Positions 1 to 37,663 of a stretch of DNA of 37,663 bases are shown here, one piece after another. The stretch comes from Clostridia bacterium (GTDB taxonomy: Bacteria; Bacillota; Clostridia; Peptostreptococcales; Acidaminobacteraceae). The stretch is taken from assembly GCA_016937975.1 (NCBI GenBank), contig JAFGVN010000072.1, positions 1 through 37,663 of the forward strand, written 5' to 3'. Below the pieces are notes generated by a model. That model searched no databases. It saw only the letters and a list, made by a program, of their open reading frames with translations, and was not told the DNA's origin. Numbering within the stretch: position 1 is the first letter of the stretch; each line of letters starts with the position of its first letter. The translations under genes and the position numbers were made by a program.

Positions 1-90
1 AGGAACTGGCGGGTTAGCTTAGTCCATTAAAAGCTGTTAGGCTTTTCTACCTAAGAATCTTATGACTTTAGTCGTGAGAGGTTCAAAAAT
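1..90 (+). mobile_element. Right end of an IS200/IS605-type (TnpB) element with omega-RNA 3' part, truncated by window edge
   Basis: A hairpin at 59-78 has an 8-bp stem (two G-U pairs) and a TTTA loop. It is preceded by CCTAAGAAT and followed at 78-86 by GAGGTTCAA. From memory, this 'gactttagtcgtg' hairpin plus 'aggttca' arrangement is typical of IS605-family right ends, where it also forms the 3' scaffold of the TnpB guide (omega) RNA. A second hairpin lies at 29-46 (AAAAGC/GCTTTT). In frame 3 the first codons read E-L-A-G-stop (3-17), a plausible TnpB C-terminus, but four codons prove nothing. By analogy the guide would be the flanking DNA from about 87 onward. The tnpB body would lie left of the window. 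The call is pattern recognition, not a database match. Confidence 0.6.
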
Positions 91-119
91 AAGCATTTTA
101 ATAAAAAAATTTCTAAGAA

Positions 120-150
120 TAAAAAAAGCTCTGCAATTATATGCAGAGTT
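120..150 (-). terminator. Intrinsic terminator of the M23 peptidase-bactofilin operon
   Basis: The stem CTCTGCA (129-135) pairs with TGCAGAG (142-148) around a 6-base loop. On the minus strand it is followed by a run of T (the A-run at 121-127). T-rich sequence on the other side as well could make it bidirectional, which would insulate the operon from the mobile element end to its left. Confidence 0.8.
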
Positions 151-162
151 TTTATTTTGAAG

Positions 163-615
163 CTAAACAGCTTTCTTATCTTTATTTTGATCTTTTTGAG
201 ATTTGTCTGAATGATTCTCATGGTTGTTCTCTTTATCAGTCTTTTTCTCTTTAGAAGGTTTTCTTTCTTTTTTATCTGGATTGATGTCACAGTTACCACT
301 GAAAATACCGCCTTCTTCAATAGTGAAGCTCGATACAGTAATATCACCATTTAATTGACCTGATTTAAAAATCTTTAATTGAGTTTCTGAATGGACACTA
401 CCTTCAACTTTACCAGAAATCTCGCAATATTCTGCGGTAATATTTGAGTTGACAACAGCATTGTCTCCAATTATAACATCGCCTTTTGAAGTAATGTCAC
501 CAGTGACTTTGCCATCAATTCGAATAGAACCATCGCTGATCAAATCGCCATTAATAGTAGATGATAAACCTACAATGATATCAAAATCCTTGTTGACTCT
601 TTTTTTAATTGCCAT
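163..615 (-). CDS. Bactofilin (polymer-forming cytoskeletal protein)
   Basis: A 150-residue bactofilin-family (DUF583) protein. Residues about 14-112 show the repeating short beta-strand pattern of a right-handed beta-helix (for example GKVTGDITSKGDVIIG, GKVEGSVHSE, GQLNGDITV). The last ~35 residues are a disordered Lys/Glu/Asp/Asn-rich tail. Bactofilins polymerise without nucleotide on the inner face of the membrane and act as scaffolds for cell-shape and wall-modifying enzymes. A good AGGAGG lies just before the ATG, in a 9-base gap after the M23 peptidase gene, so the two are almost certainly co-transcribed. The pairing of bactofilin with an M23 peptidase recurs in bacteria and suggests that the polymer positions the peptidase. 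No transmembrane segment is seen. Confidence 0.92.
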   Translation of the reverse strand: MAIKKRVNKDFDIIVGLSSTINGDLISDGSIRIDGKVTGDITSKGDVIIGDNAVVNSNITAEYCEISGKVEGSVHSETQLKIFKSGQLNGDITVSSFTIEEGGIFSGNCDINPDKKERKPSKEKKTDKENNHENHSDKSQKDQNKDKKAV

Positions 616-624
616 AGCAGCCTC

Positions 625-1638
625 CTAATTATCAAATCTAAGTACGCCAGTAGGATTGATGGCTTCGCCATCGTATCTAATTTCAAAATGTAAATGAGGA
701 CCAGTGCTGCTTCCTGTAGTACCAACTTTGCTGATGACTTGTCCTTTGCTTACCACATCACCGACTTCGACGAGTAATGTATTGTTGTGTGCATAAACCG
801 TTTCATAATGGAATCCATGAGAAATGATAACTACTTTACCGTAAGTACCACTCCAACCTGAGAATACGACGACACCACTACCAGCAGCTTCAACAGGATC
901 ACCTCTATTAGCCGTAATATCAATACCATAATGGAATGATCTAAGACCAGTAATAGGATGTCTTCTATATCCAAAACCAGAAGAAATCTTACCTTCTACA
1001 GGCAATAAATCTGGTAAACGGTCTAAATATTCTAATTGGTTTTCTATTTCATCAATTAGAGAAGCTGACTCAGTTTTCATATTATAAACCACTTGAGTTA
1101 AATCATCTTGCTCCTTCATTTCCTCGAGATCCATTTCAGTATTTTCTGCATCGACATTTCTATATGTTGAAATGGCTTGAATACTTGTTCGATCTAAGGA
1201 ACGTGTTACAGGAACAGAGATGTTTGAATTGTTTTCTTCATTAAATGTCGCAATAACATTGCTCATTTCAATGTATAAATCATTAACTTCAGCAATTCTC
1301 TGGTTTAGATAATCTAAAACATCTTCATTCTCGCTAAGTAAATTTCCTTTTTCATCCACGAGAAGATTATTTTCTTCCTTTAACGATGAAATCGTACTTA
1401 AATTGGTTACTCTCTCAGATGAAAGATAAGTGATTTCGCTATCGGATGCTTTGCTTTTGTTATAATATACAACTGAGGATATAGAAACAAAAACATTTAA
1501 TACAAGAAACGCAATAATTAATGTATAAGTTGAGAATGCGTTGAGTTTAAATTGTTTGGTTGTCTTTCTTGTATTAGGAATAATAAGCACTGTGAAATCA
1601 CTGAAGATAAAGTTTTTTACACTTTTTAAAAATTTCAT
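625..1638 (-). CDS. Membrane-anchored M23 family peptidoglycan endopeptidase
   Basis: A 337-residue protein with one N-terminal membrane segment (about 37-58) and a short cytoplasmic N-terminus. A Glu/Asn-rich, probably coiled-coil region follows (about 64-135), then a C-terminal LytM/M23 domain (about 211-330). Zinc-site motifs are intact: H236xxxD240 (FHYGID) and H315-L-H317 (PHLHFE). It should therefore be an active zinc metallopeptidase cutting peptide cross-links in the wall, facing outside the membrane. It is the first gene of the operon with bactofilin. The start is supported by AGAGGGTGG upstream of the ATG and by a minus-strand promoter at 1674-1702. The TM/coiled-coil/M23 layout resembles bactofilin-partnered peptidases and the MepM/SpoIIQ-like groups. 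Substrate and bond are not readable from sequence. Confidence 0.92.
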   Translation of the reverse strand: MKFLKSVKNFIFSDFTVLIIPNTRKTTKQFKLNAFSTYTLIIAFLVLNVFVSISSVVYYNKSKASDSEITYLSSERVTNLSTISSLKEENNLLVDEKGNLLSENEDVLDYLNQRIAEVNDLYIEMSNVIATFNEENNSNISVPVTRSLDRTSIQAISTYRNVDAENTEMDLEEMKEQDDLTQVVYNMKTESASLIDEIENQLEYLDRLPDLLPVEGKISSGFGYRRHPITGLRSFHYGIDITANRGDPVEAAGSGVVVFSGWSGTYGKVVIISHGFHYETVYAHNNTLLVEVGDVVSKGQVISKVGTTGSSTGPHLHFEIRYDGEAINPTGVLRFDN

Positions 1639-1673
1639 AAGCCACCCTCTAATAAATATACCTACACCATTTA

Positions 1674-1702
1674 AATATATCAGAAAAATGTTTAAATATC
1701 AA
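1674..1702 (-). promoter_or_regulatory. Sigma-A-type promoter for the M23 peptidase-bactofilin operon
   Basis: On the minus strand, TTGATA (1697-1702) is separated by 17 bases from TATATT (1674-1679). This lies about 36 bases upstream of the start codon. Confidence 0.65.
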
Positions 1703-1748
1703 ATTTTGTGCAAAATAGTCACACAATGTGAAAAAAAGAAGGAAAAAC

Positions 1749-1763
1749 AGGAAAACGTTTTTT
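1749..1763 (+). promoter_or_regulatory. cre-like palindrome
   Basis: AGGAAAACGTTTTTT matches 13 of 15 positions of the catabolite-responsive element consensus WTGNAANCGNWNNCW. It lies upstream of the -35 box of the leftward M23 promoter, in the divergent region with marR. A CcpA-like regulator is encoded at 7792. AT-rich DNA gives such matches by chance, so confidence is low. Confidence 0.25.
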
Positions 1764-1879
1764 ACATACCCGGAACATATATTGTATAAACACCAATTTT
1801 GGAAAGATTTGTTATGTCGAATAAACGTTAAAATCTTGTAAAGTAATTTTTGATGAAAGGTGCTTCAATACTGAATTCC

Positions 1880-1908
1880 TTGTATTAAAACTTTTTTTTG
1901 ATTATAAT
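1880..1908 (+). promoter_or_regulatory. Promoter for the marR-type gene
   Basis: TTGTAT (1880-1885), a 17-base spacer and a perfect TATAAT (1903-1908) lie just upstream of GGAGG (1926-1930) and the ATG at 1937. The gap between marR and the M23 gene (1639-1936) holds this promoter, the divergent M23 promoter and the cre-like site. Confidence 0.75.
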
Positions 1909-1936
1909 AATTATAGATCAATATTGGAGGTAGGCA

Positions 1937-2377
1937 ATGGAAAGAAAAATTTTAGATGAAAAAGTGAAAGATATAGAGGAAAACTTCCGTAGAGCAAGCT
2001 GGAAAATAAAAGTGAAAGGTCGTGAAATTTTGGAAGAGTTCGAAATAACACCACCACAATTTACTGCACTTTTGACTCTAAATGCAAAGGATAACCTCAC
2101 AATCGGTGAGTTAAGTTCTGAGATGTATTTAGCATGTAGTACTGTAACGGATTTATTAGACCGTATGGAAAGAAATGAATTGGTAGCCAGAGTAAAAGAT
2201 GAAAAAGATCGTAGAGTCGTAAGAATAAAAGTATTAGACAAAGGTCGAAATGTTATCAATGGTGTAATGGAAAATAGAAGAAAATACATCGACAAGATTC
2301 TCACTGGTGTTTCTGATGATATGATTGACTCCGTTTATGAAGTGATGAAAATGCTCAATGAAGCTATGGAGATTTAA
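1937..2377 (+). CDS. MarR family transcriptional regulator
   Basis: A 146-residue winged-helix protein of the MarR family. The helix-turn-helix and wing are recognisable at about 38-100: ITPPQFTALL, then LTIGELSSEM, then STVTDLLDRMERNELV, and the wing R-V-K-D-E-K-D-R-R. Flanking helices form the dimer interface. MarR proteins usually repress their own or an adjacent gene and release DNA on binding a small ligand. Target and ligand are unknown here. Candidate targets are its own promoter, the divergent M23-bactofilin operon, and the palindrome in front of the giant gene downstream. It is followed by a terminator-like hairpin, so it may be largely monocistronic. Confidence 0.9.
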   Translation: MERKILDEKVKDIEENFRRASWKIKVKGREILEEFEITPPQFTALLTLNAKDNLTIGELSSEMYLACSTVTDLLDRMERNELVARVKDEKDRRVVRIKVLDKGRNVINGVMENRRKYIDKILTGVSDDMIDSVYEVMKMLNEAMEI

Positions 2378-2381
2378 TGTG

Positions 2382-2417
2382 TTGATAAAGATTCATATAT
2401 TGGTTATGAGTCTTTTT
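2382..2417 (+). promoter_or_regulatory. Palindrome overlapping both a terminator and the promoter of the giant gene
   Basis: AAAGATTCATA (2387-2397), a 7-base loop and TATGAGTCTTT (2405-2415) form an 11-bp stem (one G-U) followed by T's to 2417, a good intrinsic terminator for marR. The same bases contain TTGATA (2382-2387), a 17-base spacer and TATGAG (2405-2410), a plausible sigma-A promoter for the next gene, whose RBS begins only about 7 bases further on. The inverted repeat could therefore be terminator, operator (for MarR, for example), or both. Confidence 0.55.
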
Positions 2418-2434
2418 GTGTATAGGAGGATAGG

Positions 2435-5400
2435 ATGAATTTGATAAATCATAGGTATCGGATTCTTGAAAATATTACTACGGATAGTTTTGGTGATGTG
2501 TTTTTAGTAGAGGATATTTTTCGTGAGACCTTGTGTTATCTGCGTTTATTTTCTGTAGATTTTACTCAGAATGATTTAATAAAACACTATAAGTCTAATT
2601 TTGTGCGCTATTCTACAATGGTTCATCCAAATTTATATCAAGATTATAAGTTTGATATTGTTACAACCTTAGATGGAAAGAAAAGTCTGCGCAGACAATT
2701 TTTCTATACTTACGAAAGACCTGCAGAGAGTACTGTACATTATATGGATTTGAACCGACAAGAAGCTATAGAAGTTCTCATTGAGATTTGTAAGGCTTTA
2801 AGATATTTACATTTCAGAGGTTATGTTTATAAATATCTTTCATTTGAAAACATTCATATCTATAGAAATGATGAAAACAGATTGTCAATTAAATTAGTTG
2901 ATTTGGCTTCTTTACAGCTTTTTAAAGATATTTTAAAGCAAGAAAAAACACAGAATCAATTCATTGCTCCAGAGATTTTCTGGAAAGAGATGCACAATAT
3001 TCAAGCCGATATATACTCATTAGGTGTAGTATTTTATTTTTTGTATCACAGAAGTTCATATAACCATAAAATTGTAGATGAGAATCTTAGAAAAAACATA
3101 AAAAATGCTGTAGATAAAATAGTTGCTCAGATGATAAGAATTTCTGTGATTGATGAAATCAATTCTGTAGATGAGTTTTTATCTATTTTGAAGAATATGT
3201 TAAACATTTCAATTGTTTATGATGACTATGATTATTTCAATAAATTGCAGTTAAAGGCACCAATACTGGAACGATTTAATGAAACAACTTTCTTCAACGA
3301 AGTGGTACATGAGAAATTTTCAAGAAATTCGGATTATAATGCCGTACTGATTGTTGGTGATATGGGAACCGGTAAAACAAGAGTTTTAGATGAAGCACAA
3401 ACGATTCTCAAGTGGGAAGGTTATCGTGTTATTCGAGTGGATTGTGAAGAAGATCGTATTTATAATTACGATGTTTTTAAAAGTATTTTAGTTCAAATCA
3501 TCGAATTTGGCGATATTAGTCAAGAGCTTATAATAAAGTATGGTTCGGAATTGATTAAATTACTACCAGAATATAAGCATTTATGGAATGTATCACCTGC
3601 TGAATCTTTATCTGAACCCGTAGAACAATTAAGGATTAAAAATAGACTGCATAATTTTTTAAGGGAGTATTCTTCAATTCATCGCATCGTCATTGTCTTA
3701 GATGGTATACATCATTTAAATGATGACCAAATGGATCTTTTGAACTATTTGATGATGGATAAGAAGGAAAATCAATATTTTATTATTGCCTCTTATGAAA
3801 ATGACAGTGTTTTATCCAATCGTATTGCCAATTGGGAAGACATGAAAAAAATTTATATCAAACACTTAATTAACTTCAATTATGATCAGGCATCACATTT
3901 TGTAAGCAGTATTTTAGGAGTCGGTTATAACCCTATTGAATTAACTGCAAAAGTTATGCGAGATGCCCATGGTAATTTGAAATTAATTAAAGATATTATC
4001 AAAAGTTTGTTTGATAAGGGATATATTTATGTAAATAGTCATAATGAGTGGGTTTTAAATGATCAATATGATGAGTTTGATAACTCCAATATTATGAAAG
4101 TTAGAAGTGATTTTGAAAAGGAAATTCAGTATATTCCTTATGGCAGTATGGCAATTTTAGAATTAATTGCCTTATTTAAAGAAGCTGCACCTTTGGAATG
4201 TATTGTGAACCTAATTGAGTTGAAACCCTCTTTAACAAAGCAGCTTTTAAATGAACTGTCCAATCAAAATATCTTAAAAATGAAATTTGATGATCAAGGC
4301 GAAACCTATGATTACTGTAGTCGCTCTTTAAAGAGAACCTTGGCTGAAGAATTAGAAAAGGGAAAAAAAGAAAAACTACATATTCGAATTGCTGAGTTCT
4401 TTGAAAATCGCATTGATCAAGATAAATTTCAATATATGGAATCTTTGATTCACCATTTTTCGAATGGCAATGATAAAAATAAATCTGTGAAGTATTGTAA
4501 TGTTTTAGCCGTTGAAATGGAACGTCAAAACATGTATATGCAAGCAGTAGAACTTTATAATCGTGCTTTAGGTATTTTACATACCCAGGAAAGAACTGGT
4601 GAAATTGGCAGACATTATTATGAAATCAGTCGTATTTATGATTTGATTGGTGAAAGTGAACTGTCTAAAAATATAGTTTATAAAGGGATGGATATTGCTA
4701 AGGAATTTGGTGATAAAGTCGTTGAAATGAAATGTATGATCTTACTTGCAAAGCATTTTGTTAAAAGACGAGATATTGCTAGAGCTGATCAAATGTTAAA
4801 GGATTTGAGATTGAATCTTGAGGAATCTGATGTTATTTCACTCAACTATGAAACGTATCATGTGGAAATGCAACTTTTATTGGCTGAAAACAATTTATTT
4901 GAAGCACGAGCGCTGCTTGATACGATTTTAGATGAAATGCCAAAGGGATATAAAAGTATCTTTTTAAATCATTTAGGTACAATTGAATTGAGAGAAGGAA
5001 ATTTAGGAGAAGCTCTTAAAGCCTTTGAAGCCTCAGTGAATTTTTTAAGTCAATCCACTTATCATCATCTTATAGAATCCTTGTATCCACAAAACAATAT
5101 TGGTCTTCTTTATAGTTTTTATTTAGATGAAATCCAGAAAGGTAGAACCTACTTCAGCAAAGCAATTGAAATGACTGAAAGTAAAAATCTGAGTCAAGGT
5201 ACGGCATTGTTTGTTAGAAACTTAGGTGAAACCTATTTAATTGAAGATCGTTTTGATTTAGCATTTATAGCATTTAGTAAAGCTCTGGAAATCGTTGAAA
5301 AAACGATGGATTCTTTCGTTAGAGCAGATGTTTGTAGAATGTTATGTATGTTATATATAAAAACAGAAAACTATCAAAAAGCATCTTTTTATCTTAAAAA

Positions 5401-7783
5401 GCTAGAATCGGAGTATGAAGATTATAATAATAACGCCTTTGTAAATGTAGAATTTTATTTGATACATATTGAATACTTTTTACATGTGAAGGATTATGAT
5501 CTGGCATCTCAGTGGTGTAAAAGACTTAGAAACTCTGATGTTATTCTTGAGGAAAAAGAGGAATTTATCTTAAGAGTTTTAGAATATGAAGTAGAAGTTT
5601 TTAGAAAGCAATATTTTAATTATACAGCCAATATTGATTTAAGGTTTGTAGAAGTTCTTGTGAAAACCCAAACCAATATGGTTGAAGCCAAAGCCGTAAG
5701 GTCTTTGATTTTAAGACTGGCAACCAATTTAATGAATTACAAGAAATATATTGATGTACATTTCTTGTTAAAGCTAGATGAAGATTTAACTCAAATTTTT
5801 GATACCCCATTTTTGGCGATGAAACATAAGGTTCTTAAAGGTGTTTTAAAAGATGACCGGATCACTTATTTTAATGAACTGTTGATACGTGAAGAACATC
5901 AGTTGACTCAGGAAGACAAATGGTTAATCTATAAGATTCTGGGCGATGAACATTATGATACCTATGATTATTACCATGGTATTCAGTGCTATTTTAATTC
6001 ATTCCATATTCTGAGAAATCTTGCAGAATTACTACCAAAAGAAAATAAGGAAAACTATATTTTCTGTGATGAAGTCAAGTTGGATTTAAAGAGCAAAGTG
6101 AATAACATACACCGTAAGCTCGTAGGTCAAAGTTATAAGGAAAAAACTGTATATACAGAGTTGGAAATAAGAAAAGCGGATGATTTCTTCGACTTGTCAG
6201 ATTATAAGAATTTTGTTCAGAACAAATCCATTCAAAATAGCATCAGTGAAATCTATGAAGAAAAACATGGTGTTGTTTTAAACTCCGTTAATGATTTGAT
6301 TCGAAATTTCGGTAAAAACGAAATTCGGAACATTCAATTGATTTTAAAATATTGTACTCAGATTTTAATGGGAGAAAGAGGCTTTATCTATATTTTAGAT
6401 GAGGACAATCGTATTAGTGAGATTGTTAAAACCAATGATGAACATGATTTGCCAGATTTGGACATGATTTTAAAATCGTCTGTGAATATCAATGAAGGTT
6501 TACTTGTAAATATGGTTTATGACAGTGTGAGGAATTTTCCTTTCATCGACAATCAAAAAGGTTTATTGTGCATTCCTATAACAAAGAATGAACATATTCT
6601 GGAAAAGCGAAGAGAAAATGACTTAGAAGAGCATAATATAGAAGTGAAAGGGTATATGTACATCGATGCATCCGAAGCCTTTAATAATTTTACCATAGAA
6701 CCTTTTACAGAATGTTTATCTCTCATGAACATGTTATATTTCTTTGTAGATAATTACAATTTAAAAAAGGTTTCAACAATAGATAAGCTAACCAATGTTT
6801 ATTTAAGATCATATTTTGAAGATTTGTTTTCAAGAACGTTGCATCGTTCTAAACTTAATGGCAATAGCTTAGCTGTTGTCATGTTGGATATAGATAAGTT
6901 TAAAGCCATTAATGACACCTATGGTCACAGAAAAGGTGATGAAATTCTTACGAATATGTGTCAGGTCATAAAGAACAATATTAGAGACACAGATTTAATT
7001 GGTCGTTATGGTGGTGAAGAGTTTGTTTTAGTATTTCCAAATACCAACAAGGAAACAGCTTATATGATTTGTGAAAAAATAAGAACAGCTGTGAAGAACA
7101 GTAACTTTTTAAAAGATGACCGAGATGTGACCATTAGTTTAGGGATTTCAACCTTCCCTGAATTAGGTCTAGTTGAAGAGGAGCTTATAGAAAAGGCTGA
7201 TCAAGCCTTATATGCATCTAAAAATTCAGGAAGAAATCGAACGACCGTATGGACACCTGATTTGGGTGAAAATCAGTTAAGATTTGATAAACTTGCAGGA
7301 ATCTTAGAAGGAAATATTTCTACAGATACAAGAAACGTTCAAGCTATAGTCGATATCATGAATACTGTAAAGTCAAAGACAAATTATGAAGAAAAGCTGG
7401 AACTCATTCTGAAAACCATTTCTGATGTTTGTGAAGCGCAAAAAATATCATTAATTAAATTAGAATCTGGTAAAATCATGAATGTTTCTACTAAATTTAC
7501 TGGAGAAGATATTATATCTAATCAAATGATTATTTCTGAGCAAATGGTAAAGACATTTGCAAAAAAAGAGAGTGCTGAGTATTTTATTAACTGGAATGAT
7601 ATCAGTGAATTAGATGACAAGAATGTTCCTGATTGGAAGTCCATGATCATTTCACCTTTGAAGTATAAAGATTTAAATAAGGGATTATTAGTCGTTAGTG
7701 TCCCAATTGCAACCAAAGAATTTAGTTTTAATACAACCAATTTTGTTAATGTTATTAGTGGTGTTATTGCCACTATATTATAG
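2435..7783 (+). CDS. Giant pseudokinase / AAA ATPase / TPR / GAF / GGDEF / GAF signalling protein
   Basis: A 1782-residue soluble multidomain protein. Residues ~7-270 resemble a Ser/Thr kinase fold, but the HRD motif is Y132-K-Y134, the kinase Lys is not evident and DFG reads D156-L-A, so it is probably catalytically dead. Next is a STAND/AAA-type ATPase with Walker A GDMGTGKT (308-315) and Walker B IVIVLD (418-423). A long helical TPR-like region (~640-1150) and a GAF-like domain (~1285-1440) follow. The GGDEF domain (~1447-1608) has an intact GGEEF (1526-1530) and inhibitory I-site R1517-D-T-D1520, so it should make c-di-GMP with product feedback. A second GAF-like domain (~1640-1782) ends the protein. 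A strong AGGAGG precedes the ATG. It is followed 8 bases later by the LacI gene. The layout resembles clostridial protein-kinase/ATPase/GGDEF fusions. Its input signal is unknown. Confidence 0.88.
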   Translation: MNLINHRYRILENITTDSFGDVFLVEDIFRETLCYLRLFSVDFTQNDLIKHYKSNFVRYSTMVHPNLYQDYKFDIVTTLDGKKSLRRQFFYTYERPAESTVHYMDLNRQEAIEVLIEICKALRYLHFRGYVYKYLSFENIHIYRNDENRLSIKLVDLASLQLFKDILKQEKTQNQFIAPEIFWKEMHNIQADIYSLGVVFYFLYHRSSYNHKIVDENLRKNIKNAVDKIVAQMIRISVIDEINSVDEFLSILKNMLNISIVYDDYDYFNKLQLKAPILERFNETTFFNEVVHEKFSRNSDYNAVLIVGDMGTGKTRVLDEAQTILKWEGYRVIRVDCEEDRIYNYDVFKSILVQIIEFGDISQELIIKYGSELIKLLPEYKHLWNVSPAESLSEPVEQLRIKNRLHNFLREYSSIHRIVIVLDGIHHLNDDQMDLLNYLMMDKKENQYFIIASYENDSVLSNRIANWEDMKKIYIKHLINFNYDQASHFVSSILGVGYNPIELTAKVMRDAHGNLKLIKDIIKSLFDKGYIYVNSHNEWVLNDQYDEFDNSNIMKVRSDFEKEIQYIPYGSMAILELIALFKEAAPLECIVNLIELKPSLTKQLLNELSNQNILKMKFDDQGETYDYCSRSLKRTLAEELEKGKKEKLHIRIAEFFENRIDQDKFQYMESLIHHFSNGNDKNKSVKYCNVLAVEMERQNMYMQAVELYNRALGILHTQERTGEIGRHYYEISRIYDLIGESELSKNIVYKGMDIAKEFGDKVVEMKCMILLAKHFVKRRDIARADQMLKDLRLNLEESDVISLNYETYHVEMQLLLAENNLFEARALLDTILDEMPKGYKSIFLNHLGTIELREGNLGEALKAFEASVNFLSQSTYHHLIESLYPQNNIGLLYSFYLDEIQKGRTYFSKAIEMTESKNLSQGTALFVRNLGETYLIEDRFDLAFIAFSKALEIVEKTMDSFVRADVCRMLCMLYIKTENYQKASFYLKKLESEYEDYNNNAFVNVEFYLIHIEYFLHVKDYDLASQWCKRLRNSDVILEEKEEFILRVLEYEVEVFRKQYFNYTANIDLRFVEVLVKTQTNMVEAKAVRSLILRLATNLMNYKKYIDVHFLLKLDEDLTQIFDTPFLAMKHKVLKGVLKDDRITYFNELLIREEHQLTQEDKWLIYKILGDEHYDTYDYYHGIQCYFNSFHILRNLAELLPKENKENYIFCDEVKLDLKSKVNNIHRKLVGQSYKEKTVYTELEIRKADDFFDLSDYKNFVQNKSIQNSISEIYEEKHGVVLNSVNDLIRNFGKNEIRNIQLILKYCTQILMGERGFIYILDEDNRISEIVKTNDEHDLPDLDMILKSSVNINEGLLVNMVYDSVRNFPFIDNQKGLLCIPITKNEHILEKRRENDLEEHNIEVKGYMYIDASEAFNNFTIEPFTECLSLMNMLYFFVDNYNLKKVSTIDKLTNVYLRSYFEDLFSRTLHRSKLNGNSLAVVMLDIDKFKAINDTYGHRKGDEILTNMCQVIKNNIRDTDLIGRYGGEEFVLVFPNTNKETAYMICEKIRTAVKNSNFLKDDRDVTISLGISTFPELGLVEEELIEKADQALYASKNSGRNRTTVWTPDLGENQLRFDKLAGILEGNISTDTRNVQAIVDIMNTVKSKTNYEEKLELILKTISDVCEAQKISLIKLESGKIMNVSTKFTGEDIISNQMIISEQMVKTFAKKESAEYFINWNDISELDDKNVPDWKSMIISPLKYKDLNKGLLVVSVPIATKEFSFNTTNFVNVISGVIATIL

Positions 7784-7791
7784 GAGGAAAC

Positions 7792-8799
7792 ATGAGTATA
7801 ACCATTAAAGACGTGGCCAAAAAAGCCAATGTATCAATATCTACAGTTTCTCGAGTGATCAATGACTCCAAACCTGTTAGTGATGATATTAAAATGAGAG
7901 TTGTGAAAGTAATCGAAGAGTTAGGTTATAAACCTAATCCAGTAGCTCGAAGTTTAGTGACTAAAAAGAGTCGTTTAATTGGTGTTATTATTCCAGATAT
8001 TTCAGATCCTTATATTGCTGAACTTTTAAATGCCATTGAAGAAGTAGCAAAAACTTACGATTATGATATTATCTTATGTAATTCATATGGCAGTTTGGAA
8101 TCTGAAGAACATTATTTGAATTTACTTCGTACCAAGCAAGTAGAGGGTATGATCTTCTTAACTTATAAATTGAGAACAGCACACAAGGATTTCTTTGAAT
8201 CTACAAAGATGCCAGTGGTTATGGTAAACAGAGATGCTTCAGAATTAAATCTCTCTTCTGTTTCGGTGAATCATTTTGATGCAGTTTATGAAATTACGAA
8301 CAAGTTGTTTGAAGATGGACATGAAAGAATTGCCTTAATCAGAAATGGTAAAACTAGCGACGTGTTTGGTCCAAGTCATTTAAAAGGTTTTGAAAAAGCA
8401 CATGAGACACATCATAAGTATTTTGATGAATCAATGGTCTTTAATGGCGCATTTAAACTTGAAAGAGCCTATGATATTGTGAAGCAGTTAATCGAAATGA
8501 AGGAATTGCCAACTGCTATTGTTGCAACCACAGATTCTATGGCAATTGGTGCCATCAACTGTTTAGTAGATCATGGCTACAAAGTGCCTGAGGATGTTTC
8601 TGTTTCAGGATTCTATGATACAAAGATTGCACAGTTGTATCGTCCACAATTAACAACAATCAAACAACCGATTTATGATATTGGTGCAATAGCCATTCGT
8701 TTGTTAATCAAGCAAATCAACGGTGATGAAAAGGATAAAAAACATTTCTATTTACCGCATGAATTGATATTACGTGACAGTACTCGCTCATTAAAGTAG
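7792..8799 (+). CDS. LacI family regulator, CcpA-like
   Basis: A 335-residue LacI/GalR regulator. The N-terminal helix-turn-helix is ITIKDVAKKANVSISTVSRV (residues 3-22), followed by the hinge helix (NPVARSL) and a periplasmic-binding-protein-like domain (from about GVIIPDISDPYIAEL). By eye it is closest to CcpA (DVAKKANVS, ELGYKPNPVARSL, DIILCNS, KQVEGMIF), the global carbon catabolite regulator that works with HPr-Ser-P. An ordinary sugar-responsive LacI protein is also possible. TAGGAGGAA lies just before the ATG, 8 bases after the giant gene's stop, so translation is likely coupled or co-transcribed. No sugar transport or catabolic gene sits nearby, which favours a global or unlinked target. 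Three cre-like palindromes occur in the window. Confidence 0.88.
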   Translation: MSITIKDVAKKANVSISTVSRVINDSKPVSDDIKMRVVKVIEELGYKPNPVARSLVTKKSRLIGVIIPDISDPYIAELLNAIEEVAKTYDYDIILCNSYGSLESEEHYLNLLRTKQVEGMIFLTYKLRTAHKDFFESTKMPVVMVNRDASELNLSSVSVNHFDAVYEITNKLFEDGHERIALIRNGKTSDVFGPSHLKGFEKAHETHHKYFDESMVFNGAFKLERAYDIVKQLIEMKELPTAIVATTDSMAIGAINCLVDHGYKVPEDVSVSGFYDTKIAQLYRPQLTTIKQPIYDIGAIAIRLLIKQINGDEKDKKHFYLPHELILRDSTRSLK

Positions 8800-8850
8800 A
8801 CAAATGAACAAAAATATGTTCTAATAGAGCTCTGTATAGAAGGAGTGCAT

Positions 8851-10731
8851 ATGATAATCGATAGATTTTTGCCAGTCAACCGTGAAGATATGGCAGCATT
8901 AGAATGGGAAAAATTAGATTTTATTATTGTTTCGGGTGATGCCTATGTGGATCACCCGAGTTTCGGTCATGCCGTAATTTCTAGAGTTTTAGTTGATGCA
9001 GGTTACAAAGTAGGGATTATTCCACAACCCGATTGGAATGATGTCAATGCTTTTAAAATATTAGGCAGACCAACCTATGGTTTTATCATTTCACCAGGTA
9101 ATATTGACCCGATGGTGAATCATTATTCTGTTAGTAAGAAAAGAAGAAAAGTGGATTCTTTTTCTCCTGGTGGCAAAATGGGACTTCGTCCTGATCGTTG
9201 CACCTTGGTTTATACCAATATGATACGACAAGCTTACAAGAAAATTAACATTATTATAGGTGGTATAGAAAACAGTTTAAGAAGATTTGCTCATTATGAT
9301 TATTGGCAGGATAAAGTGAGAAGGTCCATGTTGGTGGATACCGAAGCCGACCTTTTGATTTATGGTATGGGTGAAACTCAAATTGTAGAAATGGCAGATG
9401 CCATTAGAGATGGTTTACCACTGGAATACATGCATCATATCCCTGGAACTTGTTATTTAACAGATTCTATAGAGAATATTACAGATTTTATTGAGATACC
9501 ATCTTTTGAAGAGGTATCTACAGATAAAATTGCTTATGCAAAAGCCTTTAAAATCCAGTATGAAGAGCAAGATCCGATTCGTGGTAAGATTTTAGTTCAA
9601 AAACATAAGCATCAGTATTTGGTGCAAAATCCACCTGTAATGCCTTTGACGAGAGAAGCCTTAGATAAGGTGTATGCATTACCTTATCAAAGGGATTATC
9701 ATCCGATGTATGAAAAACAAGGTGGTGTACCTGCAATTCGTGAAGTGAAGCATAGTATTATCAGTCAAAGAGGTTGCTTTGGTTCTTGTTCTTTTTGTGC
9801 CTTGACCTTCCATCAGGGAAGAATCATTACTTCAAGAAGTCAGGAATCTATTATAGAAGAAGCGAAGTTAATCACTAAAATGGAGGACTTTAAAGGTTAT
9901 ATCAATGATGTAGGTGGTCCAACTGCAAATTTCAGACATGTTTCATGTAAAAAACAATTGAAGTATGGTACCTGTAAACATAAACAGTGTTTATTCCCAG
10001 AGCCATGTGAGCATTTAGATGTGGATCATGAAGAGTTATTAACTTTATTAAGAAGAGTAAGAGCCATTGAAGGTATTAAAAAAGTCTTTATTCGTTCAGG
10101 ATTACGATATGATTATATTATGGCGGATTCAAACCCTAACTTCTTAACGGAACTATGTGAACATCATGTCAGTGGTCAGTTAAAAGTTGCCCCTGAGCAT
10201 ATTGATCCAGTTGTCTTACAGTACATGGGTAAACCAGGGGGAAAAATCTATAAAGATTTTGTGAAAGCCTTTGAAGATACCAATAAAAAGATTCATAAGG
10301 AGCAATACATTGTGCCTTATTTGATGTCCAGTCATCCGGGCAGTACATTAGCTTCTGCGATTACTTTGGCAGAATATTTAAGAGACATTAACTATACCCC
10401 TGAACAGGTTCAAGATTTTTATCCAACGCCAGGAACCTTGTCAACGTGTATGTACTTTACCGAATTGGATCCATTGACCATGAAACCTGTCTATGTCCCT
10501 AAGACATATCACGAAAAAGCTATGCAAAGAGCACTTTTACAATATAAGAATCCGAAAAATTATCAATTAGTAAAAGAAGCGCTTATAACAGCAGGTCGAG
10601 AAGATCTCATTGGATCTAGAAAAAATTGTTTAATTTCAGATCAACAATATTATAAGAAAAATACGAAGGAAAAACCCCAGACTAAAAAAACAATGAAAAA
10701 TTCTAAAAACAACAGAAAAAGACGTGGCTAA
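8851..10731 (+). CDS. YgiQ family radical SAM protein (UPF0313)
   Basis: A 626-residue radical SAM protein of the YgiQ family. The cluster-binding motif C309xxxC313xxC316 is in [12 protein letters not shown]. The N-terminal part ([25 protein letters not shown]) and the long C-terminal part ([19 protein letters not shown]) are characteristic of the family. The C-terminus is Lys/Arg/Asn-rich and probably disordered. The family is widespread, but its reaction is, as far as I know, not established. I chose the ATG at 8851 because AGAAGGAG ends 5 bases before it; a GTG at 8845 lies inside that ribosome binding site. It is 51 bases after the LacI gene with no clear terminator between them, so it may share its transcript. 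Confidence 0.9.
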
Positions 10732-10748
10732 AGTCTATTTGACTTTTT
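10730..10748 (+). terminator. Weak terminator after ygiQ
   Basis: AAAGTC (10730-10735), a 5-base loop and GACTTT (10741-10746) are followed by a short T-run. The stem is only 6 bp and overlaps the stop codon. It also overlaps the hutH -35 box, so termination may be partial. Confidence 0.35.
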
Positions 10749-10768
10749 AAAGACGGCATTTTTATACA
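10739..10768 (+). promoter_or_regulatory. Candidate promoter for hutH
   Basis: TTGACT (10739-10744), an 18-base spacer and TATACA (10763-10768) lie 33 bases before the hutH ATG. Confidence 0.5.
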
Positions 10769-10801
10769 CTGAAAAAAAAGATGACAAGAGGGGGAAATAT
10801 C

Positions 10802-12337
10802 ATGAACAAAGTTGTATTAGACGGTCAATCTTTGACCATTGAAGATGTAGTAAATGTTGCAAGACACGGTTACAAAGTAGAGATATCTGAAGATGCCATT
10901 AAACGTGTTGAAAGAGCGAGAAAAACTGTAGATGATTTTGTTGCTGAGGAAGCAGTAATCTACGGTATTACAACAGGTTTTGGTAAATTTGAGAATGTAC
11001 ATATTTCTCAAGAAGATACAAAAGATTTGCAAAGAAACTTAATTATTTCTCATTCCTGTGGTGTTGGTACGCCTTTCGATGAAGAAATCGTAAGAGCAGT
11101 TATGTTGTTAAGAGCTAATGCATTAGCAATTGGAAATTCAGGTATTCGATTAACAACATTAAAAACATTGATAGAAATGATCAACAAAGGGGTATATCCA
11201 GTAATACCGGAGAAAGGATCATTAGGAGCTAGTGGTGATTTAGCACCATTATCACATATGGTACTGGTATTAATTGGTATGGGAGAAGCATTTGTTGATG
11301 GTAAGCGTGTTCCAGGTTCTGTTGCTATGGAAAAAGCTGGATTAACACCTGTAGAATTAACGTCAAAAGAAGGTTTAGCTTTAATTAATGGTACTCAAGT
11401 GATGACAGCAGTTGGTTGTTTAGCTGTATATGATGCGTATCAATTATGTAAATTAGCTGATATCTCTGCAGCGTTGTCAATTGAAGCTTTATCAGGTATT
11501 ACGGATGCATTTGATCCAAGAATTCATAAAGTGAGACCTCACAAAGGTCAAATGTCTACTGCGAGCAACTTATTACAAGTTTTAAATGGCAGTGGTTTAA
11601 CAACTAGACAAGGTCAATTGAGAAATCAAGATGCTTATGCATTAAGATGTGTACCACAAATTCATGGTGCGAGTAAAGATGCGATCCAATATGTTTTGGA
11701 TAAAGTGAATATTGAAATTAACTCAGTAACGGATAACCCAATTATATTACCAGAAGATAACTTAGCGTTCTCAGGTGGTAACTTCCATGGTCAGCCAATG
11801 GCGTTACCTTTCGATTTCCTTGGTATTGCACTTGCTGAAATTGCAAACTCAAGTGAAAGAAGAATTGAACGTTTAGTGAATCCTCAATTAAATGATCTAC
11901 CAGCCTTTTTAACACCTAAAGGAGGCTTACACTCAGGCTTCATGATTGCGCAATATGCAGCAGCAGCATTAGTATCTGAGAACAAAGTTTTAGCGCATCC
12001 TGCAAGTGTTGATTCTATTCCATCTTCGGCAAATCAAGAAGATCATGTAAGTATGGGAACAATCGCAGCACGTAAAGCTAGAGAAATCCTTAAAAATGCA
12101 CAAAATGTTATTGCAATAGAGTTATTAGCAGCAGCACAGGGTGTTGATTTCAAATCACCTGAAAAATTAGGTCTTGGTACAAAAATTGCGTATGATAAAG
12201 TACGTTCTGTTGTCGAAAAATGGGTTGATGATAGAGAAATGTACAAAGACATGAATTTAGTGTATAATCTTGTTCAGGGACATGACATAACAAAAGCAGT
12301 TGAAGAAGCTGTGGGAGAATTGTCGATTCAAAAATAA
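10802..12337 (+). CDS. hutH: Histidine ammonia-lyase
   Basis: A 511-residue aromatic amino acid lyase that removes ammonia from L-histidine to give trans-urocanate, the first step of histidine breakdown in the cytoplasm. The A143-S144-G145 triad in GSLGASGDLAPLSH cyclises to the MIO electrophile. The tyrosine-loop motif YGITTGFG and the signatures QDAYALRC, NSVTDNP and the SSANQEDHVSMG region are present. Length and motifs favour HAL over phenylalanine or tyrosine ammonia-lyase. I chose the ATG at 10802, behind GAGGGGG; an upstream in-frame ATG at 10781 has no ribosome binding site. Other hut genes (hutU, hutI, hutG, ftcD) are not in the window, so the rest of the pathway must be elsewhere. 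A DUF896 gene follows after 19 bases. Confidence 0.93.
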   Translation: MNKVVLDGQSLTIEDVVNVARHGYKVEISEDAIKRVERARKTVDDFVAEEAVIYGITTGFGKFENVHISQEDTKDLQRNLIISHSCGVGTPFDEEIVRAVMLLRANALAIGNSGIRLTTLKTLIEMINKGVYPVIPEKGSLGASGDLAPLSHMVLVLIGMGEAFVDGKRVPGSVAMEKAGLTPVELTSKEGLALINGTQVMTAVGCLAVYDAYQLCKLADISAALSIEALSGITDAFDPRIHKVRPHKGQMSTASNLLQVLNGSGLTTRQGQLRNQDAYALRCVPQIHGASKDAIQYVLDKVNIEINSVTDNPIILPEDNLAFSGGNFHGQPMALPFDFLGIALAEIANSSERRIERLVNPQLNDLPAFLTPKGGLHSGFMIAQYAAAALVSENKVLAHPASVDSIPSSANQEDHVSMGTIAARKAREILKNAQNVIAIELLAAAQGVDFKSPEKLGLGTKIAYDKVRSVVEKWVDDREMYKDMNLVYNLVQGHDITKAVEEAVGELSIQK

Positions 12338-12356
12338 TAAGATTAGAGGTGCTAAA

Positions 12357-12554
12357 ATGCTATCAAAGGAAAAATTGGCTAGATTAAATTTTCTTGCAAG
12401 AAAGAAAAAATCTGAAGGACTGACAGAAGATGAAACAGCAGAACAACAAGTTCTTCGTCAAGAGTATCTGGCAAATTTCAAGGATTCTTTTAGAAGACAA
12501 TTAGACAATATTGAGATTGTGGATCCCGAAGATACAGAGGAGGGAGTGCATTAA
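12357..12554 (+). CDS. DUF896 (YnzC/UPF0291) family protein
   Basis: A 65-residue protein of the DUF896/UPF0291 family, recognised from LSKEKLARLNFLARKKKSEGL and the motif EQQVLRQEYLANFKDSFRRQLDNI. It forms a small helical hairpin. The best-known member is Bacillus subtilis YnzC, linked to the SOS regulon; its molecular role is not established. Translation should start at the ATG at 12357, behind AGAGGTG; an in-frame extension overlapping the hutH end is not needed. It sits 19 bases after hutH and 2 bases before cheW, whose ribosome binding site lies inside its 3' end. The three are likely one transcript although unrelated in function. Confidence 0.85.
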   Translation: MLSKEKLARLNFLARKKKSEGLTEDETAEQQVLRQEYLANFKDSFRRQLDNIEIVDPEDTEEGVH

Positions 12555-12556
12555 AG

Positions 12557-13009
12557 ATGACTGAAAACCAATTTGTAGTATTTAAACTCGGTGAGGAAAA
12601 GTATGGTGTTGATATTCTAAATGTAAGTACCATTAGTGAATATTTAGAAATTACAAGAGTACCTGATGCACCAAAGTATGTACAAGGGATGATTAACTTA
12701 CGTGGCGATATTATTCCTGTAATCAACTTGAAGAAACGTTTCAACATTCCTGAAACCAATGTTTCTGATGAAACGAGAATCATCATTTATTCCATAGATG
12801 GTGTTGCTATTGGCTTCTTAGTGGATGAAGCTTCTCAAGTGATACGTGTAGATGAAAAAGACATTGAACCAACACCAGCAATTCTTAGAGGTGCTGATAG
12901 AGAGTATATCTCGGGTGTAGGCAAATACAATGGTCAAATCATTATTTTATTAGATTTCTCAAAGATCCTCAGTGAAGCAGAACGAGCAGAAATCAAGAAG
13001 TTAGTTTAA
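12557..13009 (+). CDS. cheW: CheW chemotaxis coupling protein
   Basis: A 150-residue stand-alone CheW domain: FVVFKLGEEKYGVDILNV at the start, then the typical RVPDAPKYVQGMINLRGDIIPVINLKKRF and the closing GKYNGQIIILLDF. CheW links methyl-accepting receptors to the CheA kinase in membrane arrays. An AGGAGGGAG is placed just before the ATG, within the end of the DUF896 gene. No CheA or CheB/R operon is adjacent, so this is an extra or orphan CheW. Possible partners in the window are the MCP at 35713 and the CheA-like ATPase protein at 30412, but the latter has no visible CheW-like domain of its own. Confidence 0.93.
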   Translation: MTENQFVVFKLGEEKYGVDILNVSTISEYLEITRVPDAPKYVQGMINLRGDIIPVINLKKRFNIPETNVSDETRIIIYSIDGVAIGFLVDEASQVIRVDEKDIEPTPAILRGADREYISGVGKYNGQIIILLDFSKILSEAERAEIKKLV

Positions 13010-13019
13010 CAAAAACAAT

Positions 13020-13052
13020 GAGTCACTTATTAAGTGGCTCTTTTTCTTTTTT
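13020..13052 (+). terminator. Terminator after cheW
   Basis: GAGTCACTT (13020-13028) pairs with AAGTGGCTC (13032-13040, one G-U) around a 3-base loop, followed by TTTTTCTTTTTT. It may also serve the convergent MFS gene, since a shorter T-run lies on the other side. Confidence 0.88.
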
Positions 13053-13086
13053 GATAAGGCGATAAAAAGTCCAATATGCATTTCTA

Positions 13087-14229
13087 TTAGACGAATTTTC
13101 TATGATAAGTAGTGTAGAGTAATTGGAAAATAACGAGAATAGCCATAGTGATGTATAAGGCATGCATTTCAAAACGCTGACTAATAAGACCAAAGACAGG
13201 GGTAATCAAGACACCTAACAAATTAATGAATAATCCTTGAAGTGAAGTAACTGTAGCTCTGGATGTATTATCTATGGTATGTTGTATTTTTCCTTCCAAT
13301 ATAACTGAAAGAGGTGCCACGATAATATAAACCAAAACTAGACATATAATTGCGCCAATCGCTGGCAGTATATTCATGGAAAATAATAAAAAGAATGCAA
13401 CAAATGGTAATAGATAGAGGGTCCATTTTTTATCTTTTAAGCGATAGGCTTGGGCCATTGAGAATGAACTTAATAATGAAATAAGAAACGCAACAATACC
13501 AAAGGTCCACAAAGGTATTTCTAGGAATTGAAAATACAATTGATCAAATTCTTCAAGGTCCATAAACAACGAAATGAAAAGACTGATGCTAATAATGACC
13601 CTGAGTTTCTTGTTGTGAATCAATGCATGATAGGCATTTTTGATGTGTTGAAAATAGTGTAAATCACGGTCTTCATGTGAAATGATATCTGGCAACAAGT
13701 AAGCAAAATATGCAGATAACAACAAGGGGATAATGGATAAATAGAAGACATACTCCATTTTATAATAGGCGATAAAACCACCTGTAATCATGGAAATGCC
13801 AATGGCAATTTGCTTGTAAAATTTAGCCTGTCCAAGTACTTTCTCATACAAATGTTGTTCTTTGTTTTGACTTAAAGCGTTAAACAAAAAGGCTTCCTTT
13901 GTTCCAGAACGAAAGGTACTTGCAAGAGCCCAAAACATAAAACCTAATCCATACAAATAGATGTTGGTGCCTGCAAAAATCCAAATGATAAAAGTAATAC
14001 TTTTAATAAGTGGTGATACAACAATCATTTTTCTATGATTCCATTTGTCTGCTAAAGCACCGGATGGTATTTCAAACAGCATGGCTGAAAGTGCCCAAAA
14101 AGACAATAGAAAGCTTATTTTGCTAATGGATACGCCTTGGAGCTTGAAATAAGCATTGTAAATAGGATAAGCAAAAATCAGATCATATAAGCATGATGTA
14201 AGGATGTAATTAGTGATCATTTTTTTCAT
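13087..14229 (-). CDS. MFS transporter of unknown substrate
   Basis: A 380-residue integral membrane protein with about 11-12 hydrophobic segments. The first half carries the MFS loop 2-3 signature in degenerate form (GALADKWNHRKMIV, residues about 57-70). The start MKKMITNYILTSCLYDLIFAYPIYNAYF and the motif FEIPSGALAD are typical of a subgroup of Firmicute MFS proteins annotated as generic transporters or drug-efflux-like. Substrate and direction cannot be read from the sequence. An AAGGGGA ribosome binding site precedes the ATG. It is a single gene, convergent with cheW and divergent from the M18 aminopeptidase. It has no adjacent regulator or partner. Confidence 0.88.
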   Translation of the reverse strand: MKKMITNYILTSCLYDLIFAYPIYNAYFKLQGVSISKISFLLSFWALSAMLFEIPSGALADKWNHRKMIVVSPLIKSITFIIWIFAGTNIYLYGLGFMFWALASTFRSGTKEAFLFNALSQNKEQHLYEKVLGQAKFYKQIAIGISMITGGFIAYYKMEYVFYLSIIPLLLSAYFAYLLPDIISHEDRDLHYFQHIKNAYHALIHNKKLRVIISISLFISLFMDLEEFDQLYFQFLEIPLWTFGIVAFLISLLSSFSMAQAYRLKDKKWTLYLLPFVAFFLLFSMNILPAIGAIICLVLVYIIVAPLSVILEGKIQHTIDNTSRATVTSLQGLFINLLGVLITPVFGLISQRFEMHALYITMAILVIFQLLYTTYHRKFV

Positions 14230-14329
14230 AAGATTCCCCTTTTATTATCTTTTGCTTTCAAAATTGGCAAAACTTAATCCCTTGAAATAATTCGAAATTG
14301 TAAGACTTTTAAGGCAGTTGTTTGTAGCA

Positions 14330-14358
14330 TTGTCAGTATGACTATGGTATCATTAAAT
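14330..14358 (+). promoter_or_regulatory. Candidate promoter for the M18 aminopeptidase
   Basis: TTGTCA (14330-14335), a 17-base spacer and TTAAAT (14353-14358) lie about 25 bases before TAGGAGGT and the ATG. The -10 box is imperfect. Confidence 0.45.
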
Positions 14359-14394
14359 AGAAATTTAGTATACAGAAATATTTAGGAGGTCAAC

Positions 14395-15810
14395 ATGGGG
14401 AATTATAAAGAACTTCAAGAACAATTGACACATACCTATAAAAATGTATGGAGTGAAATTGATGAAGTTGAAACAAAAAAAGTATTTGATTTAGGTGACG
14501 AATACAAGCTTTTTTTAGATGCAGGTAAAACGGAAAGAGAATGTGCAAGAGAAATTCAAAAACAAGCCATTGAAAAAGGTTATGTAGACTTAAATACTTT
14601 AGTTGAAAACAAAACACCAATCAAGCCGGGGATGAAAATTTACGCAATGAATAGAGATAAGGCAATCGTCTTGTTTGTTATTGGTGAAGAACCACTTGAA
14701 AAAGGTATGCAAATTGTAGGTAGCCACATTGATGCACCTAGAATTGACTTAAAACCAGTGCCGTTATATGAGTCTTCTGATATGGCCTTTTTAAAGACAC
14801 ATTATTATGGTGGCATCAAGAAATATCAATGGACTTCAATGCCTTTAGCACTTCATGGTGCTGTGGTTAGAAAAGATGGAGAAAGAGTTGATATCTCAAT
14901 AGGTGAAGATGAAAATGATCCAATTTTATTTATCACAGATATTTTACCTCACTTAGCAAAAGACCAATACACCAAAACAATTGGTGAGGCTATTGGTGGT
15001 GAAGATTTAAATGTTTTAATAGGTTCAATGCCTCATGGTGATAAAGATACAAAGGAACAATTTAAACTCAATGTTTTAAGACTATTAAATGAAAAATATG
15101 GTTTACAAGAAAATGATTTGGTAACAGCTGAATTGGAAATTGTACCTGCTGGTAAAGCTAAATGTGTTGGTTTAGACAGAGGTATGATTGCAGCTTATGG
15201 TCAAGATGACAGAGTATGCGCATTTGCTCACATGAAAGCAATTTTTGAAATTGATCAACCAAAGAGAACAGCAGTAGGTATGTTCATGGATAAAGAAGAA
15301 GTAGGATCTCAAGGAAATACAGGTTCTCAATCTTCATTCTTCTATGATATTGTTGCTGAATTAATCAACTTACAAACTGAAAAATATTCTGATTTGTTAT
15401 TGAGAAGATCGTTAGGCAATACTAAAGTCTTGTCAGCTGACGTAGGTGCTGCATTTGATCCTAACTATGCAGGTGCTTATGAAAAGCAAAACTCAGGTTT
15501 TGCTGGTAAGGGTATTCAATTAGTGAAGTATACAGGTGCTAGAGGTAAAGGTGGCTGTAACGATGCCAATGCTGAATTCATGGCAGAAGTTAGAAAAATC
15601 TTTGATGACAACAATGTTATTTGGCAAACTGGTGAACTTGGTAAAGTAGACCAAGGTGGCGGTGGTACAATCGCTTACTTGTTAGCAAACCAAAATGCTG
15701 ATGTTGTTGATTGTGGTGTACCCGTATTGTGTATGCACGGTCCTTATGAAGTAACTTCCAAAGCCGATGTTTACATGGCTTACAAAGGTTACAAGGCATT
15801 CTATTTATAA
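14395..15810 (+). CDS. M18 family aminopeptidase
   Basis: A 471-residue zinc aminopeptidase of family M18 (aminopeptidase I/aspartyl aminopeptidase type), a cytoplasmic enzyme that trims N-terminal residues from peptides. The metal and catalytic residues are in place: H111 and D113 in GSHIDAPRIDLK, D271/D272 in YGQDDRVCAF, E301-E302 in DKEEVGSQGN, D349 in SADVGAAFDP and H448 in CMHGPYEVTS. The family usually assembles into large tetrahedral dodecamers. The start is fixed by TTAGGAGGT just before the ATG. It is a single gene with its own promoter and terminator. Peptide or amino acid fermentation fits the presence of hutH and the P1 peptidase. Substrate preference is not evident. Confidence 0.93.
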   Translation: MGNYKELQEQLTHTYKNVWSEIDEVETKKVFDLGDEYKLFLDAGKTERECAREIQKQAIEKGYVDLNTLVENKTPIKPGMKIYAMNRDKAIVLFVIGEEPLEKGMQIVGSHIDAPRIDLKPVPLYESSDMAFLKTHYYGGIKKYQWTSMPLALHGAVVRKDGERVDISIGEDENDPILFITDILPHLAKDQYTKTIGEAIGGEDLNVLIGSMPHGDKDTKEQFKLNVLRLLNEKYGLQENDLVTAELEIVPAGKAKCVGLDRGMIAAYGQDDRVCAFAHMKAIFEIDQPKRTAVGMFMDKEEVGSQGNTGSQSSFFYDIVAELINLQTEKYSDLLLRRSLGNTKVLSADVGAAFDPNYAGAYEKQNSGFAGKGIQLVKYTGARGKGGCNDANAEFMAEVRKIFDDNNVIWQTGELGKVDQGGGGTIAYLLANQNADVVDCGVPVLCMHGPYEVTSKADVYMAYKGYKAFYL

Positions 15811-15814
15811 TATT

Positions 15815-15848
15815 AAAAGCGTATGATTATAAAAATCATACGCTTTTT
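15815..15848. terminator. Bidirectional terminator between the M18 gene and proS
   Basis: AAAAGCGTATGATT pairs with AATCATACGCTTTT in a ~14-bp perfect stem, with T-runs on both strands. It serves both convergent genes. Confidence 0.92.
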
Positions 15849-15849
15849 C

Positions 15850-17565
15850 TTATAAACTTACATTTTGAAATTCAAATTCTTTCTCGATGACCGACATGAT
15901 TTCATCTGTTTTTATATTTAAAACATCACCACCACGTCTCATTTTAACTTCAACGATGTTTTCCTCTGCTTCTCTACCTACGTTAATTCTAATTGGAATA
16001 CCAATAAGTTCAGCATCCTTGAATTTAACGCCAGCTCTTTCATTACGATCGTCTAAAAGCACTTCTAAGCCTTTTGCTTTAAGATCATGATAGAGCTTCT
16101 CGCCAAGGGCTTGTTGTTCTTCTTTTTTACTGTTGACAACTGTAATGATTACATGGAATGGTGCAACAGACAATGGCCAGATAATACCATTTTCATCATT
16201 GTATTGTTCGATAATCGCTGCAAGGGTTCTTGAAACACCAATACCATGAGAGCCCATAACAATCAATTGCTCTTTACCATTTTCATCTAGGAAAGTTGCA
16301 TTTAAGGCTTTAGAGTATTTTGTACCTAATTGGAAGATGTTACCTACTTCGTTACCACGATCCATTTCGATTTTACCACCGCATTTTGGACATGCATCAG
16401 ATGCTTCAATCATTAATAAATCGCCAACAACTTCACCTTGGAAGTCAACGCCGTAATTTGCATTTTTAAAGTGGAAGTCTGTTTCGTTTGCACCAATAAT
16501 AACATTTCTCATTTTAGGGACACGTTCGTCTACTAATATCCTTATTTTTAATCCTATTGGACCTGCAAAACCTACTTCTGCATTTGTCACTTCTTTTACT
16601 GTCGCTTCATCAGCGATTTCGAAATCATGTTCCTGAACACCTAAGTGCTTAAATAATTTCAATTCGTTTAATTCACGGTTACCAGGAATTAAAACAGCTA
16701 CGACATCTTCTTTTGCTTTAAAGATTAATGTTTTTACAAAGGTATCAGCAGATACATTAAAGAATGCCACTAATTCATCAATGGTTTTTACTTGAGGCGT
16801 CGAAACCTTTTCCATGTTTTGTACAGTTTCATCAGAATGAATATCATATTTACAAGCGGCTTTTTCATCTGTAGCAGCATAATCACAAGATGTACAGTAA
16901 GCGATTTGAGTCTCACCAACTTCACTCATGGCAATAAACTCATGGGAATCACTGCCACCCATTGCACCTGAATCACCTTCAACGATTTTGAAGTTTAAGC
17001 CACAACGGTTGAACACTTTTTCATAGGCTTCCCACATTTGTTGATATGCCACTTTCATACCTTCTTCATCTTTATCAAAGGTGTAAGCATCTTTCATTGT
17101 AAATTCACGACCTCTCATTAAACCAAAACGAGGTCTTTTTTCGTCTCTGAATTTCGTTTGAATTTGGTATAAACTAAGAGGTAATTGCTTGTAAGACTTT
17201 AATTCATGACGAATTAAATTGGTGAAGACTTCTTCGTGAGTTGGTCCAAGACAGAATTCACGATTATGACGGTCGTGTAATCTAAACATTTCAGGACCAA
17301 AATCATCCCATCTGCCTGTTTCTTTCCATAATTCAGAAGGGCATAATGCAGACATTAAACACTCTTGAGAATCAATGGCATCCATTTCTTCTCTTACAAT
17401 GGTTTCAATCTTTTTAAGCACGCGTACTGATAATGGTAAATAAGTGTAAACACCAGATACCAATTTTCTAATCATTCCTGCTCTTAATAAAAGCTGATGA
17501 CTGATTAATTCTGCTTCTGCAGGTACCTCACGTAAGGTAGGCACATAAAACTTAGACATTTTCAT
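15850..17565 (-). CDS. proS: Prolyl-tRNA synthetase (bacterial type)
   Basis: A 571-residue class II synthetase that charges tRNA-Pro with proline. Motif 2 is in [21 protein letters not shown] and motif 3 in [17 protein letters not shown]. Between them (about 220-400) lies the YbaK-like editing insertion (INS) of the bacterial-type enzyme, which clears Ala-tRNA-Pro. A C-terminal anticodon-binding domain ([11 protein letters not shown] to the end) follows. The length matches the family. The ATG at 17565 is preceded by AAGGAG at 7 bases; a second Met two codons on is an alternative. The gene sits downstream of a complete T-box leader, so its expression should rise when uncharged tRNA-Pro accumulates. 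It shares a convergent terminator with the M18 gene. Confidence 0.96.
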
Positions 17566-17630
17566 AATATAACTCCTTAATTTCAGAACGGTTTTAACTT
17601 TAAACTTTTAATGGCAAACACCATATTTCA

Positions 17631-17880
17631 AAAATAAAAAAACTCCATCCCAATAAAGGGACGAAGTTACTCCGCGTTACCACCCTAAGTACTTCACCAA
17701 AAGATGAAGTCACTCGATATTGTATCGGTATTACCGTTCAAGTATACTCTATTTCCACTTGAAAGCTCCAAGGCTGGTTCAGTATATATGGGTTCGAAAA
17801 TCTCACACCTTTATGATTTTCTCTCTGAGAACATGCTATACCTAATATTCCTTTTCTTAGCATAAAATATTAAATTCTGA
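17631..17880 (-). promoter_or_regulatory. T-box leader (tRNA-Pro) controlling proS
   Basis: Read on the minus strand, the T-box sequence AGGGTGGTAACGCG (at 17673-17686) is followed by a terminator stem (17641-17668, 11 bp with two G-U) and a T-run at 17631-17640. The bulge UGGU would pair with the ACCA end of tRNA-Pro (discriminator A). Upstream, a Stem I can be folded with GUUC/GAAC next to a loop reading GAA-CCC-A (17788-17795). Either reading register of that loop (CCC or CCA) is a proline codon, fitting proS. The exact specifier triplet is my inference from manual folding; the T-box itself is clear. Confidence 0.93.
17641..17668 (-). terminator. Regulated terminator of the proS T-box
   Basis: AACTTCGTCCC and GGGATGGAGTT (minus strand) form the stem around a 6-base loop, followed by TTTTTTT. 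The 5' strand of the stem begins just past the T-box sequence, so the antiterminator competes with it. Confidence 0.88.
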
Positions 17881-17885
17881 ATAAA

Positions 17886-17914
17886 ATAATATAGAAAATT
17901 ATTTTAAAAGTCAA
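17886..17914 (-). promoter_or_regulatory. proS/T-box promoter overlapping the lysR stop codon
   Basis: On the minus strand, TTGACT (17909-17914), a 17-base spacer and TATTAT (17886-17891). The -35 box includes the stop codon of the LysR gene (17911-17913), and there is no terminator between the two, so readthrough from lysR into the T-box is possible. Confidence 0.78.
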
Positions 17915-18798
17915 TACTTTTCTTTTAAGATGAACTTTTTGAAAGCATCTGACATTGGTGTTAAGGTATGTTTTGTATTGCTAACAAAGTAAAAGTCTCT
18001 TTTGATTTCAAAATTAGAGATTGGAACAATTTTTAATTTTTTGTTGTTGAGTTCCTCATCTATGGCAATTTTACTGGTGAAAGTAAATTTATCACTGTCT
18101 TGAATACAAGCCTTAATGGTGTTAATGTCATCCATTATAGAAAAAATATTTAAGTCGTTTAATTGTATATGATGTTCCTTTAATGTCATTAAAATTTGTT
18201 TTCTTGTACCAGAGCCATCTTCACGCATAATAAGAGGTAGCTTTTTAATATCTTGAATTTCAAAACCATCGGGAATGTCTAAATTGTAATCACAGCAAAG
18301 TACAATGGTATCTGAAAGAATTTTCTCATATTCAAAGGCTTCATTACTGGATTTAGTGCCTACAATACCAAAGTTAATTTCTGAGTATTCCAGTTTTTTA
18401 TGCACACCTGCTGAATCAAGCTTTTCTATTCTAAAACGCATTTGAGGATGTTTTTCAGAGAAGCCCTTAATGATTTTCGGTAAATAATATTGACTTGGAA
18501 TTGTACTGGTCGCGATTTCTAATTCACCTGAAATATCATCATTATATTGATCAAACATAAATTGGATTTGTTCTTTTTCATTAAGAATTTTTTGTGCATG
18601 AATTAAAAGCATACGGCCAGATTGGGTTAGAGAAACGGACTTGCTGTTTCTAATAAGTAAAGTGGTTTTCAACTCATCTTCCAATGCTTGAATGTGATTA
18701 CTAATTGTCGGTTGAGTAAGATATAACGCTTGTGCTGCCTTAGAAAAATTTTTATATTTACTAATGGCAATAAAACTTGCTAGTTCTTTAAAATTCAT
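17911..18798 (-). CDS. LysR family transcriptional regulator (clostridial selenium-metabolism-like type)
   Basis: A 295-residue LysR regulator. The N-terminal HTH is clear (residues ~1-60: FKELASFIAISKYKNFSKAA, YLTQPTISNHIQALEDEL). The C-terminal effector-binding domain contains LPLIMREDGSGTRKQI. That REDGSGTR signature recalls a group of clostridial LysR proteins annotated as selenium-metabolism-associated and related to CysB/CysL-like sensors. This sub-family call is from memory and uncertain, and no selenium gene (selD, selA, selB, yedF) is in the window. It is divergent from a glutaredoxin-like gene with a 116-base gap that holds its own promoter and an inverted repeat, the usual layout for a LysR protein controlling itself and its neighbour. 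AAGGAG precedes the ATG. Confidence 0.88.
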   Translation of the reverse strand: MNFKELASFIAISKYKNFSKAAQALYLTQPTISNHIQALEDELKTTLLIRNSKSVSLTQSGRMLLIHAQKILNEKEQIQFMFDQYNDDISGELEIATSTIPSQYYLPKIIKGFSEKHPQMRFRIEKLDSAGVHKKLEYSEINFGIVGTKSSNEAFEYEKILSDTIVLCCDYNLDIPDGFEIQDIKKLPLIMREDGSGTRKQILMTLKEHHIQLNDLNIFSIMDDINTIKACIQDSDKFTFTSKIAIDEELNNKKLKIVPISNFEIKRDFYFVSNTKHTLTPMSDAFKKFILKEKY

Positions 18799-18830
18799 AA
18801 TTCAACTCCTTATTTAGAAAACTTATCTTT

Positions 18831-18858
18831 ATTATAACATTTTCGAATGTAACATCAA
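18831..18858 (-). promoter_or_regulatory. lysR promoter with an operator-like palindrome in its spacer
   Basis: On the minus strand, TTGATG (18853-18858), a 16-base spacer and a perfect TATAAT (18831-18836). The inverted repeat ACATT-TTCG-AATGT (18837-18850) fills almost exactly the spacer. This fits autoregulation by the LysR protein and possible control of the divergent gene. Confidence 0.65.
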
Positions 18859-18914
18859 AGGTTTAATTTTATAGGGATGGGGTATTTGAATAATACTTTA
18901 AAAAGGAGGCCGTT

Positions 18915-19142
18915 ATGAAAAATATTACAATTTATACTTCTGATTCATGTCCTCATTGTCAAACAGCCAAATCCTATTTAAGCAGTCATGGATTTAAGTT
19001 TACAGAGAAAAATGTTAAAGAAAGTAATTATAGAAAAGAATTAATCAGTAAAGGTTATCGAGGTGTACCAGTTATTATCATCGATGATATAGAAATTGTT
19101 GGTTTTGACAAAGAAAAAATAAATAGCATACTTAACATTTAA
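18915..19142 (+). CDS. Glutaredoxin-like (NrdH/YruB-type) thiol-disulfide protein
   Basis: A 75-residue thioredoxin-fold protein. The redox motif C13-P-H-C16 is in TSDSCPHCQTAK, followed by the cis-proline segment RGVPVIIID (about residues 49-57) and the closing GFDKEKI. It should act as a small cytoplasmic electron carrier for reducing disulfides, in the NrdH/glutaredoxin-like group common in Clostridia. Its partner is unknown, and no ribonucleotide reductase is nearby. AAAAGGAGG precedes the ATG. It is divergent from the LysR gene, which probably regulates it, and ends in its own terminator. I see no convincing promoter in the 60 bases upstream beyond weak TTAATT/TTGAAT boxes. Confidence 0.88.
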   Translation: MKNITIYTSDSCPHCQTAKSYLSSHGFKFTEKNVKESNYRKELISKGYRGVPVIIIDDIEIVGFDKEKINSILNI

Positions 19143-19152
19143 GTTATAAATT

Positions 19153-19182
19153 AAATCTGAAAGCATTCAGATTTTTTTTGCC
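19153..19182 (+). terminator. Terminator after the glutaredoxin-like gene
   Basis: AAATCTGAA (19153-19161) pairs with TTCAGATTT (19166-19174) around a 4-base loop, followed by a run of T. Confidence 0.88.
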
Positions 19183-19414
19183 ACAAGATTTCTATTTTTA
19201 GATCATTGAAATTTGGTAATAAAAAAATGAAGGGTTCTTTGATTTTCATCTAGATAAGATAAACAGAATGTGTTAATCTATAAAGGACAGATCTTTGTAA
19301 GAGGTTTTTGAAAGATAGTAACAAAGAGCCAAATATACATTTGGAGATTGATAGAATTGTTTAGAAATGGAAATTATGTTAGCCTAGAGGAAAAGCTTTT
19401 TGATGGAGGAAAAC
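19183..19414 (+). other. Non-coding region upstream of folD with two potential hairpins
   Basis: About 230 bases without a credible gene. Two dyads lie side by side: TCTTTGT (19292-19298) with ACAAAGA (19321-19327), and CCAAAT (19329-19334) with ATTTGG (19339-19344, 4-base loop). They could form a structured leader of folD. I looked for the conserved ZTP (pfl) riboswitch core, common before folD/fhs, and did not find it. No strong promoter was seen. Confidence 0.4.
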
Positions 19415-20266
19415 ATGAAAATAATTGACGGTAATAAAGTTGCAATAACAATTAAAGAAAAACTAAGTGAAGAAATTATTATACTGAAGGAACAAGGATT
19501 AATACCAGGATTGGCAGTTGTTATTGTGGGTAAAAATCCTGCAAGTTTAGCATATGTAAATAGTAAAGAAAAAGCGTGTAAAAAATTAGGCATATATTCA
19601 GAACGTCATGATTTAGATGATTCCATATCAGAAGAGGAGCTTTTGCACTTGATCCATCAGTTGAATGGAAAAGAATCTATTCATGGCATTTTGGTACAAT
19701 TACCTTTACCAAAGCATATAGACACATCAAAGGTGATAGAGGCAATTCATCCTAAAAAAGATGTAGATGGTTTTCATCCTCTAAATGTAGGAAAGGTTTT
19801 TAGTGGCATGGAAGGTTTAAAACCTTGTACGCCATATGGCATTATTAAATTACTTGAGTTTTATTCAATTGACATTTCAGGGAAACATACAGTAATTTTA
19901 GGACGCAGTAATATTGTTGGCAAACCTGCAGCAGCGTTGTTGTTACAAAAAAATGCAACAGTTACCGTTTGTCATTCAAAAACAGAAGGATTAACTGAAA
20001 TTCTCAAAACAGCAGATATTGTTGTTGCTGCAATCGGTCAGGCGATGTTTGTTAAGAAAGAGATGATCAAAGAAGGTGCAGTTGTTATTGATGTTGGCAT
20101 TAATAGAGTCGATGACCGTTTAGTCGGTGATGTGGACTTTGAAGCAATTAAGGATATTGCCAGCTATATTACACCAGTACCAGGTGGTGTTGGTCCAATG
20201 ACCATTGCAATGTTAATGTATAATACCGTTCAAGCCAGTAAAAATCAATTTTTTGACGCAAATTAG
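19415..20266 (+). CDS. folD: Methylenetetrahydrofolate dehydrogenase / methenyltetrahydrofolate cyclohydrolase
   Basis: A 283-residue bifunctional enzyme that interconverts 5,10-methylene-, 5,10-methenyl- and 10-formyl-tetrahydrofolate with NAD(P). Catalytic Y47xxxK51 is in SLAYVNSKEK. Substrate and nucleotide motifs are VQLPLPKHI, KDVDGFHPLNVG, PCTPYGI, GRSNIVGKPAA (Rossmann loop) and the C-terminal PGGVGPMTIAMLMYNT. The ATG at 19415 is preceded by GGAGG; upstream in-frame TTG and ATG codons fall in or before that site. It is followed after 108 bases by fhs, the enzyme making its formyl-THF substrate, so together they link formate to methylene-THF for purine, thymidylate and serine/glycine metabolism or the methyl branch of acetogenesis. 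Confidence 0.95.
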   Translation: MKIIDGNKVAITIKEKLSEEIIILKEQGLIPGLAVVIVGKNPASLAYVNSKEKACKKLGIYSERHDLDDSISEEELLHLIHQLNGKESIHGILVQLPLPKHIDTSKVIEAIHPKKDVDGFHPLNVGKVFSGMEGLKPCTPYGIIKLLEFYSIDISGKHTVILGRSNIVGKPAAALLLQKNATVTVCHSKTEGLTEILKTADIVVAAIGQAMFVKKEMIKEGAVVIDVGINRVDDRLVGDVDFEAIKDIASYITPVPGGVGPMTIAMLMYNTVQASKNQFFDAN

Positions 20267-20273
20267 ATGTAAA

Positions 20274-20335
20274 GTCAAAAAATACTAGAGTAAGCGGATT
20301 TACTTTTGACGTTATATTGATTGAGATGGTTTAAA
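20274..20335 (+). promoter_or_regulatory. Dyad and candidate promoter before fhs
   Basis: GTCAAAA (20274-20280) and TTTTGAC (20304-20310) form an inverted repeat with a 23-base gap. The right arm contains the -35-like TTGACG (20306-20311), followed after 18 bases by TTTAAA (20330-20335). The repeat may be an operator or part of a leader. The promoter call is weak. Confidence 0.35.
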
Positions 20336-20374
20336 GTATGATTAGAAAATAAATGAAACCTATGGAGGTAGAAT

Positions 20375-22045
20375 ATGAAGACTGATGTTCAAATTGCTCA
20401 AGAAGCAAAAATGAAACATATTTCAGAAATTGCTCAAAGTGTTGGATTAACAAATGATGATATCGAAATGTATGGTAACTACAAAGCAAAAGTGCATTTA
20501 GATGTACTTGAAAGAAATGCAGATCAACCAGATGGTAAATTAATTCTAGTAACTGCAATCAACCCCACTTCAGCAGGTGAAGGTAAAACAACTACAAATG
20601 TTGGTTTGAGTATGGGTTTAAATAAAATTGGGAAGAAAACATTTACGGCTTTAAGAGAACCTTCATTAGGACCATGTTTTGGTGTTAAAGGTGGAGCTGC
20701 AGGTGGTGGTTATGCGCAAGTTGTGCCAATGGAAGATATTAACTTACATTTCACTGGTGATATTCATGCCGTAACGACTGCAAACAACTTGTTGGCTGCA
20801 TTAATTGACAACCATTTGCATCAAGGCAATAAATTGAATATTGATCCAAAACGTATTACTTGGAGAAGAGCGATTGACATGAATGACCGTTCTTTGAGAG
20901 ATATCGTCGTAGGAGTAGGTAGTAATAATAATGGTGTAATGAGACCAGATGGTTTTGATATCGCCGTTGCTTCAGAGATTATGGCAATCCTATGTCTTGC
21001 AAATAGTATGGAAGACATGAAAGCAAGATTGGCAAAAATGGTGATTGGTTATACCTATGATAAAAAACCAGTGACCGCAGGTGATTTAAATGCAACAGGT
21101 TCATTGGCGTTATTATTAAAAGATGCTTTGATGCCTAACTTAGTACAAACACTAGAAAATACACCAGCTTTAATTCACGGTGGTCCATTTGCAAATATCG
21201 CTCATGGTTGTAACTCGGTTGTTGCAACGCGTATGGCTTTAAAATTAGCAGATTATGTCGTAACTGAAGCTGGATTTGGTGCTGACTTAGGCGCTGAGAA
21301 ATTCTTTGACATCAAATGTAGACAGGCTGAATTAACACCAGCTGCGACAGTAATTGTTGCAACAATCCGTGCGTTAAAGAACCACGGTGGCGTTAAAAAA
21401 GCGGATTTAAATACTGAAAACTTAGAAGCTTTGAAAGCTGGTTTTGAAAACTTGGAAAAACATATTGAAAACGTTGCTAAGTTCAATGTACCAGGTGTTG
21501 TTGCCATCAATAAATTCCCAACAGATACGCAAGCAGAAATTGATTATGTTGAGAATCGTTGTAAGGAGCTTAATATTCCAGTTGTTATGTCAGATGTATG
21601 GGCAAATGGTGGTGAAGGTGGCGTTGAGTTAGCTAAGAAAGTTGTAGAAGTTGTTGAAAACAGCACAAGCGAATTCAGAGTGTTATATGATTTAGAATTA
21701 TCACCAAAAGCTAAAATTGAAAAAATCTGTAAGGAAATCTACGGTGCTGATGGTGTTGATTTCACTTCGAAAGCCTTATCAGACATTAAAAAGTTTGTTG
21801 AAGACGGTCTTAGTGAGTTGCCTATTTGTATGGCTAAAACACAATATTCATTATCAGATGACAAAAGTTTATTAGGACGTCCAAGAAACTTCAAAGTAAC
21901 GATTAAAGAAGTTAAAGCTTCTGTAGGAGCTGGATTCTTAATTGCATTGGCTGGAGACATTATGAGAATGCCAGGACTTCCAAAAGAGCCTGCAGCAAAT
22001 AAAATGGATATCTTGCCAAGTGGTGAAATTATCGGTTTATTCTAA
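20375..22045 (+). CDS. fhs: Formate-tetrahydrofolate ligase
   Basis: A 556-residue ATP-dependent enzyme that joins formate to tetrahydrofolate to give 10-formyl-THF. The P-loop is in [18 protein letters not shown] (residues ~67-84). It is followed by the signatures [21 protein letters not shown] and [17 protein letters not shown]. Later segments ([24 protein letters not shown]) and the end [13 protein letters not shown] are also characteristic. Full family length. TGGAGG precedes the ATG. Next to folD it forms the formyl-to-methylene part of the one-carbon pathway, typical of Clostridia including acetogens and purine or amino acid fermenters. No CO dehydrogenase or other acetogenesis gene is in the window, so acetogenesis cannot be claimed. 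Confidence 0.97.
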
Positions 22046-22053
22046 AAGATGAG

Positions 22054-22087
22054 CACATGATTGAAAAATCATGTGTTTTATTTTTTT
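22054..22087 (+). terminator. Terminator after fhs
   Basis: CACATGATT (22054-22062), a GAAA loop and AATCATGTG (22067-22075), then TTTTATTTTTTT. Confidence 0.92.
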
Positions 22088-22255
22088 GCCTTGAAAAAAA
22101 TGAGATAAACGATTAAGTGTCAAAAAAAAAGTAAAATAGAATCTTACAAAAAATAAAACTCTTTGGATAGCATCGTATAAATTTGGGTAATTGACTTTTA
22201 AGTGATCATATATTGTCATAAATTAATTTTAAAGTCTTACTTTAGAGATATTTCT

Positions 22256-22283
22256 TTTCAAACCCATATTTTTTATATACAAT
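22256..22283 (+). promoter_or_regulatory. Candidate promoter for the RCC1-repeat gene
   Basis: TTTCAA (22256-22261), a 16-base spacer and TACAAT (22278-22283), 26 bases before the GTG start. The rest of the 22088-22255 gap is AT-rich and I see nothing else in it. Confidence 0.45.
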
Positions 22284-22309
22284 TATAGATATGACGTGGA
22301 GGAGATTGA

Positions 22310-23935
22310 GTGTTATATTTTTTGGGAGCGGGATTACTTGTCGTTGCAGGCGTTGGAATTTACTTTTTTAATCAACAGGAAGAGACTTATGATATTGTTG
22401 AGGATTTTAAGTCTATTAAGACTGCAATGCGAGCATTTAGAAATGAAAATATTGGTTTGACCAAAGGTATTGAAAATTTAGCACCATATTTACCTAAGGG
22501 TCATACTGTTAAATTGGATCGTTATTTAGTATCCATTGATGATAAATTCCTTGTTGTAAAGAAATTACCACGAGGTATTGATCCTAATGAGATTGTAAAA
22601 AAGATTGGTGGTCAATCGAAATATTCAGATGGATTTTTAAAACTTAGCTTTTTTACTTTGAGTAATTCTGTTGAACCAACAGCAGTTATTCGTATTAAAC
22701 CTATGGCAAATATAACTACGAAAACTCAAATTGAATATTCTCACGAAGAATCCATTACCGATAATAATGAAATTTTGAAAGTCGAATGGGAAAACAACGA
22801 GGAATACTTTGAAGAAGAAGGTGTTCATGTTATTAAACTTCGTGTTATGGATAAACATTTCAGATGGTCTGAATGGGAACAATTAGAAATATTTGTTAGC
22901 GAAGCGAAGGGTGTAAAGGGATTAGCAGGAAGTTCAGGTCATATTATGGTCATTCATAATAATGGTTTTGTTGATGCATATGGTGATAATTCCTTTGGAC
23001 AATTAGGAAATTGTACAAATCAAAATAATGTTAAATTAGAGCCCCTTGTTCAACTGAAATTAGTAGAAGAAATAGCAATAGGAGATTACCATACCCTGTT
23101 TATGAAATCTGATGGACGCGTTTTTGCCAGTGGTAAAAATGATTTTGGACAACTTGGCATTGGCAATCGGAACAACTCAAAAATACCTAAATTAACATGG
23201 GGTATTGATAACATAAAACATGTAGCCTGTGGTAATGGCTTTAGTGCGGCGGTAACTACTGATGGCTTTGTTTATACTTGGGGACAAAATGAATATGGGT
23301 GTTTAGGACATACTAATTCACATTTTGCAGATCGCCCTGTGAAATTAAATGACATTGAGAATATTCAAAGTATATCCTTAGGGAAGAATTACATGATGGC
23401 ACTCAATTATGATGGTACTGTGAAAGGTTGGGGTACTAATGATAATGGTGAACTTGGCTTAGGATTTAAAAGTAAAAATAATGAGCCCACTATTACGTTG
23501 TTAAAAGGTATCAAGCAATTAGCTTGTGGAAATGGGTTTACATTTGCTTTAACAAATAATGGTAAAGTACTAGGCGTTGGCAACAATAAAAATCATCAAC
23601 TTGGATATGATGGTGAAAAAACAATCTTATTTCCTCAAGAGATTTCTGGTTTGAAAGATATTAAAAAGATTGTGACTTCTGGTGATCATACACTTGCACT
23701 TGATGAAACTGGCAATGTTTATTCATGGGGGCAGTTTTCTCCTGTTAATGATGATTTTGCAATTAAGCCTGAGAAATCAGATGAGCTAAAGTATATCAAA
23801 GATATTGCTGTTACCTTGAATAAAGGATATGTGTTGACTGATGAAGGTGAAGTTTATGAATTTAGTAATCGATTCAGTCAAATGATTAAATTGGAAAAGG
23901 CAGAAGCTAGAATAGAACAATATGAAGAAGAATAA
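22310..23935 (+). CDS. Membrane-anchored RCC1-repeat (beta-propeller) protein
   Basis: A 541-residue protein starting with GTG, supported by GGAGGAG 5 bases upstream. An N-terminal hydrophobic anchor (residues ~2-20) is followed by about 190 residues of unrecognised, probably beta-rich sequence. About six RCC1-type repeats follow, from ~205 to 530, marked by DNSFGQLG, KNDFGQLG, WGQNEYGCLG, WGTNDNGELG, NNKNHQLG and WGQFSP. Each is paired with a 'GxxHTLAL'-like strand (GDYHTLFM, GNGFSAAV, GKNYMMAL, GNGFTFAL, GDHTLAL). RCC1 repeats form a seven-bladed propeller; in bacteria they usually occur in secreted or surface proteins and their role is mostly unknown. It overlaps queH by 14 bases, so the two are co-transcribed, although I see no functional link. 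The orientation (soluble part outside) is inferred. Confidence 0.85.
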   Translation: MLYFLGAGLLVVAGVGIYFFNQQEETYDIVEDFKSIKTAMRAFRNENIGLTKGIENLAPYLPKGHTVKLDRYLVSIDDKFLVVKKLPRGIDPNEIVKKIGGQSKYSDGFLKLSFFTLSNSVEPTAVIRIKPMANITTKTQIEYSHEESITDNNEILKVEWENNEEYFEEEGVHVIKLRVMDKHFRWSEWEQLEIFVSEAKGVKGLAGSSGHIMVIHNNGFVDAYGDNSFGQLGNCTNQNNVKLEPLVQLKLVEEIAIGDYHTLFMKSDGRVFASGKNDFGQLGIGNRNNSKIPKLTWGIDNIKHVACGNGFSAAVTTDGFVYTWGQNEYGCLGHTNSHFADRPVKLNDIENIQSISLGKNYMMALNYDGTVKGWGTNDNGELGLGFKSKNNEPTITLLKGIKQLACGNGFTFALTNNGKVLGVGNNKNHQLGYDGEKTILFPQEISGLKDIKKIVTSGDHTLALDETGNVYSWGQFSPVNDDFAIKPEKSDELKYIKDIAVTLNKGYVLTDEGEVYEFSNRFSQMIKLEKAEARIEQYEEE

Positions 23936-24530
23936 TTATCAAAAAGAGATGGAACAAATTATAGAAAAATTTGAGACAAAACCAAAATTGCTTTTGCATA
24001 GCTGTTGTGCACCTTGTAGTAGTTACGTACTAGAGTATTTGACACAATATTTTCAAATTACAGTCTTCTTTTATAATCCAAATATGATTGATTTAGAAGA
24101 ATTTGAAAAAAGATATGAGGAGCAAGTTAAAATTAATGCCGTCATTCCAGGAGATATCGGTCTTGTGAAAGTACCCTATGACAGTAAGCCCTTTTATGAA
24201 AGAATTAAAGGTTTGGAAAAGGAACCTGAAGGTGGCAAGCGCTGTTATGAATGCTTTGAATTGAGATTGGAAAAAGCTGCAGCATATGGTAAAGCCAATG
24301 GGTTTGATTATTTTACAACAACTTTAACCATCAGTCCTTTAAAAAATGCAGGTGTTTTAAATGAAATCGGTAAGACAATAGGTGAAAAATACGATTTAAA
24401 ATTTTTACCTTCGGATTTTAAAAAGAAAAATGGCTATAAACGCTCTGTAGAGCTTTCAATGGAAAATGATTTATATAGACAAGACTACTGTGGATGTATA
24501 TATTCAAAATTAGAACGAGAACGTCAATGA
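23922..24530 (+). CDS. queH: Epoxyqueuosine reductase QueH
   Basis: A 202-residue QueH (DUF208) protein that reduces epoxyqueuosine to queuosine in tRNA, the last step of queuosine synthesis; it is the non-homologous substitute for QueG. The characteristic cysteines are present: C28-C29 and C32 in HSCCAPCSSY, C-Y-E-C in GGKRCYECFELRL and C-G-C in QDYCGCIYS. These bind an iron-sulfur cluster and an additional metal in the family. The start ATG at 23922 overlaps the RCC1 gene's end without a clear ribosome binding site, suggesting translational coupling; a later ATG at 23950 is possible. The stop codon lies inside the terminator hairpin. No other queuosine gene is nearby. Confidence 0.93.
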   Translation: MKKNNYQKEMEQIIEKFETKPKLLLHSCCAPCSSYVLEYLTQYFQITVFFYNPNMIDLEEFEKRYEEQVKINAVIPGDIGLVKVPYDSKPFYERIKGLEKEPEGGKRCYECFELRLEKAAAYGKANGFDYFTTTLTISPLKNAGVLNEIGKTIGEKYDLKFLPSDFKKKNGYKRSVELSMENDLYRQDYCGCIYSKLERERQ

Positions 24531-24548
24531 TAATTGGCGTTTTTTTCT
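24521..24548 (+). terminator. Terminator overlapping the queH stop codon
   Basis: ACGTCAAT (24521-24528), a GATA loop and ATTGGCGT (24533-24540, one G-U), then TTTTTTCTT. The TGA stop at 24528-24530 is within the hairpin. Confidence 0.85.
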
Positions 24549-24619
24549 TGTTTAATGCCCTTGTATGAAGAAAAAACCTTTTCAATGAACTTTCCTTTCG
24601 TTTAATAAGGATTAGGGAT

Positions 24620-24634
24620 TTGCAAACGTTTTTT
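24620..24634 (+). promoter_or_regulatory. cre-like site upstream of pyc
   Basis: TTGCAAACGTTTTTT fits 14 of 15 positions of the consensus WTGNAANCGNWNNCW. It lies about 80 bases upstream of the pyc -35 box, a position from which CcpA-type regulators often activate. It is the best of three such matches in the window. The call is sequence matching only. Confidence 0.35.
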
Positions 24635-24714
24635 TCGTTTTATGGTGTATTTATAAGGTTGTTTTATGGGTTTAGAATAATTTTATGCACAAATTATAAA
24701 CGATGAAATTTTTC

Positions 24715-24743
24715 TTGCATAATGATTTGATACTTGTTATAGT
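24715..24743 (+). promoter_or_regulatory. Promoter for pyruvate carboxylase
   Basis: TTGCAT (24715-24720), a 17-base spacer and TATAGT (24738-24743), leaving a leader of about 60 bases before the ATG at 24810. No riboswitch was recognised in the leader. Confidence 0.65.
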
Positions 24744-24809
24744 ATTCGAAAGGTGCAAGAAAATATGCAGAATTGGCTTACAGTGACGGACAATATGCAA
24801 GGAGTGTTT

Positions 24810-27800
24810 ATGAGAAAAATAAGAAAAGTATTAGTGGCCAATCGTGGAGAAATTGCAATTCGTATTTTTAGAGCATGCCATGAACTAGGAATAAAAACTG
24901 TTGCAATATACTCTAAGGAAGATCAAGGCTCACTTTTTAGAACAAAAGCTGATGAAGCTTATTTAGTAGGTGCAAATAAAAGTCCTGTAGGGGCTTACTT
25001 AGATATGGGTGGAATCATTAAAATCGCTAAAAAGAAAGGTGTTGATGCCATTCATCCAGGCTATGGTTTCTTGTCTGAAAACCCAGTATTCAGCAAAATG
25101 TGTGAAGATGCAGGCATTATCTTTATAGGACCAAAACAAGAGATGATGTTAAAACTTGGAGATAAAATTCAATCGAAAATTGTTGCCAATGCAGTTGGTG
25201 TACCCACTATTCCTGGTGTAAAAGAACCTATTAGAAATCAAAGTGAAGCTATTGCTTATGCAGATTTCTGTGGCTATCCTGTCATGTTAAAAGCTGCAGC
25301 TGGTGGTGGTGGTAGAGGCATGCGGATTGTGTATGATCAATCTGACTTAATCGAACAATATGAATCTGCTAAAAGAGAAGCCATGAAGGCTTTTGATAGC
25401 GATGAGATCTTCATTGAAAAATATCTATTGGGACCAAGACACATTGAAGTTCAAATTTTAGGGGATGCCAGTGGTGACATTGTTCATTTATATGAAAGAG
25501 ATTGCTCGATACAAAGAAGACATCAAAAGGTTATTGAGTATGCACCAGCACAAAACTTACCTGAGGACATTAGAGATAGAATATGTGAAGATGCCATAAA
25601 GATTGGTAAAGCTGTTAATTATCTCAATGCTGGTACAGTTGAATTTTTAGTGGATCAAGATTATAACCACTACTTTATTGAAATGAATCCTAGAATTCAG
25701 GTGGAACATACTGTAACGGAAATGATTACTGGCATCGATTTGGTTCAAGCACAAATAAGAATAGCTGAGGGACATCTCTTGAGAGATGAACTTTTAAATA
25801 TCAAACAAGAAGAAATCACAGTGAGAGGTCACGCCATTCAATGTCGTGTGACCACTGAAGATCCTCATAATGGATTTGCACCAGATACGGGTCGTATGGA
25901 TGTTTATCGAACCGGCTCAGGTTTTGGCGTAAGACTGGATGGGGGCAATGGTTTTACGGGATCGGTTATCAGTCCCTATTACGATTCCTTACTTGTGAAG
26001 TGTACAACATGGGCGAGAACTTTTTCTGATACCATAGCAAAATCCAAAAGAGCACTTAATGAAATTACCATTCAGGGCGTTAAAACCAACATTGGGTTTC
26101 TAATCAATGTGCTAAACCATGAAGCCTTTAAAAATGGGACAACGGATACAAACTTTATTGCACAGTATCCAGAAGTTTTGGATATAGAAGCCCATGAAGA
26201 TCAAGAGTTAAAATTACTCAAGTTCATCAGTGAAAAAATCATCAATGAAAATACTGAGATTAAACCAGAATTTGATACGCCACCTGTACCAACGATTGTC
26301 AAACCAGATGATTTATATGGTTCTAGACAAATACTATTAGATCATGGCCCTGATGGCGTAGTGAATTGGGTAAAAAATCAAAAAAGATTACTCTTAACCG
26401 ATACAACTATGCGTGATGCTCAACAATCTCTAATGGCAACACGATTAAGAACCAGAGACATGGAGAAGATAGCGAAGGCAACTTCTGTTTATGGCAATGA
26501 TTTGTTTTCACTTGAAATGTGGGGCGGTGCAACCTTTGACGTCGCTTATCGTTTCTTGAAGGAATCACCATGGGAAAGATTGGAGACCTTAAGAGAAAAA
26601 ATTCCTAATGTAATGTTCCAAATGCTCTTAAGAGGTGCAAATGGTGTAGGTTACAAAAATTATCCTGACAATGTGATCAAACAGTTTATTAAAACCACAT
26701 CTGAAAAAGGAATCGATATTTTTAGAATTTTTGATGCTTTAAACTGGATGGATGGTATGCGAGTCGCCATTGATACGGTACGTGAACAAAACAAAATAGC
26801 TGAAGCCTGTATTTGCTATACCGGAGATATTATGGATGAATACAGAGATAAGTATTCACTGGAGTATTATGTGAATCTTGCAAAGGATATAGAAAAGTCT
26901 GGTGCACATATTCTTGGTATAAAAGACATGTCTGCTTTATTAAAGCCTTATGCAGCTCAAAAGCTTATCAAAACACTGAAACAAGAAATCAGTTTGCCAA
27001 TCCATTTACACACCCATGATACGACCGGAAATGGTGTTGCAACCATCATGATGGCAGCGGAAGCTGGTGTAGACATTGTGGATACAGCTTTTAACAGTAT
27101 GTCTGGTTTAACCAGTCAGCCTGCATTAAACTCAGTTGTAGAAGCCATGCAACACACCGAAAGAGATACAGGTTTTGATACTAAGAAACTGCAAGCGATT
27201 GATGATTACTGGCAGGCCGTAAGACCTATATACAAGCCTTTTGAATCGGGACTGAAATCTGCTACCACTGAAATCTATCAATATGAGATCCCAGGTGGAC
27301 AGTATTCAAACTTAAAACCTCAAGTGGAATCCTTTGGTTTAGGATCAAGATTCGGTGAAGTTAAAGAAAAATTCAAAGAAGTGAATATGATGTTTGGGGA
27401 TATTGTGAAAGTAACTCCATCGTCTAAAGCAGTAGGTGACATGGCAATCTTCATGGTGCAAAATGATTTGACGGCTGAAAACATTTTGGAAAAAGGCAAG
27501 AATTTGTCTTATCCAGATTCGGTAGTTGCTTACTTTAGAGGGATGATGGGACAACCACAAGGTGGTTTCCCTGAAGAACTTCAAAAGATAGTGGTGAAGG
27601 ACCAAGAAATCATCACAGTAAGACCTGGTAGTTTACTTCCAGATGAGGATTTTGAAGGGATTAAAGCAAAATTACCAGAAGACGCTAGAGAAATGACAGA
27701 TATTCTAAGTTACGCACTTTATCCAAAAGTCTTTGAGCAATATCTAAAGGATGTGAAGGCAAATGGTAATTTCAGACATATGGAAAGCGATACTTTCTTC

Positions 27801-28223
27801 TATGGCTTAAGAGAAGGCGAAACCTGTGAAGTCAAAGTGCGTGATGGTAAAAAACATGTTGTCAAACTTGTAGAGATTGGTAAGCTAGGTGAAAATGGTA
27901 TTAGGACATTGACTTATGAAATCGATGGCAACAGAAGAGTTTACGATTGTATGGAGAAGAACGCACAAAAAGCTCAAGCTGTGGAATTCAAGAAAGCCAA
28001 TCCTTTAGATGATCAAGAAATTGGGAGTCCAATTCCTGGTCGTATTGAAAAAATCTTAATCAAAGAAAATGAATCCTTTGAAAAAGGTCAGACCTTGGCA
28101 ATCGTTGAGGCTATGAAAATGGAGACATTAATTTCTGCTTCAAGATCCGGTGTAATGCATAAAATACACGTCATCAAAGATGAACAAGTAGAAAAAGATC
28201 AACTCATTTTTCAACTCAAATAA
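24810..28223 (+). CDS. pyc: Pyruvate carboxylase
   Basis: A 1137-residue single-chain biotin enzyme that carboxylates pyruvate to oxaloacetate with ATP and bicarbonate. Domains run in order. The biotin carboxylase (~1-450) has the glycine-rich ATP loop AAGGGGRGMRIV, ERDCSIQRRHQKVIE and NPRIQVEHTVTE. The carboxyltransferase (~510-800) begins with LLLTDTTMRDAQQS and has the metal-site HLHTHDTTGNG. A PYC/OADA-type domain and the biotinyl domain (last ~75 residues) follow, with biotinyl-Lys K1103 in VEAMKMETL. I chose the ATG at 24810, just after AAGGAG; an in-frame extension to 24753 has no ribosome binding site and would add 19 non-conserved residues. It is monocistronic, with its own promoter and a strong hairpin after it. 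Role: anaplerosis in anaerobic growth. Confidence 0.97.
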   Translation: MRKIRKVLVANRGEIAIRIFRACHELGIKTVAIYSKEDQGSLFRTKADEAYLVGANKSPVGAYLDMGGIIKIAKKKGVDAIHPGYGFLSENPVFSKMCEDAGIIFIGPKQEMMLKLGDKIQSKIVANAVGVPTIPGVKEPIRNQSEAIAYADFCGYPVMLKAAAGGGGRGMRIVYDQSDLIEQYESAKREAMKAFDSDEIFIEKYLLGPRHIEVQILGDASGDIVHLYERDCSIQRRHQKVIEYAPAQNLPEDIRDRICEDAIKIGKAVNYLNAGTVEFLVDQDYNHYFIEMNPRIQVEHTVTEMITGIDLVQAQIRIAEGHLLRDELLNIKQEEITVRGHAIQCRVTTEDPHNGFAPDTGRMDVYRTGSGFGVRLDGGNGFTGSVISPYYDSLLVKCTTWARTFSDTIAKSKRALNEITIQGVKTNIGFLINVLNHEAFKNGTTDTNFIAQYPEVLDIEAHEDQELKLLKFISEKIINENTEIKPEFDTPPVPTIVKPDDLYGSRQILLDHGPDGVVNWVKNQKRLLLTDTTMRDAQQSLMATRLRTRDMEKIAKATSVYGNDLFSLEMWGGATFDVAYRFLKESPWERLETLREKIPNVMFQMLLRGANGVGYKNYPDNVIKQFIKTTSEKGIDIFRIFDALNWMDGMRVAIDTVREQNKIAEACICYTGDIMDEYRDKYSLEYYVNLAKDIEKSGAHILGIKDMSALLKPYAAQKLIKTLKQEISLPIHLHTHDTTGNGVATIMMAAEAGVDIVDTAFNSMSGLTSQPALNSVVEAMQHTERDTGFDTKKLQAIDDYWQAVRPIYKPFESGLKSATTEIYQYEIPGGQYSNLKPQVESFGLGSRFGEVKEKFKEVNMMFGDIVKVTPSSKAVGDMAIFMVQNDLTAENILEKGKNLSYPDSVVAYFRGMMGQPQGGFPEELQKIVVKDQEIITVRPGSLLPDEDFEGIKAKLPEDAREMTDILSYALYPKVFEQYLKDVKANGNFRHMESDTFFYGLREGETCEVKVRDGKKHVVKLVEIGKLGENGIRTLTYEIDGNRRVYDCMEKNAQKAQAVEFKKANPLDDQEIGSPIPGRIEKILIKENESFEKGQTLAIVEAMKMETLISASRSGVMHKIHVIKDEQVEKDQLIFQLK

Positions 28224-28230
28224 TGTTAGA

Positions 28231-28272
28231 AGACCATTTGTATGGGTATACTCCATACAGATGGTCTTTTAA
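28231..28272 (+). terminator. Terminator after pyc
   Basis: A 15-bp stem, AGACCATTTGTATGG (28231-28245) with CCATACAGATGGTCT (28253-28267, one G-U), around a 7-base loop. The T-run is only 4 bases, so the hairpin is strong but the tail is short. Confidence 0.75.
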
Positions 28273-28295
28273 AGTCATCATATTCATGGATTTAA

Positions 28296-28325
28296 TTGAA
28301 AGACACATAGCACATATGATATAAT
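28296..28325 (+). promoter_or_regulatory. Promoter for the PilZ gene
   Basis: TTGAAA (28296-28301), an 18-base spacer and a perfect TATAAT (28320-28325). Confidence 0.72.
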
Positions 28326-28359
28326 TGGACTATCAAATAAGATACGAGAGGTGAATAAA

Positions 28360-28689
28360 TTGGAGAGAAGAAAATTTAAACGTTTCCCATTTACGGTTAC
28401 ACTAAAAATCGAAGAATTATATAAACAAGATAATTTAAAAATTGAAGTGAAAGATGAAATATTTGAGGTTGTAGACTTATCACGATCAGGTGTAGGATTT
28501 TTATGTGAACAGGATCTACCTCTTGAGTTCTACTTTAATGCAAAAATTACAATCAATGATGAAAAACACTTTTATTCGGTTGTAAAAATTATTAGAAAAA
28601 CTATGGATGTAGAAAAATTCCACTATGGATGTGAGTTTGTTGGACTTGCGGATATTTTATCGAATATCGTAGATGACTTAGATGACTAA
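28360..28689 (+). CDS. PilZ domain protein (c-di-GMP receptor)
   Basis: A 109-residue single-domain PilZ protein. The two c-di-GMP binding motifs are present: the arginine stretch at the N-terminus (MERRKFKRF, the RxxxR element at residues 3-8) and D-L-S-R-S-G (about 42-47, the D/NxSxxG element). It should therefore bind c-di-GMP and act as a small cytoplasmic effector, for motility or surface functions in most known cases. Start choice: GAGAGGTG is spaced 6 bases before a TTG at 28360, giving the canonical MERRKFKRF beginning. The GTG at 28351 overlaps the ribosome binding site and is less likely. A promoter is at 28296-28325. rlmN follows after about 40 bases without a terminator. Confidence 0.88.
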   Translation: MERRKFKRFPFTVTLKIEELYKQDNLKIEVKDEIFEVVDLSRSGVGFLCEQDLPLEFYFNAKITINDEKHFYSVVKIIRKTMDVEKFHYGCEFVGLADILSNIVDDLDD

Positions 28690-28730
28690 GGGTTACTTAT
28701 GTAGCTCTTTTGTTGTTTAGAAAGGACAAT

Positions 28731-29765
28731 ATGTTAGAAAGTTTAAGAAATTATAGTTTAGAGGCATTGGAAACTTGGTTTCAAGAACACAATATTCCTA
28801 AATTTAGAGCCAAACAAGTTTTTGATTGGATTTCAAAGGGTGTTACAGCCTTTGATGAGATGAATAATGTACCTGCTGATTTAAAAAATCAGTTGAAAGA
28901 GCATTTTTTTATCAACAATATGATGATTTCTGATGTCATGACATCTAGTGATGGCACAAGAAAATACTTAATGACTTTAAATGATGGGAATATCATTGAA
29001 TGTGTTTTGATGCGATATAAACATGGCAATTCTATTTGTGTATCATCTCAAGTAGGTTGCAAAATGGGATGTTCATTTTGTGCATCCACCTTGTATGGTT
29101 TGGAAAGAAATTTAGATGCTGGAGAAATCATTGGCCAAGTCATGACAGTTTCTAGAGACATACAAGAAAGAATCAGTAATATTGTTTTAATGGGAAGTGG
29201 CGAGCCTTTAGATAATTATCATGAAGTATTAAAATTTATGAGATTGGTAAATCATCCAAAAGGCATGAATATTGGGATGAGAAATATTACTTTATCCACT
29301 TGTGGTCTTATTCCAAAAATTGAAGCTTTAATGGAAGAAAAACTACAAATTACTTTAGCGGTTTCTTTACATGCTGCAGAAGATGAAGTAAGAGATGCTT
29401 TAATGCCAGTGAATAAAAGTTACGCCATTAGACCTTTATTAGAAGTTTGCAAGCGTTATGCTGAAGTGACTGGTCGACGAGTTACCTTCGAATATGCCTT
29501 AATCGCAGGAAAAAATGATCAAAGAACTGAAGCAGAAAGATTAGCAATTCTTTTAAGAAACATTCATTGCCATGTAAACTTGATACCAATTAATCCTGTG
29601 GTTGAACGATCTTTTAAAGCATCGGATCAAGCACAAGCCAAGCAATTTCAAAATATCTTGAAGCAGCATGGCATTGAAGCAACAATTAGACGCGAGCTTG
29701 GATCAGACATTGATGCAGCATGTGGACAATTGAGAAACAAACATATAAATCGCGCATCTAAATAA
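28731..29765 (+). CDS. rlmN: Dual-specificity 23S rRNA/tRNA adenine-C2 methyltransferase
   Basis: A 344-residue radical SAM methyltransferase that methylates C2 of A2503 in 23S rRNA and A37 in some tRNAs. The cluster motif C110xxxC114xxC117 is in GCKMGCSFCAS. The two catalytic cysteines are C103 (SICVSS) and C331 (DIDAACGQL), spaced as in Escherichia coli RlmN. The GSGEPLDNY motif and the end of the barrel (HVNLIPINPV) match RlmN rather than the resistance enzyme Cfr. The ATG at 28731 follows AGAAAGGA; the in-frame upstream TTG at 28710 is not needed. It probably shares the transcript of the PilZ gene. Confidence 0.96.
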   Translation: MLESLRNYSLEALETWFQEHNIPKFRAKQVFDWISKGVTAFDEMNNVPADLKNQLKEHFFINNMMISDVMTSSDGTRKYLMTLNDGNIIECVLMRYKHGNSICVSSQVGCKMGCSFCASTLYGLERNLDAGEIIGQVMTVSRDIQERISNIVLMGSGEPLDNYHEVLKFMRLVNHPKGMNIGMRNITLSTCGLIPKIEALMEEKLQITLAVSLHAAEDEVRDALMPVNKSYAIRPLLEVCKRYAEVTGRRVTFEYALIAGKNDQRTEAERLAILLRNIHCHVNLIPINPVVERSFKASDQAQAKQFQNILKQHGIEATIRRELGSDIDAACGQLRNKHINRASK

Positions 29766-29854
29766 CCATTTACGATACAGTAAATGGCAAATAAAAATTC
29801 AGAATATTTTTAATTTTTAAAAGGGTTTCTGATTTGGATGTCGAATTATATATC

Positions 29855-29869
29855 AAGAAAACGTTTTCG
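29855..29869 (+). promoter_or_regulatory. cre-like palindrome before the small P-loop gene
   Basis: A perfect 12-base palindrome GAAAACGTTTTC (29857-29868) matches 13 of 15 cre positions. It lies about 40 bases upstream of the ATG at 29907, in the leader region between rlmN and the P-loop gene. Confidence 0.3.
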
Positions 29870-29906
29870 TTATATTCATCTACCAAGAATAAAGGAGGAG
29901 ACAACT

Positions 29907-30326
29907 ATGGTTAAAATTCTAGCAGGTAAAGAGGGTACTGGTAAAACAAAGCATTTAATTAGAATGGCGAACGAACAAGTCAAAGCTACTAATGGTAGTA
30001 TCGTCTATTTGGACAGTGACAATCGCCATATCTATGACTTAAAACATGAAATCAGATTTTTGAATATGGAGGAATTTCCTATTGATAAACCTGAGGAATT
30101 CGTAGGATTCTTATGTGGTATTATCTCTAATGATTATGATATAGAAACAATTTATGTAGATGGCCTTTATAATATGGTAGATATGAATGAGGTAGATGCT
30201 CTGGCGTGTGTACAAAAATTAGAAACAATTGCAGAGAAGTTCAACATTGAGTTAAAAATTGGTATGAAATATTTAGGTGATAAAGTACCTACTGAATTAG
30301 AAAAATACATTTTTCAACCAGAATAA
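29907..30326 (+). CDS. Small orphan P-loop ATPase-like protein
   Basis: A 139-residue protein with an N-terminal Walker A, G7-K-E-G-T-G-K-T14 (in VKILAGKEGTGKTKHLI), and a candidate Walker B at T81-I-Y-V-D85 (DIETIYVDGLYN). The segment SIVYLDSDNRHIYDLKHEIRF between them looks like the second strand and helix of a RecA-like core. It is much shorter than most P-loop ATPases and has no membrane segment. I do not recognise a named family. AAAGGAGGAG stands just before the ATG at 29907; an upstream in-frame ATG at 29838 would add 23 residues with no ribosome binding site and would run through the cre-like palindrome. It is downstream of rlmN, with its own terminator. It probably binds ATP or GTP; its function is unknown. 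Confidence 0.75.
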   Translation: MVKILAGKEGTGKTKHLIRMANEQVKATNGSIVYLDSDNRHIYDLKHEIRFLNMEEFPIDKPEEFVGFLCGIISNDYDIETIYVDGLYNMVDMNEVDALACVQKLETIAEKFNIELKIGMKYLGDKVPTELEKYIFQPE

Positions 30327-30334
30327 TTGAGATT

Positions 30335-30364
30335 AAAAGCCCAAATGGGCTTTTTTCTTTTTTT
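30335..30364 (+). terminator. Terminator after the P-loop gene
   Basis: AAAAGCCC (30335-30342), an AAAT loop and GGGCTTTT (30347-30354), then a long T-run. Confidence 0.92.
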
Positions 30365-30411
30365 TTGGGGTATAATAAATAAGGACGATTAACATATTTT
30401 AGGAGAAAACA

Positions 30412-32781
30412 ATGAATTCTAGTATAAAGAAAATTTTAGTATTAGATGATGAACCTATTATTACAGATACTTTAAGCAATTTATTGGATTTGATGATGGA
30501 TTGCGAAGTGAAAACCTATAATCATCCCTTACTTGCATTAGAGGATGAATGGCTGAACAATCAATCTCTAGATTTAGTGATTTCTGATTTCATGATGCCA
30601 GAAATTGATGGATTTGAGTTTCTAAAAGCCGTTGAATTGAAGCATCCTAAGTGCTTATCAATTTTATTGACAGGCTATGCCGACAAAAATAATGCCATTA
30701 AATGTATTAATGAAATCAATTTATATTATTATTTGGAAAAACCATGGCAAAATGATGATTTGATGAAAATCATAGAAAATGCCTTTGAAAAACAAACCCT
30801 TGAAAAACGTCTGGCAGACAAGGTGGTCGCATTGGAGAAATCCAATAATGAAGTTTCTAGACTCTATGAAATCCTACAAACAACCCATGATCATACTTTA
30901 AATGAAAATACAGTATTACAAGAAAGTATTTTAATAAGAAATTTTCATTTACAGGCAATTTTAGATTATGTGGATGAAGGTTTTTTCATGGTAGATGAAC
31001 ATCTGATTATTCAATCAGAGTATAGTCAAAAATGTTTAGAAATGTTTAAACAGGCTATTGAGAACAAGTACTTACCAGAATTACTGTATCCATATGATGT
31101 TGAGAATCAAAACTTTCTGAAAGACTTGATGTCAGATATTTTAGAAGGTGAAATTCCAAGAGAGTTACTTTTGCCACTTTTACCAGAACAGATTCATATC
31201 AATCAAAAGATTTATGCTTTGGGATTTTATTTTATTGATCATACCCCAGAAAAACTTTTGATGATCTCAGATAAGATGTTTATTGTCACCTTGTTTGATA
31301 TCAGTGAAAGTATGCATCTGAAGGAAGTAATGGAAGAAGAACATCAACAGTTTGATATGATTTTAGAAGTTTATAGAAGTGGCAATGCCATTAAGGCAGC
31401 CTTAAAGGATTATCATCATTTTTCTCAACAAATTCCTGAACTGTTGTCTCAAAATATCCCTGACGAGACGAAGATTCGAATAATTTTTAGACAAGTACAC
31501 ACTTTTAAAGGCATGTTTTCTCAGTTGAAAATGAAACAAACTGTTGATGCATTACATGCCTTGGAATCTAAAATTCTTGAAATTGAAAAATCAGGCATTA
31601 TAAAAAGCATTAGTCAATTATCCTTTAATCAAGCTATAGATAAAGACTTGGAAATACTTGAAAGAAAGCTAGGTTTGGATTTTGTTGATTTAAACGAAGC
31701 CGTTGTCATCGACAAAGAAAAGTTGATTCATTTGGAATCACAGTTAATGCCTTTCTGTCATGAGCCTCACATAAAAAGTCTATTGGAGGAGATACAAAGT
31801 TTTCGATTTAAGTCTTTTAAGAATTTATTGGAACCCTTTGACAACTACATTCAAGATTTATCTGAAAAGCTGAATAAACCCATGGATCCCTTTGTCATTG
31901 AAGGAGAAGACTTTGAAATAGATCAGGAAATCTACAGAGATTTTACCAACAGTTTGGTTCATGTCGTAAGAAATATGATGGATCATGGTATTGAAGCACA
32001 GGAAGAAAGAAGTCTCAAAGAGAAACCTTTAAGTGGTAAAATTCAAGGAAGCGTTCGAATCATAGATGAACATATTCAACTGATTCTAAAAAATGATGGT
32101 TGTCCCATAGATCCAGAGGTTATTAAGGAAAAAGCCCATAAGAAAGGCTTGAAAACAGAGCCTTGTTCCAAGGAAGAGGTCTTACAGCTTATTTTTGAAG
32201 CCGATATATCCACTAGTGATGAAATTACAAGTCTTTCTGGCAGAGGTATTGGATTAGCTGCAGTTAAACATGAACTGTTAAGATTGGGTGGCCGTGTAAA
32301 AATTTCATCTGATCCTAATGAAACTCAATATGAATTTATGATACCCTTATATAAAGGGCTATTAAGTCATGAGGCTATTGAAAATGTTTTTATAAGAGGT
32401 GTTTCCTTATATTTGGAACGGTATGGAAGTACTTTAGAAGTGAATAAAACTTGCAATACCTTTGATGCACTTTGGATGGGTGTTGAGATTCCATTTGATG
32501 GGCTTTACTCAGGTGTGATTCACAGTTTTGTCCAAGAAGCTTCACTTACTTATTTAGCTGAAAAACACGGATTCCATAAGGATGATTTAAAAACTATGAA
32601 GAATGAAGTGTTTAAGGAAATCATGAACACCTTAATTGGCAATGGGCTTGGCATGTTGCCAGGGAATACCAATATGGTTGAAATTGGTATTCCGAAGGTT
32701 TTGGAGGGTATCCCAGAAACGAGTTGTAATTGGTACACCATTAGCAATGAAAAAGTGACTTTAATCATACGTTTATTATAA
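30412..32781 (+). CDS. Hybrid signalling protein: REC / HPt / CheA-type ATPase / CheX-like domain
   Basis: A 789-residue soluble protein. The N-terminal receiver (~7-125) has phospho-acceptor D59 in VISDFMMPEIDG and K in EKPW. A coiled-coil linker (~130-170) and a PAS-like stretch (~175-320) follow. An HPt-like helical region has H363 in QVHTFKGMF. The CheA-type HATPase domain (~500-650) has N521 in VVRNMMDHGIE, the G1-like NDGCPID and G2 G610-R-G-I-G-L. The C-terminus (~655-789) resembles CheX/CheC phosphatases: E736-I-M-N739 in FKEIMNTLIGN matches their ExxN active site. The CheW-like P5 domain of CheA is missing, so it should not join receptor arrays directly. Its mates are a CheY/STAS-like protein 10 bases on and a P1 peptidase. 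TATAAT at 30371-30376 is a likely -10 box, with no good -35. The domain boundaries are my reading. Confidence 0.82.
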   Translation: MNSSIKKILVLDDEPIITDTLSNLLDLMMDCEVKTYNHPLLALEDEWLNNQSLDLVISDFMMPEIDGFEFLKAVELKHPKCLSILLTGYADKNNAIKCINEINLYYYLEKPWQNDDLMKIIENAFEKQTLEKRLADKVVALEKSNNEVSRLYEILQTTHDHTLNENTVLQESILIRNFHLQAILDYVDEGFFMVDEHLIIQSEYSQKCLEMFKQAIENKYLPELLYPYDVENQNFLKDLMSDILEGEIPRELLLPLLPEQIHINQKIYALGFYFIDHTPEKLLMISDKMFIVTLFDISESMHLKEVMEEEHQQFDMILEVYRSGNAIKAALKDYHHFSQQIPELLSQNIPDETKIRIIFRQVHTFKGMFSQLKMKQTVDALHALESKILEIEKSGIIKSISQLSFNQAIDKDLEILERKLGLDFVDLNEAVVIDKEKLIHLESQLMPFCHEPHIKSLLEEIQSFRFKSFKNLLEPFDNYIQDLSEKLNKPMDPFVIEGEDFEIDQEIYRDFTNSLVHVVRNMMDHGIEAQEERSLKEKPLSGKIQGSVRIIDEHIQLILKNDGCPIDPEVIKEKAHKKGLKTEPCSKEEVLQLIFEADISTSDEITSLSGRGIGLAAVKHELLRLGGRVKISSDPNETQYEFMIPLYKGLLSHEAIENVFIRGVSLYLERYGSTLEVNKTCNTFDALWMGVEIPFDGLYSGVIHSFVQEASLTYLAEKHGFHKDDLKTMKNEVFKEIMNTLIGNGLGMLPGNTNMVEIGIPKVLEGIPETSCNWYTISNEKVTLIIRLL

Positions 32782-32791
32782 AGGAGTTATT

Positions 32792-33520
32792 GTGGCAAAT
32801 ATATTAATAGTAGATGACTCATTGATTATGAGAAGAAATCTATCCATGATTTTAAAGGAAGCTGGTCATACTATTGTTGGAGAAGCCGGCAATGGACAAC
32901 AGGCCATTTTATTGTACAGAAGATATAAGCCAGATCTTGTTACCATGGATATTACAATGCCCAATATAGATGGCATTGACGCTTTAAAACATATTATGAC
33001 AGAAGATCCTTCTGCAAAAGTCATTATGATTAGTGCATTAGATCAAAAGGCTAAGGTTTATACTGCTTTAAGAAGTGGTGCAAAACATTATATTTTAAAA
33101 CCTCTAACAGCTGAAAAGATAAACTCTGTCATTGATGAGGTATTAAGTAAGGAGCCTGCACCAGTAGACGTCATTCAAAAAGAAGATAAAATAGAACAGG
33201 CTTTTTTCATTAAAAATGAACCGGATTTGTTTAAAATCATCATTAACAGAGACTTGGCTTATGAAGATGTTTTGGTATTAATGCATGCTATACAAGGTTT
33301 TTTATATCTGGAATCTTTTGCAATTCTATTTGATTTTCAAAAATTCATGATTTTAGATGAAGAAGGTCTTTCTAAGTTTGATGGTATTATCAACAAAATT
33401 AGAAGTGCGTCAGGTGATTTTATGATAAGAGGAAAAAACCCAGAGTTTATCAAGAAGATGACACAAAAAGATGAAGCTTTAGTTCAAAGCTTTGAATTAG
33501 GGGAATTTGTACTGGAGTAA
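32792..33520 (+). CDS. Response regulator with CheY-like receiver and STAS-like C-terminus
   Basis: A 242-residue protein starting with GTG behind AAAGGAG. Residues 1-120 are a CheY-like receiver: acidic D8-D9, phospho-acceptor D53 in VTMDITMPNIDG, the S/T switch in MISAL and K in LKPLT. Residues ~140-235 (LFKIIINRDLAYEDVLVLMH, then FAILFDFQKFMILDEEGLSKFD) have the alternating strand/helix pattern of a STAS (anti-sigma antagonist) fold, but I cannot see the usual conserved Ser/Thr with confidence. It lies 10 bases after the hybrid kinase-like protein, its probable phosphate donor through the HPt His and its possible dephosphorylating partner through the CheX-like domain. The output is unknown; protein-protein signalling is more likely than DNA binding. 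Confidence 0.85.
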   Translation: MANILIVDDSLIMRRNLSMILKEAGHTIVGEAGNGQQAILLYRRYKPDLVTMDITMPNIDGIDALKHIMTEDPSAKVIMISALDQKAKVYTALRSGAKHYILKPLTAEKINSVIDEVLSKEPAPVDVIQKEDKIEQAFFIKNEPDLFKIIINRDLAYEDVLVLMHAIQGFLYLESFAILFDFQKFMILDEEGLSKFDGIINKIRSASGDFMIRGKNPEFIKKMTQKDEALVQSFELGEFVLE

Positions 33521-33523
33521 AAG

Positions 33524-34513
33524 ATGAAATCAGGAAAATTAAATGCTATTACAGACGTACCTGGGGTTTTAGTAGGGCATCAAACCTTAGTAGATGGAGA
33601 TATTCAAACTGGTGTAACCGCCATATTGCCTAAGTCCTTTGACTGGTTTCATATGAAAAACAAGGCTGCAGTACATGTCATCAATGGTTTTGGAAAATCC
33701 ATTGGGTTAACACAAATAGAAGAGCTCCATACCTTGGAAACACCAATTCTTCTAACGAATACCTTAAGCGCTCCACATGTTGCAGATTGTTTGATCAAGT
33801 TTATGATGAGTCATAATCCTGATATTGGTAGAAAAAGTGGTTCAGTGAATCCAGTAGTTCTTGAATGTAATGACAGTTATTTAAATAATATTAGAAAACA
33901 AGTTATTACAGAGCACGATGTATTCAGAGTGTTAAACAATGCGACAGAAAACTTTGAAAGAGGTGCTGTAGGCGCGGGTAGAGGCATGAGTTGCTACCAG
34001 TTAAAAGGTGGCATTGGTACAGCTTCAAGAGTTGTAGAAATAGAAGGAAAAAATTATATGATAGGTTCCTTAGTCATGACCAACATGGGTCTATTAAAGG
34101 ATCTTAGGGTGAATGGCACCAATATTGGACCTGAAATTCAAAGACAATTAAACCTGGAACAAGAAGAGGAAAAGGGATCGATTATTATTGTACTGGCGAC
34201 AGATTTACCCCTTGAATCCCATCAATTAAAGCGCATGGTTAAACGTGCTGGAGCAGGACTTGCAAGAACAGGAACTTTTATAGGACATGGATCAGGCGAT
34301 ATTGCTTTAGGATTTACCACAGAGACTGTAAGTCATTTTGCAAGTGCAGCGACTCGCATTATAGAAGTTCTACATGATCAATACATGGATCTTGTCTTTG
34401 ATGGTACTGTCGAGGTAGTTGAAGCAGCCATTATTGACAGTTTAATGTCTGCAGTAGAAGTGACTGGTTATAATGGTAATACAAGAAAGTCCTTAAAGAA
34501 TTACATGAAATAA
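33524..34513 (+). CDS. P1 (DmpA/S58) family peptidase
   Basis: A 329-residue N-terminal-nucleophile hydrolase of the DmpA family (L-aminopeptidase D-Ala-esterase/amidase, or beta-aminopeptidase). The self-cleavage site is G218-S219 in EEEKGSIIIVLATDLPLES, where Ser becomes the new N-terminal nucleophile of the small subunit. The start DVPGVLVGHQTL, the motif GAVGAGRGMSCYQLKGGIGTASR and the late GHGSGDIALGFTT are typical. It acts on small peptides or amides, probably in the cytoplasm, since no signal peptide is seen. Its ATG is 3 bases after the previous stop, with GGAG inside the end of the upstream gene, so translation is coupled to a signalling pair with no obvious metabolic link. A terminator follows at once. 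Confidence 0.93.
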   Translation: MKSGKLNAITDVPGVLVGHQTLVDGDIQTGVTAILPKSFDWFHMKNKAAVHVINGFGKSIGLTQIEELHTLETPILLTNTLSAPHVADCLIKFMMSHNPDIGRKSGSVNPVVLECNDSYLNNIRKQVITEHDVFRVLNNATENFERGAVGAGRGMSCYQLKGGIGTASRVVEIEGKNYMIGSLVMTNMGLLKDLRVNGTNIGPEIQRQLNLEQEEEKGSIIIVLATDLPLESHQLKRMVKRAGAGLARTGTFIGHGSGDIALGFTTETVSHFASAATRIIEVLHDQYMDLVFDGTVEVVEAAIIDSLMSAVEVTGYNGNTRKSLKNYMK

Positions 34514-34536
34514 AGCTCGGATATCCGAGCTTTTAA
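34512..34536 (+). terminator. Terminator after the P1 peptidase
   Basis: AAAGCTCGG (34512-34520), an ATAT loop and CCGAGCTTT (34525-34533) with a short T-run. It overlaps the stop codon. Confidence 0.75.
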
Positions 34537-34554
34537 TGTGTTCAAAAGTTCAAT

Positions 34555-34794
34555 CTATAGGAATTTCTTGCCTAAGTATTTTTTGATTAATTCAGGATCA
34601 CTGAAATCATCAATTAAAATTTCTTGACCTGTTTCTTCGAAGATTACAAGGACTTCAACGTCTCCTTGCTTGAAGCTTTTAATCACAGTATCTTCTCTAA
34701 CTTCTCTCACTTTATTTGCATAATTTTTTATTTTCTCAAACTCATTTGTATAAATTGCACCTGAAATACCAATGGTTTTTACATATCGTTTCAT
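34555..34794 (-). CDS. Small conserved-looking protein of unknown function
   Basis: A 79-residue protein without signal peptide or membrane segment and with no motif I recognise. It alternates short hydrophobic strands (VKTIGISGAIY, VEVLVIFEE, EILIDDF) with a charged helix (NEFEKIKNYANKVREVRED), suggesting a small alpha/beta domain. AAAGGAG is placed 5-6 bases before the ATG on the minus strand, and the codon use looks like its neighbours, so it is a credible gene. It is divergent from the Usp-like gene, sharing the 34795-34901 gap. No terminator of its own is evident beyond the hairpin at 34512-34536, which might serve both directions. Confidence 0.68.
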   Translation of the reverse strand: MKRYVKTIGISGAIYTNEFEKIKNYANKVREVREDTVIKSFKQGDVEVLVIFEETGQEILIDDFSDPELIKKYLGKKFL

Positions 34795-34860
34795 AAAAAC
34801 TCCTTTATTAAATTTCGATAAACCTTTTTCTTGCTTTTATTTTATATGCTTAAATTGTAG

Positions 34861-34866
34861 TATAAT
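34861..34866 (+). promoter_or_regulatory. Probable -10 box for the Usp-like gene
   Basis: A perfect TATAAT lies 36 bases before the ATG at 34902. No good -35 box stands 17 bases upstream (AT-rich TATTTT), so an activator or an alternative spacing may be involved. Confidence 0.4.
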
Positions 34867-34901
34867 ATACTCACATAAGCAAGTTGTGTTTGGGAGGTTT
34901 T

Positions 34902-35303
34902 ATGGAACAGCGAAAAATAATGGTGTGCGTTACACAACAAAAATTGTGTAAACGTTTAATCCATCGTGCACATGCTTTAAAAAAACATGAAGAAGATGAA
35001 TTGTATGTTATTCATGTTGTTAAAGAAAACTGGAAGTATTTTGGGAAACTAAAAGAAGCAGACGCTTTAGAATATTTGTTTGATAGTGCAAAATCATATG
35101 GAGCGACACTCAATGTCTTTAAAGCAAAAGACATTGAAGGTAAACTTGCTGAATTTGCTGAAAAAGAGGGTGTAGATGTTATTGTAATGGGTGAATCTAA
35201 AGAAACAAGCAAACAACAAAATATGATTAACCGTTTACAAGAAAAGACGCATAAAACAGTAGATTTTGAAATTGTACCTCAAACCTATAAAATTAACAAG
35301 TAA
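34902..35303 (+). CDS. Universal stress protein-like (UspA/KdpD-Usp type) protein
   Basis: A 133-residue Usp-fold protein. The first strand and helix read RKIMVCVTQQKLCKRLIHRA, which recalls the Usp domain of KdpD (VCVTGQ.SC..LIRRG) more than classical UspA. It continues with ELYVIHVVKENW, a helix ending in AKSYGATLNVFKA and the strand GVDVIVMGESKET. The usual ATP-binding G2xG9xGS/T loop is only partly present (MGESKETSKQQ), so nucleotide binding is uncertain. I chose the ATG at 34902 because GGGAGG precedes it; the upstream in-frame TTG/ATG codons are not supported. It is monocistronic, with its own terminator. A role in osmotic, potassium or general stress signalling is guessed from the family only. 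Confidence 0.8.
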   Translation: MEQRKIMVCVTQQKLCKRLIHRAHALKKHEEDELYVIHVVKENWKYFGKLKEADALEYLFDSAKSYGATLNVFKAKDIEGKLAEFAEKEGVDVIVMGESKETSKQQNMINRLQEKTHKTVDFEIVPQTYKINK

Positions 35304-35313
35304 ATTAATGAGC

Positions 35314-35357
35314 AAAACGACTTATAAAATAAATGTTTTATAGTCGTTTTTATTTTG
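35314..35357 (+). terminator. Terminator after the Usp-like gene
   Basis: AAAACGACTTATAAAA (35314-35329) pairs with TTTTATAGTCGTTTT (35336-35350), with a one-base bulge, followed by TTATTTTG. Confidence 0.85.
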
Positions 35358-35712
35358 TTTTAAATGGTAATAAATGTGCTACCATGTTAGTTCCTGAGGA
35401 TCATGAACCCTCATGGTGTGTCAGATGTATTGGCATTCTAAGATTGAATCTATGGGTTTTGTTTTTTAAAAAGAAATTTAAAACAAATTGTATATTTTTA
35501 CCTTTCTTCATGGATTTGAAAATAAATAGATTATAGAAATTTTGGTTATTACATGAGGCTTTTATTCTTAAGATTTGCTACAGTAAAATGATGTAATTTT
35601 TCATCTAGGTTTATAGAATGCTTGAGGATCCTTATTTCGGGGTAAAGAAAAATATAAGATATAATTGCTATGATTTGAATTTAATTATATTTAAAATATT
35701 GGAGGTAATAAT
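35358..35712 (+). other. Non-coding region with mutually exclusive hairpins upstream of the MCP
   Basis: Over 350 bases with no credible gene (a 67-codon frame here lacks a ribosome binding site and looks random). TACCATG (35380-35386) can pair either with ATGGTA upstream (35364-35369) or, through its ACCATG, with CATGGT downstream (35412-35417). Another helix, TGAGG/CCTCA, is at 35395-35413. Further on, TATAAT at 35660-35665 is the likely -10 box of the MCP gene, with a weak -35, and GGAGG lies just before its ATG. I did not recognise a known riboswitch class. Confidence 0.4.
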
Positions 35713-37449
35713 ATGAAAATTAAACGCATTGGTGTTAAGCTATCCATTATTATTGTTATTGGAATTATCCTAACAGCTATCCTGTTAAGTATTCTTGCCA
35801 TAACAAACACCAACAGTATTGTTGAGAAGTTAGTAGGTCAGAAGGCCATGGCTATTGCCCAATCCGTCGCTTCACATATTGATGGTGATGAATTCCAGAA
35901 GCTGATATTGTCAGAAGATGATACATCTGAATATTACATAGCGACACAAACTTGGATGTACCAGTTGTTTTTGGATACTGAATCTGCATACTTATATAGC
36001 ATGTATGATGGTGGAGGAGAACATTATGTTTACGTCATAGAAGGCTCTGGGGAATACGGTACTGAGGGTTTTTCAGAATTAGGTTCTTTAGATGCCAAAG
36101 AAAACTATGGACAGGAACCTCTTGATGTACTAAGAGATGGAAAAGCTCGTTACAGTGAAATCTATGACGCGGGTGAATGGGGGTTGTTAGTATCTGGTTT
36201 TGCCCCTGTATATAATTCGAATGATGATATTATCGGTATAGTAGGATGTGACGTATCAGCAAACACAGTCAATGACATTACTGGAGATTTCTTAAGAAAA
36301 CTTACCCTTGGTGTTGTGATCATTATTGCTGTATTTATGGTTATCTTCATTTATTCTGTAAGAAAAATCATACTTATCCCTATTGGAAGTGTTGTAAATT
36401 ATGCAAGCAGGATCGCTAATAGAGATTATGCTTTTGATTTAGATAAAGGTTTATTAGAGAAAACAGATGAAACAGGTACCCTAGTGAATGCTATAAATGA
36501 CATTAAAAATCAGACTTCGTTGGTTTTAAACAATATAGTTGACTCCTCAGATACCCTTGTATCGTCATCAAACAGTTTATCCTTAGTTTCAATTGAAACA
36601 GCTAAATCCATAGATGAGGTTTCTAGAGCTGTTAATGACATAGCAAGTAATGCTACCAACCAAGCTTTGAGTTCAGAAGAAGGTTATAAAAAAGTCGTTG
36701 AACTACAAACTATCATTACAGAAAACAGCAACAGAATCAATGAGCTTGTTCAAGCATCAGATGAGATGAACACCTATGTGTCTGAAGGTAAAAACACAAT
36801 TGACACTGTAGTTTTGAAATCTGAAGAATCCAATAGATCGATTAAAGAAATTCAGGAAAAACTTGAAGTGACAAGCAAATCATCTGAAAAAATTAGTGAA
36901 GCCAGTGGTGTTATTGCATCTATTGCCGAACAAACAAATTTGTTAGCTCTAAATGCTGCCATTGAAGCAGCGAGAGCCGGGGAACACGGTAAAGGTTTTG
37001 CTGTTGTTGCAGAAGAAATAAAGAAACTGGCAGAACAATCTGCACTTTCAACTCATGAAATTGACGAAATTGTAAAAGTATTATTAAGCAACTTAGAAGA
37101 GACGGTTCAGGTGATGACTTCTGTTATTAAGAACACCGATCAGCAACGTAAGAGTGTGGATGAATCCATGGAAAAATACAATAACATTGAACAGGGTATA
37201 ACTAAGATGCAGAAAAGTATCGAATATTTAACCCAGTCAAATAATGATATTGTGACCAATTCTTCACACTTGCAAGATGTCATTTCTAGCATTACCAATA
37301 TCGCTGAGGACAATGCTGCTAATACCGAAGAAGTATCTGCTGCAACGGAACAACAAAATGCGTCCATTCAGGAAGTATCAGAATCCAGTAAACGTTTGGC
37401 AGAACTGGCAACAGAACTAAAAGATATTGTAAAAACTTTTAAACTGTAG
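35713..37449 (+). CDS. Methyl-accepting chemotaxis protein (Cache-type sensor)
   Basis: A 578-residue transmembrane chemoreceptor. TM1 is at ~10-30. An extracellular Cache-like sensor follows (~31-190; [38 protein letters not shown] is typical of single or double Cache folds). TM2 is at ~195-216, then a HAMP-like segment and a long coiled-coil signalling domain. The conserved hairpin tip [32 protein letters not shown] lies at ~403-435 and binds CheA/CheW. Gln/Glu-rich methylation regions flank it. There is no C-terminal CheR-docking pentapeptide. The ligand is unknown; Cache receptors often bind amino acids or organic acids. GGAGG precedes the ATG. It is monocistronic as far as the window shows, and no terminator is evident in the following 200 bases. 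Confidence 0.95.
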
Positions 37450-37663
37450 TGTTAGACCTATCACTGGACAGGAGAAACTAGAAATGTATGGAAGGTTTGA
37501 GTATCTGTGCTTATAGCAATAGAAGATTTAGCTTATAAACAGATCTTCAAAAGTTAAGAATCATACAAAAATATTGATGAAGAGGTTGTCGGTAAATAAG
37601 CTTTTTTAATTGGATTACCCATAGATATTAAAAACCATGCAAATATCAAATGTTTAAAGACAT
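37450..37663. other. Non-coding end of window
   Basis: 214 AT-rich bases after the MCP stop without an open frame of note. I see no convincing terminator hairpin for the MCP gene, promoter or known RNA motif here. Confidence 0.4.

Follow-up and report, generated by a model that had tools for sequence, protein, structure and literature searches.

In the accessible part of the survey PMC10782961, CheA is defined by its P1, P3, P4 and P5 domains, and fusions of CheA with CheC/CheX are described in the F1 systems of Leptospirae, for which the authors suggest a dual kinase/phosphatase function. Many kinases dephosphorylate their own regulators, according to the available portion of PMC3510030. Kinase-CheX fusion and bifunctional kinases are thus known precedents, and the premise of the first-pass annotation of the locus described here, that kinase and CheX activities normally belong to separate proteins, is outdated in the light of these two sources. 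CheA3 of Rhodobacter sphaeroides, as presented in the available excerpt of PMC2817712 (referring to Porter 2008), is an HPt protein with CheY-P phosphatase activity that cannot autophosphorylate and whose phosphatase region, located between P1 and P5, is called novel.

We analysed a window of 37,663 nucleotides from a Clostridia bacterium (contig JAFGVN010000072.1), in which three open reading frames follow each other (Table 1), with intergenic gaps of 10 bases between the kinase gene P0001 and its partner P0002 and of 3 bases between P0002 and a peptidase gene, as first claimed. The residues H363, N521, E736 and N739 and the GRGIGL box of P0001, as well as D53 of P0002, are at the positions given by the first-pass annotation, and D59 of P0001 was placed from the translation. 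A terminator-like hairpin precedes P0001, with four such hairpins between 29700 and 35000 against 2.3 expected from shuffled sequence.

Table 1. Features of the kinase-receiver locus in the window.
Feature	Coordinates	Strand	Basis
Terminator-like hairpin between upstream gene and P0001	30335..30354	+	consensus match only
Kinase gene P0001, 789 aa: REC, unassigned region, HPt, P3/HATPase, CheX	30412..32781	+	ORF, Pfam, alignments
P0001 receiver domain, residues 8-121; D59 at 30586-30588	30433..30774	+	Pfam Response_reg 68.6 bits
P0001 conserved region 5' of HPt, LLDNxGQGF ... DITEK, residues 181-300	30952..31311	+	alignments
P0001 HPt, residues 338-388; phospho-acceptor H363 (HTFKG) at 31498-31500	31423..31575	+	Pfam, alignment
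P0001 CheA-type HATPase, residues 514-646; N521, GRGIGL 610-615	31951..32349	+	Pfam, CheA structures
P0001 CheX domain, residues 644-789; E736 at 32617-32619, N739 at 32626-32628	32341..32781	+	profile, predicted fold, alignment
Partner gene P0002, 242 aa, GTG start: receiver and STAS tail	32792..33520	+	ORF, Pfam
P0002 receiver domain, residues 4-114; D53 at 32948-32950	within 32792..33520	+	Pfam Response_reg 97.7 bits
P0002 STAS domain, about residues 134-238; DEEGL at SpoIIAA DSSGL site	33191..33505	+	alignment, profile, predicted fold
S58/P1 (DmpA-type) peptidase gene, 329 aa	33524..34513	+	Pfam and homology

P0001 and its relatives share with class II CheA the HPt, a P3-like region, the P4 ATPase and a CheY-like receiver partner, but they lack P5/CheW, carry fused sensors or a receiver at the N-terminus and end in a CheX domain. 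The Leptospirae proteins likewise combine a kinase with a phosphatase of the CheC family, but they are CheAs with P5 in the accessible part of the survey (PMC10782961). The CheX/CheC phosphatases (1xko, 1squ, 3hzh) have the same fold and ExxN pair as the P0001 tail but stand alone, whereas CheX is here the C-terminal domain of a kinase. In this comparison P0001 would resemble CheA3 as an HPt protein with CheY-P phosphatase activity, as far as the available text of PMC2817712 describes the latter.

The CheA-type ATPase boxes noticed in P0001 are confirmed by Pfam (HATPase_c, 45.7 bits), by matches of residues 472-645 to P3-P4 structures of CheA (best E 3.8e-26) and by their conservation among relatives (N521 in 20 of 21 aligned). 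Judging from its sequence, the domain would retain an ATP-binding pocket. The absence of a CheW-like domain is likewise borne out: Pfam detected no CheW family in P0001 at E up to 1 nor in any of the 24 CheX-tailed relatives, and the C-terminus has a predicted CheX fold. The HPt scores slightly below the Pfam cut-off in P0001 (22.9 versus 24.6 bits) and above it in the relatives L120, L121 and L159, and H363 is conserved in all 21 aligned sequences. The conserved region upstream of the HPt looks PAS-like by eye, with no support from Pfam. A search of the genome contigs with P0001 returned ten distant receiver/kinase matches. The N-terminal receiver of P0001 is 47-53% identical to receivers in relatives' frames of 360-386 amino acids, and HD-GYP motifs were read in three of the frames with such receivers. 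Only four of the 24 CheX-tailed relatives have an N-terminal receiver, which is one of several putative inputs of these kinases; the initial description of the locus as a self-contained phosphorelay is therefore too strong.

The CheX domain of P0001 scores 17.6 bits with Pfam (PF13690), below the gathering cut-off of 27. Of the 24 CheX-tailed kinases, 19 exceed this cut-off, and Pfam does not list CheX for L120, L126, L124 and L125; for L120, the P0001 orthologue, there is no match at E 0.05. A profile of the fused tails matched the sequences of eight CheX/CheC-like structures, the best being Borrelia CheX (E 2.5e-14), with the ExxN motif aligned. Structures were predicted for two tails, the C-termini of P0001 and P0002, and that of P0001 resembles eight CheX-type chains (Z 12.4-13.9, rmsd 3.1-4.3, 134-141 residues; Foldseek E 3.3e-7). 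The proposed CheX-like nature of this tail is thus upheld: assignments that are weak for single proteins, here and for STAS below, become firm because profiles built from relatives and predicted folds agree. The E736/N739 pair is kept in 18 of 21 aligned tails, and ExxN occurs in three further relatives, giving 21 of 24. In a phylogenetic tree, a branch with 99/99 support separates the fused tails from 32 stand-alone CheX domains, and the tails of P0001 and L120 sit on very long branches. Given these branches, the sub-threshold CheX and HPt scores of P0001 and the missing Pfam match in L120, the CheX activity of both proteins could be weakened.

The STAS-like tail proposed for P0002 is also supported. 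The Pfam STAS scores (PF01740) of P0002 (14.2 bits) and of the L116 partner (18.9) are below the cut-off of 22.6, and Pfam lists no STAS match in the partners of L118, L178, L179 and L160. A profile of partner tails recovered SpoIIAA (E 2e-4), and the predicted P0002 tail resembles TM1442 (Z 12.5, rmsd 2.6, 102 aligned residues), SpoIIAA (Z 12.5, rmsd 2.2, 99 aligned) and RsbS (Z 12.1, rmsd 2.2, 100 aligned). P0002 shares this predicted fold with the SpoIIAA/RsbV/RsbS proteins but differs from them at the DSS site of SpoIIAA, where alignments show no phosphorylatable serine. Presumably, the STAS domain of P0002 is controlled via the fused receiver.

The gene pair is conserved in relatives, so that the first-pass annotation withstood those of its refuting conditions that were checked (CheX-like tail, ATP pocket as judged from sequence, conserved pair). 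Among the 24 full-length CheX-tailed relatives (excluding L111, which is truncated at a contig end), a receiver gene adjoins the kinase gene in 18 and none is adjacent in six; the order is kinase-receiver in 17 of the 18 pairs. Related sets with exchanged sensors and outputs are sparse among related bacteria. The sensors of the kinase family comprise receivers, dCache, 7TMR-DISM, Fe-hydrogenase-like and Ser/Thr kinase-AAA-GAF modules, several CheX-tailed relatives having their own membrane sensors, and the partners end in STAS, in GGDEF or with the receiver alone. Judged from protein lengths, a STAS tail is present in 10 of the 18 partners of CheX-tailed kinases (that of L159 lacks it) versus none of the 13 partners of CheX-less kinases; with the latter count at 0 of 11, as it stood earlier, a Fisher test gave 0.0035, a value that ignores relatedness and on which we put no weight.

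The peptidase matches its family profile (Peptidase_S58, 367.5 bits for a cut-off of 23.9; D-aminopeptidase 2drh, E 5.3e-85) and present in 24 of 41 genomes of the family, including the source genome. The coupling to the kinase pair suggested at first is not borne out: in all six other genomes with both (G029, G030, G015, G016, G017 and G033), peptidase and kinase lie on different contigs, a comparison based on draft assemblies and, for G029, on a degenerate kinase paralogue only. In G040, where the kinase is present, no peptidase was matched at E 1e-20, and in G030 a Usp gene comes after the peptidase, an arrangement shared with the window, without the kinase-receiver pair next to it (L165). 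We therefore rejected the peptidase as a functional partner; it is an incidental neighbour that lies close enough for co-transcription here and does not belong to the conserved components of the system.

CheX also occurs beside kinases that lack it. Thirteen CheX-less kinases have a neighbouring receiver (L187, L188, L189, L161, L183, L184, L185, L186, whose kinase frame is broken, L181, L182, L191, L192 and L193). In eight of these sets, a separate CheX-domain gene lies directly before the receiver gene. Pfam recognizes CheX in all eight, above the cut-off in three, and ExxN is invariant. CheX is thus fused in one branch and stand-alone in another, and the position of the separate genes ties CheX, at the level of gene order, to the neighbouring receiver. 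This count leaves out CheX-less kinases for which no neighbouring receiver was found (L190, L162, L163, L194, L195, L196 and L048-L052, the last five covered by 1.5 kb flanks only) and L127, with a partial receiver match. The A2 profile found no CheX gene in the stretches fetched around L181, L182, L191, L192 and L193, but among the eight separate genes that Pfam finds, most escape this profile too; Pfam, applied to two of the genes neighbouring these five kinases, identified a citrate synthase beside L191 and a weak APH match beside L192.

A second link between CheX and the neighbouring receiver is suggested by joint loss. The tails of L126, L124 and L125 lack the ExxN pair and the aspartate of the adjoining receivers is replaced by serine, whereas all 15 kinase-receiver pairs with intact E/N keep this aspartate, as do the 10 receivers checked beside CheX-less kinases. 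The residues equivalent to E736/N739 depend on the register, being L/E, M/E and K/D with MAFFT and R/D, K/Q and K/D when anchored by eye on the preceding acidic stretch (for L126, L124 and L125, respectively), and the pair is absent in either register. An ExxN string located some ten residues upstream in L124 is a chance occurrence. The co-loss is confined to one lineage, so that it counts as one event, and it could also be plain decay of receiver signalling in this lineage.

We consider it probable that P0001 is a CheA-like kinase-phosphatase that lacks a CheW domain and acts on the adjacent P0002. The phosphate flow that we infer would begin with input taken by two parts of P0001, the receiver at its N-terminus and the conserved region that precedes the HPt, setting the activity of the HATPase, which would phosphorylate H363. 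The phosphoryl group would pass to D53 of P0002, altering the binding partners of the STAS domain, and the CheX tail, with E736 and N739, would hydrolyse the D53 phosphate, so that one polypeptide would both make and erase the output. The tail could instead act mainly on D59 of P0001 itself, setting the input, while the phosphate of the partner decays unaided. This is rather unlikely: D59 lies in an intact-looking receiver and action in cis would be easy within one polypeptide, but the tail is present in the 20 relatives without an N-terminal receiver, which makes the partner receiver the more likely general substrate of CheX, the separate CheX genes adjoin receiver genes in eight CheX-less sets, and the tail decayed jointly with the neighbour's aspartate. 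A multistep phosphorelay, in which another kinase phosphorylates D59, the HPt serves P0002 and the ATPase is secondary, would fit the presence of REC and HPt in one protein, as in hybrid kinases, and the resemblance of the receiver to those of stand-alone REC-HD-GYP regulators. We regard it as unlikely, given the conserved boxes of the CheA-type P3-HATPase and an HPt-ATPase core that in most relatives has no preceding receiver, which makes the receiver look like an input module.

Two further readings would bring P0001 closer to chemotaxis. The CheX tail could be a docking or dimerization module, or act on flagellar CheY, and not be the phosphatase of the neighbour; FliM and FliY, with related folds, serve the flagellar switch, the source genome has other CheX matches, the L178 kinase gene lies directly after cheR-cheD-cheB and a CheW gene is 2.3 kb from that of L109. 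Chemotaxis contact is thus possible for some relatives, and L178 may serve chemotaxis. For P0001 this reading is improbable in view of an ExxN pair kept in 21 of 24 tails and lost with the neighbour's aspartate in the other three, and of the recurrence of CheX as a gene of its own beside a receiver. That P0001 is a conventional CheA from a chemoreceptor array, with a CheW domain that escaped detection, is hardly credible: its P3-P4 region is closest to CheA in the PDB and che genes adjoin L178, but the whole CheX-tailed set is devoid of CheW matches, a predicted CheX fold takes the C-terminal position and several relatives have their own membrane sensors.

A broader role can be proposed tentatively. 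The sensor-HPt-ATPase kinase, CheX (fused or separate) and the receiver may form a cassette outside chemoreceptor arrays that mainly sets cyclic-di-GMP, the STAS tail being an adaptor that recruits c-di-GMP enzymes. This possibility is raised because the L180 partner ends in GGDEF where the partners of the similar kinases L178 and L179 carry STAS, and because an HD-GYP gene lies downstream of the pair in four genomes and in two genera. No CheW-less, sensor-fused kinase-CheX architecture was found in the literature searched, whose coverage mostly excludes subscription journals; as far as searched, this form, its STAS-type partner and the c-di-GMP links are new.

If the proposed mechanism is true, a CheY-type regulator outside chemotaxis would be under tunable push-pull control by a single protein. 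Natural experiments are available within the family: sensors and outputs are exchanged, CheX is fused or separate, and in one lineage the phosphatase pair has decayed jointly with the target aspartate. The reason for tethering a phosphatase to a CheA-type kinase would be directly testable with soluble proteins.

The 789-aa kinase P0001 consists of a receiver, a region preceding an HPt domain, the HPt domain itself, a P3/HATPase core and a CheX tail, and the next gene encodes its 242-aa partner P0002, a receiver with a STAS tail. In Pfam, the receiver (68.6 bits) and HATPase (45.7 bits) of P0001 score over the cut-off and the Hpt (22.9 bits) and CheX (17.6 bits) domains under it; for P0002, the receiver reaches 97.7 bits and STAS a sub-threshold 14.2 bits. 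The structures nearest to the kinase core are those of CheA P3-P4 (best E 3.8e-26, residues 472-645), and no CheW family appears among the Pfam matches of all 24 full-length CheX-tailed kinases, P0001 counted.

Coordinates of the kinase locus, of features flanking it at some distance and of features at related loci (L-numbers)
Feature	Record	Positions	Strand	Remark
PilZ protein	window	28351-28689		flanking
Small protein, P-loop-like start GKEGTGKT	window	29838-30326		ATPase matches only weak
Terminator-like hairpin	window	30335-30354		ahead of the three genes
Kinase P0001	window	30412-32781	+	first gene
Partner P0002	window	32792-33520	+	second gene
Peptidase_S58	window	33524-34513	+	third gene; Pfam 367.5 bits
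S58 peptidase, then Usp gene	window	33524-35303
S58 peptidase, then Usp gene	L165 (G030)	1145-2891		kinase pair absent there
MCP signalling domain protein	window	35713-37449		flanking
Paralogous pair	L126 (G000:C47)	8437-11610		degenerate CheX tail, Asp-less receiver; counterparts in genomes G029 and G030
HD-GYP third gene	L121	6239-7753
HD-GYP third gene	L159	7508-9034
HD-GYP third gene	L160	6806-8317
HD-GYP third gene	L123	10616-12115
Separate CheX protein	L183	7877-8773
Separate CheX protein	L187	4044-4928
2157-aa kinase fusion	L114	2247-8720		Ser/Thr kinase, AAA, GAF, HPt-bearing core, HATPase, CheX
Fe-S-fronted kinase	L178	3990-7367		4Fe-4S and iron-hydrogenase-like N-terminus
Fe-S-fronted kinase	L179	7375-10752		same
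Fe-S-fronted kinase	L180	8156-11536		same
GGDEF partner	L180	7104-8117

The identity of the kinase tail was examined with a predicted model of residues 644-789, built from an alignment of 18 fused kinase tails that left out free CheX (mean pLDDT 85.6, pTM 0.79). A Foldseek search with this model ranks Thermotoga and Borrelia CheX first (E 3.3e-7 to 5.0e-7), and structure comparison places eight CheX-type entries at the top (Z 12.4-13.9, rmsd 3.1-4.3), followed by CheC, FliM and FliY (Z <10). The fused-tail sequence profile likewise retrieves Borrelia CheX (3hzh, E 2.5e-14), and the ExxN motifs coincide in that alignment. Pfam CheX is over the cut-off in 19 of the 24 kinases and weak in P0001, and no match is listed for its orthologue L120 or for three degenerate tails. 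The P0002 tail, modelled from 8 sequences (pLDDT 81.0, pTM 0.73), matches STAS proteins, namely TM1442 (Z 12.5, rmsd 2.6, 102 residues), SpoIIAA (Z 12.5, rmsd 2.2, 99 residues) and RsbS (Z 12.1, rmsd 2.2, 100 residues); the partner-tail profile also finds SpoIIAA (E 2e-4), and none of six partners scanned reaches the Pfam STAS cut-off. Since DEE stands at the aligned SpoIIAA DSS site, a Ser phospho-switch in this tail is unlikely.

We searched 41 genomes of the taxonomic family, 393 of the order with the kinase core, 391 of the class with the CheX tail and 299 of the phylum with Pfam CheX, as well as 391 class and 398 phylum genomes with the region upstream of the ATPase. These searches, in which few candidates were scored per genome and which may miss family members, yielded at least 24 full-length CheX-tailed kinases: 21, including P0001 and the three degenerate tails, and three later additions; one more, cut by a contig end, was left out. 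The region upstream of the ATPase, used as query, is matched at E 1e-30 in at least 11 of 391 class and at least 13 of 398 phylum genomes (the window genome in each count), and the kinase family is therefore sparse. An orthologue with the same receiver is present in one genus-mate (G030; 42% identity over residues 5-762); in the kinase-core tree it pairs with P0001 (support 100/100), and deep branches lack resolution.

A receiver gene adjoins 18 of the 24 kinases on the same strand, and the six kinases without one all come from family f31. The gaps range from -14 to 292 bases in 15 measured pairs, 14 of them with the kinase first, an order also found in L178, L179 and L180 (17/18 in total). 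Ten of the 18 receivers carry a STAS tail (profile A3). In the L180 partner, GGDEF replaces STAS (Pfam), the L180 kinase being of the same make as those of L178 and L179, whose partners carry STAS; the L159 receiver has no STAS tail and ends 11 bases before an HD-GYP gene. In four genomes of two genera the pair is joined by a third gene, whose product has the HD-GYP motifs HDVGK, HHE and GYP; the two scanned match Pfam HD_5, with no Pfam assignment for their N-terminal part. The S58 peptidase is no conserved partner of the kinase pair.

Among 13 family kinases lacking the CheX tail and adjoined by a receiver, eight (L161 and L183 to L189) have, ahead of the receiver, a gene for a ~300-aa protein with a CheX C-terminus. 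CheX is therefore part of the cassette, fused or not, which supports the adjoining receiver as its substrate. All eight match Pfam CheX, three over the cut-off (L183 45.4, L186 30.8 and L187 30.2 bits; others 16.9-25.9), and the E and N of ExxN are invariant in their alignment. Seven of the eight also show a sub-threshold DUF4388 match. In a tree with 32 free CheX domains, the fused tails lie on one side of a branch (99/99), a grouping consistent with one fusion event, to be read with care given the long branches.

E736 and N739, the ExxN pair, are kept in 18 of 21 kinases and ExxN also in the three added relatives (21/24). Three kinases lack it: L126, a paralogue encoded in the window's own genome, and its counterparts L124 and L125 from two genus-mates. 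The receivers beside these three have Ser at the phospho-Asp position and lack the conserved Lys, both residues being kept in 15/15 receivers adjoining intact CheX tails and in 10/10 checked beside CheX-less kinases. Because the three belong to one lineage, this co-loss counts as one event. General decay of this kinase-receiver pair is an alternative reading; the three kinases keep the HPt His and the ATPase boxes, except for S609A in two.

The Pfam scan, covering all 24 kinases, revealed diverse sensor inputs: an N-terminal receiver in four (P0001, L120, L108 and L116), dCache-HAMP in L118 and L119, 7TMR-DISM in L112, L117 and L122, a Ser/Thr kinase-AAA-GAF front in L114, and an Fe-hydrogenase-like Fe-S front, possibly a redox or hydrogen sensor, in L178, L179 and L180; the remainder have no input domain over the cut-off. 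The P0001 receiver is 47-53% identical to receivers in 360-386 aa frames of relatives, and all three such proteins inspected (L025, L026 and L034) contain HD-GYP motifs, a sequence likeness suggesting that this receiver is a recruited domain.

By analogy with the families named, the phosphoryl group would probably pass from ATP to H363, the HPt His of P0001, and then to D53 of the adjoining P0002 receiver, where the CheX tail would hydrolyse it, the STAS tail serving as output. According to the cited sources, CheX acts through ExxN and many histidine kinases dephosphorylate their own regulators (PMC3510030), R. sphaeroides CheA3 has CheY-P phosphatase activity (PMC2817712), and an architecture survey reports CheC/CheX fusions with suggested dual function in Leptospirae F1 CheAs (PMC10782961), so that the idea of a kinase-CheX fusion is already known. 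The same survey defines CheA by P1, P3, P4 and P5, whereas the P0001 family is CheW-less, sensor-fused and outside this definition; we found no description of such a kinase-CheX architecture in the literature searched. The L178 kinase gene comes just after cheR, cheD and cheB, and the L109 kinase has a CheW gene at a distance of 2.3 kb, placements that speak against a purely separate role.
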